Assembly (NCBI GenBank): GCA_017551665.1
Contig: JAFZLB010000094.1
Location: 1-61,822, forward strand
Direction of reading: 5' to 3'
Length of the DNA stretch: 61,822 nt
From: Lachnospiraceae bacterium
Lineage (GTDB): Bacteria; Bacillota; Clostridia; Lachnospirales; Lachnospiraceae
The position numbers were made by a program, and so were the translations under genes. Shown piece by piece: positions 1 to 61,822 of this stretch. Position 1 is the stretch's first letter. Each line of letters opens with the position of its first letter. The notes under the pieces are model-generated. The model saw only the letters and a program-made list of their open reading frames with translations. It had not been told where the DNA came from and searched no databases.

Positions 1-81
1 AAAGGTTGCTGAAATCTTTGCCCGTCCCAAGCCGGCGCCGATATCCTCTCAACCAGTTTAATACACAGCAACATGAACGGT

Positions 82-104
82 CGGTGTCACAATGAATGAC
101 ACCG
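82..104. repeat. 8-bp perfect inverted repeat, 7-nt loop
   Basis: CGGTGTCA at 82-89 pairs with TGACACCG at 97-104. No T-tract follows on either strand, so an intrinsic terminator is unlikely. It could be an operator or the tail of an upstream transcript. Function unknown. Confidence 0.35.
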
Positions 105-178
105 GTCTTCTAAATCATGGCTGGGCGCTGAATTGTAACGCGTCTCCGGTGGAAAAACGGAGCAGAAAACTACATATA

Positions 179-207
179 TTGCATTTTTCGCTATTCTGTA
201 GTATCCT
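179..207 (+). promoter_or_regulatory. Probable sigma-A promoter for rho
   Basis: TTGCAT (179-184) and TATCCT (202-207) are separated by exactly 17 bp. The start point would be near 214, giving a leader of about 118 nt before the rho start codon. No other promoter-like pair of this quality lies in the upstream stretch. Confidence 0.45.
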
Positions 208-330
208 TTTTTTGGGGAAATCATCCGAACCTTTCCAGATTCAAACGAATATGATCCGTGTTCCGGATAGATCACCATAACGCAAGGCAAAAGATAAGAA
301 ACAAAAAACTGACAACAGGAGAGTTCAGGA

Positions 331-1749
331 ATGAGCAATATGAGAGAAAAACTGGAATCGTTGAACCTTGCCACGCTGAAGGATTTGGCGAAGCACCGCG
401 GCATCAAAGCCTTTTACACCATGAAGAAGGCAGATCTGATCGAGGCGCTGCTGAAGGCGGAAGGCTCGGCACAGCCCGCGGCACCGGCCCAGGCCGCACA
501 GCCCGCGGAGGGCAGTGCGCAAAAGGAGCAGAAGGAGCAGCCGCAGCAAAACGCGCAGCCCTATCAGCGCAGGGAAGGCGGCCATCACGGGCATCACGAG
601 GACTGGGGCGAGCAGCCGGTACCGCAGGACGCGCTGGAAGCGGACGGCATCTTAGAGGTCATGCAGGACGGCTTCGGCTTCATCCGCTGTGAGAACTTCC
701 TTCCCGGAGAAAACGATGTCTACGTCGCGCCGGGTGTCATCCGTCGCTTCAATCTCAAAACCGGCGACATGCTCAACGGCTCCACCAGGGGCAAATCCCA
801 GAACGAAAAATTTGGCGCCCTAATTCACTTAAACACCATCAACGGTTATCCGCCGGAGATCGCGATGCGCAGGGCCAATTTCGAACACCTGACGCCGATC
901 TTCCCGGACGAGCGCCTGACCCTGGAAACCCCGGGCTGCGGCATCTCCATGCGCATCATGGATTTGATCTGCCCCATCGGCAAGGGACAGCGCGGTATGA
1001 TCGTTTCGCCGCCGAAGGCCGGTAAGACGACGCTTTTAAAGGAAGTGGCGCGCAGCATCCGCCGCAATTACCCGGACATTCATCTCATCGTTCTGCTCAT
1101 TGACGAGCGTCCCGAGGAAGTCACGGACATCAAGGAAGATATCGAAGGGCCGAACGCGGAGGTCATTTACTCCACCTTTGATGAACTGCCGGAGCATCAC
1201 ACGCGCGTTTCCGAAATGGTCATTGAGCGCGCAAGGCGTCTGGTGGAGCATAAGCAGGACGTGATGATTCTTCTGGATTCCATCACGCGTCTGGCCCGTG
1301 CTTATAACCAGGTCATCCCGCCCTCGGGGCGTACGCTTTCCGGCGGTCTGGATCCGGCCGCGCTGCACATGCCCAAGCGCTTCTTCGGCGCGGCGCGTAA
1401 CATGCGCGAAGGCGGCTCCCTCACGATTCTCGCGACGGCGCTGATCGAGACCGGCTCCAAGATGGATGACGTCGTGTATGAGGAATTCAAGGGCACCGGC
1501 AACATGGAAATGATTCTGGACCGGAAGCTGCAGGAACGCCGCGTGTTCCCGGCCATCAACATTCCGAAATCCTCCACGCGCAGGGAAGACCTGCTCTTAC
1601 AGCCGGAGGAGCTGGACGCGGTGAACCGGATGCGCAAGAGTTTCCACTCCATCAAATCCGACGATGCCGTGGACCAGGTCTTAAGCCTGTTTACGCGCAC
1701 CCGCAACAACCGCGACTTTGTGCATCTGATCGAAAAACAGATCCTGTAA
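331..1749 (+). CDS. rho: Transcription termination factor Rho
   Basis: Rho is a hexameric RNA-dependent ATPase that ends transcription at untranslated C-rich RNA. The 472 residues begin with a Rho_N/SAP-like helical domain (about 5-43). A low-complexity Ala/Gln/Glu and His-rich insert follows (about 45-95), then the cold-shock-like RNA-binding domain with GFGFIR at 114-119. The ATPase has a P-loop (SPPKAGKTT, 226-234), a Walker B strand ending in LLDSITRLARAYN (about 314-326) and the Q-loop region near SGGLDPAALHMPKR. N-terminal inserts are common in Rho from Clostridia and Actinobacteria. The ATG is preceded by AGGAGAG. The glgA start lies 12 bases after the stop. All catalytic motifs are present, so the protein should be active. 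Confidence 0.97.
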   Translation: MSNMREKLESLNLATLKDLAKHRGIKAFYTMKKADLIEALLKAEGSAQPAAPAQAAQPAEGSAQKEQKEQPQQNAQPYQRREGGHHGHHEDWGEQPVPQDALEADGILEVMQDGFGFIRCENFLPGENDVYVAPGVIRRFNLKTGDMLNGSTRGKSQNEKFGALIHLNTINGYPPEIAMRRANFEHLTPIFPDERLTLETPGCGISMRIMDLICPIGKGQRGMIVSPPKAGKTTLLKEVARSIRRNYPDIHLIVLLIDERPEEVTDIKEDIEGPNAEVIYSTFDELPEHHTRVSEMVIERARRLVEHKQDVMILLDSITRLARAYNQVIPPSGRTLSGGLDPAALHMPKRFFGAARNMREGGSLTILATALIETGSKMDDVVYEEFKGTGNMEMILDRKLQERRVFPAINIPKSSTRREDLLLQPEELDAVNRMRKSFHSIKSDDAVDQVLSLFTRTRNNRDFVHLIEKQIL

Positions 1750-1761
1750 AGGGGAACATCA

Positions 1762-3207
1762 TTGAAAAATATATTATTTGTCGCATCGGAAGCAGTGCCA
1801 TATATCAAGACCGGCGGTCTCGCGGATGTGGTGGGGACACTGCCGCGTCATATCGACAAGCGTTATTATGATGTCCGCGTCGTCATGCCCCGTTACACCA
1901 GCATGACGCAGGAGGTCAAGGACTCCCTGACCTACGTGACGAATTTTTACATGGACTTCCACTGGAAGCGGGAATATGTCGGCGTGTTCGAGGGGGAAAG
2001 CGAAGGCATCAAATTTTACTTCGTGGACTGCGAGGATTATTTCGCGGGCTGGTCTCCCTACGGGACGGACGTGCCCTTTGAGATCGAGAAGTTTTCCTTC
2101 TTCGCAAAGGCGGCGCTCTCCATACTTCCGGTCGTGGATTTCCGCCCGGACATCATTCACTGCCATGACTGGCAGACGGGACTGGTCCCGGTGTACCTGA
2201 AGGAACGCTTCCAGGGCAATGAATTCTTCCGCGGCATCAAGGCGGTCATGACGATACACAACTTAAAGTTCCAGGGCCGCTGGAACAAGGACACCGTGCG
2301 GGACATCACGGGACTGCCCGGATACTTCTTTACGCCGGATAAGTTAGAGATGTACGGCGACGCGGATCTGTTGAAGGGCGGCATCATTTATGCCGACGCC
2401 ATCACCACCGTTTCTGAAACTTATGCCGAAGAGATCCAGATGGAGTTTTACGGGGAGGGGCTGGACGGCCTGCTCCGCGCCAGGAGCGGAGATCTGCGCG
2501 GCATCGTCAACGGCATTGATTACGAGGAGTTCAATCCGGAGACAGACCGCTTCATTCCGCACCGCTTCAATCAGGTCAACTTCCGCAAGGAGAAGGTCAA
2601 GAACAAGACGGCATTGCAAAGAGAGCTGTCGATGACGGTGGACGAAAAGCGCTTTATGATCGGCATCGTGTCCCGTCTGACGGACCAGAAGGGCTTTGAT
2701 CTGATCGCGCGGGTTCTGGACGAGCTCTGCCATGACGAGCTGCAGATTGTCGTCCTCGGCACCGGCACGGAACAGTATGAGAACATGTTCCGTCACTTTG
2801 CATGGAAATACAACGGGGAGGTTTCCGCCAACATCTTTTACTCGGAGGAACTGTCGCATAAGATTTACGCCTCCGCGGACGCCTTCCTTATGCCTTCGCT
2901 CTTTGAGCCCTGCGGCCTGTCCCAGCTCATGGCGATGCGCTACGGGACGCTGCCGATCGTGCGGCAGACGGGGGGACTGAAGGATACGGTGGAGCCTTAC
3001 AACCGCTTCAAATCCACGGGAACCGGCTTCGGCTTTTTGAATTACAACGCACATGAGATGCTCCAAACGGTACGCGACGCGGAAGCATTATACTACGATA
3101 ACCGAAGGGAATGGAACAAGATGGTCGACCGCGCCATGCAGGTGGACTATTCCTGGGACGTTTCCGCAAAGAAATATCAGGAAATGTACGACTGGCTGGC
3201 GCCATAA
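1762..3207 (+). CDS. glgA: Glycogen synthase (ADP-glucose, GT5)
   Basis: GlgA transfers glucose from ADP-glucose to the growing alpha-1,4-glucan in the cytoplasm. The 481 residues have the usual length. The N-terminal ADP-glucose-binding motif KTGGLADVVG is at 16-25, and the C-terminal GT-B half has EPCGLSQLMAMRYG and TGGLKDTV. The start is a TTG codon at 1762 with AAAGGGG just upstream, overlapping the rho stop region; no ATG is better placed. It sits between rho and a lipid flippase gene that starts 3 bases after its stop, so the genes are probably co-transcribed. A glgX-type debranching enzyme lies far downstream at 54116-56236, so glycogen turnover genes are present but scattered. Confidence 0.96.
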   Translation: MKNILFVASEAVPYIKTGGLADVVGTLPRHIDKRYYDVRVVMPRYTSMTQEVKDSLTYVTNFYMDFHWKREYVGVFEGESEGIKFYFVDCEDYFAGWSPYGTDVPFEIEKFSFFAKAALSILPVVDFRPDIIHCHDWQTGLVPVYLKERFQGNEFFRGIKAVMTIHNLKFQGRWNKDTVRDITGLPGYFFTPDKLEMYGDADLLKGGIIYADAITTVSETYAEEIQMEFYGEGLDGLLRARSGDLRGIVNGIDYEEFNPETDRFIPHRFNQVNFRKEKVKNKTALQRELSMTVDEKRFMIGIVSRLTDQKGFDLIARVLDELCHDELQIVVLGTGTEQYENMFRHFAWKYNGEVSANIFYSEELSHKIYASADAFLMPSLFEPCGLSQLMAMRYGTLPIVRQTGGLKDTVEPYNRFKSTGTGFGFLNYNAHEMLQTVRDAEALYYDNRREWNKMVDRAMQVDYSWDVSAKKYQEMYDWLAP

Positions 3208-3210
3208 ACG

Positions 3211-4974
3211 ATGAACAGAAAACGGGGATTGTTCATGCAGGCCGGGATCCTGGCAATGACGGGCATCATTGTCAGGATCATCGGTTTGTTATACAGAGGG
3301 CCGCTCACCGCCATTTTGGGCGACGAGGGCAACGGGTACTACGGTTATGCCTATGACTGTTATACCATTGCGCTCTTAATCTCTTCTTACAGCATTCCTT
3401 CCGCGATTTCCCGCATCATTTCCGGCAAGCTTGCCGTCGGCGAATATGTCAACGCACAGCGCTTTTTCCGCTGCGCCATGTATTATGTCTGCGCCGTCGG
3501 CGGCGTGATTGCCCTGATTCTGATGATCTTTGCCCCTTCCTTTGTGGCGGACGCGAACGCGGTGCCGGTGCTGCGCGTGTTTGCACCGACGGTGTTTCTC
3601 TGCGGTATTCTGGGTGTGTTACGCGGCTATTTCCAGGCGCACCGCACCATGGTACAGACTTCCGTCTCACAGATTCTGGAACAGATCGGCAACGCGATCA
3701 TCAGCATTCTGATGGCATTGCTTCTGCGCGCGACCGTTTCGATGCCGCAGGAGGAAACGCAGGCGGCTATGGAGGCTTATCAGACGACCCGCGCCGCCAG
3801 AGGCGCCATGGGCAGTGCCGTCGGCACGGGTGCCGGTGTCGTGATCGCCCTCGTCTTTATGACGATGCTCTACATGTCCAACCGCCCCTATGTGCAGGAG
3901 CGCGTGTATTATGACGTGCATCGGCCGCAGAAAATGTCCAGGCTCTTCGGGACGCTCATCGCCTATGTGACGCCCTTTATCTTCAGCACCTTTATTTACA
4001 ATTTTGTGTCCTATGTCAACCAGCGGATCTTCTCCGCCGTGGAGGTGTCCAGGCAGGTGAATGTGCTGACACCGGAGGCAGAGGCCCTGCAGATCCGGGC
4101 CAGGACGGCGGCGCAGTACGGCGTGTTTTCTGGGAAGGCGCTGGTGCTGACCAATATCCCCATCGCCATTGCCGCGGCGGTGAGTGCGGCCATGATTCCG
4201 GAGATTGCCGGTCTTCTGGCCAGAAGGAAAAAGAAGACGGCGCGCAGACGCTGTGACCAGGTCATCCGGCTGACGATGCTCGTGGCCATTCCCTGCGCCG
4301 TCGGAATGCTGACGCTGGCGCGCCCGATCACCATGCTGCTGTTCCCGCAGCAGGAATCTTTAAGCCGTGCGTCCTTTCTGCTGATGGTGCTCTCCGTGAC
4401 GGTGGTGCTGTATTCCCTGTCCACGCTGACAAACGCCATTCTCCAGAGCGCGGGATTTATCTGGCGTCCGGCCCTGCACGCGCTGGCGGCCCTGGTGGCG
4501 GAGGCGCTGATTTTGTATCTGCTTCTGCTGGTGACGGAGATCGGCAATTTCGCCATCGCCATTGCCGTGGTGCTGCACGCGCTGATCACCTGTATTCTGA
4601 ATCATTTTGCCATCCGCAGAAAGCGCCTGTCCCGCACCAACGTGCAGGAAGTGTTTCTGCATCCCTTTCTGGCATCGCTCGGCATGGCGGTGGCTGCGGC
4701 GGCGGTGTATTATTCCCTCTGGGCCCTGCTGGGACTGTTGATCGGCAGTGCCTGGTTTGTGAATCTGCTTTCCGTGTTTCCGGCCATCCTCTTCGCGATC
4801 TGGGTCTATTTTGCCATCTTACTGAAAACCGGCATCGTGTCGGAAGAGGAGCTTTTGCGTTTCCCGAAGGGGCAGACCCTGCGTCGTCTGGCGCGTAAAA
4901 CCGGAATTCTGAAGAAAACGAAAGCCAAATCCAGATCCGGATCTAAATCCCAAACGAGAAGACGGAGGCGCTAA
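3211..4974 (+). CDS. MOP-superfamily flippase, SpoVB/YtgP (MurJ-like)
   Basis: A polytopic membrane protein of 587 residues with about 14 hydrophobic segments and the N-terminal signature of the SpoVB/YtgP branch (GIIVRIIGLLYRGPL, then LGDEGNGYYGYAY). This branch flips lipid-linked cell-wall precursors such as lipid II across the membrane. A long loop after the sixth segment and a strongly basic tail (about 570-587, Lys/Arg/Ser-rich) are visible. The ATG is 3 bases after the glgA stop with only a weak Shine-Dalgarno, suggesting translational coupling. An alternative ATG at 3235 would remove part of the first conserved helix, so I prefer 3211. The stop touches the next start directly (TAA then ATG). 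Whether it serves vegetative wall synthesis or sporulation cannot be told from sequence. Confidence 0.88.
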   Translation: MNRKRGLFMQAGILAMTGIIVRIIGLLYRGPLTAILGDEGNGYYGYAYDCYTIALLISSYSIPSAISRIISGKLAVGEYVNAQRFFRCAMYYVCAVGGVIALILMIFAPSFVADANAVPVLRVFAPTVFLCGILGVLRGYFQAHRTMVQTSVSQILEQIGNAIISILMALLLRATVSMPQEETQAAMEAYQTTRAARGAMGSAVGTGAGVVIALVFMTMLYMSNRPYVQERVYYDVHRPQKMSRLFGTLIAYVTPFIFSTFIYNFVSYVNQRIFSAVEVSRQVNVLTPEAEALQIRARTAAQYGVFSGKALVLTNIPIAIAAAVSAAMIPEIAGLLARRKKKTARRRCDQVIRLTMLVAIPCAVGMLTLARPITMLLFPQQESLSRASFLLMVLSVTVVLYSLSTLTNAILQSAGFIWRPALHALAALVAEALILYLLLLVTEIGNFAIAIAVVLHALITCILNHFAIRRKRLSRTNVQEVFLHPFLASLGMAVAAAAVYYSLWALLGLLIGSAWFVNLLSVFPAILFAIWVYFAILLKTGIVSEEELLRFPKGQTLRRLARKTGILKKTKAKSRSGSKSQTRRRRR

Positions 4975-6858
4975 ATGGCCTTTGACGGTTTGACAACGGC
5001 CTGCCTGGTCAGAGAGTTTTCGCGGGTGCTGACGGACGCGAGGATCGCGAAGATCGCGCAGCCGGAAGCGGATGAACTGCTGCTGAGCTGTAAGACCGTC
5101 TCGGACGAAGGCTGGGGCAGACAGGTGAAGCTCACGCTGTCCGCCGAGGCGCAGCTGCCGATGGCGCGTCTGACAAAGGAGAGCAAGGCCTCTCCCTTGC
5201 AGGCACCGTCCTTTTGCATGCTGCTGCGCAAGCATCTGGAGAACGGAAGAATTCTTTCCGTGGAACAGCCTTCCTTGGAGCGCGTCATCCGTTTTGCCGT
5301 TTCGCATTATGATGAGATGGGGGATCTTCGGACACGCACGCTGGTCATCGAACTGATGGGAAAGCATTCCAATATCATTCTCATTGACGAAAACGATGTG
5401 ATCCTTGACGCGATCAAACATATTCCGTCTTCGGTATCTTCCGTGCGGGAGGTGCTGCCCGGGCGGACGTACTTTCTGCCGGATACGAGGCAGAAACAGG
5501 ATCCCTTTGCGATCACGGACGGCCCCGCGCTTGCCGCGGCGCTGAGCGCGCCCGGGAAAAGAGCGGATTCCGGGGCAGGGCATCCTGCGCGGAATCCGAT
5601 GAAGAGCGCGGCGGAAGAGGAGCGCGCGCATCAGATTCACGGTGCGCTCATCGCGCATGTCACGGGGATTTCGCCCCTGATGGCGACGGAAATATGCTTC
5701 CGCGCCAAGGCCGATCCCGCGACACATCTGTCCGCTTTGGGCAACGCGAGATACGAAGACCTCGCACAGGTGTTAAAGGAGTTGATGACGGAGGTCCGCG
5801 AGGGGCGTTTTTCTCCGCGCATCTGTTACGAGGGCAGAAAGGCCGTCGAATATGCGGTGCTGCCGCTGCTGTCTTATGAGGACAAAGAACATGTCAGCTA
5901 TGACAGTGTCTCCGAGCTGCTGCGGGCGTATTACGAGCAGAAGAGCGTGCAGTCGCGTATGCGTAACAAATCCGCGGATTTGCGCCAGCAGGTGCAGACC
6001 GTCCTTGCGCGGACCGTGCGGAAATATGATCTGCAGATGCAGCAGATGAAGGACACGGAGAAGCGGGACAAATACCGCCTGCGCGGGGAACTGCTGACGG
6101 CCTACGCGCATGAGGTTCCCGCGGGCGCGAAGGAAGTGCTTCTCACGGATTACAATACCGGCAAGGAAGTGAAGATTCCCTTAGAGGAGAATCTCAGCGC
6201 CACGGAGAACGCGCAGAAATGCTTTGAACGCTATCAGCGCATGAAGCGCACCTACGAGAACTTAAGCCAGCTGACAAAGGAAGTCGCGGAAGAAATCGAG
6301 CACCTCAAAAGCATCCGCATGGCCCTCGACCTCGCCACCGAAGAAACAGAGCTCGCGGAGATCCGCAGGGAACTCGTCGCCGCCGGCTATCTGAGAGGAA
6401 AGCCGGAAGAACGTGCGGGGTCCGGGAAAAAGAACGCAAAGGGCGGCGCGTCCGCAAAGCTTAAGGGCAGCGCGAAGCCGGAAAAGAGCGCTCCCCTGCA
6501 TTATGTAACAAGCGACGGCTACGATGTCTACGTCGGCAAGAACAACGATCAGAACGATCTGCTGACCTTCGGCGAAAGAGGAAAGGACGACTGGTGGTTC
6601 CACGCCAAGCAGATGCCCGGTTCCCATGTCGTCCTGCGCGGCAAGGGAGAGGAAATCCCCGACCGCGCTTTCGAGGAAGCCGCCGCGCTCGCGGCCTATT
6701 ACAGTACGGGACGCGATGCCGGAAAAGTCGAAGTCGACTACACGGAGTTAAAGAACGTAAAAAAGCCCGCGAAAGCGAAGCCGGGCTTTGTCATCTATTA
6801 CACGAATTATTCCCTTGTTGCAGACACGGATATCTCCGGTCTGACGCAGCTCTTATAA
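4975..6858 (+). CDS. rqcH: RqcH/NFACT family ribosome quality-control protein
   Basis: RqcH binds stalled 50S subunits and directs alanine tailing of nascent chains; older names are FbpA or fibronectin-binding protein. The 627 residues have the NFACT-N start (MAFDGLTTACLVREF), a central helical/coiled-coil region (about 300-450), a Lys/Ala-rich spacer (about 470-505) and the C-terminal NFACT-R domain with DDWWFHAKQMPGSHVVLRG. GGAGG lies 8 bases before the ATG, which abuts the upstream stop. One point is odd: the conserved Asp-Arg pair needed for tRNA use in the B. subtilis protein appears here as Glu-Arg (about 102-103, in SLERVIRF). The gene ends inside a TTATAA palindrome shared with the convergent HAD gene. 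Confidence 0.92.
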   Translation: MAFDGLTTACLVREFSRVLTDARIAKIAQPEADELLLSCKTVSDEGWGRQVKLTLSAEAQLPMARLTKESKASPLQAPSFCMLLRKHLENGRILSVEQPSLERVIRFAVSHYDEMGDLRTRTLVIELMGKHSNIILIDENDVILDAIKHIPSSVSSVREVLPGRTYFLPDTRQKQDPFAITDGPALAAALSAPGKRADSGAGHPARNPMKSAAEEERAHQIHGALIAHVTGISPLMATEICFRAKADPATHLSALGNARYEDLAQVLKELMTEVREGRFSPRICYEGRKAVEYAVLPLLSYEDKEHVSYDSVSELLRAYYEQKSVQSRMRNKSADLRQQVQTVLARTVRKYDLQMQQMKDTEKRDKYRLRGELLTAYAHEVPAGAKEVLLTDYNTGKEVKIPLEENLSATENAQKCFERYQRMKRTYENLSQLTKEVAEEIEHLKSIRMALDLATEETELAEIRRELVAAGYLRGKPEERAGSGKKNAKGGASAKLKGSAKPEKSAPLHYVTSDGYDVYVGKNNDQNDLLTFGERGKDDWWFHAKQMPGSHVVLRGKGEEIPDRAFEEAAALAAYYSTGRDAGKVEVDYTELKNVKKPAKAKPGFVIYYTNYSLVADTDISGLTQLL

Positions 6859-7752
6859 CGCGGCAGACGTTTCCCAGGGGACGTCTTCAAGCAGCTTTTT
6901 GTAGAACGCGTCCAGCGTCTGCGGCATCAGTTCCTGCGCGTAGCTGCCGGCAAAAAAGGCGTCCGCTGCATTACGTTCCAGATGCTTCCAGCTGAGGCTT
7001 TCTTCGGTGGGAATCACCGGATAAAAGAGCACGCCGTTTTCCTGCGCGGCCTCGTGGTCTCCGGGCGCGTCGCCGATTTTTAAGACCTTCTCCTTATCAT
7101 AGCCGCCGATGGCAAGAAGCCTTGCAATGATCTGCGCCTTCGTGCCGTATTCCTGTCCGGTGATGAAGTGAAAGAGCTCCGCTACGCCGGTGGGCTCGTT
7201 TTCCTTGAGCAGGGTTTCGTGACGGGTGGCGGAGACCAGCACCACATCTGCCTTTTCCCGGAGTTTAGAAAGCACGTCCTTGACATGCGGGAAGGGCGTG
7301 ATACCGCGGACGATGCGGTTGACAAATTCCTCCAGCTCCGCCGACCAGGCCAGCGAGCGCCTGAGGCTTTCGTGGCAGTCCGGATGGCCGTTGATATAGG
7401 CCTCCAGCGCGGGATGGGAGAGAGTCTCCGTTTCTTCGACCCAGTGCTCCATGGGGGAGACGTCAATGACGGGAAGCTCCCGCTCACGCACCTCCGGCCG
7501 CGCGTAGAAGAGCCGCAGCGCCTTTGTCACGGCCCGGAAGCGGTGACAGCCGCGGTTGCGGGAATAAAGGTTCACGTATTCCCAGCATTCCCTGGCGTAA
7601 CGGCTGGCAGCCTGCAGGTCAAAGGCGTCCACAAAGGCAGGGCAGAAGCACTCCTTGTGCTTGACCTCCATGTTGTCCATCATGCAGCCGTCCGCGTCGA
7701 TGCAGACGAGATAGTCCTTTGTGCGTTTGAAATCAGCGAATAAATCCGGCAA
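6853..7752 (-). CDS. HAD-superfamily hydrolase, last gene of the ABC/GH3 operon
   Basis: A cytoplasmic HAD-type phosphatase of unknown substrate. Motif I is DADG in CIDADGCMMDNM, motif II is VSATR, and the acidic motif IV is KIGDAPGDHEAA. A helical cap of about 150 residues sits between motifs I and II. I prefer the TTG at 7752 because GGGGAG stands 9 bases before it. A GTG at 7806 in the same frame would add 18 residues, overlap the GH3 stop by 28 bases and lack a Shine-Dalgarno. It is the distal gene of the operon running from 14536. It may dephosphorylate a sugar phosphate or act in metabolite repair; the sequence does not say which. Its stop shares six bases with rqcH. Confidence 0.8.
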   Translation of the reverse strand: MPDLFADFKRTKDYLVCIDADGCMMDNMEVKHKECFCPAFVDAFDLQAASRYARECWEYVNLYSRNRGCHRFRAVTKALRLFYARPEVRERELPVIDVSPMEHWVEETETLSHPALEAYINGHPDCHESLRRSLAWSAELEEFVNRIVRGITPFPHVKDVLSKLREKADVVLVSATRHETLLKENEPTGVAELFHFITGQEYGTKAQIIARLLAIGGYDKEKVLKIGDAPGDHEAAQENGVLFYPVIPTEESLSWKHLERNAADAFFAGSYAQELMPQTLDAFYKKLLEDVPWETSAAL

Positions 7753-7778
7753 GGTCAGGTACTCCCCATGCAAAAAGC

Positions 7779-9509
7779 TCAGACTTTTGTATCCCAGCGG
7801 CCGCACCAGACAAGCTCGTTGGCCTCTCCCTTAAACGCCGATTTGCCCGTAATCTTCTCCACGACGGCATGAATGTATTCGCGGGAGGGGGCGTATGCGT
7901 TGATATAGGTTTTCATCATCGGCAGGTCAAAGAGATGCGTCGTGTAATTGAGGGAGACGCAGAGCGTCGGCACCTCTTTGACATACCAGGGCATTTCGTT
8001 GCTGTGCGCCGTGGAATAACGCAGACGCACGACGTTTTCCTGGGCGTAGCCGACCATGTTGACAAATACCATGACAAGATCAAATTTCTTTTTGAATTCC
8101 TCCGCCGGTTCCGCGTGGAAGAATTTGATCGCGACGGAAGGATCATCCGGATGTTTGGCCGTGGCCTCGTAGAAATCATCCGGCGCGTCCACCGTAAAGC
8201 CGGCCTGTTCCAGTTCCTCGATGACGATGGCCTTGGATTTATCGGGATCACCGAAGGTCATGGCGTTGGGAGAGCGGAAGTAATACAGGCGCACGCGTTT
8301 CTTCTCCGCGGGATTGACCGGAAGCAACTGCTGCGTGTCCTTGACGAGTGTCACGCTTTCATCCGCGAGATGCGCGATGACCTTTTTGTGTTCTTCGCAG
8401 CCGATGACGGAAACACCGCTCTTCTCCGGCATGCTGAAATGATGCAGTCCCTGCTTTGCCTTGAGGCCGAGAATGCGGTGAAGCGCGTCCGAAAGCCGTT
8501 CCTCCGAAATGCGTCCGTCCTTCACTCCGTTCAGCATGTAGGTGAAATCTTCTATGGGTTCGCCGTTGAACATAAGGTACATGTCACAGCCTGCGGCGAT
8601 GGCACCCGGCACCTGCTCGGAACGCGGGGCGGCGCAGGTCATGCCGACCATGTGGGAAGCGTCCGTCAGAATCAGGCCGTTGAAGCCAAGCTGTTCCCGC
8701 AGCAGATCATTCAGGAGCTCCGGCGCGAGCGTGGCGGGCATGATGTCCTCATCCTTGATGCCGGGACGGAATTTGCGGGAATAGGCGGGCATGCAGATAT
8801 GTCCGATCATCATGGACTCAATCCCTTCGTCGATCAGCTCCTTGTACACGCGTCCGAAGGATGCGTCCCATTCCTCAATGCTTAAGTCATTACAGCCCAT
8901 GACGAGATGCTGGTCCCGTTCCTCGACGCCGTCGCCGGGGAAATGCTTGGTGCAGCAGGCGATGTCCGATTCCTTCATGCCGCGCATATAGGCCTTGCAG
9001 CAGGCAAGGATCTTATCCGGGTCATCCCCGAAGGCGCGGTTGTTTACAATGGTGTTGCGCCAGTTGAAGAGGATGTCAGAGATCGGCGCGAAGGTCCAGT
9101 TGCAGCCGACGCTCTTTGCCTCAATGCCGCCGATTCTGCCGAGTTCATAAGCGACCTCGTCCGTCCGGGCCGCGCCGGCCGCGGGCGGCGGTGCGATCAC
9201 CGTGCCGCTCTTGGCCATTTTCTCCGTGCCGCCTTCGACATTTGCCGCGACGAGCAGCGGGATTTTGGAGGATAGCTGGAAAGCATTGATCTTTTCCCAG
9301 GATTCCTCCGCCGTCGCGTTCTGCCAGCGTAAACCGCCGATGTGGTAGGTTTCGCAGATGCGCTTCGCCTCTTCGGGATCCTTCATGACGGAAAGATAAA
9401 TAAAGAGCTGTCCGACCTTTTCCTCCAGGGTCATGGAAGAAATCGTATCCTCCACCCAGGCAATCTGTTCGTCGTTCAGATAAAAGGGTTTTGCCTTTAA
9501 ATCAACCAT
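7779..9509 (-). CDS. Glycoside hydrolase family 3, NagZ-like catalytic domain
   Basis: GH3 enzymes remove terminal beta-linked sugars. The 576 residues show the NagZ-type motif KHFPGDG (188-194) followed by the Asp/His pair D199 and H201 that does general acid/base work in the N-acetylglucosaminidase branch. The nucleophile is the Asp of GLILTDAS (D283). A C-terminal alpha/beta domain follows (about 370-576). There is no signal peptide, so it acts on imported substrate. AGGAG lies 8 bases before the ATG. It follows the second permease by 23 bases, so the transporter probably brings in a short glycoside or glycan fragment that this enzyme opens. The branch motif suggests an N-acetylhexosamine or uronic-acid substrate, but specificity cannot be read from motifs. 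Confidence 0.88.
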   Translation of the reverse strand: MVDLKAKPFYLNDEQIAWVEDTISSMTLEEKVGQLFIYLSVMKDPEEAKRICETYHIGGLRWQNATAEESWEKINAFQLSSKIPLLVAANVEGGTEKMAKSGTVIAPPPAAGAARTDEVAYELGRIGGIEAKSVGCNWTFAPISDILFNWRNTIVNNRAFGDDPDKILACCKAYMRGMKESDIACCTKHFPGDGVEERDQHLVMGCNDLSIEEWDASFGRVYKELIDEGIESMMIGHICMPAYSRKFRPGIKDEDIMPATLAPELLNDLLREQLGFNGLILTDASHMVGMTCAAPRSEQVPGAIAAGCDMYLMFNGEPIEDFTYMLNGVKDGRISEERLSDALHRILGLKAKQGLHHFSMPEKSGVSVIGCEEHKKVIAHLADESVTLVKDTQQLLPVNPAEKKRVRLYYFRSPNAMTFGDPDKSKAIVIEELEQAGFTVDAPDDFYEATAKHPDDPSVAIKFFHAEPAEEFKKKFDLVMVFVNMVGYAQENVVRLRYSTAHSNEMPWYVKEVPTLCVSLNYTTHLFDLPMMKTYINAYAPSREYIHAVVEKITGKSAFKGEANELVWCGRWDTKV

Positions 9510-9532
9510 GCCAAAGACTCCTGTATGCTGCT

Positions 9533-10555
9533 TCAGGCTGCTTCCGCAGTCTGCATTTTTGCGTGGGCGGCGGCAATCCGTTCTCTTTCCGCCTGACGCT
9601 TCTTCAGAACATGTTCATTCGCGAGGAAAATCAGGAAGCCGACAAACAAAACCATATTCACAACGGAAGCGTTTGCCTCGGACAGATTGAGCTGCACGAG
9701 GCCGTAGCGGATGATGTTGATCGCAATGGCCGCAACAATCGTGCCGACCGCCTGATTCGATTTTCTGCCGATGTATCCGCCCAGGATCATGGGGAACATG
9801 TTGCTGGTGACAGGACCGTTGCTCGCAAGTCCCAGGGATGCGGCAAGCTGCGTGTTGAAAGCGGTGTCCATGATGCCCGCGATACAAACCAGACCGCCGG
9901 CAAATGTATAGCAGAGAATGGTGTGACGGAAAATGTTAATGCCGCTGTTCTGGGAGATGAGCTGGGAGCCCTGGATGGCACGCAACTGATAACCGAAACG
10001 GGTCGAGTTCATCAGTACGGTTACAAAAGCACCGACCACAATCGTCAGGATAATGATGAAGGCCGTGTCGGAGAGAATGGCAACACCTTCCACACCGAAG
10101 AGATTCAAGCCTTTGCCTTTGGTGTACTGGTAAGGAAATACTTCCCAGATCAGTCCCATACCGATGCCGAGCACCATGGCGGGAACACGCATGGTAATGA
10201 ACATCAGACCGGTAAGGAAACCAAAGACGAGACCGAAGGCAAGCGAAAACAGCAGGATGAACACACCCGAAAGCCCGAGTTCGATCGCGAGCGCTCCACC
10301 GATGATACAACCGGCCAGACGCTGGGCACCGAGAGACAGATCCATACGTCCGCTGGTCAGGTTGAAGGAAAGGGCAAATGCCGTAATCGCGGCGACACCG
10401 GAATTGCGTACCAGCGTTTTGATGTCCAGAAGCGTACTGATCACATGCCGTCCCTGTGTCAGATAGACAAGCAGCTCCATCACGATCCACGCGGCGAGCG
10501 GGAAGGCGAGGGTGAAGATAATGGTTTTTGCGGGTGTCGCGCCTTTGTTTTTCAT
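9533..10555 (-). CDS. Sugar ABC transporter permease (RbsC/BPD_transp_2 family)
   Basis: An inner-membrane permease of 340 residues with about 8-10 hydrophobic segments, matching the ribose/galactose type (RbsC, MglC). Typical elements include NLTSGRMDLSLGAQ near residues 65-78 and RAIQGSQLISQNSGIN, the cytoplasmic loop that contacts the ATPase. It is one of two permeases in this operon and lies downstream of the binding-protein gene, while its partner (12073-13026) lies upstream. The gap to the binding-protein gene holds a 12-bp perfect hairpin. The two permeases probably form a heterodimer, since only one ATPase gene with two halves is present. Confidence 0.92.
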   Translation of the reverse strand: MKNKGATPAKTIIFTLAFPLAAWIVMELLVYLTQGRHVISTLLDIKTLVRNSGVAAITAFALSFNLTSGRMDLSLGAQRLAGCIIGGALAIELGLSGVFILLFSLAFGLVFGFLTGLMFITMRVPAMVLGIGMGLIWEVFPYQYTKGKGLNLFGVEGVAILSDTAFIIILTIVVGAFVTVLMNSTRFGYQLRAIQGSQLISQNSGINIFRHTILCYTFAGGLVCIAGIMDTAFNTQLAASLGLASNGPVTSNMFPMILGGYIGRKSNQAVGTIVAAIAINIIRYGLVQLNLSEANASVVNMVLFVGFLIFLANEHVLKKRQAERERIAAAHAKMQTAEAA

Positions 10556-10571
10556 GACATAGACCTTTCAT

Positions 10572-10600
10572 GTGCCGGCGGACATTCCGTCCGCCGGCAC
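10572..10600 (-). other. 12-bp perfect intercistronic hairpin after binding-protein gene
   Basis: GTGCCGGCGGAC (10572-10583) pairs perfectly with its complement (10589-10600) around a 5-nt loop. It lies between the lipoprotein gene and the downstream permease. No T-run follows on the minus strand, so it is not a classical terminator. Hairpins here in solute-binding operons are known to protect the binding-protein mRNA and lower expression of the genes beyond. Confidence 0.7.
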
Positions 10601-10621
10601 CGTGAAATGTTGTGTATGATG

Positions 10622-11995
10622 TTACTGGATTTTATTGCTGATGATACTGTCGATGTCCGCAAGATCCGTCAGCAACTGGTCGATGTCATCTGCCGTGACA
10701 TCCGGATTGTTTGTGACCATGTAGGGTGCGAGGTCATCGCTGTTCAGTACGTAGGTCGCGTGGTTCATATCCAGTTTGCCGATGCCTTCATAGGTTGACG
10801 CATCCATGCAGGCCCAGGGATTGACGCCGAAGAGCTGTGCCTTGCCGCCGCGCTTAAAGCTGTCGGGCTTTCCGTTCAGCGCGTTGAAGATGGCGAGGGT
10901 GTTCATGGCGTTCGCGTTGTTCAGCGGGTTGATGACCGCAGCGTTCAATACGGTATCACCGGTGGAATCCGTGGAATTGAAGCCGGTTTCCGTCTGCTGT
11001 TCGATGGATGCCGTGCCGATGATGCGGATGTTGTTGCCGGTGCTCTTTTCGATTTCATCGATCGCGTTGGTAAACTGTGAATACCAGGCAACCGCTGCGA
11101 AGGTGTCATAGTTTCCGGTCTGCAGCTGTGTCTGCACGGCAGTGATGGCCGCCTGTGCGTCCATGCCGGGATAGATGTAGATGTGAACGTCATCGTTGCC
11201 TGTGTTTACTTCGCCGGGATCCTGACGGTTGATGATGTCATCGATGGACATGTCATAGGTCAGACCGTACGCGTCCTGATAGGCCTGCAGAATGCCTTCC
11301 ACGGCATACGCGTGGGAAGCGGCACCCTGGCCGATCTTGCCGCCGACCGCAGCGCAGGAGAAAATGATGACGCCGTGGGGCTCTCCGTCCGAAAGCAGAT
11401 CTTCAAAGGCTTTGGAGTAGGCATCTCCGATGCCGGGAGCGGAAGCGCCGCAGTGACCGAGATTGTACTGCAGATCCTCGATATCCGCGTTGAGGGCGGA
11501 GTTCTGGGTGACAAACCACATGCCCCATTCCTCCGCTTTGCGCGCACCCTGGGAGGAAGCGTCGGAAGCGGTCACGAAGTTGATGATGCCTTCGCAGCCT
11601 GCCGCGTATGCCTGATCCATGAAGTCAACCAGACCGTTGGCGTCCGAAAGCGTCTCGGAGAACATAAATTCCATGTTGAAGAGCGGTGCAAGCTCTTCCT
11701 CAAAATACTGTCTCTGGATCTCCCATGTTTCGCCGGAGTGAATCGTGGCCACGCCGATCTTGACCGGATCACCGTCGAGCGTAGAGGGCGCAGCATCCGC
11801 GGGCGCTTCTGTCGTTGTCTCGGCAGGTGCTTCCGCAGCGGTGCTGGCTTCCTGTGCGGCCTGCGATGCCTCAGCACCTCCCGTACTTGCCGCGCCGCCG
11901 GAATCACCGGAGGAACAGGCACCAAGCGCGACGACCGTCAGGGACGAAATCATCAGCATTGCCGCAAATCGTTTCAAAATTGCCAACTTTTTCAT
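10622..11995 (-). CDS. Sugar-type ABC transporter substrate-binding lipoprotein
   Basis: A lipid-anchored solute-binding protein of 457 residues. The N-terminus has Lys residues, a hydrophobic stretch and the lipobox LGAC with Cys27, followed by a Ser/Gly/Ala/Glu-rich linker to about residue 75. The mature part starts DPVKIGVATIHSGETWEIQRQYFEEE, the pattern of periplasmic-binding-protein family 1/4 sugar receptors. It should capture the substrate at the outer face of the membrane and hand it to the two permeases. Hairpins lie on both sides of the gene, suggesting extra expression relative to the rest of the operon. The ligand is unknown; neighbours with uronate enzymes and GH3 suggest a uronic-acid-containing glycoside. 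Confidence 0.93.
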   Translation of the reverse strand: MKKLAILKRFAAMLMISSLTVVALGACSSGDSGGAASTGGAEASQAAQEASTAAEAPAETTTEAPADAAPSTLDGDPVKIGVATIHSGETWEIQRQYFEEELAPLFNMEFMFSETLSDANGLVDFMDQAYAAGCEGIINFVTASDASSQGARKAEEWGMWFVTQNSALNADIEDLQYNLGHCGASAPGIGDAYSKAFEDLLSDGEPHGVIIFSCAAVGGKIGQGAASHAYAVEGILQAYQDAYGLTYDMSIDDIINRQDPGEVNTGNDDVHIYIYPGMDAQAAITAVQTQLQTGNYDTFAAVAWYSQFTNAIDEIEKSTGNNIRIIGTASIEQQTETGFNSTDSTGDTVLNAAVINPLNNANAMNTLAIFNALNGKPDSFKRGGKAQLFGVNPWACMDASTYEGIGKLDMNHATYVLNSDDLAPYMVTNNPDVTADDIDQLLTDLADIDSIISNKIQ

Positions 11996-12035
11996 TTTGT
12001 TCTTCCCCTTTCTGAGAATGAATGTAAGGTATATG

Positions 12036-12063
12036 TCATCCGCCGAAGCCGGCGGGCATGACC
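12036..12063 (-). other. Hairpin upstream of binding-protein gene
   Basis: GTCAT plus CCGCCG (12036-12046) pairs with CGGCGG (12051-12056) and ATGAC (12059-12063), with a 4-nt loop and a 2-nt bulge. It lies just after the stop of the upstream permease gene on the minus strand and before the lipoprotein gene. With the hairpin at 10572-10600 it brackets that gene, which would suit RNase processing and a stable monocistronic fragment. Confidence 0.55.
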
Positions 12064-12072
12064 GCGGTAAAC

Positions 12073-13026
12073 TTATCCTTCCGGTGCAGGCAGACCTTTC
12101 GGACGCTGCTGCGCCGTCATGATCAACAGCAGAAACAATGCGCCGCGCACCGCCTGGATGATGGTGGAATCGACACCGATCATCTGCAGGCCCGTGTTCA
12201 GCACGCAGACCGTGATTGCACCGACAATACCGGAGTAAACAAAGGATTTGGAACCGCCAAACACGGACATGCCCCCAAGCACGATGGCCAGCATGCAGTC
12301 CATGTTGAGAGACGGCAGTGTTTTTGTTCCGACGGAGCCGGAGCGGACAAGGAAGACCAGGGCACCGCAGCCGCAGCCGATGCCGGCAATGATGAAAGCG
12401 ATCAGAAGAAAGATGCTTTTCCGTATGCCGGTCTGCTCCGCATTGACATCGTTGGTGCCGAGCATTTTCAGGGAGCGTCCGATGTTGCTGAAGTGGAAGA
12501 GTACCACACAGGCCAGAAAGAAAAATGCGAAAACGTAATAAGCGAAGTAATTTTTCGTCAGCGAATCCACCAGTGCGTACGGAAGCGATACCGTGGTGCC
12601 GCCGAGAATGGACTGCTGGATGGCGGACAGCAGGGTCATCATGACGATGGTGACAAAGAGCACACGCACCTGAAAGAGCGTGGAGAGCACGGCGCTGACC
12701 GCCATAAGCCCCATGCCGAGCAGAATGGCAACGATGATCATCACGAGGAGCGATTCGGTCGCGTTATAGGCCATGCCCGCAAGCGTCGCGGTGAGGACCG
12801 TAGTCGCCCCCATGGCGAGATTGACATTGCCGGTGGCAAAGATGAAGCAGGCACCCGTGGCCACGACACCGACCGGCAATGCGGCGTCCAGGATCACCTT
12901 AAAGGTGGCCTTAGAGGCAAAGCGCTCTGTTGCCAGCGAGAAAAACAGGATGAGAATCAAAAGGAAAACAATCGGCAGAATCTGGATAAACATGCGGTTT
13001 TCAAGCAGTTTTCTGATTTTTTGCAT
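12073..13026 (-). CDS. Sugar ABC transporter permease (second, RbsC-like)
   Basis: A 317-residue integral membrane protein with about 8-9 hydrophobic segments and the family pattern TGACFIFATGNVNLAMGATTVLTA near the second to third segments. The loop near GRSLKMLGTNDVNAEQTGI matches the ATPase-contacting region of RbsC/MglC proteins. It starts 10 bases after the ATPase gene stop and uses ATG with GGAG upstream. It is diverged from the permease at 9533-10555, so the pair looks like an old heterodimer, not a recent duplication. It should carry the ligand of the lipoprotein at 10622-11995. Confidence 0.9.
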   Translation of the reverse strand: MQKIRKLLENRMFIQILPIVFLLILILFFSLATERFASKATFKVILDAALPVGVVATGACFIFATGNVNLAMGATTVLTATLAGMAYNATESLLVMIIVAILLGMGLMAVSAVLSTLFQVRVLFVTIVMMTLLSAIQQSILGGTTVSLPYALVDSLTKNYFAYYVFAFFFLACVVLFHFSNIGRSLKMLGTNDVNAEQTGIRKSIFLLIAFIIAGIGCGCGALVFLVRSGSVGTKTLPSLNMDCMLAIVLGGMSVFGGSKSFVYSGIVGAITVCVLNTGLQMIGVDSTIIQAVRGALFLLLIMTAQQRPKGLPAPEG

Positions 13027-13036
13027 GGCAGGCTCC

Positions 13037-14536
13037 TCAGATCATATAGTCGATCAGGTCGTGTTCGCTTAAGTTCTCCGAACGCATTTTTTCCGCACGG
13101 ATCTCTCCGTCCTTTAAGATCAGAATCCGGTCACACATGCCGATCAGTTCCTGTAACTCCTCTGAAATCAGCAGGATGGATTTTCCGGCCTTTTTCATGT
13201 CATACATCAGCTGGTACATGGCGGCTTTGACGCCCACGTCAATGCCGCGGGTCGGGCAGTCAAGAATCAGAATCTGTGAATCCGACGCCATCCATTTTCC
13301 GAAGACGACCTTCTGCTTGTTGCCGCCGGAAAGGGTGTTGACCTTATAGTGTTTTCCGGCGCATTTGATGGAAAGATCCTCGATCTGCTTGTCCACATAG
13401 CGCCTCTCCTTAAAGAAGGAAATCAGGTTGCCAAAGGAGGCGTTGATTTTGTAGCCTGTGGAAGCGATGTTTTCGTAGATGGTGGCGGAAAGACCGAGGG
13501 ATTCCGTGTCACGGTTTTTGGACACGTAACCGATCCCGTTTTCGATGGCGGTCTTCGGTGATCTGATCACCTTCCCGTTTGCCGTTATGACTTTGCCGTC
13601 CAACACCTTGTCCACGCCGAAGAGCGCACGTCCGAGGGTGTGCATACCGCAGTGGGACAGACCGCCGACACCGAGAATCTCTCCGCGGTGAAGCTCCATG
13701 GAAAAGCACATCAGATCATGGAGTGTCGTAATGTTTTCCGCACGCAGCACGACTTCTTCCTCACAGGGATCAAAGTCGGAGCGGTAATAGTCTCCTTTTA
13801 ATTCTCTGCCGACCATCATCTTGCGGATGACATTCGGCTCATATTCCGATTTGTCGAGCGTGCCGATGATGACACCGTCCCTGAGCACCGTGAGCTTGTC
13901 GCAGTGTTCCATCATCTCATCCAGATCATGGGAGATGAACATGACGCATTTGTTCTCCTCCTGCATCCGGTGCATTACACGATATAAAAACTGCCGTCCC
14001 TCGAGAGAGAGGGCGGTGGATGTTTCGTCGATGATGAGAAGATCAGGCTCCCAGTACATGCACTTTGCGATTTCGATGATCTTTCTGGCCTGCATATCCA
14101 GTTCGGACGTGCGCTGTCTGGCGGTGAATTCGGTGATTTCCAGGCGGTCCAGCAATGCCTGCGCCTCGGCCATCATGGCAGAGCGATTGATGACGGGCCC
14201 CTTTTTAAACTTTTTTTCGTGTCCGAGAAAGATGTTTTCCGCGACGGTGATGTTGGCAATCGAACCCGCTTCCTGCACAACCATGCCAATGCCGGCCTGC
14301 TGTGCCTGGAGCATGGTCTTCGGCGCCCAGTCCGCGCCCTTGAAGCGCATGGTGCCCTTTGTCGGCGGCTGCATCCCTGCAACAATGGAAGAAACAGTGG
14401 ATTTGCCGCTTCCGTTCTCACCAATAAGACCGTAAATATGTCCTCTGGAAAGCGAAAAAGAAACATCGTTGAGCGCAACGGTGACACCGAAGTGTTTGTC
14501 CATGTGCTCGATTTCGAGAATCAGATCTTCCGCCAT
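13037..14536 (-). CDS. Sugar ABC transporter ATPase, two NBDs (RbsA/MglA family)
   Basis: The 499 residues contain two ATP-binding halves. The first half has an intact Walker A (GENGSGKST, about 39-47), but the family LSxGQ signature is replaced by SELDMQARK, and Walker B reads LLIIDETSTAL. The second half has no working Walker A (GLSHCGMHT in its place) but a good signature LSGGNKQKV and Walker B ILILDCPTRG. One composite ATP site (Walker A of half 1 with signature of half 2) is therefore intact and the other is degenerate on both faces. It is the first gene of the minus-strand operon. GGGGTAAGG lies just before the ATG. Confidence 0.93.
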   Translation of the reverse strand: MAEDLILEIEHMDKHFGVTVALNDVSFSLSRGHIYGLIGENGSGKSTVSSIVAGMQPPTKGTMRFKGADWAPKTMLQAQQAGIGMVVQEAGSIANITVAENIFLGHEKKFKKGPVINRSAMMAEAQALLDRLEITEFTARQRTSELDMQARKIIEIAKCMYWEPDLLIIDETSTALSLEGRQFLYRVMHRMQEENKCVMFISHDLDEMMEHCDKLTVLRDGVIIGTLDKSEYEPNVIRKMMVGRELKGDYYRSDFDPCEEEVVLRAENITTLHDLMCFSMELHRGEILGVGGLSHCGMHTLGRALFGVDKVLDGKVITANGKVIRSPKTAIENGIGYVSKNRDTESLGLSATIYENIASTGYKINASFGNLISFFKERRYVDKQIEDLSIKCAGKHYKVNTLSGGNKQKVVFGKWMASDSQILILDCPTRGIDVGVKAAMYQLMYDMKKAGKSILLISEELQELIGMCDRILILKDGEIRAEKMRSENLSEHDLIDYMI

Positions 14537-14573
14537 AGCCTTACCCCAAAAAGAATATTGAACCCCTGCATCT

Positions 14574-14602
14574 ATCGTAACAGATCAAACGTCCCCCGTC
14601 TA
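14574..14602 (-). promoter_or_regulatory. Candidate promoter of the ABC/GH3 operon
   Basis: On the minus strand a -10-like TACGAT occupies 14574-14579. The matching -35 position (14597-14602) has no good consensus and is overlapped by a TATTGCAAA repeat. A weak -35 covered by an activator site is the arrangement expected of an AraC-activated promoter. The leader would be about 30 nt. Confidence 0.35.
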
Positions 14603-14631
14603 TTGCAAACTATCCAAACATATATTGCAAA
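14601..14631. promoter_or_regulatory. Two TATTGCAAA direct repeats, 22 bp apart (AraC-type operator?)
   Basis: TATTGCAAA occurs at 14601-14609 and again at 14623-14631. The start-to-start distance of 22 bp is two helical turns, as in AraC-family half-sites. They lie in the divergent region between the ABC operon and the AraC gene, and the inner copy touches the expected -35 of the ABC operon. Confidence 0.5.
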
Positions 14632-14648
14632 TCGTCTATTATTACTAA

Positions 14649-14666
14649 TTTGAAATGTATTTCAAA
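14649..14666. promoter_or_regulatory. 8-bp inverted repeat just upstream of the araC-type promoter
   Basis: TTTGAAAT (14649-14656) and ATTTCAAA (14659-14666) form a perfect dyad with a 2-bp centre, ending 5 bp before the -35 box of the regulator gene. The symmetry suits a dimeric repressor or activator other than the AraC protein, whose sites are usually direct repeats. Confidence 0.4.
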
Positions 14667-14671
14667 ATAGA

Positions 14672-14700
14672 TTGCATTTTGTTTTGCGTTTTCCTATAAT
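14672..14700 (+). promoter_or_regulatory. Strong promoter giving a leaderless AraC-family mRNA
   Basis: TTGCAT (14672-14677), 17-bp spacer, TATAAT (14695-14700). Exactly six bases separate the -10 box from the ATG at 14707, so the expected start point is the A of the ATG. Confidence 0.65.
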
Positions 14701-14706
14701 GCAGAC

Positions 14707-15507
14707 ATGGCATTCGATCTGCGCAGAGGAAATTTCACATTTAAACACAGCCGTTCCTTTGAGGAACCGGATAACGAGACCGGCAGCTTCCGGGAGCATT
14801 TTCATTCCCTGTACGAGCTGCTGTATTTCATCGGCGGCGAGGCGGATTACAAGATCCGCCATACGCGGTACCGGCTGCGGCCGCATACGCTGCTGGTGGT
14901 GAAGCCCGGAGAGCTGCATCATGTGCTGATCAAGAGCGCGGAGGTGCCTTACGAACGCTTTGTGGTGCGCTTTGACGAGGCGGATCTGCCGGGGGGATTA
15001 CGGACACTGATCCGCCGTCTGGACAATGTCTACAGTATAGAAAACACCCGTCTGTCCGAGGAACTGTTCCGTCTGGACGCCTTTCCGGACACGCTGCCGG
15101 ACGAGGACGCCGTGTTTTACGCCATGCGCTGGCAGCTGCATATTATTCTGACCTATCTCAGTGCCGCAAGGGGCTTACGGCGCAAGGCGGACGCGGTGAA
15201 CGAGGAAGTCCACCGCATCACGGATTACATTGAACAGAACCTGACGGGAATTCATACGATCGATGATCTGAGCGCGGGTCTGCACATGTCCCGCTCCGGC
15301 CTGCAGAAGGTCTTTTCCACCGGCTTCGACATGCCGGTCATGCGCTATGTGCGCACGCAGAAGGTGACGCTTGCGCATGCCATGCTCAATGACGGCTACG
15401 CACCGACGGAGATTCCGGCGCGCTGCGGCTTCAATGATTATTCTTCGTTTTATCGCGCGTATACAAAACTGTATAACATGCCTCCTTCCGGGACGAACCG
15501 GCGCTGA
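14707..15507 (+). CDS. AraC-family transcriptional regulator
   Basis: The 266 residues have an N-terminal cupin-like sensing domain (about 15-110, with HFHSLYELLYFIGG and a second beta segment PHTLLVVKPGELHHV) and two C-terminal helix-turn-helix units (about 165-262, IDDLSAGLHMSRSGLQKVF and IPARCGFNDYSSFYRAYTKLYNMPPS). Such proteins sense a small sugar or sugar acid and activate nearby catabolic genes. It is divergent from the ABC/GH3 operon and heads the uronate cluster, so it probably controls both. It has no Shine-Dalgarno; the promoter places the transcript start at the ATG. The gap to uxaC is 26 bases, so they may be co-transcribed. Confidence 0.9.
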   Translation: MAFDLRRGNFTFKHSRSFEEPDNETGSFREHFHSLYELLYFIGGEADYKIRHTRYRLRPHTLLVVKPGELHHVLIKSAEVPYERFVVRFDEADLPGGLRTLIRRLDNVYSIENTRLSEELFRLDAFPDTLPDEDAVFYAMRWQLHIILTYLSAARGLRRKADAVNEEVHRITDYIEQNLTGIHTIDDLSAGLHMSRSGLQKVFSTGFDMPVMRYVRTQKVTLAHAMLNDGYAPTEIPARCGFNDYSSFYRAYTKLYNMPPSGTNRR

Positions 15508-15533
15508 GAGGGATGAGAGGAAGGTGAGAAGGG

Positions 15534-16937
15534 ATGAAAGCATTTATGGACGCGGATTTTCTGCTGAAGACGCAGACGGCAAAGATGCTGTATCACGAAA
15601 CGGCAGCAGCCCTTCCGGTCATCGATTTTCATAACCATCTGAACCCGGAAGAGATCGCGGAGGATGTGCGCTATGAAAACATGACGCAGGTCTGGCTGTC
15701 CGGTGATCACTACAAGTGGCGGGCCATGCGTGCCCACGGCGTGCCGGAGCGTCTTGTCACCGGGGACGGCGGGGATTACGAAAAGTTTGAAGCCTACGCG
15801 GACACGATTGGCCACGCGATCGGCAATCCTTTGTATCACTGGACGCATCTGGAACTGCAGCGCTACTTTGACGTAACGACGCCGCTGAAAAAAGAGACGG
15901 CGAAGGAGATCTGGGAGCACTGCAACGAAAGACTGCAGGCGGCGGATTGTTCCGTGCGGGGGCTTTTGAAACAGCAGCGCGTGGAGGTACTCTGCACGAC
16001 GGATGATCCGGCGGATGATCTGCGGCATCATCTGGCGCTGAAGGAAGAGGGCTTTGAGATTTTAACCCTGCCGTCCTTCCGTCCGGAAAAGGCACTCGGC
16101 ATTGAAAAAGAGGACTTTGCGGAATACCTCACGCGGCTTTCGGAGGTGAGCGGTTGTACGATCAACACAGCTGCCGATCTGCTGAAGGCACTGTCGCAGC
16201 GTCTGGCCTTCTTTACGGAAGCCGGCTGCAGGGTCACGGATCACAGCATCGAGGGACGCTTCTTTGTGCCGGCGACGGAGAAGGAAGTGGATGACATCCT
16301 CGCGAAACGGCTTGCGGGCGGGACGCCGACGGAGGAAGAATGCGGCAAATATCGCGGCTATATGCTCAGCGAACTCGGAAAGGAATACGCGAGGAAGGGG
16401 TTGGTGATGCAGCTGCACATCGGTGCGCTGCGCAACAATTCCGCGCGCATGTTCCGTTTTCTCGGGCCGGATACGGGCTTTGACAGCATGAACGACTTTG
16501 CCTACGCGCCGCAGCTTTCCGCCCTCTTGAACGCCATGGACGAGGAAAATCTCTTACCGCGGACGATACTCTACGGTCTCAACGGCAATGATTATGATAT
16601 GCTCACGGCGATGGCCGGGAACTTCCAGAGCAACGGGGAAGGCATCCGCGGCAAGGTGCAGGTCGGGACGGCCTGGTGGTTTATGGACCAGATCGACGGC
16701 ATGCGCAGGCAGATGCGTTCGCTCATGAGCATCGGCCTGTTCAGCACCTTCATCGGGATGCTGACGGATTCGCGCTCCTTCCTGTCCTTCCCGCGGCATG
16801 AGTATTTCCGCAGGATTCTCTGCGATCTTGTCGGGGACCTTGTGGAGGAAGGCGCGTATCCGAATGACGAAGAGAGCCTGAAGGAGCTGGTCAGAGGGAT
16901 TTGTTACGGAAACGCAAAGGCTTATTTTTCGCTGTAA
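15534..16937 (+). CDS. uxaC: Glucuronate/galacturonate isomerase UxaC
   Basis: UxaC converts D-glucuronate to D-fructuronate and D-galacturonate to D-tagaturonate in the cytoplasm. The 467 residues match the family length and begin with the metal-binding motif VIDFHNHL (H33, H35), followed by the conserved ENMTQVWLSGDHYKWRAMRAHGV. AAGGTGAGAAGGG precedes the ATG. It is the entry enzyme of the plus-strand cluster, which next encodes a PfkB kinase, 6-phosphogluconate dehydrogenase, a mannonate-type SDR and a LarA-family enzyme. No mannonate dehydratase gene is in the window. Confidence 0.96.
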   Translation: MKAFMDADFLLKTQTAKMLYHETAAALPVIDFHNHLNPEEIAEDVRYENMTQVWLSGDHYKWRAMRAHGVPERLVTGDGGDYEKFEAYADTIGHAIGNPLYHWTHLELQRYFDVTTPLKKETAKEIWEHCNERLQAADCSVRGLLKQQRVEVLCTTDDPADDLRHHLALKEEGFEILTLPSFRPEKALGIEKEDFAEYLTRLSEVSGCTINTAADLLKALSQRLAFFTEAGCRVTDHSIEGRFFVPATEKEVDDILAKRLAGGTPTEEECGKYRGYMLSELGKEYARKGLVMQLHIGALRNNSARMFRFLGPDTGFDSMNDFAYAPQLSALLNAMDEENLLPRTILYGLNGNDYDMLTAMAGNFQSNGEGIRGKVQVGTAWWFMDQIDGMRRQMRSLMSIGLFSTFIGMLTDSRSFLSFPRHEYFRRILCDLVGDLVEEGAYPNDEESLKELVRGICYGNAKAYFSL

Positions 16938-16975
16938 GCCGGCGCGGTTTTATGGAAGAAACGGAGGAAGAAGGA

Positions 16976-18049
16976 GTGAAGATCAGGGAAACGTACCGCT
17001 ACGCGATTGCCTGTCCCACAAGCATGGGGCTGCGCATCACTCCGCAAAACCGCATGGCGGTGCAAAACAGCAATCTGTTTTATCTGCAGGCGACGAGCGC
17101 GGAGTCCAATGTCTTGAACATCGCGTCTTCGCTGGGCAGGGAATGTCTCGTGCTGACGCGCTTTGTCAAGGACTCGCCGATGGCCGCCTTCATCCGGGCG
17201 CAGCTGCGCGCCCGCAACATCCGCTATGAGGGAAAGGAAGTGGAGCAGGGCGGCCCCTGGGGCTACCGCCATCAGTTCAACATCGCGGATTCCGGCTTCG
17301 GCCTGCGCGCGCCCCGCGTCTGGAATGACCGCGCGGGAGAAGTGGGCAGGACGCTGTCCGCCGAAGACTTCGATACGGAGCGGATCTTCGGCGAAGAGGG
17401 TGTCGCGATTCTTCACCTCTCCGGTCTCATCGCCGCCATGAGCAAAGAAACGACGGAATGCTGTTTAGCGCTCGCGAAGTGCGCGAAGGCGAACGGCAGT
17501 CTGGTTTCCTTCGACTTGAACCACCGCACGACCTTCTGGAAGGGACGGGAAGAAGAGCTGAAAACGGCATTCCACGAGATCGCGTCCGTCGCGGACATTT
17601 TGATCGGCAACGAGGAGGACTTCCAGCTCTGCCTCGGATTCCGGGGACCGGAGGCCGGCGGCAAGGATCTTTCCGCCAAGATCGAAAGCTTCAAGGCCAT
17701 GATCGGGCAGGTCCGCGAAGCATATCCGGGGGCGTCCCTCTACGCGACGACGCTGCGGCAGGTGCTGAGCGCGAACGAGCATCTCTGGGGTGCGCTCGTG
17801 CTCTCCGGTGAGGACTGCTTTGTGGAGGAGCCGCGCCCCATTGAGGTCATGGACCGCATCGGCGGCGGCGACGGCTTTTCCGGCGGGCTGTTATACGGCG
17901 TGCTGAACGGCTGGGAGCCGGAGCGCTGCCTGCAATTCGGCTGGGCCTCCGGTGTGCTGGCCGCGAGCAGTCTGAATGATTACGCGGAGCCGGCGGACGA
18001 GAAGCAGATCTGGGATGTATACGCGGGGAATGCGAGAGTACAAAGATAG
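16976..18049 (+). CDS. PfkB-family sugar (acid) kinase; KDG-kinase-like
   Basis: A ribokinase/PfkB-fold kinase of 357 residues. The catalytic signature DRIGGGDGFSGGLLYG places the base at D299, and FDLNHRTTFW (about 179-188) and LIGNEEDF (about 209-216) are typical of 2-keto-3-deoxygluconate kinases. The start is GTG at 16976 with GGAGG 8 bases upstream. An ATG at 16952 and one at 16901 in the same frame lack a Shine-Dalgarno, and the latter would overlap uxaC. Family assignment would make it KdgK, but the next gene is gnd and no KDPG aldolase or mannonate dehydratase is nearby. A gluconate kinase role is therefore a serious alternative. Confidence 0.85.
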   Translation: MKIRETYRYAIACPTSMGLRITPQNRMAVQNSNLFYLQATSAESNVLNIASSLGRECLVLTRFVKDSPMAAFIRAQLRARNIRYEGKEVEQGGPWGYRHQFNIADSGFGLRAPRVWNDRAGEVGRTLSAEDFDTERIFGEEGVAILHLSGLIAAMSKETTECCLALAKCAKANGSLVSFDLNHRTTFWKGREEELKTAFHEIASVADILIGNEEDFQLCLGFRGPEAGGKDLSAKIESFKAMIGQVREAYPGASLYATTLRQVLSANEHLWGALVLSGEDCFVEEPRPIEVMDRIGGGDGFSGGLLYGVLNGWEPERCLQFGWASGVLAASSLNDYAEPADEKQIWDVYAGNARVQR

Positions 18050-18058
18050 GAGGAAATC

Positions 18059-19510
18059 ATGAGTAACTGTGATATTGGATTAATCGGACTGGCGGTGATG
18101 GGGGAGAACCTTGTGATGAACATGGAGTCCAAGGGCTTTTCCGTGGCGGTGTATAACCGGACAACATCGAAGGTGGATGATTTCGTGAACGGCCGGGGCG
18201 CCGGGAAGCAGATTACGGGCTGTCATTCGCTGGAGGAGCTGGTGGCGGCATTGAAGAAGCCGCGCAAGATTTTTATGATGGTGAAGGCGGGAGAAGCGGT
18301 GGACAACATGATCGAACAGCTGCTGCCGCTGACGGAGGAAGGCGATGTCATCATCGACGGCGGCAACTCCCATTTCCCGGACACGATCCGGCGCACGCAG
18401 TATGTGGAATCGAAGGGACGTCTCTATATCGGCACCGGCGTTTCCGGCGGCGAGGAAGGCGCGCTGAACGGCCCTTCCATGATGCCCGGCGGCAGTCCCG
18501 ATGCCTGGCCGCATGTGAAGGATATCTTCCAGGCGATCTGCGCGAAGGTGGAGGACGGCAGTCCCTGCTGTGACTGGGTGGGCGAAAACGGCGCGGGCCA
18601 TTTCGTGAAGATGGTGCACAACGGCATCGAGTACGGCGACATGCAGCTGATCTGCGAAGCCTACCAGATCATGCGCGATCTGCTGGGGATGAGTGATGAA
18701 GAGATGCACGATGTGTTTGCGGAATGGAACAAATCGGAGCTGGACAGCTATTTGATCGAAATCACGCGGGACATCCTGGCCTACAAGGACGAGGACGGTT
18801 CTCCGATCGTGGAGAAAATATTGGACACCGCCGGACAGAAGGGCACGGGCAAGTGGACCGGCATCGCCGCGCTGGACGAGGGCGTGCCGCTCACCCTGAT
18901 CGGCGAAGCCGTGTTCGCACGCTGTCTCTCCGCAATGAAGGAAGAGCGCGTCGAGGCCTCCAGGACCTTTCAAAAGACGGCTCCGTCCTTTGACGGCGAC
19001 AAAAAAGCATTTGTCGAAAGCATCCGCAAGGCGCTCTTTGCATCTAAAATTATTTCCTATGCCCAGGGCTATACGCTGATGCGTGCCGCCGCCAGGACCT
19101 ACGGCTGGAACTTAAACTACGGCGGCATTGCGTTGATGTGGCGCGGCGGCTGCATCATCCGCAGCGTCTTCCTCGGCAAGATCAAGGAAGCGTACGATAA
19201 CAATCTTCAGCTGACGAACCTGCTCCTTGACCCGTACTTCAAAGAAACCATCGAGGGACTCGTCCCGGCCTGGCGCGAGGTCGCAAGCGCGGCACTCCTG
19301 CACGGCGTGCCCGCCCCCGCCATGACCAGCGCGCTGTCCTACTTCGACGGCTACACTTCCGAACGCCTGCCGGCAAACCTCCTGCAGGCACAGCGCGACT
19401 ACTTCGGCGCCCACACCTACGAGCGCATCGACAAACCCCGCGGCGAATTTTTCCACACCAATTGGACGGGCCACGGCGGCTCAACCGCGGCGGGTGTATA
19501 TAACGTGTGA
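18059..19510 (+). CDS. gnd: 6-phosphogluconate dehydrogenase (decarboxylating)
   Basis: Gnd oxidises 6-phosphogluconate to ribulose-5-phosphate and CO2. The 483 residues contain the Rossmann start IGLIGLAVMGENL, the Arg/Thr loop after the second strand (YNRTTSKVDDF) expected for NADP use, and the substrate-site block GAGHFVKMVHNGIEYGDMQLI. The C-terminal helical domain and tail (HTNWTGHGG) are complete. A strong AGGAGG lies 7 bases before the ATG. Its presence inside a uronate cluster between a PfkB kinase and a mannonate-type SDR is unusual and is the main clue for the alternative pathway proposed in the findings. A 138-nt hairpin element follows the stop. Confidence 0.96.
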   Translation: MSNCDIGLIGLAVMGENLVMNMESKGFSVAVYNRTTSKVDDFVNGRGAGKQITGCHSLEELVAALKKPRKIFMMVKAGEAVDNMIEQLLPLTEEGDVIIDGGNSHFPDTIRRTQYVESKGRLYIGTGVSGGEEGALNGPSMMPGGSPDAWPHVKDIFQAICAKVEDGSPCCDWVGENGAGHFVKMVHNGIEYGDMQLICEAYQIMRDLLGMSDEEMHDVFAEWNKSELDSYLIEITRDILAYKDEDGSPIVEKILDTAGQKGTGKWTGIAALDEGVPLTLIGEAVFARCLSAMKEERVEASRTFQKTAPSFDGDKKAFVESIRKALFASKIISYAQGYTLMRAAARTYGWNLNYGGIALMWRGGCIIRSVFLGKIKEAYDNNLQLTNLLLDPYFKETIEGLVPAWREVASAALLHGVPAPAMTSALSYFDGYTSERLPANLLQAQRDYFGAHTYERIDKPRGEFFHTNWTGHGGSTAAGVYNV

Positions 19511-19516
19511 ATTCGA

Positions 19517-19654
19517 GCCCCGCGGGCTTATTCCGTTCGGTCGAGCGACCGTAGTTCGACGTCGTTACTTACGAGCGTCCCTCAGCGAGTTAGTAACGTT
19601 ACGTCGAACTCCGAGCGGGAGCGTGTCCGAGACCGAAGGAACAACCCGCGGGGC
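19517..19654. repeat. 138-nt imperfect long hairpin between gnd and the SDR gene
   Basis: The ends pair perfectly over 10 bp (19517-19526 with 19645-19654, GCCCCGCGGG). Further stems follow inward: TTCC and TTCGGTC (19531-19542, one bulge) with 19631-19641, AGTTCGACGT (19553-19562) with 19601-19610, and GTTACT (19564-19569) with 19592-19597. A small palindrome (19539-19550) sits in the left arm. No T-run follows, so it is not an intrinsic terminator. It may be a mobile palindromic intergenic repeat or an RNA-processing/stability element. Confidence 0.75.
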
Positions 19655-19664
19655 GTAGCCAATA

Positions 19665-19683
19665 CCTTAATACATTAAGGAGG
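19665..19683 (+). promoter_or_regulatory. Hairpin overlapping the SDR Shine-Dalgarno
   Basis: CCTTAAT (19665-19671) pairs with ATTAAGG (19674-19680) with a 2-nt centre. The Shine-Dalgarno AAGGAGG occupies 19677-19683, so its first four bases lie in the stem. The 2-nt centre is too tight for an RNA loop, so the closing pair would open, but a 6-bp stem remains possible. Confidence 0.4.
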
Positions 19684-19690
19684 ACACAAC

Positions 19691-20539
19691 ATGACACTAC
19701 CCATCAACACAGACCTGAACGATCGCGTCGCCGTCGTCACCGGTGCGGGCGGCGTGCTCTGCGGCATGTTCGCGAAGGCGCTGGCGAAATGCGGCGCAAA
19801 GGTCGCGCTGCTCGATCTGAACGAAGAAGCCGCGGAGAGCATCGCGGAAGAGATTCGGGCGGAAGGCGGAAACGCGAAGGCCTACAAATGCAACGTGCTC
19901 GAAAAGGAGTCCATGGATGCCTGCCATGAAAAGGTGCTGCAGGACCTCGGCCCCTGCGACATGCTGATCAACGGCGCGGGCGGAAACAATCCGAGAGCGA
20001 CAACGGATAAGGAGTATTACGAAGCGGGAGATTTGGAGGCAGAGCTGAAGAGCTTTTTTGACCTGGAGCAGAGCGGCGTGGAGTTTGTGTTTAACCTGAA
20101 CTTCATCGGGACGCTGCTGCCGACACAGACCTTCGCGAAGGATATGCTGGGAAGGAAGGGCTGTAACATTCTGAATATCTCGTCGATGAACGCCTATACG
20201 CCGCTGACGAAGATCCCGGCCTATTCCGGCGCCAAGGCCGCCATCTCCAATTTCACGCAGTGGCTGGCCGTGCATTTTTCGAAGGAAGGCATCCGCGTCA
20301 ACGCCATCGCGCCGGGCTTTTTCGCGACGGCGCAGAATAAGGCGCTGCTGTTCAACGAGGACGGTACACCGACGGCCAGGACGGGCAAGATCCTCGCCGC
20401 GACGCCCATGGGACGCTTCGGCGAAGCGGAGGAGCTCATCGGTGCGCTGCTCTTTCTGCTGAACAACGAGGCGGCGTCCTTTATCACAGGCGTGGTGCTG
20501 CCGGTGGACGGCGGCTTCTCGGCGTATTCCGGCGTGTGA
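19691..20539 (+). CDS. SDR oxidoreductase, D-mannonate/fructuronate reductase type
   Basis: A 282-residue short-chain dehydrogenase with the NAD(P) motif TGAGGVLCG (17-25), NGAGG (95-99) and catalytic Ser165/166, Tyr179 and Lys183 (YSGAK). The insert around ATTDKEYYEAGDLEAELKSFFDLE resembles SDR-type D-mannonate oxidoreductases found in uronate operons of Firmicutes. It should reduce D-fructuronate to D-mannonate, the step after UxaC. A strong AAGGAGG precedes the ATG. The gene is followed by a LarA-family gene 24 bases later. Other SDR substrates are possible, but the uronate context makes this the best assignment. Confidence 0.85.
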   Translation: MTLPINTDLNDRVAVVTGAGGVLCGMFAKALAKCGAKVALLDLNEEAAESIAEEIRAEGGNAKAYKCNVLEKESMDACHEKVLQDLGPCDMLINGAGGNNPRATTDKEYYEAGDLEAELKSFFDLEQSGVEFVFNLNFIGTLLPTQTFAKDMLGRKGCNILNISSMNAYTPLTKIPAYSGAKAAISNFTQWLAVHFSKEGIRVNAIAPGFFATAQNKALLFNEDGTPTARTGKILAATPMGRFGEAEELIGALLFLLNNEAASFITGVVLPVDGGFSAYSGV

Positions 20540-20563
20540 GCCTGAGGAAAGAGGAGAGCGGAT

Positions 20564-21865
20564 ATGACAGATTTGTACCGTGTGGCGGAAGCGGAAACAG
20601 GACTGACGGAGGAAGAGATCCGTGAGGCTCTGGCGCAGTCCCTTAAGGGACGAAGCCCGAAGCAGGTCCTGATCCTGCCGCCGGACTTTACGCGTTTTCA
20701 CTCAAACGCGGGCTTCATCACGAGAGTGTACTATCAGCTGCTGACGGAGATGGGCGCGGAGGTGGACATCATGCCCACCCTCGGCACCCATGACCCGATG
20801 ACGCCGGAGCAGATCAAAGCGATGTTCGGCGACATCCCGCAGGAGCGTTTTCTCGTGCATGACTGGCGCAACGACGTGGTGAAGATCGGCGAGGCACCGG
20901 CGGAATTCTTGGAGGAAATCACGGAAGGCCTCTGGCATGCGCCCATTGATTTCGAGGTGAACCGGCACATCATGGACGGGCGCTATGACCTCAGTATTTC
21001 GCCCGGACAGGTGGTGCCGCATGAAGTGATCGGCATGGCGAATCACGCAAAGAACCTCTTTGTCGGGGCGGGAGGCAGTGCCGTCATCAACCGCTCGCAC
21101 ATGGTGGGTGCCGTTTATGGCATGGAGCGCATGATGGGAAAAGACCATACCCCCGTGCGCAAGCTCTTTGATTACGGCCTGACGCATTTTCTGCAAGAGA
21201 GACCGATATTGTTTGTGCTGACGGTCACGACGGCACCGGGCGGGCAGATTCGCACGCACGGCCTTTTCATCGGGGAGGGGCGGGACTGTCTGACAGAGGC
21301 GGTAAAGCTCGCGCAGAAAAAGAACATCGATTTCGTGGAGCATGGCATCCAAAAGTGTGTCGTCTATCTGGACCCGGACGAATTCCATTCCACCTGGCTC
21401 GGCAACAAGGCGATTTACCGTACCCGCATGGCCATGGCCGACGGCGGCGAGCTGCTCATCCTCGCGCCGGGCGTGGAAAAATTCGGCGAAGACAAAGAGG
21501 TGGACCGGCTCATCCGCAAATACGGTTACCGCGGCAGACTGACGGTCCTCGAGGAATTCGAGAAAGAAGAGAACACCGATCTGCGCGAGAACATGGGCGC
21601 GGCTGCGCATCTGATCCACGGCTCTTCCGACGGCAGGTTTCATATCACCTACGCGGTGAAGAACATCACAAGGGAGGAGATCGAGGGGGTCGGCTTCGGG
21701 AGCGCGTCCTATGACGAAATGAGCAAACGCTTTGATCCGGAACGGCTGCAATACGGCTACAACATCGTGGACGGCGAGGAAATCTACTTCATTCCGAACC
21801 CTGCACTGGGGCTTTGGATCAACCGGGAGACCTTTTTGGACAAGGAGAAGGAAGAAGTGATATGA
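20564..21865 (+). CDS. LarA-family nickel-pincer hydroxyacid racemase/epimerase
   Basis: LarA enzymes use a nickel-pincer nucleotide to move hydride on the C2 hydroxyl of 2-hydroxyacids. The 433 residues keep the key positions in register with L. plantarum LarA: D41xxR44 (PPDFTR), H76 (GTHDPMT), H153, K163 (10 residues later, the cofactor-linking Lys) and H179 (16 residues later, the nickel-ligand His). GAGGAGAG precedes the ATG. It is the last gene of the uronate cluster. Lactate is an unlikely substrate here; the likely one is D-mannonate, giving D-gluconate by C2 epimerisation. LarA homologs with D-gluconate 2-epimerase activity have been described. The cofactor genes larB, larC and larE are not in the window. 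Confidence 0.88.
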   Translation: MTDLYRVAEAETGLTEEEIREALAQSLKGRSPKQVLILPPDFTRFHSNAGFITRVYYQLLTEMGAEVDIMPTLGTHDPMTPEQIKAMFGDIPQERFLVHDWRNDVVKIGEAPAEFLEEITEGLWHAPIDFEVNRHIMDGRYDLSISPGQVVPHEVIGMANHAKNLFVGAGGSAVINRSHMVGAVYGMERMMGKDHTPVRKLFDYGLTHFLQERPILFVLTVTTAPGGQIRTHGLFIGEGRDCLTEAVKLAQKKNIDFVEHGIQKCVVYLDPDEFHSTWLGNKAIYRTRMAMADGGELLILAPGVEKFGEDKEVDRLIRKYGYRGRLTVLEEFEKEENTDLRENMGAAAHLIHGSSDGRFHITYAVKNITREEIEGVGFGSASYDEMSKRFDPERLQYGYNIVDGEEIYFIPNPALGLWINRETFLDKEKEEVI

Positions 21866-21935
21866 TAGTACGGTCCGGTGCGTTGGGGGACGTTTCCGGA
21901 CGAAACGAAGGTTATTGCGAAAGAAGGGGTAAAAC

Positions 21936-22826
21936 ATGATTTACAGTATGACAGGATTCGGCCGGGGTGAGGTGACGGACAAGGGATACCGCATCACGGT
22001 GGAGATCAAGACCGTCAACAACCGCTACCTGGATATGAACATCCGGCTGCCGCGCGCGCTGCAATCCTTTGACCCGGCGCTGCGCTCGCTGATCAAACAG
22101 CATATTTCCAGGGGCAAGACCGAGGTCTATATCGGTCTGGAGACGGATGAGGCAAAGAGCGCGCAGGTGAAGTGCAACCTGCCGATCGCGGCGGAATATG
22201 CCGCGGCCATGCGACGGATGGCAAAGGAGCTGGAGCTGCAGGACGATATCGCGGTCTCACAGATCGCGAGGATGCCGGAGGTCTTCAAGATCGAGGACAA
22301 CTCGCCGGATGAGGATACGATTGAGCGTCTGCTGACGGAGGCCTGTACCGAAGCGCTCCGGAAGCTGAAGGAAGCGCGCGCGAAAGAGGGCGCTTACCTC
22401 GCGGAGGATCTGCAGGGGAAGCTTGCGCTCATCCGCGAACACGCCGCCTTCATCGAAAAGAAGGTGCCGGAGATCAACGAGGCCTACCGGCAGAAACTGA
22501 AGGAACGCATTGCGTCCATCGTGCAGGATCATGCGGTGGATGAGGGCAGGCTGTTGACGGAGGCCGCGATCTTTGCGGACAAGTCCAGTGTCGATGAGGA
22601 GCTGGTGCGCCTGAATTCCCATATCGACGCCTTTCTGGAAACGATGGAACAGGCGAAGGACGAAAAGGACGGCATCGGCAGAAAGCTGGATTTTCTGATC
22701 CAGGAGATGAACCGGGAAGCGAATACGACGCTTTCCAAATCCCCGGACATGGAGCTTTCGGCGCATGCCGTGGAGATCAAAACCGAGATTGAAAAGATCC
22801 GGGAACAGATCCAGAATATCGAGTAA
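21936..22826 (+). CDS. YicC/YloC family endoribonuclease
   Basis: YicC-family proteins are hexameric endoribonucleases acting in mRNA and small-RNA turnover. The 296 residues start with the family hallmark MIYSMTGFGRGE and continue with EIKTVNNRYLDMNIRLPR. The C-terminal DUF1732 part contains DKSSVDEELVRLNSHIDAFLE and ends with REANTTLSKS. AGAAGGGG lies before the ATG. It leads into gmk and rpoZ as in many Firmicutes. The small remA (DUF370) gene often found between yicC and gmk is absent; only 11 bases separate the two genes. Confidence 0.93.
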   Translation: MIYSMTGFGRGEVTDKGYRITVEIKTVNNRYLDMNIRLPRALQSFDPALRSLIKQHISRGKTEVYIGLETDEAKSAQVKCNLPIAAEYAAAMRRMAKELELQDDIAVSQIARMPEVFKIEDNSPDEDTIERLLTEACTEALRKLKEARAKEGAYLAEDLQGKLALIREHAAFIEKKVPEINEAYRQKLKERIASIVQDHAVDEGRLLTEAAIFADKSSVDEELVRLNSHIDAFLETMEQAKDEKDGIGRKLDFLIQEMNREANTTLSKSPDMELSAHAVEIKTEIEKIREQIQNIE

Positions 22827-22837
22827 GGAGAAACGAA

Positions 22838-23467
22838 ATGGCAAAGAAGGGACTCTTAATCGTCGTGTCCGGCTTTTCCGGCGCGGGAAAGGGCACACTG
22901 ATCCGGAAGCTGACGGAGCAGCATGATCACTATGTGCTCTCGGTTTCCATGACGACGCGGGCACCGCGGGCGGGAGAGCAGGACGGCAGGGAGTATTTCT
23001 TTTCCGATGTTCCGCGCTTTACGGAAATGATCGATCAAAACGGCTTTCTGGAGCACGCGGTCTACGGCGGCAATCATTACGGAACGCCCCGTGCCTTTGT
23101 GGAGGAACAGCTGAACGCGGGAAAGGACGTCCTTCTGGAAATTGAGGTGCAGGGCGCCTTGCAGGTGAAGGGCCGCTTCCCGGAGGCACTGCTGATCTAT
23201 GTGGTGACGCCCTCCGTCGAAGAGCTGCGCAGACGCCTTGAGGGCCGCGGCACGGAAAGCAAAGAGGTGATTGAGAAGCGGCTGAAGCGGGCCGTGGACG
23301 AATCGGATGCGCTGGAGGCCTATGAGTACATTGTCGTCAATGACGATGTCACGCGCTGTGCGGAGGAGATTCACGGCATCGTACAGGGGGCACGCTGTGC
23401 CACCGCGCGCAACAAAAGCTTCATTGAGGAGACGAGAAAGGCATTGCATGAGGCCTTTGATCATTGA
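22838..23467 (+). CDS. gmk: Guanylate kinase
   Basis: Phosphorylates GMP to GDP with ATP in the cytoplasm. The 209 residues have the P-loop SGFSGAGKGT (11-20), the GMP-binding TTRAPRAGEQDGREYFF, and LEIEVQGALQVK. AAGGAG precedes the ATG. The gene overlaps the -35 box of the promoter proposed for rpoZ at its stop codon. Gmk supplies GDP and, indirectly, GTP for the many diguanylate cyclases encoded in the window, though no direct link is implied. Confidence 0.97.
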   Translation: MAKKGLLIVVSGFSGAGKGTLIRKLTEQHDHYVLSVSMTTRAPRAGEQDGREYFFSDVPRFTEMIDQNGFLEHAVYGGNHYGTPRAFVEEQLNAGKDVLLEIEVQGALQVKGRFPEALLIYVVTPSVEELRRRLEGRGTESKEVIEKRLKRAVDESDALEAYEYIVVNDDVTRCAEEIHGIVQGARCATARNKSFIEETRKALHEAFDH

Positions 23468-23492
23468 CGCCGCGCATGATTTGTGATAGCAT
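23464..23492 (+). promoter_or_regulatory. Promoter for rpoZ
   Basis: TTGACG (23464-23469, overlapping the gmk stop), 17-bp spacer and TAGCAT (23487-23492). It would give rpoZ-rimO-pgsA their own transcript with a leader of about 40 nt. GGGAGG precedes the rpoZ ATG. Confidence 0.45.
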
Positions 23493-23538
23493 CTTTAATG
23501 TTTTCTACATATTTTTATGATTCGGGAGGTAAGCGAAC

Positions 23539-23925
23539 ATGATTCATCCTTCGTATGTCGATCTGATGCAGGCGGTGAACAGCCAGGTGGAAGAAGGCGA
23601 AGAGCCTGTCATCAGCAGCAGATATTCGATTGTTATGGCGACGGCCAGACGCGCGAGACAGCTGATCGCGGGCGATGAGGCACTGGTGCGCGCCAAGGGC
23701 AGCACAAAGCCCCTGAGCATTGCCGTGGAAGAACTGAACCAGCAGGAGGTCAAGATCCTTACGGAAGCGGACAAGGAAGAGATGCGCCGCCGGATCGCCG
23801 AAGAGCTGGAGCTGGAGTCCGGGGACGCTGCGGATCACGACAGTGACGCGGACGCCGATACCGAAGCCGAAGCCGACGCGCAAGAGGACGGAGAGGAAGA
23901 AGAGGACGAAGAAGACGAAGCCTGA
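23539..23925 (+). CDS. rpoZ: RNA polymerase omega subunit with long acidic tail
   Basis: Omega helps assemble RNA polymerase by binding the beta' subunit. The 128 residues contain the core MIHPSYVDLMQAV, SRYSIVMATARRARQLI and KPLSIAVEEL. After about residue 92 comes an extended tail of almost only Asp, Glu and Ala (about 95-128), much longer than in B. subtilis. The DNA encoding that tail is also read in the +1 frame as the start of rimO. GGGAGG is placed well before the ATG. Confidence 0.94.
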   Translation: MIHPSYVDLMQAVNSQVEEGEEPVISSRYSIVMATARRARQLIAGDEALVRAKGSTKPLSIAVEELNQQEVKILTEADKEEMRRRIAEELELESGDAADHDSDADADTEAEADAQEDGEEEEDEEDEA

Positions 23926-25270
23926 TCAGGGAAAGATATTCGTTTCCAGTCTCGGCTGTGACAAGAATCTGGTGGATACGGAGCACATGATGGGCGCGCT
24001 CCGGGAAGCCGGGTTTACCTTCACGGACGAAGAGGAGGGCGCGGACGCCGCCATCGTCAACACCTGCTGTTTCATCCATGACGCAAAGCAGGAATCCGTG
24101 CGGGAGATTTTAAGACTTGCCGCGTACAAGAGCGGCGGAAGCCTCGGCGCACTCCTTGTGACGGGCTGTCTGGCCGAGCGTTATAAAGAGGAAATCCGCA
24201 GGGAGATTCCGGAGGTGGACGCGATTGTCGGCACCGCCGCGATTGACCGGATTGTACAGACCCTTCGCGCGGTCCTTAAGGGAAGGCCGAAGGACGCGCT
24301 CGCGGACATTCACCGCAGTTACAAAATGACCGCCGGAAGAGTTCTGACCACCGGCGGCCATTATGCTTATTTGAAGATCGCGGAGGGCTGCGACAAGCAC
24401 TGTACTTACTGCATCATCCCTTCGCTGCGCGGGCGCTACCGCAGCGTGCCGGAGGATACGCTCGTCGCGGAAGCAAAGCAGCTTGCGGCGCTAGGGGTGA
24501 AGGAACTCATCCTCGTGGCGCAGGAAACCACACGCTACGGCCTGGATTTGTACGGGGAAAAGCGGCTGCATGTGCTGCTGAAGCGGCTTTGCGCGGAAGC
24601 GGAGGGCATCCGCTGGATCCGGCTTTTGTACTGTTATCCGGAGGAGATTACGGAGGATCTGATCCGCGTGATCCGGGAAGAGGACAAAATCGTGAAGTAC
24701 CTGGATATCCCGGTGCAGAGCGGCTCCGACGCCGTGCTGAAGCGCATGGGACGGAAGGGCGTGACGGCACAAAGCATCCGTGACACGGTCACAAGGCTCC
24801 GCAGGGAGATTCCGGGTGTCTGTTTAAGAACGACGCTGATTGCGGGTTTTCCGGGGGAGACGGCTTCGGATCACCGTCAGAGCATGGCACTGGTGAAGGA
24901 ATTGCGCTTTGACCGCCTCGGCGTCTTCACGTACTCGAAGGAAGAGGGGACGGCCGCGGCAAGGATGCGGGGACAGATCGAAGAACCGCTGAAGAAACGA
25001 CGCCGCACGCAGCTGATGAAGCTGCAGCAGCAGATTGTGTTTGAGAAGGCGAAAGAACGTGTGAACCGCGTGTATGATGTGCTCGTGGACGGCACGATCA
25101 CGGAAGAGGACGGAACGGAAATCTGCGTCGGCAGGACGTCGATGGACGCGCCCGATGTGGACGGACTGATGTTTTTCAAAGCGAAGGGACACATGCCCCT
25201 GAGCGGGGACATTGTTCGCGTCCGTGTGACGAAAGCCGCCGGATATGATCTGACCGGAAAAGAAATCTGA
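23843..25270 (+). CDS. rimO: Ribosomal protein uS12 methylthiotransferase RimO
   Basis: RimO adds a methylthio group to an Asp of ribosomal protein uS12. Domains in order: UPF0004 (SSLGCDKNLVDTEHMMG, NTCCFIHDA, TGCLAERY), radical SAM with CDKHCTYC, and a C-terminal TRAM domain (about 405-475). The conserved start of the family falls at about residue 31 (KIFVSSLGCDKN), yet no ATG, GTG or TTG exists there. The only in-frame start upstream is GTG at 23843, inside rpoZ and without a Shine-Dalgarno. This gives an 83-nt out-of-frame overlap and a Lys/Arg-rich N-terminal extension. A rare start codon (ATA near 23942), frameshifting from rpoZ or a sequence error are alternatives. Product identity is secure; the start is not. 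Confidence 0.85.
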   Translation: MTRTPIPKPKPTRKRTERKKRTKKTKPDQGKIFVSSLGCDKNLVDTEHMMGALREAGFTFTDEEEGADAAIVNTCCFIHDAKQESVREILRLAAYKSGGSLGALLVTGCLAERYKEEIRREIPEVDAIVGTAAIDRIVQTLRAVLKGRPKDALADIHRSYKMTAGRVLTTGGHYAYLKIAEGCDKHCTYCIIPSLRGRYRSVPEDTLVAEAKQLAALGVKELILVAQETTRYGLDLYGEKRLHVLLKRLCAEAEGIRWIRLLYCYPEEITEDLIRVIREEDKIVKYLDIPVQSGSDAVLKRMGRKGVTAQSIRDTVTRLRREIPGVCLRTTLIAGFPGETASDHRQSMALVKELRFDRLGVFTYSKEEGTAAARMRGQIEEPLKKRRRTQLMKLQQQIVFEKAKERVNRVYDVLVDGTITEEDGTEICVGRTSMDAPDVDGLMFFKAKGHMPLSGDIVRVRVTKAAGYDLTGKEI

Positions 25271-25283
25271 GGGGAGAAACAAG

Positions 25284-25835
25284 ATGAATCTGCCGAACAA
25301 GCTCACGATCCTCCGCATACTGCTGATACCCGTCATGGTGCTGTTCCTTCTCGTGCCGGTGACGGGGGAAGCCGACCGCTGGATTGCTGTCGCGGTTTTT
25401 ATCATCGCGTCTCTCACGGATTTTGCGGACGGCAGGATCGCAAGGGGAAGGAACCTCGTGACGAATTTCGGCAAGCTCATGGACCCGATGGCGGACAAGC
25501 TTCTGGTCTGTTCCGCACTGGTCTGCCTTGTGGCGCTTGCGCGGATTCCCGCCTGGATTGTGATTCTCATCATCGCCAGGGAATTTGCCATTTCCGGCGT
25601 CCGCCAGCTGGGCGCGGAGCAGGGGCGCGTCATTGCCGCCAGTTACTGGGGCAAATTCAAAACCTTTTCCCAGATGCTTATGATCATCTGCATGATCGTT
25701 GATTTGAAAACCCTTGTGCCGCAGCTTGCGATTGTCACGGACATTCTGATGTGGACGGCACTGGCCCTGACGCTGATTTCCATGATGGATTACCTCATTA
25801 AGAACCGGGATATCATCACGGCCGGGGGGCTGTAA
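25284..25835 (+). CDS. pgsA: CDP-diacylglycerol-glycerol-3-phosphate phosphatidyltransferase
   Basis: PgsA makes phosphatidylglycerophosphate, the committed step to phosphatidylglycerol. The 183 residues carry the CDP-alcohol phosphotransferase signature: DFADG, then R-I-A-R, then G and two Asp residues in KLMDPMADKL (about 47-76). Four to six membrane segments are visible. A GGGGAG sequence precedes the ATG. It follows rimO by 13 bases, an order common in Firmicutes. Confidence 0.95.
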   Translation: MNLPNKLTILRILLIPVMVLFLLVPVTGEADRWIAVAVFIIASLTDFADGRIARGRNLVTNFGKLMDPMADKLLVCSALVCLVALARIPAWIVILIIAREFAISGVRQLGAEQGRVIAASYWGKFKTFSQMLMIICMIVDLKTLVPQLAIVTDILMWTALALTLISMMDYLIKNRDIITAGGL

Positions 25836-25857
25836 CGCGCAAACAGATAATATGCTG

Positions 25858-25886
25858 TTGTTTCATCCGGCTTCAGCCGATATAAT
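25858..25886 (+). promoter_or_regulatory. Promoter giving a leaderless mRNA for the first GGDEF gene
   Basis: TTGTTT (25858-25863), 17-bp spacer and perfect TATAAT (25881-25886). Six bases separate the -10 box from the ATG at 25893, which puts the expected start point on the A of the ATG. Confidence 0.6.
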
Positions 25887-25892
25887 GGAAGT

Positions 25893-27617
25893 ATGGTACA
25901 GTTAATCCGGAAAAACCATTTATTGTCCGCATCACTCGGGGCCGTATTTCTGGTCTTTTTTCTTGTGCTGTTTTTATTCCGCGCCCCCGTATTCGACCGG
26001 GAAATGAAATACGAAATCACCACGCTGACGGACTGGTCCGTGAGCGTCAACGGTCGTCCCTACGCCGACGGGGAAACGGTGGAGCTGAACAGCGTCATGA
26101 TTCCCGGCATGAAGGTCGGCGACAGCTGCGAAATGCGTACCGCGCTGCCGGCCGGAGACAAACTGCCGGGTGCCACGCTGTATTTTCATACGCTGCAGTC
26201 CGTTGTGGAGGTCTTCATCGACGGGGAGCAGGTCTATTCCTACGGAACCCGGTGGCATGAGGACGGGCGGATGCTCAAGCGCGGTCTTTGTATGGTGCCG
26301 GTGCCGACGGAATACGAAGGCAGGGAGGTGCTGATCCGCCTGACGGCAACCGAGCCCGGTGCCTTCAGTACCTTAGGACCCGTTCAGTTAGGCAATGAAG
26401 CAGACCTGCTGACCGAGTTCTTGCAGGAGCGCAGACTGCCGATGTTCTTCGGCATTTTCCTCTGCGTCTTTGCCATGTTACAGATTCTCTGGATGCCCTA
26501 TCTGCTGCTTCGGGAAGGGGCGAGTCCCCGCCCCCTGTTCGGTGCCTGCATTACCATGCTGGCCGGGATGTACATTCTCGGATTTTATCATCTCTTTGAG
26601 ATTTTTTCCGTGTATCCGGAACTGTCCACCATGGTGGAATATCTGTCCCTCTATCTCATGCCCGCAGCGATCTGTGCCTATATCTGGACGCTGATGAACG
26701 GTGCGTTGAAGCGGCTCTACCGCTATTTTGTCGTCACGGATCTGGCCATGATTGCCATGATCCTCATCCTGCATGTGATGTCGATTGTGCATCTCACGGC
26801 TTATCTGACCGTGTCCTATATTATCACCGCGCTGGAGAGCGTTCCTTACCTTTTTTTCACCAGGGGCGGGATCCGCAGCCGCGGCACCCAGAGCGGCGTG
26901 CTGGACCGGGTGGCGGACCGGCTGGTCTACGTCGGATTTGCTTTGCTTGCGGGCGGTGCCATCATTGACATGATCTTTTTTATCCGCGCGAAGTTTTTCG
27001 GCGGCGGAGAGGCAACCGTGGGCATTCCTTTCATTTCCGTCGGTTCGATCCTCTTCACCATGGCACTGACCGCACAGTATTTCCTTTACGGCGTGTCCCA
27101 TCTGCGCGCGGACGTCACAAGGGAACAGCTGGAGGAAAAAGCCTATACGGACCCGCTCACCGGGCTTGCGAACCGCATCCGCTCCGAGCAGGTGATGCAG
27201 CAGCTGCGGATCGGAGAGCCCTTTGTCATCATTTCGCTGGATATGGACGGCTTAAAAAAAGTCAACGACGCCCTGGGGCATGCCGAGGGTGACCGTATGC
27301 TGACGGGCTTTGCCGCGGCGCTGAAAAAATGCTTTGAGGGCATGACGCTCATCGGCCGCATGGGCGGTGACGAGTTTATTGTCATCATGACGGGAGAACA
27401 GTGCGCGGTGCTCTCCGCAAAGCTCAACGAGCTGGAACGGGAACTCTTTGACCTGAATCTGGATGAGCGGAAGTTTTCCTACAGCGTTTCCTACGGCTAC
27501 GCCACAAACCAGGAGACCCATTACGGCAGGCGCGTCCGCGATATCTACATGCTGGCGGACCGGAGAATGTATGACATGAAACGCAGACGCAAACAGGAGA
27601 AGGAGGCTGACGCATGA
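25893..27617 (+). CDS. Membrane diguanylate cyclase with extracellular jelly-roll and 7TM domain
   Basis: Makes c-di-GMP from two GTP. The 574 residues show a first membrane helix (about 10-30), an extracellular beta-rich domain (about 31-185; GH2-like jelly-roll of the 7TMR-DISM type, with VEVFIDGEQVYSYGTRW), seven membrane segments (about 195-395) and a cytoplasmic GGDEF domain with intact GGDEF at about 491-495 and DPLTGLANR at its start. No proper Shine-Dalgarno is present (GGAAG is one base from the ATG) and the promoter suggests a leaderless mRNA. Its stop overlaps the ATG of the next gene by 4 bases. The ligand of the outer domain is unknown; a carbohydrate is plausible. A similar pair of genes sits at 37859-41669. 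Confidence 0.88.
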   Translation: MVQLIRKNHLLSASLGAVFLVFFLVLFLFRAPVFDREMKYEITTLTDWSVSVNGRPYADGETVELNSVMIPGMKVGDSCEMRTALPAGDKLPGATLYFHTLQSVVEVFIDGEQVYSYGTRWHEDGRMLKRGLCMVPVPTEYEGREVLIRLTATEPGAFSTLGPVQLGNEADLLTEFLQERRLPMFFGIFLCVFAMLQILWMPYLLLREGASPRPLFGACITMLAGMYILGFYHLFEIFSVYPELSTMVEYLSLYLMPAAICAYIWTLMNGALKRLYRYFVVTDLAMIAMILILHVMSIVHLTAYLTVSYIITALESVPYLFFTRGGIRSRGTQSGVLDRVADRLVYVGFALLAGGAIIDMIFFIRAKFFGGGEATVGIPFISVGSILFTMALTAQYFLYGVSHLRADVTREQLEEKAYTDPLTGLANRIRSEQVMQQLRIGEPFVIISLDMDGLKKVNDALGHAEGDRMLTGFAAALKKCFEGMTLIGRMGGDEFIVIMTGEQCAVLSAKLNELERELFDLNLDERKFSYSVSYGYATNQETHYGRRVRDIYMLADRRMYDMKRRRKQEKEADA

Positions 27618-30600
27618 GGGGCCGTGTCTCCCAGAGAAATCAGATCCTGGGGATCACCCTGATCCTGTTTGTGATCGGTGCGGTCACGGTTTCTTACTTT
27701 GTGCGCTACCGTCCGGCGGATGAAATCGTCCGTTTTTCCGACGGATGGACCATGCGCTTCGGGGAGGAAATCACCAAGGACGCGAACATCGACGCACTGA
27801 CGGAACTTCTGACGGATGACCGTGTGCACGGGCAGAGCGTCACTCTTTCCCGTGTGCTGGACAATGTCCCGGCGGATCTGTCTGCACCGACGCTGTTGCT
27901 GGATGTGTATTACATGGCACTGGAGGTGTATCTGGACGGCGAATTTGTGGATGCGGAACAGACGAAGCGCTTCCAAGACGGCGAGTTTCTGGACGCGCAG
28001 TATTATTTCGTGAGCCTGCCGGACGGCTATGAGGGGAAAACCCTGGAGATCCGGCTGTATGTGGATGAGAGCGGTGCGGACAATTACTTCGGTGAGCCGT
28101 CCTTCAGCTCCTACCGTGACCTGATGCGCACCCACATGACGCGCAACGCGTTTCCGCTGTTCATCGGCATTTTCATGATCATTTTCGGCATTTACTTTCT
28201 GATCGTGTCGTTGTTCTTCACGGCACTGATTCCGGAGATCAAGGGACAGATCATCAGCGCGCTGCTGTCGCTGGACGCCGGCGTCTGGACGCTGACGCAG
28301 TTCCGTCTGACGGCGCTGGTGATGCGTTCCGACGTGACGACAATGGTCGAGTACATCACCTATTTCGCCTTTGTGCCGATTTATTACCTGATGCTGTCCC
28401 AGGTGCGGTCCCATACCCCGAAGCGCAAACGGATTTACCGGATGGCCGCGCTGGTGCAGGCGCTCATTCTCGGCAGTTTCCTCATCCTGCATATGAACGG
28501 CACCCTGCATGTCACGCATGCCCGTGCGGTCTTTTATCTGTTCTGCTTCATCATGACCGTCCTCTGGGTGTTCTATGATGTCCGGGATCTCCGCAGCGGC
28601 AGCCTTTCCATGCTGAACGTGCTGCAGATGGCGGGACCGACCGTCTTTGCCTTTTTTGCCTGGATCGGCGCGTCGATTTATCTCTTCACGGGCTATGCGA
28701 AAAACGTGCCGCCGGCATTCTTTTCCCGCATCAGTTTTTCCCTGGGCGGATTTCTCTTCGTCATCATCCGCTACATGATCTATTTCTTCCTGCTGGTGGA
28801 GACGCAGAGCCGCAAGCTGGAATTTGAGTCCCTGACCAAAATCGCGAATATGGATACGCTGACGGGGCTGTATAACCGTCATTATTCCACGGACCGTTTC
28901 GCGGACTTAAACGATTCCCGCAGGGATTACTGCCTGGTCTCTCTGGACATGAATCACTTAAAATACGTGAACGATACCTTCGGACACGGCAAGGGCGACG
29001 CGCTGCTCATTGATTTTTCCGGCATCCTGCTCAAATCCTTCCCGGAGAACGCCAGATGCTGCCGCATGGGCGGTGACGAATTTCTGGTCATTCTCGAAAA
29101 TGTCTCGGAAGAGCAGGTCCGGGAATGGATTGCGCAATGCAGCGCGGAATTTACGCAGCTGGACAAGACGGAGCCCATGATTCCGCACAGCGTCGCCAGC
29201 GGATTTGCCTTCAAGCATGAGCTGCCGGAGGGCGATGCCCATGCCGTCTTTCTCCTGGCAGACCAACGGATGTATGCGCTGAAAAAGGAGCAGAAGGAGA
29301 AGGAAGGCCTGGATTACGCGGCCCCCGACGAGGGCGATGCCTTTCTTCCGCTGGCACCGGCTTCCGTTGCGCTGCAGGAGATGGTGATTGACCCGAAGTC
29401 CCACATGGACAACGCGAGGAAGCGCCGTCTGGACGCGATTTTTACGGCCATTGCATCCTCTGCAGATGATGTCAGCGCCTTCCTCTGCGACATGCGCTAT
29501 GATTACAGCCGCTGGGGCAAAAACGCCGTGGATTTCTTCGCGATGCCGGGGGAATACATGCACGGTGCCGGGGCGATCTGGGAACAGCACATTCACCCGG
29601 ATGACCGGCAGGCGTACCGGCAGAGCATTGACGCGCTCTGGAACAGTGCGCGGGACGGCCATGACATGCAGTACCGTGCCCTGTCCAAGGACGGGAAATA
29701 TGTGGTGGTCACCTGCAGGGGCGTGGCGGTCAAGGACGAGGACGGACGTCCGGAATACTTCATGGGTTCCATTAAGAATCACGGCGTCCAGAGCCATATT
29801 GATCCGGTGACGGGGCTGCGGAACCAGTTCGGGTTTACCGAGGATATCAATGATCTTCTGCGCGCGCATACGGAGGCCAGGGTGCTGCTCATCGGTATTG
29901 CGCAGTTTGCCCAGATCAATGACCTTTACGGTTACAGCTACGGCTCCCGTGTGCTCTCCAAGGTGGGGCGTCTCGTCCTGGAACACGCCGGCAATTCCGG
30001 TGAGGTCTACCGTATGGAAGGCGCACGCTTCGCGATTGTCAGCAGGGATTACACGGAGGAGGAACTGACGAAGTGCTACCGTCTGCTGCAGAGCACCGTG
30101 AAGGGAGACTTCTTTGTGGACGGCAAGCGGCAGAACCTGGTGCTGAACGGCGGGCTTCTCTCGATTGACAATTTCCGCGTCAGCGTGACGACGGTCTCGA
30201 GCTGTCTCAATTACGCGGTCAACGAATCCGCGAACCGCAAGAACGGAGATCTCGTGGTTTTCCAGAACGAGATGATGGACGAGAACCGCCGCACCATGGA
30301 AATGCTCAATGTCATCCGAGGCTGTATCGTGGACGATTTCCGCGGCTTCTATCTCTGCTATCAGTATCTCGTGGATGCGCATACGGCCGAGGTCAGCGGC
30401 GCGGAGGCATTGCTGCGCTGGAAGAATGATTTCTACGGGAATGTGCCGCCGGGGAAATATGTCCCCGTCTTAGAGCAGGATCCGCTCTTCCCGGAGCTGG
30501 GCGCATGGATTCTCAGGCAGGCCATGACGGACGGCAGACGTTTCCTGGAGATTTATCCGCAGTTTGTGATGAATGTCAACCTGTCCTACTCGCAGCTTGA

Positions 30601-31057
30601 GAAATTCGATTTCGTCAGCATGGTGGGAGAGATCATCGAAGAGACCGGCTTCCCGGCAGATCATCTCTGCCTGGAGGTGACGGAGAGCTGCCGCGTGCTG
30701 GATACCGCTATGCTCAAACATATCATCGAATCCTTAAAGACCATCGGCGTGCGCTTCGCGCTGGATGATTTCGGCACGGGCTTCTCCTCGCTGTCGGTGC
30801 TGCGGCAGATTCACTTTGATGTCGTCAAGATCGACAGGGAGTTTGTCATTGACATCGAGAACAGCCTGCAGCCGGAGAACACGATCCGCGCCATTGTCAT
30901 GCTGGCGCAGAACTACGGTTCCGCCGTCTGCGTGGAAGGAGTGGAAACGCAGGAAGCCGTCAACCGCTTAAAGGCCATGCCCATCAAGACGATTCAGGGC
31001 TATTTCTACGCCAGGCCGCGGCCCATGGAGGAACTGATGGAGGAAGCGGGCAGATAA
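27614..31057 (+). CDS. 7TM-GGDEF-PAS-GGDEF(degenerate)-EAL c-di-GMP enzyme
   Basis: A 1147-residue protein with the same front end as its neighbour: membrane helix, extracellular jelly-roll (about 35-165), seven membrane segments (about 170-395). A GGDEF domain with intact GGDEF follows (near 486), then a PAS-like domain (about 610-735), a second GGDEF fold with the motif ruined (MEGARF, near 800), and an EAL domain (about 905-1140). The EAL part keeps EALLRW (near 931), LEVTES, DDFGTGFSSL, KIDREF and EGVE, so phosphodiesterase activity is expected. The degenerate GGDEF may be a GTP-sensing regulator. The start overlaps the upstream stop (ATGA) with AGGAG and GGAGG upstream, so the two are translated from one mRNA. 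Confidence 0.88.
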   Translation: MRGRVSQRNQILGITLILFVIGAVTVSYFVRYRPADEIVRFSDGWTMRFGEEITKDANIDALTELLTDDRVHGQSVTLSRVLDNVPADLSAPTLLLDVYYMALEVYLDGEFVDAEQTKRFQDGEFLDAQYYFVSLPDGYEGKTLEIRLYVDESGADNYFGEPSFSSYRDLMRTHMTRNAFPLFIGIFMIIFGIYFLIVSLFFTALIPEIKGQIISALLSLDAGVWTLTQFRLTALVMRSDVTTMVEYITYFAFVPIYYLMLSQVRSHTPKRKRIYRMAALVQALILGSFLILHMNGTLHVTHARAVFYLFCFIMTVLWVFYDVRDLRSGSLSMLNVLQMAGPTVFAFFAWIGASIYLFTGYAKNVPPAFFSRISFSLGGFLFVIIRYMIYFFLLVETQSRKLEFESLTKIANMDTLTGLYNRHYSTDRFADLNDSRRDYCLVSLDMNHLKYVNDTFGHGKGDALLIDFSGILLKSFPENARCCRMGGDEFLVILENVSEEQVREWIAQCSAEFTQLDKTEPMIPHSVASGFAFKHELPEGDAHAVFLLADQRMYALKKEQKEKEGLDYAAPDEGDAFLPLAPASVALQEMVIDPKSHMDNARKRRLDAIFTAIASSADDVSAFLCDMRYDYSRWGKNAVDFFAMPGEYMHGAGAIWEQHIHPDDRQAYRQSIDALWNSARDGHDMQYRALSKDGKYVVVTCRGVAVKDEDGRPEYFMGSIKNHGVQSHIDPVTGLRNQFGFTEDINDLLRAHTEARVLLIGIAQFAQINDLYGYSYGSRVLSKVGRLVLEHAGNSGEVYRMEGARFAIVSRDYTEEELTKCYRLLQSTVKGDFFVDGKRQNLVLNGGLLSIDNFRVSVTTVSSCLNYAVNESANRKNGDLVVFQNEMMDENRRTMEMLNVIRGCIVDDFRGFYLCYQYLVDAHTAEVSGAEALLRWKNDFYGNVPPGKYVPVLEQDPLFPELGAWILRQAMTDGRRFLEIYPQFVMNVNLSYSQLEKFDFVSMVGEIIEETGFPADHLCLEVTESCRVLDTAMLKHIIESLKTIGVRFALDDFGTGFSSLSVLRQIHFDVVKIDREFVIDIENSLQPENTIRAIVMLAQNYGSAVCVEGVETQEAVNRLKAMPIKTIQGYFYARPRPMEELMEEAGR

Positions 31058-31064
31058 ATTTTGC

Positions 31065-31093
31065 TTGATTTTCCATCGGAAATGTGGTATATT
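31065..31093 (+). promoter_or_regulatory. secG promoter (-35 plus extended -10)
   Basis: TTGATT (31065-31070), 17-bp spacer and TATATT (31088-31093) with TGG directly before the -10 box. The start lies near 31100, about 40 nt before the GTG of secG. Confidence 0.6.
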
Positions 31094-31139
31094 AACGGTT
31101 GCGCCTGCGGAACATGCGGGCAGGAACGGAGGAGAATAC

Positions 31140-31382
31140 GTGTCACCTTTAGCAACGGTAGTTACGATTTTGTATATTGCGTTCTGCATCGTCATGATTG
31201 TGCTGATCCTCTCCCAGGAAGGGAAACAGCAGGGTCTCGGGACGATCGGCGGCGGCGGAGCGGACAGTTACTGGGCAAAGATCAAAGGTCATACCAAGGA
31301 GGGGATGCTCCCGCGTTTAACGGCAATTCTCGCGTCACTCTTTCTCCTGGTATCGCTCCTGATCGATATGAACCTCTTTTAA
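31140..31382 (+). CDS. secG: Protein translocase subunit SecG
   Basis: SecG is a small two-helix partner of SecYE. The 80 residues start at GTG 31140 with GGAGGAG placed about 6 bases upstream. The first membrane segment is followed by the family loop LSQEGKQQGLGTIGGGGADSYW, then the second segment near the C-terminus. A longer in-frame start upstream would run through the promoter. It has its own promoter and an intrinsic terminator right behind it. The usual Firmicutes neighbour rnr (RNase R) is missing; smpB follows directly. Confidence 0.93.
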   Translation: MSPLATVVTILYIAFCIVMIVLILSQEGKQQGLGTIGGGGADSYWAKIKGHTKEGMLPRLTAILASLFLLVSLLIDMNLF

Positions 31383-31412
31383 GCGGAGGGTTCACCGAAG
31401 AGGACTTTGCGG

Positions 31413-31440
31413 ACGCCCGGTCATGCACCGGGCGTTTTTA
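31413..31440 (+). terminator. Intrinsic terminator after secG
   Basis: ACGCCCGG (31413-31420) pairs with CCGGGCGT (31428-31435) around a 7-nt loop, followed by a T-run (31435-31439). It separates secG from smpB, although some read-through could feed smpB because no clear smpB promoter is visible. Confidence 0.8.
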
Positions 31441-31466
31441 TCTTATCAGGGTGTAAATTTTGTGCG

Positions 31467-31925
31467 ATGGAAGCGGCAAAACTGATTGCAAATAACAAAA
31501 AGGCCTTTCACGACTACTTTATCGAGGAACGCATCGAGGCGGGGATTGAGCTTTTCGGCACCGAGGTAAAGAGTCTCAGACAGGGAAAGTGCAGCATCAA
31601 GGAAGCCTATGTGGAGATCAAAAAAGGAGAGGCCTTCGTGGTGCAGATGCACATCCCGCCGTATGAGATGGGCAATATCTTCAACCGCGATCCGGTGCGG
31701 AAGCGCAGGCTTTTGATGCACAAGGCCGAGATCCGCAAGCTGGACGCGGCGTCGCAGGAAAAGGGTTATACGCTGGTACCCCTTCAGGTGTATTTCAGGC
31801 GGGGCCGCGCCAAAGTGGAGGTGGGGCTCGCGAAGGGGAAGAAGCTGTATGATAAACGGCAGACGATTGCGAAGAAGGACGCAAGAAGGGAGGCAGAGAG
31901 AGAGTATAAGCAAAGATTTTCATAA
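31467..31925 (+). CDS. smpB: SsrA-binding protein SmpB
   Basis: SmpB carries tmRNA to stalled ribosomes. The 152 residues begin MEAAKLIANNKKAFHDYFIEE, close to the family start, with GIELFGTEVKSLRQGKCSIKEAYVEI and the basic C-terminal tail (KKLYDKRQTIAKKDARREAEREYKQ) that mimics the mRNA in the A site. The ATG at 31467 is chosen because earlier in-frame codons run back through the secG terminator. The Shine-Dalgarno is weak (AGGGTG, 13 bases away). The tmRNA gene begins 99 bases after the stop, so partner protein and RNA are neighbours. Confidence 0.94.
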   Translation: MEAAKLIANNKKAFHDYFIEERIEAGIELFGTEVKSLRQGKCSIKEAYVEIKKGEAFVVQMHIPPYEMGNIFNRDPVRKRRLLMHKAEIRKLDAASQEKGYTLVPLQVYFRRGRAKVEVGLAKGKKLYDKRQTIAKKDARREAEREYKQRFS

Positions 31926-31929
31926 GGTA

Positions 31930-32020
31930 GCACTGCGACACTAGGCTCGAAAGAACCTCGCCAAGTGTCCCAGTACGCAGTGTGCACGTAAGCGACCAAA
32001 GTACGGTCGCAAGTGCTCAC
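31930..32020. other. Structured spacer between smpB and tmRNA (two hairpins)
   Basis: The first hairpin has stems ACTGCG (31932-31937) with 31976-31981, ACACT (31938-31942) with 31964-31968, and a tip AGGxTC-GAAA-GAxCCT (31943-31958) with a GNRA-type tetraloop. The second has GCGACC (31992-31997) with GGTCGC (32005-32010), extended by GCAC (31984-31987) with GTGC (32013-32016). It may form part of the tmRNA precursor leader or be an intergenic palindromic element. Confidence 0.5.
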
Positions 32021-32024
32021 ATGC

Positions 32025-32387
32025 GGGCCAGTCAAGGTTTCGACAGGGATTTTGAAGCTGGAGAAGCGATCCGCGGGATGGCGCGTCAGACCTCAAACCT
32101 AAACACAAACGCTGAAGACAATTTAGCGCTCGCCGCTTAAGCGGCGCGTCGCCCCCCGTGCACCCGCACATGGGGTAAGCGGCGTCGACGATGCGGGAAA
32201 CGACACGGTCAAAGCTTTGAGACCGATGGGCGTATCATGAAGCTACCGGGAGACATGCGTGCGTGAACCCGCGCCGCCGCCCGGGAACGGAGGGAGTCGC
32301 AGTACAAAGACCTCACAACGGTTCACTATGATCGTAGAAGGACAGGGGATGAGTCTTTGGACGTGGGTTCGATTCCCACCTGGTCCA
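32025..32387 (+). ncRNA. ssrA: tmRNA (SsrA)
   Basis: The transfer-messenger RNA rescues stalled ribosomes and tags nascent proteins. The 5' end GGGCCAG (32025-32031) pairs with CTGGTCC (32380-32386) as a 7-bp acceptor stem with one G-U pair. GGTTTCGACAGGGAT follows the 5' strand as in other tmRNAs. The T-arm is GTGGG-TTCGATT-CCCAC (32363-32379). The tag frame ends in codons for NTNAEDNLALAA and a TAA at 32138-32140; the resume codon is probably AAC at 32096 but is not certain. The discriminator A (32387) is followed by CTA, so the terminal CCA is not encoded. Pseudoknot regions lie between the tag and the T-arm. No terminator follows. Confidence 0.93.
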
Positions 32388-34505
32388 CTATTTCTGCAAG
32401 GTCTGGACCTGCTGCAGCAGCTCCTGCGGGACGGGAGTGCCTTCCTTTTGCAGCTTGGTGATGAGACCGGTGAGAGGGCGGAGTTTTCCCTGCGCATGCG
32501 AATCATGTTTTTTGATGAGTTCGCGGTATTGGGGATTGTCCGCCATTTTTTCCCGCAGTTCCTTCGGGAAGGGGCAGAAGGTGAAAAGAATTTCCCGCGC
32601 CACTTTGTTCAGGCGGGGGGATTCCGAAGCCTCATAGAGAATATACGTCATATAATCCGCGATAAACACTTTCTTGTAATCATTGGAATAGCGCTTCAGC
32701 GCGGTCTTCAGTTTTTCCTTGTTTTCCTCCGACAGCTGGCGGTTCTTTTTGAAGAATTGCAGGTAATCGCAATACAGTGCCGTGAGCGAGGGATCCGTGA
32801 CATCGTTCCAGTGAACCCCCTGCACCGTCTTGCACATTTCCCAGCGGAAATCACCGGCCAGCTGCAGCAGACAGTTTTCCGGTTCCTCCGTGAAGAAGAC
32901 GGGCAACAGCATCCGCGCAGGCGTGCCGCGGTCCTTTCCCTCAATTTCCTGCCAGAGGGAGCCTTTGCAGCCGATGATGGGCGTCAATACCATATAGGGC
33001 AGTACCACCTCATCCAAAAAGAGCTGGTTGACGCCGATCTCGGTATTGAAATAGCTGCGCTGCCTGGAGAAGAGACCGTAATCCACACTGCGGATGCGCT
33101 GCAAAACTTCCCCGATGCGGGACGCAGTAAGGTAAGATTTTACGAGCGGGCGGGTGACGTTCAGACGGTCAAAAAAAGGAACAAAGGAAGCGGCGTGTCC
33201 GAAGGTCACACGTCCGCCGATGGTGAAGAAATTTTTCGCCTCGAAGAAAAACCGGTTTTTTCCGTCCTTCAGCAGGGCGTTCATTTCCGCTTCCTTAATA
33301 TCACCGCTGTTTTTCATTTCCCGGAGATAGGTGGGATAATCCTGGTCAAATTCGTTTTTGGAGGGTTCGATTTCCATCCGGTAGATTTTGAGGAGCCATT
33401 CATAGGCGGTGAACACCCGTCCTTCGGGATCAGGCTGATAATTCTCCACCATGCTGTAGAGCAGGGAGGTGTTTTCTTCTCCGGCAAGCACCTCGTCCAC
33501 AAAGCCGAACTGAAAGAGCATCCTGACGGCGGCGGGAATGTGTCCCGGCTGTTCGATGCTTTGCAGGAAGGCAGCGAAATAAACTTCATAAAAAAGCTTG
33601 CCCAGGGCACGGCGCGTGGTTCTCGCTTCATCCGTAGTGGCATAGCGGTTCGGGTCATCACGAAACGCGATGATCCCGTCGCGGAAAGAATCCGCAACGT
33701 CCGGTGCTACCGCCGCAAAGCTCAAAATCGTATCCAGGGCGTTTTCGATCACCTTACCCTGGACCTGACCGTCCGGATCCGCGTGTTCATGCTCCGCGAG
33801 CCGCGCGCGGGACAGCTGCATGGCGGCGGCAAAGGCGGCGGAATCATTGCGGAGCGACTGTTCATAGGCACGGGCCTGCTCACAGGAGGTTGTGACGGCG
33901 GCGTAATAACGGGCGGTCGAAAGAATGAAGCCGGAAGCGATATCCGCACCGAGGGAATAACAGCTTTTGCGAAGCACCTCCGCATTTTTGAACAGGGAAC
34001 GCAGATAAGCCTCCTCCCATTCCGTAATGCCGTCATTCAGAACGGGAGGCGCCAGATGCGGGATGCTGTCAAAGGACTGCGGATACTCGCCAAGAGAGGC
34101 GCAGATTTCCGGATACTGCGCGTAATCATCCATGACGCGGTTGAAGGCGGCGTGATTGTATTCCAGTTTTTGTGCGCGTACGTTCAGGGCTTCGTTGGCG
34201 AGTCTGACCGCCTCCGAAGCGAGGATGGGACAGATTTTTTCATTTGAGCGGATGATTCTGTACAGGTCTTCCGGTGATTCATAGGGATACTGCATGACCT
34301 GTGCGTCCGTCTCAGCTTTATAGGTGAACAGATAAGGCTTTCCAGGCGTTTCCGCAAGCCCCAGGATTGCGCCGGCACCGGCGTGCAGCGTGTAATTCGG
34401 ACTGTCAATGAGGACGGTTCCTTTGATGACGACATCAAGAACATGAACCGTATCCGCGGCGGCCGCGTGAAGCACCGCGCCCCTGCTCACTGTGGAAATG
34501 GACAT
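32388..34505 (-). CDS. Unrecognised 705-residue protein, cNMP-binding-like N-terminus
   Basis: I do not recognise this family. The first 110 or so residues read as a beta-roll resembling a cyclic-nucleotide-binding domain (VLHAAAADTVHVLDVVIKGTVLIDS, then GAGAILGLAETPGKPYLFTYKAETDAQVMQYP). The remaining 590 residues are mostly helical with no membrane segment, no DNA-binding helix-turn-helix and no enzyme motif that I can name. GGAGGAG lies before the ATG. The product is probably cytoplasmic. The TAG stop (32388-32390) begins one base after the mature tmRNA end, so the genes converge with no gap. It diverges from the L,D-transpeptidase gene. A signalling role, perhaps nucleotide-responsive, is only a guess. 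Confidence 0.75.
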   Translation of the reverse strand: MSISTVSRGAVLHAAAADTVHVLDVVIKGTVLIDSPNYTLHAGAGAILGLAETPGKPYLFTYKAETDAQVMQYPYESPEDLYRIIRSNEKICPILASEAVRLANEALNVRAQKLEYNHAAFNRVMDDYAQYPEICASLGEYPQSFDSIPHLAPPVLNDGITEWEEAYLRSLFKNAEVLRKSCYSLGADIASGFILSTARYYAAVTTSCEQARAYEQSLRNDSAAFAAAMQLSRARLAEHEHADPDGQVQGKVIENALDTILSFAAVAPDVADSFRDGIIAFRDDPNRYATTDEARTTRRALGKLFYEVYFAAFLQSIEQPGHIPAAVRMLFQFGFVDEVLAGEENTSLLYSMVENYQPDPEGRVFTAYEWLLKIYRMEIEPSKNEFDQDYPTYLREMKNSGDIKEAEMNALLKDGKNRFFFEAKNFFTIGGRVTFGHAASFVPFFDRLNVTRPLVKSYLTASRIGEVLQRIRSVDYGLFSRQRSYFNTEIGVNQLFLDEVVLPYMVLTPIIGCKGSLWQEIEGKDRGTPARMLLPVFFTEEPENCLLQLAGDFRWEMCKTVQGVHWNDVTDPSLTALYCDYLQFFKKNRQLSEENKEKLKTALKRYSNDYKKVFIADYMTYILYEASESPRLNKVAREILFTFCPFPKELREKMADNPQYRELIKKHDSHAQGKLRPLTGLITKLQKEGTPVPQELLQQVQTLQK

Positions 34506-34618
34506 AAAATCTCCTCCGTGTCACCCTATTATCCATCATTTCACACAAAAGCACAAGCCCCGGTGAAGCATTTTTGATGCGGCTGCGGAAGAACATAATA
34601 ATCCCTTCATTTGGGGGG

Positions 34619-34647
34619 TATACAAAAACGGTCATGTGTCGTAAAAT
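34619..34647 (+). promoter_or_regulatory. Candidate promoter of the L,D-transpeptidase gene
   Basis: TATACA (34619-34624), 17-bp spacer and TAAAAT (34642-34647). It lies in the short divergent region before the gene at 34683 and gives a leader of about 30 nt. The -35 box is weak. Confidence 0.35.
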
Positions 34648-34682
34648 AGTGAAAAAGAAAACGTTTTTTAAGGAGGATGGAG

Positions 34683-35657
34683 ATGAATCGAAATCTGTGC
34701 AGGCTTGTGGCGGCGCTCTTCATTGTTTGCGGGGTGCTGGCTTGCGGGAAAATGAGCGCAAAGGCGGCACCGCTGACAATGCCGGACGGAACTGTCTTTG
34801 ACCCGGTCTATTATTCCGACCGCTACGCGGACTTAAAAGCCGCTTTCGGCGAGGATGTCAACAAGCTCTGGAATCATTACAAGACCTACGGCAGAAACGA
34901 GAACCGCGTCTGTGTGGATCCGGCGAACGCCGCGCCGCAGGGCAAAATCGAGATCATGGACGGGGCGGTCTGGTTTGATTATGAGTTTTACGCCAACCGT
35001 TATGCTGATTTAAAGCAGGCCTTCGGCATGGACAAGGCAAAGCTGTACCGTCATTACATGACCTACGGCATGAAGGAAAAACGTCAGGCCTATGCGGGAC
35101 AGAAGGTTTCCCAGATCGAACAGGCCAAGGCCGTGGAGCGTGCAACAAACGTCAAATACCCGTATTACGTGAAGGTGAACCGCGTGGCAAACGTTGTAAC
35201 GGTCTACGCCATGGATACCGCGGGGAAATACAGCATCCCGTACAAGGCCTTTACCTGTTCCACCGGCCAGAATACACCGCTTGGCACATTCAAAACCTTA
35301 AGCAAGGTGCGCTGGCTGTTCCTGATCCATAACCAGTGGGGACAGTACACCACGCAGTTCAAGGGGCCGTACTGGTTCCATTCCGTGCCCTATTCCGCAA
35401 AGGCGGAAGACACGCTGAAGTATGAGGAGTTCAACAAGCTCGGTACGATGTGCTCCGCGGGCTGTGTCCGCATGACGGTGGCGGATGTGAAGTGGCTTTA
35501 TGACAATCTGCCCATCGGCACCACGATCGAGATTTATGACGATGCCGCGAATCCCGGCGCGCTGGGCACACCGCAGGCACCGAGGATTGACGAGAACAGC
35601 CCGAACAGGGGATGGGACCCTACCGACCCTCACGCAAACAACCCCTGGAGACAGTAA
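34683..35657 (+). CDS. Secreted L,D-transpeptidase (YkuD) with two N-terminal repeats
   Basis: Forms or remodels 3-3 peptidoglycan cross-links or attaches proteins to the wall. The 324 residues have a signal peptide (about 1-29, ending near MSAKA), two repeats of about 36 residues (FDPVYYSDRYADLKAAFG and FDYEFYANRYADLKQAFG, each followed by HYxTYG), and a YkuD domain (about 155-290) with HSVPY and the active-site CSAGCVRM. A short Pro/Asn/Trp-rich tail follows. AGGAGG lies 6 bases before the ATG at 34683; the ATG at 34677 touches the Shine-Dalgarno and is less likely. The repeats occur in surface proteins of related bacteria and may bind wall glycans. Confidence 0.9.
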   Translation: MNRNLCRLVAALFIVCGVLACGKMSAKAAPLTMPDGTVFDPVYYSDRYADLKAAFGEDVNKLWNHYKTYGRNENRVCVDPANAAPQGKIEIMDGAVWFDYEFYANRYADLKQAFGMDKAKLYRHYMTYGMKEKRQAYAGQKVSQIEQAKAVERATNVKYPYYVKVNRVANVVTVYAMDTAGKYSIPYKAFTCSTGQNTPLGTFKTLSKVRWLFLIHNQWGQYTTQFKGPYWFHSVPYSAKAEDTLKYEEFNKLGTMCSAGCVRMTVADVKWLYDNLPIGTTIEIYDDAANPGALGTPQAPRIDENSPNRGWDPTDPHANNPWRQ

Positions 35658-35678
35658 GGCCGGGCAGATAAATATGGG

Positions 35679-35719
35679 AAAAAAAATCCCCTCTCCGTTT
35701 GGGAGAGGGGATTTTTTTT
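35679..35719. terminator. Bidirectional intrinsic terminator
   Basis: An A-run (35679-35686), stem TCCCCTCTCC (35687-35696), 5-nt loop, the complementary strand (35702-35711) and a T-run (35712-35719). The perfect dyad of 18 bp serves the L,D-transpeptidase gene on plus and the pyrophosphatase gene on minus. Confidence 0.92.
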
Positions 35720-35734
35720 GGTTGTTTGTTTGAC

Positions 35735-37756
35735 TTATCCGATGATCTTATCCAGGATCCCGCCGTACTGTACGAAGACCGGCGCGAAGACCAGGGACAC
35801 AACGGTCATCAGCTTGATCAGGATGTTGATGGAAGGACCGGAGGTATCCTTGAAGGGATCACCGACCGTATCGCCGATGACGGTGGCCGCGTGGGTATCG
35901 GAGCCCTTGCCGCCGTGATTGCCTTCCTCCACGTATTTCTTCGCGTTATCCCAGGCACCGCCGGAGTTGGACATGAAGATGGCCAGCATGACGCCGGTGA
36001 CCAGCGCACCGCCCAGAAGACCGCCGAGTGCCGCGGGTCCCAAAAGGAAGCCGATGGCAACGGGGACGACAACCGCCATGATACCGGGCACCAGCATTTC
36101 CTTCAACGCCGCCTGCGTGGAGATGGCGACACAGGTGGAATAATCCGGCTTACCCGTGCCTTCCATGATGCCGGGGATGGTCTTAAACTGTCTGCGCACT
36201 TCCTCGATCATCTTATTCGCTGCCTTGGAAACGGAGTCCATCGTCAGCGCGGAGAACATGAAGGGCAGCATACCGCCGATCAGAAGACCCACGATGACGC
36301 GGTAATCCAGCAGATTGATGCCGTTTCCGGCACCGCCGTCACCGAAGAGACCGACCGCCTGCGCGTAGGAAACGAAGAGCGCCAGTGCCGTGAGCGCGGC
36401 GGAGCCGATGGCAAAGCCCTTGCCCATGGCAGCCGTCGTGTTACCGACGGAATCCAGCTTATCCGTGATCTTGCGAACCTCCGGCTCCAGCTGGCTCATT
36501 TCCGCGATACCGCCCGCGTTATCCGCGATGGGACCGTAGGCGTCGACCGCGACGGTGATGCCTGTCGTGGACAGCATACCGACGGCGGCCAGCGCGATGC
36601 CGTACAGACCGAAGGCCATATAGGCACCGATGATGCCGATGGCAATGAGCACCGTGGGAATGGCGGTGGACTGCATACCGACCGCAATACCGGAAATGAT
36701 CGTGGTGGCGGGGCCGGTTTCGGACTGGGCGGCGATTTTCTTGACGGAGCTGTAATCCGAAGAGGTGTAAATCTCCGTCATAATGCCGATGATCAGACCG
36801 ACCACAAGGCCGACGACGATCGCGATGCCTGCGTTGACACTTTCAAAGAAATAATAACTTAAGGCCAGAGAACCGATAACGACAAGCACGGCCGAGGCGT
36901 AGCTGCCCATCTTCAGCGCCTTGTGCGGGTTAGAATTCTCATCGCCGCGCACGAAGAAGGAACCGATGATGGAAGCAAGGATGCCGATGCCCGCGATGAT
37001 GAGAGGGAAGATCGCGCCCTTGTTGCTGTAAGCCGCAACGCCCAAAGCGATGGCGGATACGATGGAGCCGACATAGGACTCAAACAGATCCGCGCCCATA
37101 CCGGCCACGTCACCGACGTTATCGCCGACATTGTCCGCGATGACCGCGGGGTTACGCGGGTCATCCTCCGGAATACCGGCTTCGACCTTACCGACTAAGT
37201 CTGCGCCGACGTCCGCCGCCTTCGTGTAAATACCGCCGCCCACACGCGCAAAGAGCGCGATGGAGGAAGCACCGAGCGAAAAGCCGGAAATGACGTCCGG
37301 AGAGCCGGTAATCAGATAAATCACGCTGGCCCCCAAAAGACCGAAGCCCACAACGCACATGCCCATGACGGAGCCGCCCGAAAACGCGACGGAGAGTGCG
37401 CCGTTCATGCCCTTGTCCTTCGCGGCCGCGGCCGTACGGACATTGGCCTTTGTGGCGATGTTCATGCCGAGGTAGCCCGCGGCGGTGGAAAAGGCCGCAC
37501 CGACCAGGAAGGCCGCTGCCGTCATCCATCCGATGCCGAGGCCGATACAGAAGAACAGCACCGCGACAAAGATGATCAGAATTTTGTATTCCGACATCAG
37601 AAAGGCACGCGCACCGTCATGGATGTACGTGGCGATTTCTTTCATCCGGTCCGTGCCCGCGTCCTGCTTGGACACCTTCGCAATCAGATAAAAGGCGAAG
37701 AGCAGTGCGCAGACGGCAAGTCCTGTGGCAATATAGCCGAATGTTCCCAGATCCAT
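35735..37756 (-). CDS. hppA: Membrane-bound ion-translocating pyrophosphatase, K+-dependent type
   Basis: Pumps H+ or Na+ using pyrophosphate. The 673 residues form about 16 membrane segments. The pyrophosphate site is visible as [11 protein letters not shown] and DNVGDNVGD, with acidic and Lys residues for Mg-PPi. [17 protein letters not shown] has Ala at the position that is Lys in K+-independent enzymes, so K+ dependence is expected. The K+-dependent group contains both Na+ and H+ pumps, and I cannot decide between them from motifs. GGGAGG precedes the ATG by 7 bases. It is a single-gene unit with its own promoter and a shared terminator. Confidence 0.95.
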
Positions 37757-37796
37757 AATAAAACCTCCCAGTGAATCATTTATGTAACAATTATTT

Positions 37797-37825
37797 ATTT
37801 TGCCAGTTTCCGCGCCGTTTGTCTA
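37797..37825 (-). promoter_or_regulatory. Candidate promoter of hppA
   Basis: On the minus strand TAGACA (37820-37825) and CAAAAT (37797-37802) are 17 bp apart. The leader would be about 34 nt. It lies back to back with the promoter of the gene at 37859. Confidence 0.45.
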
Positions 37826-37843
37826 CTATTATTTTGCAAAATG

Positions 37844-37852
37844 TGTTATCCT
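37844..37852 (+). promoter_or_regulatory. Extended -10 promoter giving a leaderless GGDEF mRNA
   Basis: TGT directly before TATCCT (37847-37852) forms an extended -10 box; no good -35 is visible. Six bases separate the box from the ATG at 37859. Confidence 0.45.
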
Positions 37853-37858
37853 TTTTGT

Positions 37859-39547
37859 ATGAAGTACTTGCGCCTGTTGCGGTATCTGCTATACGGAATC
37901 ATCGCGCTGGCGGGCATTGTTCTTTTGCTGCCCGTGGGTCTTCGTCGCTTTTATACGGCGCCGCGTCATCCGATGACCGTGCTTTCGGACGGATGGACCG
38001 TGGAATACGAAGAAACGGTGACGGAAAACGTCTCCTTTGCGGAGATTTCTTCTTATACGCTCAACCGGGGCGAGGCACTGCTCCTTTTGCATCGTCTTCC
38101 GGAGCAGGACGCGCCGGACGCATCCCTGATGCTGCCGCTCGGCTTTTCCGTTTACCGGGTGTATCTGGAGGACGAGCTCATCGCCACCTTCGGGGATTCC
38201 GCCTCGGAGGCCGCCGTACCGCAGCATACCGCCTTTTTGCCCCTGCCTGAAGACAGCGGGGGAAAGCTGTTGTCGATCGCAATGAACGCGACGCAAAACG
38301 ACGCGCTCCGGCTTTCCGGCGATGTCATTGCAGGCAGCCGCGGGGACCTGTATCTGTACTGGCTGCAGGAAAACGCCTACGGCCTGTTTTTCGGCATGTT
38401 TTTCCTGGTCTACGGCCTGCTGCTCCTTTGTGTCTCCGTCGGTGTCAGGAAGACGCCGGGGGGCAATCTTTCCTGGCTGTCCGCGGCCGCGGTGCTCGTG
38501 CTTTCGGGGCTGAACCATCTGACCTACGCGGAGGCGGTTTCTTACGCCTTTTCCGATCCCGCGCTGAACACGCTGCTCTTCGGTGCGTCGCTTTGGCTTT
38601 TCCCGGCGGCGCTGATGCTGGCCTCGGCCAGCGTTCTGCAGGGCTTTTTCCGGAAAATCCAGATGTATGTCGCCGGCGGGCATTTCGCGCTCGCGCTGCT
38701 GATGATCCTGCTTCATGTCATGGGACGGACCGGCGGCTCCTTCGGCAGCCGTTTCCGGCTCTTTATCGTGCTGGCGGTTTTGGAAACGGCGGGCGCCGTG
38801 GCGCTGACCGTGCTTTGTTACCGCAGGGAACACATCCCCTTCCAGGCCATGAGCGCCGGCTGCGGCTTTGCCGCCTGCGGGGGCGTGATTCATCTGTTGT
38901 TCTTCGGTGCCCTGAACCGGAAGACCTACGGCTTTCACCTCGGCTTTTCCGCGCTGACGGCCGGCCTGCTGGTGTTCACCGGCACCGTCATGCTGCGCTA
39001 TTATCTGACGCAGGCGGATTACCGCGAGGAAATGCGGCGGAACAAAAAGCTCTCCGGCATTGCCTACACCGATCCGCTGACCGGGCTTGCCAACCGCGCC
39101 AGATGCGCGCAGTACATGCAGGAACTGGACCGGGAGAAGGCCAAATACTGCATTATCAACTATGACGTCAACGGTCTGAAGAAAATCAACGACACCCTCG
39201 GCCATACGCAGGGGGACCGTTTTCTGAAGGGCTTCGGCTATATCCTCAAGGTGTTTTTCAAGGACACGGGACTCGTCGGCCGGATGGGAGGCGATGAATA
39301 CGTCGTGTTTTTGAAGGACGCGGATCTGGCCATGGGCGAGGACAAGGCGGATGCCTTCCAGGTACTGCTGTTGAAGATGAACCGCGCGGAGGGAGCGGCC
39401 TTCAAATACGAGGCGTCCTACGGCGTGGCGCATTCCGACGAGGTGCGCTCGCATAAGAGCGATGACGTCTACCGTCTGGCGGATGACCGCATGTATGAGA
39501 TGAAGCGCATTGTACACCTGAGGAACGGAGGGGACGGCCGTGACTGA
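37859..39547 (+). CDS. Membrane diguanylate cyclase, jelly-roll + 7TM + GGDEY
   Basis: Same layout as the protein at 25893: a membrane helix (about 5-25), an extracellular jelly-roll (about 30-165, with FSVYRVYLEDELIATFGDS), seven membrane segments (about 170-385) and a GGDEF-type domain. The active-site motif reads GGDEY (near residue 477), a conservative change usually compatible with activity. An in-frame ATG at 37841 is upstream of the -10 box and would add six residues; the promoter and the hydrophobic start favour 37859. There is no Shine-Dalgarno. The stop overlaps the next start by 8 bases. The sensed ligand is unknown. Confidence 0.85.
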   Translation: MKYLRLLRYLLYGIIALAGIVLLLPVGLRRFYTAPRHPMTVLSDGWTVEYEETVTENVSFAEISSYTLNRGEALLLLHRLPEQDAPDASLMLPLGFSVYRVYLEDELIATFGDSASEAAVPQHTAFLPLPEDSGGKLLSIAMNATQNDALRLSGDVIAGSRGDLYLYWLQENAYGLFFGMFFLVYGLLLLCVSVGVRKTPGGNLSWLSAAAVLVLSGLNHLTYAEAVSYAFSDPALNTLLFGASLWLFPAALMLASASVLQGFFRKIQMYVAGGHFALALLMILLHVMGRTGGSFGSRFRLFIVLAVLETAGAVALTVLCYRREHIPFQAMSAGCGFAACGGVIHLLFFGALNRKTYGFHLGFSALTAGLLVFTGTVMLRYYLTQADYREEMRRNKKLSGIAYTDPLTGLANRARCAQYMQELDREKAKYCIINYDVNGLKKINDTLGHTQGDRFLKGFGYILKVFFKDTGLVGRMGGDEYVVFLKDADLAMGEDKADAFQVLLLKMNRAEGAAFKYEASYGVAHSDEVRSHKSDDVYRLADDRMYEMKRIVHLRNGGDGRD

Positions 39548-41669
39548 GAAAAAACGCCCTCTGATCCTTCCCTTCTTTTTCCTGGTGCTGTTTTTGCTGC
39601 TGCTCGGGCTGCAGAGTCTTCTGGCCGCCAGCGAAGGACTGGTGACGCTGACGAGCGGCTGGGATCTGACCTTCCGCGGCGAGACGCTGCATAACGCGGA
39701 CTGGGAGGAGGTGTCGCGGCTGATGAAGCAGGAGAGCGCTGCGGGAGAGGCCGTCACGCTGTCCCATCTGCTGCCGGCCGTGTATGACGAGGAAAGCGGC
39801 GAAGCGTCGGACTTCCCGGCCCTGCTCTTGGAGACCAGGGAAAGCAGCCTGCGCGTGATGATCGACGGAGAGGAGCTGTATCTTCGGGAGGAAGAAGAGG
39901 TCGCGGTGGCCGCGGCGGACGTTCCCGTGACACAGATCATTGCGCTGCCGCGGGAGACCGAGGGGCATCTTCTGACGATACAGGTCACCGGTGAGACGGA
40001 CGAGGCCGGCGGCATCCTGAAGCCCGTAACGGTCGGCAGCCGGGAGGCCATGTATAAAAACCATAACCGCAACGGTCTCGTCGCCTTTGGTGCCGGCGTT
40101 TCCATGACCTTCTTTGCCCTGGTGTCCCTGCTGCTGATGACGCTGTTCTTCTTAAGGCTCCGGCGGATTGAAACCCGTATGGCGGCCGCCGTCGTGACGG
40201 CCGACGCGGGGCTCTTTATGGCGCTGTCCACGGGGCTGCTGCGGCAAATTACCGGGAACGCGCTGATGTCGTTCCGGCCGGTGCTGCTGTTTTTGTTTGT
40301 GCCGCTGATGACGATGTATGTTTCGCGCGCGGGGACGGCGAAGAAGACGAAGCGGACGCGCATGCTGCAGACGGCCTGCGCCCTGTTGTCCCTGCTCTGT
40401 CTGTTCCTGTATCTGAAGAGCGCCCTTTCGCTGAAGGTATTGCTGCCGCTGTATCTTGTACCGTTGCTCTTTGTCAGCATCCGCCTCGGCATGGAGAGCT
40501 GCCCGCCCGTCTTCGGGAAGAACGCGCTGACGGAGCAGAATCTGCTTTCGCTTGCCGTTACGGCACTGTCCCTCATTCCCTGCATGGACACGATCGGGAG
40601 CATCCTTCAGATGTTTTTCGGCCTCGAGAAAAGCGGCATCAACCGTTTTGCCTTTCCGGCGGCGGCCGCAATGTTCTTTACGGCACAGACCTTCCATGAC
40701 ATCACCTTCTTAAGGGAATCCGTTCTGAAGCATGACGAAAACACCGTGCTGTACCGCGTGGCCTACGAGGATGCGCTGACCGGTCTCAACAACCGTACCG
40801 CCTGGGACGAAAAGATCCATGAGGTGGACGAGTCCGACCACGGCTGGTGCATCATTTCCATGGACCTGGACGGTCTGAAGGGCATCAACGATACAAAGGG
40901 ACACGCGGCGGGAGACAAGCTGATCTCCGGCTTTGCCCGCGTGCTGGAAGAAGCCTTCGGCAGAAAGTATTTCCTCTCGCGCATCGGCGGCGACGAGTTC
41001 TGCGTCATCATGGAGGATGTGGACGAGGCGGAGGTGAAGCGCTGTCTGGATAAGTTGGAGGCGCGTCTGAAGGCCTGGGACAAGAGAGAAAAGAACGTGA
41101 CCCATCACTGCTCCTACGGCTATGCCTTCTTTGTGCCCGGCGAAAAGGACGCCCATACGACCTATCTGGAAGCCGACATGACGATGTATGAAATGAAGTC
41201 CAAGCACAAGGCGGCCAAGAAAGCGGCGGCCATGGTGCAGAGCCATTCCGCGGACGCGAAGGTGGCGCAGATTGTGCAGGAGACCATCGCCCAGATGCGG
41301 GACGAGGAGCTGGCACAGGGGAAGGCCGAGACCATGTCCGGCACGGCGGCGCTGCTGCATGTGGCGGGGAAGAGCTTTGCGGAGGGCAGTGCACCCGAGG
41401 AAAACGCCAAGGAGCGTTCTTACGCGGAGCGGCCGATCAAACCGGTGCAGCTGAGTCCCCTTGCGCAGCGTAAGCAGACGGAAAAGCTGATGGAACAGCG
41501 CAGGCAGGCGGCGCAGCCGGTCAAGCCCGCGGCGGAGAATACCGTGGAGAGCATTGAGCAGCGGGAGATTCAGAGAGTGGCAAAGGATGCCGCCGTGAAG
41601 AAGGCGGTGAAGACGCTGGAGGAAGTGATGGCGCAGCAGGCGGCGAACAACGACGGCGGGAATACATGA
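39540..41669 (+). CDS. Membrane diguanylate cyclase with long C-terminal tail
   Basis: The 709 residues repeat the layout: membrane helix (about 8-28), extracellular domain with GWDLTFRGETL (about 35-165), seven membrane segments (about 175-385) and a GGDEF domain with intact GGDEF near 482. After the cyclase domain (ending about 555) comes a hydrophilic tail of about 150 residues rich in Ala, Gln, Glu and Lys, likely coiled-coil or disordered, which its three relatives in the window lack. The GTG start at 39540 lies inside the upstream stop region with GGAGG in front, so translation is coupled. A promoter and an EAL-like/HDOD gene follow. The tail may bind a partner protein. Confidence 0.85.
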   Translation: MTEKKRPLILPFFFLVLFLLLLGLQSLLAASEGLVTLTSGWDLTFRGETLHNADWEEVSRLMKQESAAGEAVTLSHLLPAVYDEESGEASDFPALLLETRESSLRVMIDGEELYLREEEEVAVAAADVPVTQIIALPRETEGHLLTIQVTGETDEAGGILKPVTVGSREAMYKNHNRNGLVAFGAGVSMTFFALVSLLLMTLFFLRLRRIETRMAAAVVTADAGLFMALSTGLLRQITGNALMSFRPVLLFLFVPLMTMYVSRAGTAKKTKRTRMLQTACALLSLLCLFLYLKSALSLKVLLPLYLVPLLFVSIRLGMESCPPVFGKNALTEQNLLSLAVTALSLIPCMDTIGSILQMFFGLEKSGINRFAFPAAAAMFFTAQTFHDITFLRESVLKHDENTVLYRVAYEDALTGLNNRTAWDEKIHEVDESDHGWCIISMDLDGLKGINDTKGHAAGDKLISGFARVLEEAFGRKYFLSRIGGDEFCVIMEDVDEAEVKRCLDKLEARLKAWDKREKNVTHHCSYGYAFFVPGEKDAHTTYLEADMTMYEMKSKHKAAKKAAAMVQSHSADAKVAQIVQETIAQMRDEELAQGKAETMSGTAALLHVAGKSFAEGSAPEENAKERSYAERPIKPVQLSPLAQRKQTEKLMEQRRQAAQPVKPAAENTVESIEQREIQRVAKDAAVKKAVKTLEEVMAQQAANNDGGNT

Positions 41670-41687
41670 GATTTGTGAGGTATCTTG

Positions 41688-41696
41688 TGGTATAAT
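41688..41696 (+). promoter_or_regulatory. Extended -10 promoter before the EAL-like/HDOD gene
   Basis: TGG immediately precedes TATAAT (41691-41696). No good -35 is present at the right distance. The start would be near 41703, about 60 nt before the ATG at 41762. Confidence 0.45.
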
Positions 41697-41761
41697 AGAC
41701 AGACAGGAAAACAGGCGGATGACAGTCATCCACCGACCGCGTATCGCAGGGAGATTTGCTT

Positions 41762-42982
41762 ATGATCGCAACGCTGGTACCGCTGTTTGACAATGAGATG
41801 CGCGTGAAGGCCTACACCATCCTCGCGCAGCGCAAAAACTTCTTTATTGACTCCGGGCTGATCGGCCTCGCTGCCCTGGACGGCGCGCAGTATGTCGCGG
41901 GCTTTGACATCGTGGACGCGCTGGGCATCGAATCGCTTTCCGCGGATGCGGAGATTTTTGTGGAGCTCTCCAATATCTCTATTTTTACGGATCTGGACGA
42001 GCAGTGCCACGCGCCGCATGAGCGCCTTGTGCTCCTCGTGGACGACGGCGTCGAAGCGACGGAGGTCTACGCGAACCGCCTGAAGGAGCTGAAGGATCTG
42101 GGCTATAAGCTCGCCATCCAGAAAATCGGCATCCAGCAGTTTGAACCCTACCGCAGCATCCTTTCCCTGATGGATTACATCCTGCTGGATCATTCCAAAA
42201 TCGTCATCGACAAGGCGAAGATCTATTTCAGCAAGGTTTACCCGAACATCCGCCTCTGTGCCGTGAACGTGAATTCCCAGGAGGACTACGATAAGCTGAC
42301 GAAAAGCGGCGGTTACTCGCTTTACGAGGGACAGTTCTTCCGCGTGCCGGTGGACAAATCGGAGACGGTGGTCGCGCCCTTGAAGGTCAACTACATTCAC
42401 CTGCTCAACATCGTCAACGAGCCGGATTTTGATCTGACGGAGGCCGCGGAGGTCATCGGCCGCGATACGGCGCTGATCCTTTCCGTGCTGGAAATCGCGA
42501 ACCGCCTGACACCGAACGCGCAGATCACCTCCGTGCAGCACGCGGTGGCGATGCTGGGCCAGAAGGAATTGAAGCGCTGGATCAACACGGCGGTGACAAA
42601 GGAGCTTTGCGCCGACCGCCCGAACGAGATCACAAGGCTTTCGCTCATTCGCGCGAAGTTTGCGGAAAACATGGCACCGTATTTCGACATCGCGCAGCTG
42701 TCGCAGGAGCTCTTCCTCATGGGACTGTTCTCCGCCATCGACATCATGCTGGATAAGCCGATGGAAGAGGCGCTCTCCATGGTGCAGGTCTCGGACAACA
42801 TCCGCGACGCGCTGCTGAACAGGACGGGCAAGCTGTATCCGCTGTATTATTTCATGCAGCAGTATGAGAACGCCGCCTGGACGGAGGTGTTCCGGATCCT
42901 TGTCGTTGACAACAATGACATGGACGATATTTATCACTGCTACCTTGACGCGCTGACCTGGTACCGCGATCTCTTCGCGTAA
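41762..42982 (+). CDS. Degenerate EAL plus HDOD protein (YuxH-like)
   Basis: A cytoplasmic signalling protein of 406 residues. The first half (about 1-200) has the EAL fold but none of the catalytic motifs (no E-A-L, no DDFG; YKLAIQKIG stands where the DDFG strand is expected), so phosphodiesterase activity is unlikely. The second half (about 205-400) is an HDOD domain (VNYIHLLNIVNEPDFDLTEAAEVIGRDTALILSVLEIAN, HAVAMLGQKELKRWI). Such proteins act as c-di-GMP-linked adaptors, for example in motility control. AGGGAG lies 8 bases before the ATG. It follows two 7TM cyclase genes, which supports a role reading the same signal. Confidence 0.88.
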   Translation: MIATLVPLFDNEMRVKAYTILAQRKNFFIDSGLIGLAALDGAQYVAGFDIVDALGIESLSADAEIFVELSNISIFTDLDEQCHAPHERLVLLVDDGVEATEVYANRLKELKDLGYKLAIQKIGIQQFEPYRSILSLMDYILLDHSKIVIDKAKIYFSKVYPNIRLCAVNVNSQEDYDKLTKSGGYSLYEGQFFRVPVDKSETVVAPLKVNYIHLLNIVNEPDFDLTEAAEVIGRDTALILSVLEIANRLTPNAQITSVQHAVAMLGQKELKRWINTAVTKELCADRPNEITRLSLIRAKFAENMAPYFDIAQLSQELFLMGLFSAIDIMLDKPMEEALSMVQVSDNIRDALLNRTGKLYPLYYFMQQYENAAWTEVFRILVVDNNDMDDIYHCYLDALTWYRDLFA

Positions 42983-43073
42983 CCGGGGCGGCGTCCATTT
43001 ATGACATTTGCCTTCAGAACCGAAGGACGCGTTCCGATATCTTTGTTGTAAGACAAATGGGCTGAACAGGAAG

Positions 43074-43124
43074 GCACGGTATCCACGGAAGGATGAGAAT
43101 CATCCGCGGATGGTGTGCTTTTTT
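43074..43124 (+). terminator. Intrinsic terminator after the EAL-like/HDOD gene
   Basis: A long, mostly paired hairpin: GCAC (43074-43077) with GTGC (43115-43118), ATCC (43081-43084) with GGAT (43108-43111), and an inner GGATGA-GAA-TCATCC (43091-43105), then six T residues (43119-43124). It could also act as an attenuator for the gene at 43157, which starts 33 bases later. Confidence 0.7.
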
Positions 43125-43156
43125 GCGGCCAAAAACAAAGAGAAAGGAAGGCAGGT

Positions 43157-44680
43157 ATGAGGATTGCGGACAGTCAGATCATGATGGGAGCGGGCAGGAA
43201 CTATTTGCAGCAGACGGCGGGCGGCGCGCGGGAGAGCACCTTCTCGGCCTCGCTTTCGCGTTACGCGGGCACGGCCTGTGCGAAGGACGAGGAAAGCCCG
43301 GAGGTGCTCGGGGCAAGACGCGCGAATGTGCCGGCGGAAACGGAGGAGGTGGATGCGGTCGATACGCCTGCGGAGGGCAACGGTCTTCTGGGCATCCGGG
43401 ACGCGCTGCTGGAGGAGATATTGCAGCGCATGCTGTCCGCGGGGATGTTCGTCGGCTTCGGTTCCTTTATGGGATTTGCGGGGCTTGGTTTTGGCGGCTT
43501 AGGCCTGCAGTTTGACCGCGGCGGCATGACCTATACGCAGCTGAACTATATGGAACAGGAGCAGACCTCCTTCTTCTCGCAGGGCTACGCACAGACAGAG
43601 GACGGGCGCGTCATCGACTTTAACGTGAAACTGGAAATGTCACGCGCCTTTCTGGACTATACGCAGATCCGCATCCCGATGATGAACTCCGTGCTCTTTG
43701 ATCCCCTGGTCATCAATGTGGGCAGCGCCTGCACCTCTTTGTCCGACAAAACCTTCCGCTTTGATCTGGACACGGACGGGGAAGAGGATGACATTTCCAT
43801 GCTGAAGGAGGGCAGCGGTTTCCTGGCCCTGGACAAAAACGGGGACGGCATCATCAACGACGGCACGGAGCTCTTCGGCGTAAAGAGCGGCAACGGCTTT
43901 GCGGATTTACAGGAATACGACAGCGACGGCAACGGCTGGATTGACGAAAACGACGAGGTCTTTTCGAAACTGCGCGTCTGGTACCGGAATGAGGACGGCA
44001 GGGATGAACTGGTGGACTTAAAGACGGCGGATGTGGGCGCGATTTTTTTAGGCCACGAGCAGACGGACTTTTCGCTCTACGGGGAGCAGATGCGGATGAA
44101 CGGCATGATCCGGGCGACCGGCATGTTTCTGAAGGAAAGCGGCGGGGCCGGTACCTTGCAGCATGTGGATCTGGCGCTGCAACACGGGCAGGGGCAGACG
44201 CTTTCCGGGGAAGGGTCTTTAGACGCTGCCGGGAAAGGAACGATCTACGACGTGAATCTGTTGAACGGCAGTAATCGTGGCGCGCTCGTTATCGATTTTA
44301 CCGACGGCAAGGGGCAGACGCAGGCCCTGCAGTCGGGGCAGGAAGACGCAAAGGCTGAACAGGAACAAACAAAGGAAACGAAGAAGGACCCGAAGGCGGA
44401 AGCCGCTGCCAGACGCAAGGCGCAGCAACAAAAGCGCATGGAGGAAGCGGACCGCCGGAAGGCAATGACGGAGCGCTATTATGAACGCAGGCAGCTGCGG
44501 AAGGAGCAGCTGGAAAAGCTCTTTGAGGAGCGCATGGCGGAAAAGGAAGCGATGAACGACGCGCTGTATACGGAACGCCTGGAGGAAAACGCGCAGGAGC
44601 AGCAGATGCTAAGCAACGCCTTAGAGCATGAGGAAGCCCTGGGAGAGCTGGTGGAGGAGCAGATCATGGCGGTGGCCTGA
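43157..44680 (+). CDS. EF-hand-type calcium-binding protein of unknown role
   Basis: The 507 residues have no signal peptide. A short hydrophobic Gly/Phe-rich stretch lies at about 100-118. The centre (about 205-320) carries EF-hand-like loops of the type seen beside RTX repeats: FDLDTDGEEDD, LDKNGDGIINDGTELFG, YDSDGNGWIDENDEVFSKLRVWYRNEDG. The C-terminal 80 residues are a Lys/Glu/Arg-rich coiled coil. AAGGAAGG precedes the ATG. It stands alone between two terminators and next to c-di-GMP and chemotaxis genes. A secretion route independent of a signal peptide, or an internal calcium-responsive role, are both possible; the sequence does not decide. Confidence 0.78.
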   Translation: MRIADSQIMMGAGRNYLQQTAGGARESTFSASLSRYAGTACAKDEESPEVLGARRANVPAETEEVDAVDTPAEGNGLLGIRDALLEEILQRMLSAGMFVGFGSFMGFAGLGFGGLGLQFDRGGMTYTQLNYMEQEQTSFFSQGYAQTEDGRVIDFNVKLEMSRAFLDYTQIRIPMMNSVLFDPLVINVGSACTSLSDKTFRFDLDTDGEEDDISMLKEGSGFLALDKNGDGIINDGTELFGVKSGNGFADLQEYDSDGNGWIDENDEVFSKLRVWYRNEDGRDELVDLKTADVGAIFLGHEQTDFSLYGEQMRMNGMIRATGMFLKESGGAGTLQHVDLALQHGQGQTLSGEGSLDAAGKGTIYDVNLLNGSNRGALVIDFTDGKGQTQALQSGQEDAKAEQEQTKETKKDPKAEAAARRKAQQQKRMEEADRRKAMTERYYERRQLRKEQLEKLFEERMAEKEAMNDALYTERLEENAQEQQMLSNALEHEEALGELVEEQIMAVA

Positions 44681-44695
44681 TCCTCATGTAGGAGC

Positions 44696-44753
44696 GTGTC
44701 ATTAAAAAAAGCAGCGGTGCATGCAAGCATGACCGCTACTTTTTTTATGACAC
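44696..44753. terminator. Bidirectional intrinsic terminator
   Basis: Outer arms GTGTCAT (44696-44702) and ATGACAC (44747-44753), then an A-run (44704-44710), a GC stem AGCGGT (44713-44718) with ACCGCT (44732-44737), a CATGC/GCATG tip and a T-run (44740-44746). It ends the EF-hand gene on plus and the chemoreceptor gene on minus. Confidence 0.92.
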
Positions 44754-44764
44754 TTGGAATCAGA

Positions 44765-46783
44765 TCATTCCGAATAGTAACTGATCGTCTCCGACAGCCC
44801 GCCGGCCAGCTGCTGCAGCTTTTGGGAGGAGGAACTGATGCGGCTGAAGGTCTCGTTCAACTCCTGCATGGAGGCGTTTGTCTCCTGCGCGGAAGCGGCA
44901 TTTTCTTCCGAGATGGCGGAGAGATCGTTGATGATGCCGACGAGACCGTCCTTGGCCAGTGCCAGTGATTCCACCTTCGCCGTAATCTGAGCCGCGCTTT
45001 CCGCCACGTTTCCGGCATTCTGTTCGAGGCTGATCATATCCTGTCTCGTGGCCTCGAGCATCTCGGACTGGGCCGCGAAATCCGCGTTCAGACGATCCAT
45101 GACCTTGACGGAGGATTCGGAGTTGGAGAGCAGCAGATCGACAATGGACTTGATCTGCTCCGCGCTCTGGGAGGACTGGGCCGCCAGTTTGGAAATTTCC
45201 TGCGCGACGACGGCAAAGCCCTTGCCCGCCTCACCTGCTCTGGCCGCTTCAATCGAAGCGTTCAGGGAAAGCAGATTCGTCTGGGAGGCGATGGATGCGA
45301 TGGCGTCCGTAAATTCGGAAATCTGCTGGGAAGAGGTGTTCGTGGACCGGATGGTGCTGCCGATCTCGGAGACGGAATTCGTCACTTCCTCGCTCTGCTT
45401 GATGAGTTCGTTCAATGCCTTCATGGCCGCTTCGCAGGCCTTGCTCATCTCTGCGGAAGAGGAATCCAGATGACCGGAGTTGCTGGCGATGTCATCAATG
45501 TCGTTGCCGATGTTGTCCGCGTGGTTGGCGGCTTCCTGTACGCTGGCCGCCTGGGACATGGCACCTTTGGAGATTTCATCAATGGCACGGGAAACATGTC
45601 CGGCCGCGTCAGTTGCCTTTGTGGCATTTTTCTGCAGACCGGCACTCTCTCCGCTTAAGTGATCCGAAGCATCCCGCGTTTTCTGGATGACCCCGCGGAA
45701 GTTTTCTGTCATCTCCCCGAAGGCCCGTGACATGGAACCGATTTCGGTCCTGGAATGGATATTGAGTTCACGTTCCTTCAAATCACCTTCCGCGGCAGCC
45801 GTCGCGACGGCAGAGACTGCGAGGATGGGCTTGGAGAACCTCTGTGCGATGTAAAACCCGATGAGACCGGCACCGATCAGCATAATCACGGAGACGATGA
45901 TGATGATGATGGGACCCTTCAGGGCTTTCGCCATCATGCTGTTGTAATCTGCCGTGGTGGCAATGATCCAGTTGGTCATCGGCTCCTGGCGGTAGGCAAA
46001 GAGCATCCGCGTGCCGTTGATGGTTTCCACCAGCGTGCCGCCGTCTTCGCCGCCCTTTAACGCATTCTGATAAAAGTCCGTTTCGCTGTAATCCGTACGG
46101 TCCTCTTCGCTGGCCACCTTTGTGCCGGAGAGGGACATCAGCAGACCGTTGGATTCGATGATGGCCACTTTACTGTCTCCGGTCGCAGCCTCATTGGTAA
46201 AGTCGCCGAGAACGGAAAGACCGTAGTCTCTCTGCACCGCGCCGATGACCTCGCCGTTCGCGTTGCGCACCGGCACGATGATGACGTCGATGAGAGAGCC
46301 GGTGGCGAGGGAGACCAGAACATCCGACATATTGGATTCCCCCTGCATGGCCTTTTGGAAGTAGGCCCGGCTCTCGATATTCTTACATTCGTTTTCGTCC
46401 GTCCGGATCAGCTGGTCGCCCCCCACAATGGAAAGGTGCATGGGGTTTCCGTCAGCGAAAGCATCGTTGGCGGCCATCATGACGGCACGCGTCTTGTCAT
46501 ATTCCAGATGCTCCGGATCCTCCAGGAAGGAAATGATTTGCTCGTTTTTCGCCATGCCCTCCAGTACCAGATAATTCTTTTCAATGATGGCTTCGATCTG
46601 CTCTAAAACGATACGGGAACGCTCCATCAGAATCTCCTCCTGGGAGGACAGGGCGTTTTTGATTGCCGCTACGGAAGAAATCACAATGGCCGCGGTGAGG
46701 GGAAGCGCAATGAGCGCGAGAATCGATGCCACGAGCTGCCGTTTGAAACTCTTGGTCTTTTGCCTTTTTGTTTTGTTTTCCAT
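44765..46783 (-). CDS. Methyl-accepting chemotaxis protein (Cache sensor)
   Basis: A chemoreceptor of 672 residues. The order is: membrane helix (about 15-37), a double-Cache extracellular domain (about 38-280), a second membrane helix (about 288-310), HAMP (about 312-365) and a long signalling coiled coil with the conserved tip [25 protein letters not shown], cut here only by description. The C-terminus lacks an NWETF-type CheR tether. The ATG at 46783 is preferred over the one at 46792 because AAGGAGG lies 9 bases before it. No flagellar or che genes are in the window. The ligand is probably a small organic molecule, as for most Cache domains. Confidence 0.94.
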
Positions 46784-46856
46784 GCAATGCATCCTCCTTA
46801 CGATACCAACCTCTGTTTATTTGTGCAGAAATCCCCAAAGGCACAAATCATTAAAT

Positions 46857-46885
46857 TTTATATCGTCAGAATTATTCAAATACAA
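46857..46885 (-). promoter_or_regulatory. Promoter of the chemoreceptor gene
   Basis: On the minus strand TTGTAT (46880-46885) and TATAAA (46857-46862) are exactly 17 bp apart. The leader of about 67 nt contains an inverted repeat (46820-46826 with 46841-46847). I see no sigma-28 motif. Confidence 0.55.
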
Positions 46886-46977
46886 CAGGTTATTTTTAAA
46901 AATATCAGAAAAAAAGAGAAGAAGAAAAAAAGAATGAAAAAAGCTGGCAATAAAATAAATATGTAATAAAATTATGC

Positions 46978-47006
46978 TTGACTAATAATAAATATCATGT
47001 TATAAA
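46978..47006 (+). promoter_or_regulatory. Promoter of comM-dprA
   Basis: TTGACT (46978-46983), 17-bp spacer and TATAAA (47001-47006), in an AT-rich divergent region. The leader is about 64 nt and ends in GGAGGGGAG before the ATG. Confidence 0.65.
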
Positions 47007-47076
47007 AGTATTATCTGAATCATCTTAACGATCATGCGCGTTTCGTGCACCGTTCGTAAAGAAGGGAGGGGAGATT

Positions 47077-48639
47077 ATGTTCAGTACCATTACTTCGGGC
47101 ACCGTCTGCGGCATGGAAAGCTACCTGATGCAGGTGGAGGTGGATGTGTCGAACGGCCTGCCCGGCTGTCACATGGTGGGGCTTCTGGCCACGGAGGTCA
47201 GGGAGGCGGCGGAGCGTGTGCGCGTCGCGCTGCAAAATGCGGGCATCGAGCTTGCGCCGAAGCGCATCACCGTGAATTTTTCACCGGCGGATGTCCGCAA
47301 ACGCGGCGTCGGCGTGGATCTGCCGGTGGCCGTCGGCATCCTTACGGCCTACGGCGAAATTGAGGAAGATGCCCTGAAAAAGACCGTGGTGATCGGGGAA
47401 CTCGGTCTGGACGGGGAGGTCAAGCGGGTCAACGGCATCCTGCCCGTCGTCCGCAGGGCGAAGGAGGAGGGCTTTGAGCGCTGCATCCTGCCCGCGGACA
47501 ACGCACGGGAAGGGGCGGTGACCGGAGGCATGAAGATCATCGGCGTGCGCTCCCTGACGGAGGTGATCGCCTATCTGCAGGCGGAGGAAGAAAAACGGGA
47601 TGAATTTCTTCCGCCGGTGATCTCTGATATCGACGCCCTGTTTTCGAAGGAGGATCTGCGGGAGGAAACGGACTTTTCGGACATTAACGGACAGACGGCC
47701 GTGAAGCGGGCCGTGGAAATTGCCGCAGCGGGATTTCATCATCTGCTGATGATCGGTGCGCCGGGGGCAGGAAAGAGCATGATTGCGAAGCGTATCCCCT
47801 CCGTACTGCCGCCGTTGACGAAGGAGGAGGCGTTGGAGGTTTCGACAATTTATTCCGTTGCGGGTCTGCTGGATACGGAAGCCGGGCTTATCACGAGACG
47901 GCCCTTTGTCTCGCCGCATCATACAATCACGGAGACGGCACTGGCCGGCGGGGGACGTATCCCGATGCCCGGTGCCATTTCCCTTGCCCACAGGGGCGTG
48001 CTGTTTCTGGACGAGATCGCGGAGTTTTCCCATACGACACTGGACATCATGCGGCAGCCCCTGGAAGACCGCAGGGTGCATATCGCAAGAAGCTCCGGCA
48101 CCTATACTTATCCTGCGGATTTTATGCTGGTGGGGGCCTTGAATCCCTGTCCCTGCGGTTATTATCCGGATCGGGGCAGATGCCGCTGCACGGACCGGGA
48201 GATTGACCGTTATCTCTCGCATCTGTCAGGCCCCATCCTGGACCGTATAGATCTGTGTGTGGAGACGCCGCGGGTGGATGTAAAGGATCTGCATACGGAG
48301 CAGGAGGGCAATGAAAGTTCCGCCGACATCCGGAGACGTATCATCCGGGCGCGGGACATCCAGCAGGAGCGCTTCCGGGGAACAAAGCTGAAATTCAACG
48401 CGGACATGGGGCCGCGGCAGCTGAAAAAATTCTGCGCCCTCGGGGAAAGGGAGCAGGCACTGGCGGAGCAGATGTTTCACAAAATGCAGCTGAGCGCGAG
48501 AGCCTACCACCGCATGATCAAGGTGGCAAGAACCATTGCGGATCTGGAGGGAGAAGAACAGATTCATGCAAGGCATCTGACGGAGGCGTCCTGCTACCGG
48601 ATTGCCGACGGCAAATACTGGAAAAGGGGGAGAGAATGA
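47077..48639 (+). CDS. ComM/YifB family AAA ATPase (Mg-chelatase-like)
   Basis: The family includes ComM, a hexameric branch-migration helicase active in natural transformation. The 520 residues have the N-terminal ChlI-like domain (MVGLLATEVREAAERVRVALQNAG), Walker A GAPGAGKS (about 228-235), Walker B VLFLDEIAEF, a zinc-like Cys cluster (NPCPCGYYPDRGRCRC) and a C-terminal helical lid. GGAGGGGAG precedes the ATG. Its last codons overlap dprA by 4 bases, so the two are one operon, consistent with a shared job in handling incoming single-stranded DNA. Confidence 0.92.
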   Translation: MFSTITSGTVCGMESYLMQVEVDVSNGLPGCHMVGLLATEVREAAERVRVALQNAGIELAPKRITVNFSPADVRKRGVGVDLPVAVGILTAYGEIEEDALKKTVVIGELGLDGEVKRVNGILPVVRRAKEEGFERCILPADNAREGAVTGGMKIIGVRSLTEVIAYLQAEEEKRDEFLPPVISDIDALFSKEDLREETDFSDINGQTAVKRAVEIAAAGFHHLLMIGAPGAGKSMIAKRIPSVLPPLTKEEALEVSTIYSVAGLLDTEAGLITRRPFVSPHHTITETALAGGGRIPMPGAISLAHRGVLFLDEIAEFSHTTLDIMRQPLEDRRVHIARSSGTYTYPADFMLVGALNPCPCGYYPDRGRCRCTDREIDRYLSHLSGPILDRIDLCVETPRVDVKDLHTEQEGNESSADIRRRIIRARDIQQERFRGTKLKFNADMGPRQLKKFCALGEREQALAEQMFHKMQLSARAYHRMIKVARTIADLEGEEQIHARHLTEASCYRIADGKYWKRGRE

Positions 48640-49799
48640 AGAAAGAAGGAACAAAGCATCAAAAGATGCGGGAGGAGGAGCAGATGTTTCTGCTCTGCCA
48701 GGCGGAGGGCATCGGCTGTATGTCCATGCAGAAGCTGATTGCCCGCTTCGGGAGCGCGGACGCGGTGCTGGGTGCCCCTTCCGGACAGTGGGAGGAGGTG
48801 CTGACGAAGCGGCAGTGTGAGGTGCTAGCAGGGCTTTGCAAAAGAGGGGAGGCGGCACGACGCTATCTTGCCTTTTGTCAGACGGGACTGATGTTTGTGC
48901 CCTTCACATCCGCGGCCTATCCCGCGCGCCTGAAAGTGATCCCCGATCCACCGAAGGCACTGTACGTGAAGGGGGCGCTGCCGCAGGAGGAGGTACCGGC
49001 CGTTGCGGTGATCGGCGCGCGGATGTGTTCGGAATACGGCAGGTATATGGCAAGGCAGTTCGGGGCGGAACTCGCGGCGGCGGGCTTAAACGTCATCAGC
49101 GGCATGGCACTCGGGGTGGACTCCATCTCACAGAGAGCGGCATTGCGTGCGGGGGGCGCGTCTTACGCGGTCTTAGGCTGCGGTCCGGATGTCTGTTATC
49201 CGCCGGAAAACGCGGACCTGTATGAGGAGCTTTGCAGAGCGGGCGGCATCCTTTCGGAGTACCTGCCGGGCACACAGCCGCAGCGGCAGCTTTTTCCGCC
49301 GCGAAACCGCATCATTTCCGGCCTTGCGGATGCGGTGCTCGTGGTCGAGGCAAGGCGAAAGAGCGGAACGCTGATCACGGTGGATATGGCATTGGAGCAG
49401 GGAAGAGAGGTCTTCGCGCTGCCGGGACGCGCCACGGATCGCTTAAGCGACGGCTGCAACGAACTGATCAAACAGGGCGCGATGATCGCGACCAATGCGG
49501 GAGATATTATTGAAAGCTTTTTTGACCTGAACAGGAGAAAGGAGAATACGGATGAAACAGAAAAATTCCATGGGATACCGGGCGCAGCGGGCGGGCCGCG
49601 TTTTGCCCTTAAGGAACAGGAGCGTGAGATCCTTGACGCCCTGGATGTCATACCGAAATGTGTCTCCGACGTGGAGACCGTCCTCGCGGCCCGGGGAAGG
49701 ATTTACGCGCCGCAGGAGCTGACATGCAGGCTGGTGGAGATGGCGCTGAAGGGACTGGTGGAGCAGGAGGGAAGTTTTTTTTGTCTGAAGATGTCCTGA
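48636..49799 (+). CDS. dprA: DNA-processing protein DprA
   Basis: DprA binds incoming single-stranded DNA and loads RecA. The 387 residues have an N-terminal SAM-like helical part, the Rossmann core (VIGARMCSEYGRYMAR, SGMALGVDSISQRAAL, GCGPDVCYPPEN, FPPRNRIISGLADAVLVVEA, SGTLIT) and a C-terminal winged-helix domain (about 315-387). The start overlaps the comM stop (ATGA). Genes for a competence pilus are not in the window, so whether the strain is transformable is open. Confidence 0.95.
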   Translation: MKKEGTKHQKMREEEQMFLLCQAEGIGCMSMQKLIARFGSADAVLGAPSGQWEEVLTKRQCEVLAGLCKRGEAARRYLAFCQTGLMFVPFTSAAYPARLKVIPDPPKALYVKGALPQEEVPAVAVIGARMCSEYGRYMARQFGAELAAAGLNVISGMALGVDSISQRAALRAGGASYAVLGCGPDVCYPPENADLYEELCRAGGILSEYLPGTQPQRQLFPPRNRIISGLADAVLVVEARRKSGTLITVDMALEQGREVFALPGRATDRLSDGCNELIKQGAMIATNAGDIIESFFDLNRRKENTDETEKFHGIPGAAGGPRFALKEQEREILDALDVIPKCVSDVETVLAARGRIYAPQELTCRLVEMALKGLVEQEGSFFCLKMS

Positions 49800-49860
49800 G
49801 GGAAACTTCCGTGGATTTTATCAGACGCTTATGGTATTGTATTGGAAAGGAGTTTTCACG

Positions 49861-50097
49861 ATGGACCATGAATTGTATCTGACATTGTCAACACTGTTTG
49901 ACCAGAAACTGAAGCCGATTCACCTGACGCTGGAGAATGATATTCTGCCACGGCTGCAGAATATCGAAGCCTGTTATACGGATACTTACCGCAGATATGC
50001 CTCCGGCATTGAAGAGATGGAAGCGCTCCGGACAGATGTGGAGGTGATGAAGGCAGTTCTGCAGCAACATTCCGAAAAACTGAAGATGATTTCTTAG
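49861..50097 (+). CDS. Small coiled-coil protein, function unknown
   Basis: The 78 residues contain heptad-like Leu/Ile spacing (HLTLENDILPRLQNIEACY and MEALRTDVEVMKAVLQQHSEKL). There is no signal peptide or membrane segment. AAAGGAG lies 8 bases before the ATG at 49861. It lies 61 bases after dprA, and the Memo-AMMECR1 gene starts 11 bases after its stop, so it is probably co-transcribed with that gene. I do not recognise a family function. Confidence 0.7.
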   Translation: MDHELYLTLSTLFDQKLKPIHLTLENDILPRLQNIEACYTDTYRRYASGIEEMEALRTDVEVMKAVLQQHSEKLKMIS

Positions 50098-50108
50098 AGG
50101 TGTGTGCG

Positions 50109-51497
50109 ATGGCGATACTGGGGGGAATTATGGTGCCGCATCCGCCGCTGATTGTACCGGCGGTCGGGAAGGGTGAAGAACATATTGTGGATGAAACGAT
50201 CCGCTCGTATGAGGAGGCGGCGGAATTTGTTGCGGCTTTGCAGCCGGAAACAATCGTGCTCTCCACGCCGCACAGCATTCTGTACGCGGATTATTTCCAC
50301 ATCTCTCCGGGGATGGGCGCCACGGGGTCCTTTGCGCAGTTCCGGGCACCGGAAGAAAAATTCAATGCGGATTACGATACGGACTTTGTCACGGCGCTTT
50401 GCTCCCTCGCGGACGAGCGGGACTTTCCGGCGGGAACGGAGGGGGAGCGGAACCGCAACTTAGATCACGGCACGATGGTGCCGCTGTACTTCATCAACAA
50501 AGTGTATCCTTCGTATCGCCTGGTTCGTATCGGGCTTTCCGGACTTTCGCATGCCGATCATCTCCGCTTCGGGCAGATGATCGCACAGGTCGCAAAGGAA
50601 CTGGACCGCCGTGTGGTGTACGTGGCCAGCGGAGACCTTTCGCACCGCCTGCAGCCGGACGGCCCCTACGGATTTGATTCGCACGGTTCCGTCTATGATG
50701 ACCGTATCATGGATGTTATGGGGCGTGCGGCTTTTGACGAACTTATGGATTTTGAATCGGATCTCTGCGAAAAGGCCGCGGAATGCGGACACCGCTCCTT
50801 CTGCATGATGGCGGGGGCGCTGGACGGCCTGGCCCTGGAAACAAATCGTCTGAGCCATCAGGACATCACGGGGGTGGGCTACGGCATCTGCACCTACCGT
50901 GTGACGGGGGAGGACGCTGCGCGGCGGATGCTCGCGAAATGGGAAGAGCGGAAGGCAGCCGAACGGAAGAAACAAAGGGAAGCGGAGGATGCCTATGTGC
51001 GTCTGGCCAGACAGTCTTTGACGGCCTATGTCACAAAGGGAGAACAGATTTCCCTTCCCGCGGATCTGCCGGAGGAAATGCTGAAACAGCAGGCCGGTGC
51101 CTTTGTGTCGCTTCATAAAGAGGGGCAACTGCGGGGCTGCATCGGGACGATCGGCCCGGTACAGGAAAACGTCGCCCTGGAAATCATTGAAAACGCCATC
51201 AGCGCTTCCACGCGGGACCCGCGCTTTTCGCCGGTGCGTCCGGAGGAAGTGGATGCGTTGGAAATCAGCGTGGATGTGCTCGGGGAAACGGAGGAGATCG
51301 CTTCCCCGGACGAACTGGATGTCAAACGCTACGGCGTCATCGTCACGAAGGGAAGGAAGCGCGGGCTGCTGTTGCCGAATCTCGACGGCGTGGATACCGT
51401 GGAGGAGCAGCTTTCCATCGCCAAACGCAAGGCGGGACTATCGGGTGATGAGGAGGGCTGCACCCTGGAACGCTTTGAGGTGATCCGGCATCATTGA
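50109..51497 (+). CDS. AmmeMemoRadiSam proteins B and A fused (Memo + AMMECR1)
   Basis: The 462 residues join two domains. Residues about 1-265 are a Memo-like domain related to class III extradiol dioxygenases (IMVPHPPLIVP, LSTPHSILYADYFHI, NLDHGTMVPLYFIN, ASGDLSHRL). Residues about 285-462 are AMMECR1 with the signature QLRGCIGT and STRDPRFSPV. In bacteria these domains occur with a radical SAM protein; the partner here is at 57889-58818, about 6.4 kb away. ATG 50109 is chosen because GAGGTG lies 7-8 bases upstream; GTG 50100 would overlap it. The biochemical role of the trio is unknown as far as I know; RNA or protein modification have been suggested. Confidence 0.92.
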   Translation: MAILGGIMVPHPPLIVPAVGKGEEHIVDETIRSYEEAAEFVAALQPETIVLSTPHSILYADYFHISPGMGATGSFAQFRAPEEKFNADYDTDFVTALCSLADERDFPAGTEGERNRNLDHGTMVPLYFINKVYPSYRLVRIGLSGLSHADHLRFGQMIAQVAKELDRRVVYVASGDLSHRLQPDGPYGFDSHGSVYDDRIMDVMGRAAFDELMDFESDLCEKAAECGHRSFCMMAGALDGLALETNRLSHQDITGVGYGICTYRVTGEDAARRMLAKWEERKAAERKKQREAEDAYVRLARQSLTAYVTKGEQISLPADLPEEMLKQQAGAFVSLHKEGQLRGCIGTIGPVQENVALEIIENAISASTRDPRFSPVRPEEVDALEISVDVLGETEEIASPDELDVKRYGVIVTKGRKRGLLLPNLDGVDTVEEQLSIAKRKAGLSGDEEGCTLERFEVIRHH

Positions 51498-51504
51498 AAA
51501 GTTC

Positions 51505-51533
51505 TTGACGCGACAGCCGCTTGTGATTATAAT
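51505..51533 (+). promoter_or_regulatory. Strong promoter of rpsU
   Basis: TTGACG (51505-51510), 17-bp spacer and TATAAT (51528-51533). The start near 51540 gives a 75-nt leader to the rpsU ATG. Confidence 0.75.
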
Positions 51534-51614
51534 ATTTGATGTTCGCGCAAAACGCGGACAAATAACCCGAAAGTCGCCATGCGAAACAGGGGGCTGAAGG
51601 GAGGGTGGAAGAAG

Positions 51615-51791
51615 ATGTCATCGGTTATCGTCAAAGAAAACGAATCTCTCGACAGTGCCTTAAGGCGCTTTAAGAGGAGCTGCGCAAAGGCGGGGATCCA
51701 GCAGGAGATCCGCAAGCGTGAGCATTATGAAAAGCCAAGCGTCAGACGCAAAAAGAAGTCCGAAGCGGCACGCAAACGCAAACACAACTAA
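51615..51791 (+). CDS. rpsU: Ribosomal protein bS21
   Basis: A small basic protein of the 30S subunit. The 58 residues [20 protein letters not shown] and following match bS21, with the Arg/Lys-rich C-terminus. AAGGGAGG lies upstream of the ATG at 51615; an in-frame ATG at 51579 has no such support. It has its own strong promoter and is followed by a hairpin. Confidence 0.96.
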
Positions 51792-51803
51792 GGCATTTCA
51801 ACT

Positions 51804-51831
51804 CCCCTTGCATTTTGCGAAATGCAGGGGG
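51804..51831 (+). terminator. Terminator-like hairpin after rpsU, lacking a U-tract
   Basis: CCCC-T-TGCATTT (51804-51815) pairs with AAATGCA-G-GGGG (51820-51831) around a TGCG tetraloop, 12 bp with one G-U pair. The following bases AATTCATTAT are only weakly U-rich, so termination may be partial and the next genes may be read from the rpsU promoter. Confidence 0.5.
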
Positions 51832-51848
51832 AATTCATTATCAGGGAT

Positions 51849-52721
51849 ATGATGGTGGTTTTTTTGGTCATTTGCATACTGCTTTTGTTTGCGATCTGTG
51901 TGGATTACGCCGACACACACCGGCTGAAGGTCCGGTATTACACGATCGAAACGAATCAGCCGGTTCGGTTGAAGCTCTGTCTCCTTGCCGATCTGCACGG
52001 AAAGGAATGCGGGCGGGAGAACGAAAGGCTGATTGCGGCGGTGGAGCGGGAGAAACCGGACCTGATCATCAGCGCCGGGGATCTGATGACGGCCGGCAAT
52101 GAGATGGACGCCATCGTCATGAAGCCCGCGCTGCACCTGATCCAAGTCCTTGCCGCTCAGTATCCCGTGTACGCGGCGCACGGCAACCATGAGCAGAAAA
52201 TGCTTTTGATCGGGGAAGAGAGCGGAAACGATCGGATGCAGCGCTTTGAAGCGGATCTGCGGGAACGCGGCGCGGTACTGCTGCGTGACGAAGCGGCAAA
52301 GGAAGTACCGCAGGGAACGGAGATTTTCGGTCTGGAGATACCGCTGCCGGTGATCAAAAAAGAGGCCGGGGCGCAGTTTACAGCGGAAGACATCCGGGAA
52401 CGCATCGGGGATGCCGATCCGGAACGCTTTTCGATTCTGATCGCCCATGACCCCGCGCAGATGAAGGCCTATACGGACTGGGGCGCAGATCTTGTGCTTT
52501 CCGGGCATGTGCACGGCGGGATCATCCGCCTGCCCCTGATCGGCGGCGTCGTGGCACCGCCCTTTGTGCTGTTCCCGCGTTATGACGCCGGTTTGTTTAC
52601 GGAACGTAAGGATGCGCATGAGACGAACATGGTCATCAGCGCCGGGCTCGGGGAGCATACGCTGCCCTTCCGGTTCAACAATCCGCGGGAGCTTGCCGTG
52701 ATCACGGTGAAAGGAAAATGA
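51849..52721 (+). CDS. Membrane-anchored calcineurin-like metallophosphoesterase
   Basis: The 290 residues start with a membrane helix (about 3-20) followed by a phosphoesterase domain with metal ligands in LADLHGK, SAGDLMT, YAAHGNHE, IAHDP and LSGHVHGG. It resembles the YkuE/YpbG group, some of which act on UDP-sugar lipids or wall precursors; the substrate here is unknown. The start is uncertain: ATG codons at 51849 and 51852 have AGGG just upstream, while ATG 51822 lies inside the hairpin after rpsU. The scpA start follows the stop by one base. Confidence 0.85.
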   Translation: MMVVFLVICILLLFAICVDYADTHRLKVRYYTIETNQPVRLKLCLLADLHGKECGRENERLIAAVEREKPDLIISAGDLMTAGNEMDAIVMKPALHLIQVLAAQYPVYAAHGNHEQKMLLIGEESGNDRMQRFEADLRERGAVLLRDEAAKEVPQGTEIFGLEIPLPVIKKEAGAQFTAEDIRERIGDADPERFSILIAHDPAQMKAYTDWGADLVLSGHVHGGIIRLPLIGGVVAPPFVLFPRYDAGLFTERKDAHETNMVISAGLGEHTLPFRFNNPRELAVITVKGK

Positions 52722-52722
52722 A

Positions 52723-53481
52723 GTGGCACTGGAAGTGAAACTGCAGGTGTTTGAGGGTCCCTTGGATCTGCTGCTGCACCTGATTGATAAAAACAAAATC
52801 GACATTTACGACATTCCCATCGTCACCATCACGGAGCAGTATCTGGACTACATCCGGCAGATGGAGCATGAGGACATGGAGGTCACGAGCGAGTTTCTCG
52901 TGATGGCGGCAACGCTTTTGGACATCAAGTGCCGGATGCTTTTGCCGAAGACCGTCAATGAAGAGGGCGAAGAGGAAGATCCGCGGGCGGAGCTGGTGGA
53001 GCAGCTCTTGCAGTACAAAATGTACAAGTACATGTCCTATGAGCTCAAGGATATGCAGAGCGGTGCGGACTGTCATTTCTTCCGGAAGAAGGATCTGCCG
53101 GCGGAGGTCCGGGATTATGAGGTCATACCGGATCCAGCGGAGCTGGTGGCGGGGCGTGACATTGCGCTCTTAAACAGCATCCTGCAGGAACTTTTAAAGC
53201 GTCAGAAGGACCGCGTGGACCCGATCCGCGCACATTTCGGACAGATCGAGCGCGAAGAGATCGACATGGACGAAAAGACGCTCTTCGTCAAGGCCTATGT
53301 CAAAGAGCACGGGCGTGTGAGCTTCCGGCAACTTCTGGAAAAACAGCACTCGAAGAGTGAGATCATTGTCACCTTTCTCGTCATTCTGGAAGAGATCAAG
53401 ACCGGCGGGATTGAGGTGGAGCAGGATGACACCTTCGGGGATATTATGATTACATTCAGGGAAAAAGAGGGAGTGGTATGA
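52723..53481 (+). CDS. scpA: Segregation and condensation protein A
   Basis: ScpA is the kleisin of the Smc-ScpAB condensin. The 252 residues have the N-terminal FEGPLDLLLHLIDKNKIDIYDIPIVTI block and a C-terminal winged-helix (FRQLLEKQHSKSEIIVTFLVILEEIKTGGIEVEQ). The GTG start at 52723 has AAAGGA upstream and overlaps no coding sequence. Its stop overlaps scpB by 4 bases. Confidence 0.96.
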   Translation: MALEVKLQVFEGPLDLLLHLIDKNKIDIYDIPIVTITEQYLDYIRQMEHEDMEVTSEFLVMAATLLDIKCRMLLPKTVNEEGEEEDPRAELVEQLLQYKMYKYMSYELKDMQSGADCHFFRKKDLPAEVRDYEVIPDPAELVAGRDIALLNSILQELLKRQKDRVDPIRAHFGQIEREEIDMDEKTLFVKAYVKEHGRVSFRQLLEKQHSKSEIIVTFLVILEEIKTGGIEVEQDDTFGDIMITFREKEGVV

Positions 53482-54047
53482 ACGCAGTCAAAAAGGCCGC
53501 CGCCGTTGAGGCGATTCTGTTTACCATGGGGGAATCCGTCGAGATCAGACGCCTGGCGGAGGCCCTGGAGGAAAGTACGGAAGAGGTGCAGGAGCAGCTT
53601 GCTTACCTGCGCGAAAAGTATGATCGCGAGGATTCCGGCATCGGCATCATTGAACTCGAAGGTGCCGTGCAGCTCTGCACCAAAAAGGAATATTACGAGC
53701 AGCTCATCCGCATTGCCAAGGCACCGAAGAAGGTGCAGCTGACGGATACGCTTCTGGAAACGCTCTCCATCATTGCTTACAAGCAGCCCGTGACGAAGGT
53801 GGAGGTGGAGCGCATCCGCGGCGTCAATTCCGATCACGCGGTGGGCCGTCTTGTGGAACTGGGCTTCGTGGCAGAGCTCGGCCGTCTGGACGCGCCGGGC
53901 AAGCCCCTGCTCTTCGGCACGACGGAAGAGTTTTTGCGTTCCTTCGGCGTGCGTTCCATTGAGGAGCTGCCGAGCCTTGACGCCGTCAAGGTGGAGGAAT
54001 TCAAGCAGGAAGCGGAGCGGGAAATCAATGTAAAACTGGACATTTGA
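53478..54047 (+). CDS. scpB: Segregation and condensation protein B
   Basis: ScpB binds ScpA in the condensin. The 189 residues hold two winged-helix domains (AVEAILFTMGESVEIRRLAEAL, then LSIIAYKQPVTKVEVERIRGVNSDHAVGRLVELGFV). The start ATG overlaps the scpA stop (ATGA), typical for this pair. A glgX-type gene with its own promoter follows. Confidence 0.96.
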   Translation: MNAVKKAAAVEAILFTMGESVEIRRLAEALEESTEEVQEQLAYLREKYDREDSGIGIIELEGAVQLCTKKEYYEQLIRIAKAPKKVQLTDTLLETLSIIAYKQPVTKVEVERIRGVNSDHAVGRLVELGFVAELGRLDAPGKPLLFGTTEEFLRSFGVRSIEELPSLDAVKVEEFKQEAEREINVKLDI

Positions 54048-54072
54048 TTTTTTGTCTCCCGCCCCGTAAGTG

Positions 54073-54081
54073 TGGTATAAT
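54073..54081 (+). promoter_or_regulatory. Extended -10 promoter before glgX
   Basis: TGG precedes TATAAT (54076-54081). A start near 54088 leaves about 28 nt before the ATG at 54116, with GGGGAGAGG in between. Confidence 0.5.
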
Positions 54082-54115
54082 GTTATCTGTTACGGGGAGA
54101 GGCACTGCATTCTGT

Positions 54116-56236
54116 ATGGAAGAGAGAAGAACCAGAAAAGAAAAACGGCAGGTTCTTGCCTTAAAGGAGGTGGACGGGTTTCGCATCCGTCCCGGCTTCT
54201 ATGACGTCAACGGCGCGACGGTGATGCCGGACGGCGTGAATTTCACGGTATATTCCAACGGTGCCACCTCCATCGTTCTCAATCTTTATCACCATGACGA
54301 ACAAAAGCCCTTCGCGCGGATTCCCTTTCCGCAGGATTACCGGATCGGAAAGGTGTATTCCATGTTCGTGTTCGGCTTAAACATCGAAAATATGGAGTAT
54401 GCCTATCAGGTGGACGGCCCCTGGGATCCGGCGAACGGCCTGCTCTTTGACCGCACGAAGATTCTGCTGGATCCTTACGCGAAGGCGGTGGCCGGACAGC
54501 GGATCTGGGGCGATAAAACGGGCCCGGAGGACGTGTACCATGCCCGCGTCGTGAGCAGTGATTTCGACTGGAAGCATGTGCCCTTTCCGAAGACGCCCAT
54601 GAGCGATACCATCATCTATGAGATGCATGTGCGCAGCTTCACAAAGCATCCGTCCTCCGGCGTCAAGGCACCGGGCACCTTTGCCGGCATCATGGAAAAA
54701 ATCGGCTATCTGAAGAGCCTCGGCGTCACGGCCGTGGAGCTGATGCCGGTCTTTGAGTTTGACGAGACCCTGAACCGGCGCGTGGTCGACGGCAGGGAAT
54801 TGTTGGAATTCTGGGGCTATAACACGGTCAGCTTCTTTGCGCCGAACACGAGCTACGCGTCCAAGGCGGAGTATAATCACGAGGGCGACGAGCTCAAGGA
54901 ACTGATCCGCATGCTGAAGATGAATGACATGGAGGTCATCCTGGACGTCGTCTTCAATCACACGGCAGAGGGAAATGAGAACGGGCCCGTGATTTCCTTC
55001 AAGGGCTTTGACAACAATATTTATTACATGCTGACGCCGGACGGCAAATACTATAATTTCTCCGGCACCGGCAACACGATGAACTGCAATCATCCGATGG
55101 TGCAGGAAATGATCGTGCAGTGTCTGCGTCACTGGGTCACGGAGTTTCATGTGGACGGCTTCCGCTTTGACTTGGCCTCGATTCTGGGCCGGAACCAGGA
55201 CGGCTCTCCCATGGAGAATCCGCCGCTTTTGCAGCGTCTGGCCTATGACCCGATTTTGGGCGATGTCAAGCTGATCGCGGAGGCCTGGGACGCCGGCGGC
55301 ATGTATCAGGTCGGTTCCTTCCCCGCCTGGAAGCGCTGGGCAGAGTGGAACGGCAAGTACCGCGATGAGCTGCGCTCTTACTTAAAGGGCGATCTTTGGT
55401 GCGCGCCGGATGCCGTGCGCAGGATCATCGGCAGCCCGGATCTGTATGACTCCGGCTATGCCGGCTATGATTCCAGCGTCAATTTCCTAACCTGTCACGA
55501 CGGTTTTACCCTGTATGATTTATACAGCTACAATCATAAGCATAATGAGCTCAACGGCTGGGGCGGCACGGACGGCGCGGATGACAACCGCAGCTGGAAC
55601 TGCGGCACGGAAGGCCGGACGGAGGACGAGTTCATCAACAATCTGCGCTTCCGCATGATGCGCAACGCCATCACCGTCCTCATGTGCTCCCGCGGCACGC
55701 CCATGATTCTCGCCGGGGACGAGTTTGCCAACTCGCAGTACGGAAACAATAACGCCTACTGTCAGGACAATGAGATTTCCTGGCTGGACTGGAGCCTTTT
55801 GGAACAGAATAAGGATTATTTTGAGTTTTACAGAAACGTCATCGCCTTCCGCAAAAAGCATCCGGCAATCCGCCGCAACCTAAAGCCCGCCGTCTGCGGT
55901 TATCCCTTTATGAGCGTGCACGGCGCGGACGGCAACATGCTGCATATCACCGGAGAGGCGAGGTTCATCGCCGTGCGTTTTGCGGGTTACCGCTCCAGGA
56001 CGGGCCAGGATGACATCGTGTACCTTGCCATCAACGCGCACTGGGAGAAGGCGGAGATTTCGCTGCCGGCCGTGAAGGGCAGCGGCATCTGGCAGCTCAT
56101 CATTGACACGGGCGCGGAGGACGGCATGTACTTCCGCAGGTCCGGCAGACCGGTGACGGGGCGCTATATGATGCAGCCGCGCAGTGTCTGCGTCTTTACG
56201 GCACTGTATATCGCGGAGAACCTGCACAGAAGCTGA
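54116..56236 (+). CDS. glgX: Glycogen debranching enzyme GlgX type (GH13, CBM48)
   Basis: Hydrolyses alpha-1,6 branches of glycogen or limit dextrin. The 706 residues have an N-terminal CBM48 (about 20-115) and a GH13 barrel with all four motifs: DVVFNHTAEGNE, DGFRFDLAS (nucleophile Asp), EAWDAGG (acid/base Glu) and LTCHDG. A C-terminal beta domain ends the protein. The ATG at 54116 follows the promoter and GGGGAGAGG; an in-frame ATG at 54044 would lie upstream of the -10 box. No signal peptide is seen, so the substrate is internal glycogen, consistent with glgA at 1762-3207. Confidence 0.92.
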   Translation: MEERRTRKEKRQVLALKEVDGFRIRPGFYDVNGATVMPDGVNFTVYSNGATSIVLNLYHHDEQKPFARIPFPQDYRIGKVYSMFVFGLNIENMEYAYQVDGPWDPANGLLFDRTKILLDPYAKAVAGQRIWGDKTGPEDVYHARVVSSDFDWKHVPFPKTPMSDTIIYEMHVRSFTKHPSSGVKAPGTFAGIMEKIGYLKSLGVTAVELMPVFEFDETLNRRVVDGRELLEFWGYNTVSFFAPNTSYASKAEYNHEGDELKELIRMLKMNDMEVILDVVFNHTAEGNENGPVISFKGFDNNIYYMLTPDGKYYNFSGTGNTMNCNHPMVQEMIVQCLRHWVTEFHVDGFRFDLASILGRNQDGSPMENPPLLQRLAYDPILGDVKLIAEAWDAGGMYQVGSFPAWKRWAEWNGKYRDELRSYLKGDLWCAPDAVRRIIGSPDLYDSGYAGYDSSVNFLTCHDGFTLYDLYSYNHKHNELNGWGGTDGADDNRSWNCGTEGRTEDEFINNLRFRMMRNAITVLMCSRGTPMILAGDEFANSQYGNNNAYCQDNEISWLDWSLLEQNKDYFEFYRNVIAFRKKHPAIRRNLKPAVCGYPFMSVHGADGNMLHITGEARFIAVRFAGYRSRTGQDDIVYLAINAHWEKAEISLPAVKGSGIWQLIIDTGAEDGMYFRRSGRPVTGRYMMQPRSVCVFTALYIAENLHRS

Positions 56237-56243
56237 GGATTTC

Positions 56244-56882
56244 ATGGAAGAAGAAAACAGGGGACAGGACGGACAAAAGAATAGCGTGAATCCGGAACTG
56301 CTCTATGTGCGCGGCTTTCATTTTCTGACGAAGGCGGACGCGGAGAAGGCGGTCGTGGACGCGGGCAAGATCGAGTATCTGGAAAGCCATGTCGGCTATG
56401 CCACGTCCTCTGCGCTTTTGGCGGTCTATGAAAAGTCCATCCAGAACCGCATTTTCGGTACGCCGGTGGGCTGGTCTTATCTTATGGATCTGCGCAGGCG
56501 TCTGGAAAAGATGGGCGTGGATCCCTCGGAGCTGACGCCCATTCCCATGACGACGTCCTTTACGCACACGCCGGGCGCGCAGGAAAGCGTGCCGGTGAAG
56601 GAAAAGAAGCGCAAACGCGAAGAGGGCGAGCCGAAGCCGCCGCTGCTCATTGTGTCCGCCGTGCTGAATCTCGTGCTCATCATCATCGTCATCATCATGT
56701 TTGTCATTGTGGCCTACGGCGATACGGACAATATGGTGAATTACAAGCGCAACATCACGAACCGCTACGCGGAATGGGAGGAACAGCTCAAGGAACGGGA
56801 GAGCATCATCCGCGAAAAGGAACGGGAACTGAAAATAGATAACACGATGTACCAGAATCCGGGAGAGACGGGGAACAACTGA
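56244..56882 (+). CDS. Single-pass membrane protein with coiled-coil end, unknown
   Basis: The 212 residues have a hydrophilic N-terminal half (NPELLYVRGFHFLTKADAEKAVVDAGKIEYLESH), a Lys/Arg/Glu/Pro-rich linker, one strong membrane segment (about 130-155, rich in Ile/Val) and a charged coiled coil (RYAEWEEQLKERESIIREKERELK). ATG 56244 is chosen because GAGG is upstream and the longer frame enters glgX. I do not recognise the family. It may be co-transcribed with glgX and the gene behind it. Confidence 0.75.
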   Translation: MEEENRGQDGQKNSVNPELLYVRGFHFLTKADAEKAVVDAGKIEYLESHVGYATSSALLAVYEKSIQNRIFGTPVGWSYLMDLRRRLEKMGVDPSELTPIPMTTSFTHTPGAQESVPVKEKKRKREEGEPKPPLLIVSAVLNLVLIIIVIIMFVIVAYGDTDNMVNYKRNITNRYAEWEEQLKERESIIREKERELKIDNTMYQNPGETGNN

Positions 56883-56883
56883 C

Positions 56884-57300
56884 ATGGGCTATGTAACGGA
56901 CGAAGTGGCCGCAAAGGCACAGGAACTGTATAAGCGCGGGGAATTCAAATTAGAGGCCGCCAAGCACGCGACGGGCTCCAAGAGCACCTACCGGGACTGC
57001 GCGGAGCTGGCATTTTACGCCATGCTCTTCGGTATCAAGGCGGTGCTGGCGGTGGATGACGCGCTGCCGGAAACGCAGGACGAGTGCTTTGAAATCTTCA
57101 GCGCGTTTCATGTGGGGACGCCGGAGTTTCCGGAAGAAGCCTGGGTCCGCCTGGACAATCTGATCAAGCTGCGCGGCGTGGATGTGGAGAATCCGGATTA
57201 TCAGCCGGAGCTTGCCGATGTGAATACGCAGATCGAATCCGCGGAGTACATGCTGCTACTGACGAATATGTTTTTGCAGAGCAAGGGCGTGGATGTCTGA
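56884..57300 (+). CDS. HEPN-like small helical protein
   Basis: The 138 residues are all helical and resemble HEPN-domain proteins (AQELYKRGEFKLEAAKHA, then RDCAELAFYAMLFGIKAVLAVDD, then AEYMLLLTNMFLQ). The RxxxxH RNase motif of toxin HEPNs is not evident, and no nucleotidyltransferase partner lies next to it. The start is one base after the previous stop, so the genes are coupled. Function unknown. Confidence 0.65.
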   Translation: MGYVTDEVAAKAQELYKRGEFKLEAAKHATGSKSTYRDCAELAFYAMLFGIKAVLAVDDALPETQDECFEIFSAFHVGTPEFPEEAWVRLDNLIKLRGVDVENPDYQPELADVNTQIESAEYMLLLTNMFLQSKGVDV

Positions 57301-57318
57301 GACGGCTTCCCGCCGTTC

Positions 57319-57858
57319 TTATGCCTGATCCGGATCCGGTGTGCCGGCTTCGGCGGCATTATGTTTTGTCACGCCGTACTCCGTGCAATTTCCAACGATG
57401 ATGTTGGCAACGTGGATGCAGATGATGCCCTCCGTGGACGCCGAAAGCAGCGTGCGGTAGGTATCCTCCACAAACACACACTGTGCGGGTAACACCGCGG
57501 CCTTTTCGGATTCCCTGCGGATGACATCCAGCTTCTCGCTGTCATGCGCGGTGAAGAAGAAGTCTTCAAACAGACCGTCATAATGCGCACGGAGGAATTT
57601 GATCTTCGCGGCGGATTCCGTTTCGGAAGCGCTGGAGGACAGGACGAAGAGCCGAAGCCCCTTTCCCTTCAGATATTTCGCGTAATCGCGGACGCAGGGC
57701 AGGGGCGCGCAGTCTTTGTAAGCGTCTTCTCCCTCCCGTTCCAGAAAGGCAAGCCAGTCCTCATCGGAGACGCCGATCAGATTTTTTCCCGGCGCGTGTT
57801 CATAACAGGGGGCACTCAGCGTGCCGTCCACATCGAAAAAGGCGAGTTTTGGTTCCAT
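57319..57858 (-). CDS. HAD-superfamily hydrolase (phosphatase-like)
   Basis: The 179 residues have motif I FFDVDGTL, motif II VLSSSAS, a Lys-containing motif III region (HDSEKLDVIRR) and an acidic motif IV (VFVEDTYRTLLSA). The substrate is unknown. ATG 57858 has GGAGG 9 bases upstream; longer in-frame starts would run into the radical SAM gene on the other strand. Only 30 bases separate it from the divergent radical SAM start, so any promoters must overlap coding sequence. Confidence 0.82.
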   Translation of the reverse strand: MEPKLAFFDVDGTLSAPCYEHAPGKNLIGVSDEDWLAFLEREGEDAYKDCAPLPCVRDYAKYLKGKGLRLFVLSSSASETESAAKIKFLRAHYDGLFEDFFFTAHDSEKLDVIRRESEKAAVLPAQCVFVEDTYRTLLSASTEGIICIHVANIIVGNCTEYGVTKHNAAEAGTPDPDQA

Positions 57859-57888
57859 GAATGACGTCCTCCACAGGAACATCCTAAC

Positions 57889-58818
57889 GTGAATTGTATG
57901 GAAAATCAAGTAAGGGAATGTCATATCTGTCATCGACGCTGCCGTCTTCAGGAAGGGCAGACGGGCGTCTGTCACGCGCGGGGCGTGCGGGACGGAGCAC
58001 TGTGCGCGCTCAACTACGGGCAGCTGACCTCGCTGGCGCTGGACCCGATTGAGAAAAAGCCGCTGTCCCGCTACATGCCCGGCAGCTACGTGCTCTCCGT
58101 CGGGACCTTCGGCTGCAACCTACGCTGTCCCTTCTGCCAGAACTGCGAGATTTCCTGTGCGCGGCAGGTGCAATCGCCTGAGGCGGGCGAAGCGCCGCGG
58201 GTGGAGTTTACGGACGCTTCCGGCAGGAGCTATCGCATTCCGACGGAGTATTACAGTCCGGAGGAGCTTTGCGAAACGGCGCTGGCCTATCGCGATCGCG
58301 GGAATATCGGTCTCGCCTTCACCTACAACGAGCCGCTTGTCGGTTGGGAATTTGTCCGCGACACCGCAAAACTCGTACACGAAGCCGGCATGAAAAACGT
58401 GCTCGTCACAGCCGGCTGCATCACACAGGAAACGCTTTCGGAGGTGTTGCCGTATATCGACGCCATGAACATTGACTTAAAGAGCTTCCGTTCGGAGGTT
58501 TACCGGGATGTTCTCGGCGGTGATCTCGAGACCGTGCAGGCCTTCATCCGTACGGCAGCAGAGGACGCGCACACCCATGTGGAGCTGACGACGCTTGTCA
58601 TCCCCGGTGTTAATGACACGGAGGAGGAGATGCGAGACATCGCTTCCTGGATCGCGTCTCTTAATGGCGGCAGAGGCCGTGACATTCCGCTGCACGTTTC
58701 ACGCTTCTTCCCGCGGTACCGCTACTCAGACCGCGGCCCGACCCCCGTGGAAACAGTATATCGCCTTGCGGAAGTCGCGCGGGCGTATTTGCGCTATGTA
58801 TATACGGGGAATTGCTAA
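57889..58818 (+). CDS. AmmeMemoRadiSam system radical SAM enzyme
   Basis: The 309 residues carry an N-terminal Cys cluster (C11, C14, C18, C28), the radical SAM motif CNLRCPFC (C76, C80, C83) and PflA-like sequence with EPLVGWEF and NIDLKSF. It is the third member of the AmmeMemoRadiSam set whose other two domains are fused at 50109-51497. The start may be GTG 57889 or ATG 57898; neither has a good Shine-Dalgarno. The last four bases overlap the stop of the convergent GGDEF gene. The substrate of the family is not known to me. Confidence 0.9.
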   Translation: MNCMENQVRECHICHRRCRLQEGQTGVCHARGVRDGALCALNYGQLTSLALDPIEKKPLSRYMPGSYVLSVGTFGCNLRCPFCQNCEISCARQVQSPEAGEAPRVEFTDASGRSYRIPTEYYSPEELCETALAYRDRGNIGLAFTYNEPLVGWEFVRDTAKLVHEAGMKNVLVTAGCITQETLSEVLPYIDAMNIDLKSFRSEVYRDVLGGDLETVQAFIRTAAEDAHTHVELTTLVIPGVNDTEEEMRDIASWIASLNGGRGRDIPLHVSRFFPRYRYSDRGPTPVETVYRLAEVARAYLRYVYTGNC

Positions 58819-60434
58819 TCTGATACGTGCGGAGTCTGCTGCGAAAAGGGCGGCAGCTTCCGGAAACGGATGCCGTTCCTGCAGGAAGCCAGGCCGCTGC
58901 TGTTTTTGACAGCGTACAGTGCCTGATCCGCATTGGCCAGGAGATCCCAGCAGCGGTTTTTGTCACCCGGAACCGCATTACAGACCCCTGCCGAAACGTT
59001 GATGGGGATATCCTCTTTCAACCGTAAAAGAATCTTGCGAATCTCGCCATCCGTCATTTGTTCGCAGATCAGCACAAATTCGTCGCCGCCGTATCTGGCG
59101 GCAAAGATCCGGTCCTGTTTGGACAAACGATAGAGCACATCCCCGATATGGGCGAGGCAGCGATCCCCCGCAGGGTGACCGTAAGTGTCATTATAGCGTT
59201 TGAGACCGTTGACGTCCATCAGACAGACACCAAGACGGGTGTGATTGGCGTAGGCGGTTTCAAAGCGCTCCTCGAGATTGCGGTTTAAGGCGCGGCGGTT
59301 GGGGATGCGTGTCAGGGCATCCGTTTCCGCCTTAAAAACCAGTTCGTCGCGCAGGCTGCGCAGTCTGACCTGTTCCTGCCGCAATTCGTTGATCAGGCGG
59401 ATCAGATCCTGTGCGTGGCGGTAGGTGTTTTTTTGCTCACGGATCAGTTTCTCGTGGATTTCGCTTTGCAGGCGATAGCTTTCCATGAGTTGTTTTTCTT
59501 TTCCGGCGGCAAGATAGTATTCGGTCTGAAAATCCACCATGATGCGGCGTGCGTTGACGGCGTCCGCAGAGATCTTCTTCTTTTTGGTGATCCGGATGAT
59601 CTGTTCCAATACGTCGAATTTTTTTTGCGCGATCAACAGATCGCCGAGCTGGCTGATGTCCTCGGCATAATCCGCAAGATGCGGCAATTGTTCCATCAGG
59701 GCGACGGTTTCGTCAAGATAAGACTTTGCCCTCCGGTTCTGTTTTTCGGTCAGCGCCAGTCGTGCCGCAAAGAGGCAGACATCAAAACGACGGCCGACGG
59801 GAAGCGGCAGTTTACGCGAGGCGGCAAAGCGTTCCGCCTTGTCCAGACACTGTCTTGCTTTCCCTGTTTTTCCGAGCATGAGAGAGGCGGTGCCTTCCTC
59901 GACATATCCGCAAACGACATTGGAGGCGTAATTGGAATGTGTTTTATAGCGCCGGATTACAGCACCGCTGCTTCTGGTATGACGGATTGATTCCTTGTAA
60001 TCTCCCAGCATCAGCAGGACATGTGCGACGCTGGCCCGCATGATGGCTGCGTCCTTGTCCAGTCCTTCCCGTTCCAGCAGATTGCTGGCCGTCAGAAAAT
60101 AATTGCAGGAGATATCATACATTCCTTTGTTGATCGCGTCAATGGCGATCAGGTAAAACACCTGTGCCATCTGCGACTTGTCATCGATGCGCAGAAGGTG
60201 ACGCATGGCCTGACGCAGGGCTTCGTGAAAGGCGCGGTAGTTGCCGCAGACAAAGTACTCATATTCCGCGAGAAGCCGGTACGAACAGCCAAGCAAGGCA
60301 TCATCCCCCGCCTCAAGTCCTTTTTTCCGCAACTGTTTGATGACCCCCGGGCGTCTTGGGTCAGCGGTGCGGACGTACTCCCTGTATTGATGGAACAGTT
60401 CCTGTATGCTTTGATCGTAGTGTTCAATCGTCAT
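58815..60434 (-). CDS. Soluble diguanylate cyclase with helical-repeat sensor
   Basis: The 539 residues have no membrane segment. The first 370 or so are TPR-like helical repeats (LAEYEYFVCGNYRAFHEALRQAMRHLL, LLMLGDYKESIRHT, GKTGKARQCLDKAERFA), followed by a coiled coil and a GGDEF domain with ARYGGDEFVLI intact. I do not see the RxxD inhibitory site at the usual distance. The ATG at 60434 starts MTIEHYDQS; the longer frame overlaps the upstream gene. It is the second of two tandem paralogs on the minus strand, 14 bases apart. The repeats may bind a protein or peptide signal. Confidence 0.87.
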   Translation of the reverse strand: MTIEHYDQSIQELFHQYREYVRTADPRRPGVIKQLRKKGLEAGDDALLGCSYRLLAEYEYFVCGNYRAFHEALRQAMRHLLRIDDKSQMAQVFYLIAIDAINKGMYDISCNYFLTASNLLEREGLDKDAAIMRASVAHVLLMLGDYKESIRHTRSSGAVIRRYKTHSNYASNVVCGYVEEGTASLMLGKTGKARQCLDKAERFAASRKLPLPVGRRFDVCLFAARLALTEKQNRRAKSYLDETVALMEQLPHLADYAEDISQLGDLLIAQKKFDVLEQIIRITKKKKISADAVNARRIMVDFQTEYYLAAGKEKQLMESYRLQSEIHEKLIREQKNTYRHAQDLIRLINELRQEQVRLRSLRDELVFKAETDALTRIPNRRALNRNLEERFETAYANHTRLGVCLMDVNGLKRYNDTYGHPAGDRCLAHIGDVLYRLSKQDRIFAARYGGDEFVLICEQMTDGEIRKILLRLKEDIPINVSAGVCNAVPGDKNRCWDLLANADQALYAVKNSSGLASCRNGIRFRKLPPFSQQTPHVSD

Positions 60435-60448
60435 GGCAGTGTGTACTC

Positions 60449-61822
60449 TCAGCGGCGGGATTGTTTGATCCGGTATAAGTGAACATCCGCCATGGCCAGG
60501 TGATCCCAAAACTTGGTCTTGTCCCTGGGTACGGCATTGTAACAGCCATGGGAGATGGTGACGGGGATTTCCCAAAGAAGCTGTGCTTCGATGTCGGAAA
60601 TCTCAGCGTCGCTTCTGTTTTCATAAATCAGTACAAACTCGTCGCCGCCGTAACGGGCAACAAAGAGATTGTGTTCGGCTGCGATCTTTTTGAGGCCGCC
60701 GGCGACGCGACGCAGGCATTCATCCCCGCGCTGGTGGCCGTAAGTATCGTTGTATTTCTTGAAATGATCAATATCGATGATGCCGATACCGAGCATCTTT
60801 TTCCGCCGGTAGGAGCGCTCGAAGACATCCTCCAGCCGGTTGTTTAAGGCATAACGGTTGGGAAGCCCCGTCAGGGCATCCGTTTCCGCCAGTTTCTGCA
60901 GATCTTCGTTTTCCCGTCTGACCGCGTCATGTTCTGCGTCGATCTCGTTGATGAGGATCATTTGTTTCACGGAAAGGAGATAGACTTTTTTCTGTTCCAG
61001 GAAGTTGGCGCGTGACAGGGCGTGACGTTCCGCAAAGCTTTCTTTTTTTGCCGCAGTGTTCCCCGTTGCCGTGTAATAATCAATGCAAAGCTGCGCAAAC
61101 TTCAGGCGGCGGAAGGTGGAGGCACCGGAAAGGTCACTCTTTTTGAGTGCAGCGATCAGACGTCCGGCACTGCGTTTGTCACCGGAAGCCATCAGTTCGC
61201 GGCAAAACCGCTGCGTATCGGATAAGAACTCGGTGTAAAACTGCGCACCGGAAATCTGTTCGATGATTTTCGTTATCATCCCGCCGGTACGTGCCTTGTC
61301 ATTTTCGGCGAGGGCAAGGTTGGCCGTAAAGAGCAAATACCAAAAACCGGTTTTTTCGCTGATTTGCTCTCCGGCTTTGGAATAAATTTTATTGGCCCTC
61401 TCCAGTTCCTTGTGCGCCACGGTCAGATTTCCGGCGTAGATGCTGTAGAGGCCGAGGTTGATGCAGACATTCATCATGGTTTGCGCATACATCTCGTTCT
61501 TTTTATTGCGGTTTAAGACGGGGATGCAGCGTTTCAAATGTGTGCAGGCACCCTTGAAATCGCCTGTTTCCGCCAGGAGTTCACCGGTATTGGCTTCGAG
61601 AACGGAGCGGATCAGCGAATTCCTGTCATCCCTGACCAGGGAATTGGCCATGCGGTAATAGTTGTAGGCAATATCAAAGCATCCTGCAGACTGCGCGTAC
61701 ACCGCAAAGAGATTGTAGGCGCGGACGAGCCTCTCGAGGTCATCGCTGCGCAGCAGATGTTTGATGGAAAGATACAGATATTTTCGGAAGGGCTCGATTT
61801 CGTCACGGAAATAGTAGTCGTG
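60449..61822 (-). CDS. Soluble diguanylate cyclase, 5'-truncated by window end
   Basis: A paralog of the protein at 58815-60434 with the same layout: TPR-like repeats, coiled coil, then GGDEF with VARYGGDEFVLI. The frame stays open from the internal GTG at 61702 to the window edge, and the 40 extra codons align with the paralog (DEIEPFRKYLYLSIKHLLRSDD against the matching repeat there), so the real start is outside. The two genes look like a tandem duplication that has diverged in the repeat region while keeping the active site. Confidence 0.87.
   Translation of the reverse strand, partial: HDYYFRDEIEPFRKYLYLSIKHLLRSDDLERLVRAYNLFAVYAQSAGCFDIAYNYYRMANSLVRDDRNSLIRSVLEANTGELLAETGDFKGACTHLKRCIPVLNRNKKNEMYAQTMMNVCINLGLYSIYAGNLTVAHKELERANKIYSKAGEQISEKTGFWYLLFTANLALAENDKARTGGMITKIIEQISGAQFYTEFLSDTQRFCRELMASGDKRSAGRLIAALKKSDLSGASTFRRLKFAQLCIDYYTATGNTAAKKESFAERHALSRANFLEQKKVYLLSVKQMILINEIDAEHDAVRRENEDLQKLAETDALTGLPNRYALNNRLEDVFERSYRRKKMLGIGIIDIDHFKKYNDTYGHQRGDECLRRVAGGLKKIAAEHNLFVARYGGDEFVLIYENRSDAEISDIEAQLLWEIPVTISHGCYNAVPRDKTKFWDHLAMADVHLYRIKQSRR

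Follow-up and report, generated by a model that had tools for sequence, protein, structure and literature searches.

A hexuronate gene cluster of a Lachnospiraceae bacterium with a proposed route from glucuronate through gluconate to ribulose 5-phosphate

We analysed a 61,822-nucleotide stretch of DNA from a Lachnospiraceae bacterium (contig JAFZLB010000094.1; the window), in which a reductase, a LarA homologue, a sugar-acid kinase and 6-phosphogluconate dehydrogenase (Gnd) lie together in one hexuronate locus (15534–21865). The cluster is probably an operon for hexuronate catabolism which leads from glucuronate through gluconate to ribulose 5-phosphate and avoids the Entner–Doudoroff-type branch. 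UxaC would convert D-glucuronate to D-fructuronate, the SDR would reduce D-fructuronate to D-mannonate, and the LarA homologue, equipped with the nickel-pincer nucleotide (NPN) from LarB, LarE and LarC, would invert C2 of D-mannonate to give D-gluconate; the PfkB kinase would phosphorylate gluconate at O6, and Gnd would decarboxylate 6-phosphogluconate to ribulose 5-phosphate, which would enter the pentose phosphate reactions. Such a route is rarely encountered and was proposed earlier in a heat-loving bacterium, and the enzyme types found here appear to be without a prior assay. The steps from the LarA homologue to ribulose 5-phosphate had been suggested in a preliminary description of this DNA; as a prediction they are supported by the lack of UxuA and KDPG aldolase and by the conservation of the gene set. 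Further agreement comes from the absence of Zwf, the single Gnd, the presence of LarB, LarC and LarE, a GntE2-like fold and a separate KDG-type kinase at a related locus (L059).

Six open reading frames, all intact and all on the plus strand, lie within 14707..21865 in the order AraC, UxaC, PfkB, Gnd, SDR and LarA homologue. The first (14707..15507; PF12833, 58.5 bits; PF02311, 43.6 bits) encodes an AraC-family protein which is probably the regulator of the cluster; in the nearest relative (L001) it occupies the equivalent position and is 81% identical. The hexuronate isomerase UxaC (15534..16937) scored 663.5 bits with PF02614 and 614.2 bits with NF002794 (cut-off 387). The PfkB-family sugar-acid kinase, a proposed gluconokinase, extends over about 16976..18049 (PF00294, 69.9 bits, cut-off 25.8), its start being placed at a GTG codon at 16976 behind GGAGGA, with ATG at 16952 or TTG at 16901 as alternatives. 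It is followed by the decarboxylating Gnd (18059..19510; TIGR00873, 760.4 bits, cut-off 426.7) and by an SDR of the fructuronate reductase type (19691..20539), which scored 447.5 bits with NF006132 ('D-mannonate oxidoreductase', cut-off 281), 266 bits above the next model; gluconate 5-dehydrogenase models were also matched, at 153.6 bits and less. The last gene (20564..21865) encodes a LarA homologue of group 18 and scored 620.5 bits (cut-off 500) with NF052594, whose title is 'nickel-dependent putative hexonate epimerase'. These Pfam and NCBIfam scores bear out the gene set that had been named from the sequence alone. An Rfam scan of 14000–22500 gave no match, and promoter and terminator scans were near shuffled expectation.

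Divergent from the cluster, on the minus strand, are the genes of a sugar ABC transporter, which is a candidate for the uptake of its substrate. They encode an ATP-binding protein of the RbsA/XylG kind (13037..14536; PF00005 in two stretches), permeases (12073..13026 and 9533..10555; PF02653, 63.2 and 53.7 bits) and, between the latter, a putative lipoprotein binding protein (10622..11995), whose role is suggested by its position and whose start looks lipoprotein-like by eye, no Pfam or NCBIfam match being found at E≤0.001. The ATP-binding protein also adjoins the cluster in L001, where it is 78% identical. Beyond the transporter, a glycoside hydrolase of family 3 (7779..9509, minus strand; PF00933, 204.3 bits, with no second domain matched) is a candidate for the release of the uronate; a homologue 54% identical to it lies inside a Gnd–SDR–LarA–UxaC cluster in another locus (L046).

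The absence of uxuA and of a KDPG aldolase gene, originally claimed for the cluster, extends to the source genome (2.57 Mb in 118 contigs), in which neither UxuA (PF03786) nor KDPG aldolase (PF01081) had any match, although the assembly is 91.4% complete, so that a gap could hide either gene. The same searches matched PF03786 in 5 and PF01081 in 8 of 14 control genomes. UxaC and Gnd each have a single match in the source genome, which is the one in the cluster. Glucose-6-phosphate dehydrogenase (Zwf; PF02781/G6PD_C) was found neither there nor in 53 other genomes with a group 18 LarA homologue (0/54), while the enzyme of Thermotoga, serving as a control, was matched. With no such enzyme found, Gnd would serve the glucuronate route alone.

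The possibility that Gnd is a stray housekeeping gene was rejected: in a sample of the host family with one genome per genus, the window's included, Gnd occurs in only 8 of 120 genomes, Zwf is lacking here, and the Gnds linked to Zwf belong to another branch. We inspected six further Gnd loci from this family, with G046 and G085 outside the set: four have Zwf beside Gnd (L093, L094, L096 and L097), one has PfkB beside it (L092) and one has neither (L095). The four Zwf-linked proteins are split from the rest of 65 Gnds with a support of 0.96.

To follow the gene set in other genomes, we started from 156 relatives of the LarA homologue and kept the best 80, in which genes were called by tblastn and a codon-score caller. 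In these 80 stretches Gnd was found in 68, PfkB in 56, SDR in 34, UxaC in 24 and UxuA in 4; PfkB and Gnd were both present at 41 of the 46 loci where coverage extended to 4 kb or more upstream and 1.5 kb or more downstream. The neighbourhood of the cluster is not due to chance. Three loci (L044, L069 and L080) had neither Gnd nor PfkB in view. A HAD phosphatase gene was also seen at about half of the 80 loci (39–42). Diverged group 18 homologues occur in other contexts: one (L087) lies beside a KDPG aldolase and an FGGY kinase, in a genome without a match to Gnd or UxaC, another (L088) lies behind UxuA and a UxuB-like gene, and L089 is a further case.

For presence and absence in whole genomes we used 54 genomes, namely four (G000, G026, G037 and G095) and those of 50 of the 80 loci, which had been picked for Gnd in view (all 50, mostly with PfkB too), the remaining 30 loci being outside. 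Gnd is present in 51 of the 54, largely by construction of the sample, and UxaC likewise in 51. The expectation that the gene set would recur in relatives lacking uxuA held, in that 44 genomes have no UxuA match: 21 of them have a PF01081 aldolase and 23 have neither. A simple rule that a group 18 homologue means no UxuA was nevertheless rejected, as 10 of the 54 have UxuA. In the family sample UxuA was found in 56 of 120 genomes, a figure for which we claim no statistics against 10/54, since the two sets differ in make-up and 50 of the 54 genomes have no completeness figure.

We propose that the LarA homologue is an NPN-dependent D-mannonate/D-gluconate 2-epimerase. Its catalytic residues D41, H99, H153 and K282 and its NPN-binding residues R44, K163 and H179, the latter matched by hand on the alignment to R41, K164 and H180 of GntE2, are invariant in all 84 homologues, the window's included. 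The loop behind the second catalytic histidine carries E154 in 84/84 and V155 in 83/84, fitting the 'EV/S' signature of groups 18–20, and W278, four residues before K282 and assigned to alpha-11 from a residue list, is likewise present in 84/84. Among the solved LarA types the predicted fold is nearest to GntE2. The cofactor genes are present in the source genome, where larB, larC and larE adjoin one another (LarB 287.7 bits, cut-off 175; LarE 242, cut-off 150; LarC1 197.2, cut-off 90; LarC2 135.5, cut-off 50). Of the 54 genomes, 33 have LarC and 21 gave no LarC match, and LarB over the cut-off was absent in 27, assembly gaps being possible in both cases; the cofactor link is thus not seen everywhere. 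On the LarA tree these gaps are scattered and partly clustered, and they are indistinguishable from assembly gaps.

The order of the two middle steps could also be reversed, with PfkB phosphorylating D-mannonate and the LarA homologue acting as a 6-phosphomannonate 2-epimerase that hands 6-phosphogluconate to Gnd. This order was seen in cell extracts of Lactobacillus suebicus, according to passages of PMC6978723, and the gene content is compatible with either; the residue before the catalytic lysine is N281 in group 18 and G286 in GntE2, and the HAD phosphatase would fit a surplus phosphate ester. We nevertheless regard it as unlikely. The related D-gluconate 2-epimerases GntE1, GntE2 and LarAH15, all NPN-dependent, were assayed on free mannonate, as given in parts of PMC7583248 and PMC11770544. 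Locus L092 has a PfkB–Gnd pair, 58% and 73% identical to ours, in a stretch with neither UxaC nor a group 18 homologue, so that the product of this kinase is most simply the substrate of Gnd itself, although L092 has a different LarA homologue, together with four zinc dehydrogenases. If the reversed order were true, group 18 would contain the first NPN-dependent 6-phosphomannonate 2-epimerase, NPN enzymes would act on phosphorylated sugar acids, and there would be gene candidates for the two steps in a route of the L. suebicus type. We favour the kinase acting after the epimerase, on gluconate, rather than before it, on mannonate.

A reading more doubtful still has some other hexonate or aldarate from uronate breakdown as the substrate of the LarA homologue, with PfkB and Gnd using gluconate from outside or from 5-ketogluconate. 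The mannonate KM values of GntE1 and GntE2 are high (120 and 17, units taken as mM), and for GntE1, of group 19, whose value is very high, the authors suggested another substrate, as stated in the part of PMC7583248 consulted. LarA homologues lie beside 2-hydroxyacid or zinc dehydrogenases in L087 and L092, and the weaker matches of the SDR include gluconate 5-dehydrogenases. The margin by which the SDR prefers the mannonate oxidoreductase model speaks against this reading, as do the presence of UxaC in nearly all of the 54 genomes and established chemistry, by which mannonate is the sole product of UxaC and the reductase that yields a precursor for Gnd on inversion at C2.

Returning to the preferred route, the kinase may work like a gluconokinase without belonging to a known gluconokinase family. 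Known gluconokinases are of the FGGY kind or of the P-loop gluconate kinase family, and by Pfam the window's kinase is outside both; if it is a gluconokinase, it would be a new kind. PF00294 is its sole Pfam match at E≤0.001; it also matched 15 NCBIfam models without reaching any of their cut-offs, the best being NF041633 (159.8 of 700). The KDG kinase models are far from reached (NF041332, 86.9 of 440; NF052444, 31.4 of 400; NF040938, 55.2 of 400), with the caution that the KDG-type kinase of L059, which lies beside UxuA and KDPG aldolase, is also below the cut-off (200.9 of 440). The motif GGPWGYRHQF...NDRAGEV contains H99 and N117, conserved in 53/53 aligned members, whereas the L059 kinase, 29% identical to the window's, has M and Y. 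Of the homologues available, alignment A1 (PfkB) held 31 and alignment A2 (LarA) 41. PfkB is immediately upstream of Gnd at 48 of the 51 loci where the stretch contains both genes in full. In L059 a run of UxuA, a UxuB-like reductase, the KDG-type kinase and KDPG aldolase stands beside PfkB–Gnd–HAD–LarA; the two runs side by side imply two kinases and two branches. An assignment of the window's PfkB as a KDG kinase was rejected on the separate kinase of L059 and on the lack of a KDPG aldolase match in the source genome. A literature search, mostly of titles and abstracts with most subscription journals outside it, gave no title or abstract describing this cluster or a PfkB gluconokinase.

It is hardly credible that the cluster serves an ordinary Entner–Doudoroff-type pathway, in which PfkB would be the 2-keto-3-deoxygluconate kinase, the dehydratase and the aldolase would lie elsewhere and belong to families other than UxuA and PF01081, and Gnd and LarA would be bystanders: KDG kinases are indeed the nearest relatives of the PfkB protein in sequence and solved structure, and the genome absences cover PF03786 and PF01081 rather than enolase-type dehydratases or other aldolase families, but the missing UxuA and KDPG aldolase, the distinct L059 kinase, the tight PfkB–Gnd linkage and, with the caution given, the low KDG model scores all stand against it.

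Pectin, xylan and host glycans supply many bacteria of the gut and rumen with uronates, whose breakdown is usually assumed to run through KDG and KDPG. If annotation takes that pathway as its yardstick, the 23 genomes without UxuA and PF01081 might be read as lacking glucuronate use, and a route with pentose phosphate as its direct product and one carbon lost as CO2 would be missing from flux models. The cluster offers two enzyme families, LarA group 18 and the PfkB kinase as a putative gluconokinase, and L059 is a natural control locus with both branches side by side.

The window's LarA homologue and GntE2, the sole GntE compared, have in common the NPN-binding and catalytic residues, the EV/S loop signature and the fold. 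In contrast to GntE1, GntE2 and LarAH15, which were assayed, hexonate activity of group 18 is given as a hypothesis, and no member of it is listed as assayed, in the parts of PMC7583248 and PMC11770544 consulted. The kinase shares its fold and general motifs with the KDG kinase TM0067 (2afb); it differs in the H99/N117 motif, these positions being M and Y in the L059 kinase, and in its partner, which is Gnd and not KDPG aldolase. The Thermotoga maritima locus under UxaR contains gnd, uxaE, uxaD, gntE and gntK, the route having been put forward by Rodionova et al. 2012 (cited via portions of PMC6978723, PMC7583248 and PMC3750489). Common to that locus and, by the functions proposed here, to ours are a LarA-family 2-epimerase, a gluconate kinase, Gnd and a reductase in one hexuronate locus, and in both the carbon is proposed to pass into the pentose phosphate route. 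The Thermotoga gluconate kinase, however, is of the FGGY kind and the window's is a PfkB protein, and its epimerase belongs to group 20 (24% identical over the aligned fold) rather than to group 18. Thermotoga also has a kdgA–kdgK–uxuB–uxuA operon, as described in a section of PMC3750489, and our control search matched both UxuA and glucose-6-phosphate dehydrogenase there. In the galacturonate route of L. suebicus, as described in passages of PMC6978723, a mannonate kinase precedes a 6-phosphomannonate 2-epimerase, the genes of both steps not being identified; the reductase and Gnd steps are said to balance each other's cofactor, the lower isomerase pathway genes are also in the genome, and phosphoketolase acts downstream. 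Both that route and the window's connect the isomerase part of uronate breakdown with 6-phosphogluconate and Gnd, but with the kinase and the epimerase in the opposite order to the one we favour.

The cluster consists of six genes on the plus strand (14707–21865), encoding an AraC regulator, UxaC, a PfkB-family kinase, 6-phosphogluconate dehydrogenase (Gnd), an SDR and a LarA homologue. Curated models identified UxaC as glucuronate isomerase (614.2 bits, cut-off 387) and were also matched by Gnd (760.4 bits, cut-off 426.7), the SDR (D-mannonate oxidoreductase; 447.5 bits, cut-off 281) and the LarA homologue (NF052594, 'nickel-dependent putative hexonate epimerase'; 620.5 bits, cut-off 500). 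The kinase matched the PfkB family with 69.9 bits and fell below the cut-off of every NCBIfam model matched. The gene set named in the preliminary description (UxaC, PfkB, Gnd, mannonate-type SDR and LarA) was thus borne out, four members by curated models and PfkB by a family match. Genes for an ABC transporter and a family 3 glycoside hydrolase are oriented divergently to the cluster. The hydrolase (7779–9509) was matched in its N-terminal domain only, and it carries a KHFPGDG motif, which we take to be NagZ-like; a copy 54% identical is present in the uronate cluster of another locus (L046), and the enzyme may release glucuronate from a disaccharide. Neither Pfam nor NCBIfam gave a match (E ≤ 0.001) for the lipoprotein-like binding protein of the transporter (10622–11995).

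Gnd and the SDR gene are separated by 180 nt (19511–19690), and this gap folds as a single long hairpin (−85.4 kcal/mol, z −6.1, for 19505–19690). The same gap in the nearest relative (L001) is only 16 nt long, no further copy was found in the window or the fetched loci, and there was no Rfam match; the hairpin is perhaps an inserted palindromic element.

Relatives of the LarA homologue are encoded at 156 places in the genome collection, mostly, judging by record titles, in gut and rumen Clostridia assemblies, and the best 80 of the 156 were fetched with their flanks. Among these 80, Gnd was found at 68, PfkB at 56, the SDR at 34 and UxaC at 24, together with variable entry genes, identified from one or more representatives: a UxuB-like reductase (6/80), UxaE (7/80) and UxuA (4/80). 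Where coverage was good (46 loci, showing 4 kb or more upstream and 1.5 kb or more downstream), Gnd was present in 43 and the PfkB–Gnd pair in 41, the exceptions being L043, L044, L046, L069 and L080. PfkB stands immediately upstream of Gnd in 48 of the 51 loci showing both whole genes; the order is reversed in L066 and L073, and L074 has an 876-base gap. A core that stays the same while its entry genes change is the pattern expected of a shared lower pathway, and it is well supported that the cluster is real and conserved. Among 54 genomes with the LarA homologue, UxuA was found in 10, the PF01081 (KDPG) aldolase in 30 and neither in 23. The check for the same gene set in relatives lacking uxuA came out in favour of the preliminary description, with 44 of the 54 showing no UxuA match; presence of the LarA homologue does not, as a simple rule, mean absence of UxuA.

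By sequence, the cluster PfkB is nearest to KDG kinases (2afb, 100.3 bits), and so is its fold (Foldseek 1.3e-25). Locus L059 carries in a single run UxuA, a UxuB-like reductase, a KDG-type kinase, KDPG aldolase, a PfkB of the window type (78% identical to that of the window), Gnd, HAD and LarA. The two kinase types are 29% identical; on an aldolase–kinase fusion model (cut-off 700) the KDG-type kinase scored 475.7 bits, the window PfkB 159.8 and its L059 counterpart 167.7, all below the cut-off. H99, R111 and N117 are present in all 53 aligned window-type kinases; in the KDG-type kinase these positions are occupied by M, L and Y. A further PfkB–Gnd pair (58% and 73% identical to the window proteins) occurs in locus L092, in a stretch without UxaC (897–12045) that holds sugar ABC transporter parts, four zinc dehydrogenases and a LarA homologue of a different type, on the lactate/malate racemase side (275.5 bits on the malate racemase model, cut-off 500); this set is perhaps another hexonate or polyol route to 6-phosphogluconate. 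Given the separate KDG-type kinase of L059, the differing residues and the L092 pair without UxaC, the simplest reading of the sequences is that the cluster PfkB is a candidate gluconokinase.

Less probably, the kinase acts before the epimerase, opposite to the proposed order; such an order was shown in Lactobacillus suebicus extracts (PMC6978723), and the gene content is compatible with both. A Cof-type HAD phosphatase lies in the cluster at 39 or, by a second count, 42 of the best 80 of 156 loci (e.g. L002 8168–9004, L053 7263–8087). Its gene mostly follows gnd and precedes that of the LarA homologue or the SDR, and it is lacking from the window cluster; one possible role is the removal of a dead-end phosphate ester, for example 6-phosphomannonate.

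Gnd was found in 8 of 120 host-family genomes (one per genus, window genome included), at nine places. Six of the eight other places were inspected (G046 and G085 were left out): Zwf, by its model, adjoins Gnd at four (L093, L094, L096, L097), PfkB is the neighbour at L092, and neither is in view at L095. The four Zwf-linked Gnds are 46–56% identical to the window Gnd, the cluster Gnds 73–88%, and the tree split the four from the other 61 sequences with a support of 0.96. None of the 54 genomes that carry the LarA homologue had a Zwf match. UxaC was found in 51 of them, and so was Gnd, with one match each; the presence of Gnd was largely selected for in sampling. A housekeeping role of Gnd is rejected here, since it is rare in the family, no Zwf was found in the own genome or the other genomes with the LarA homologue, and the four Zwf-linked family enzymes form a separate branch.

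The own genome assembly (2.57 Mb, 118 contigs, 91.4% complete) has a single Gnd and a single UxaC, both inside the cluster. The whole-genome search for uxuA and KDPG aldolase suggested in the preliminary description found neither in this 91.4%-complete assembly, nor was the G6PDH C-terminal domain found there; the same searches were positive in 5, 8 and 9 of 14 control genomes, respectively. A KDPG exit is thus not visible, and 6-phosphogluconate would not, as far as seen, come from glucose 6-phosphate via the usual enzyme. LarB, LarC and LarE scored above cut-offs within 4 kb on contig C79, so the cofactor that LarA enzymes need can be made in this genome. Adjoining larBCE (L098 8397–11638) is an ABC importer of the metal-chelate type (Peripla_BP_2, FecCD permease, ATPase), a candidate for nickel supply.

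Key residues are kept in all 84 aligned LarA homologues. In 21 of 54 carriers of this group (LarAH18), the homologue has all cofactor residues, yet LarC and above-cut-off LarB were not found; such LarB was not found in 6 more. Missing contigs would explain these gaps if the genes cluster there as in the own genome; so would a cofactor acquired from elsewhere. Distant LarAH18 homologues occur in other settings: in an L087 operon (6752–13847; PF01081 aldolase, FGGY kinase below cut-offs, D-2-hydroxyacid dehydrogenase, LarAH18, SDR, lactonase-like protein) with a divergent IclR regulator, in a genome where neither Gnd nor UxaC was matched, and in L088, where the homologue follows UxuA and a UxuB-like gene.

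Conversion of mannonate through gluconate to 6-phosphogluconate was proposed for Thermotoga (Rodionova et al., 2012, as cited in PMC6978723, PMC7583248 and PMC3750489), and GntE2 was later assayed on mannonate (PMC7583248, with values of 197 and 17 that we read as kcat in per s and KM in mM, respectively), so a glucuronate-to-gluconate route is already known in kind. We infer the enzyme substrates, and the cluster would encode a variant of this published, little-tested route; unlike that of Thermotoga, it stands in a genome without Zwf or a KDPG exit, as far as found, and it uses a different LarA group and a different kinase family.
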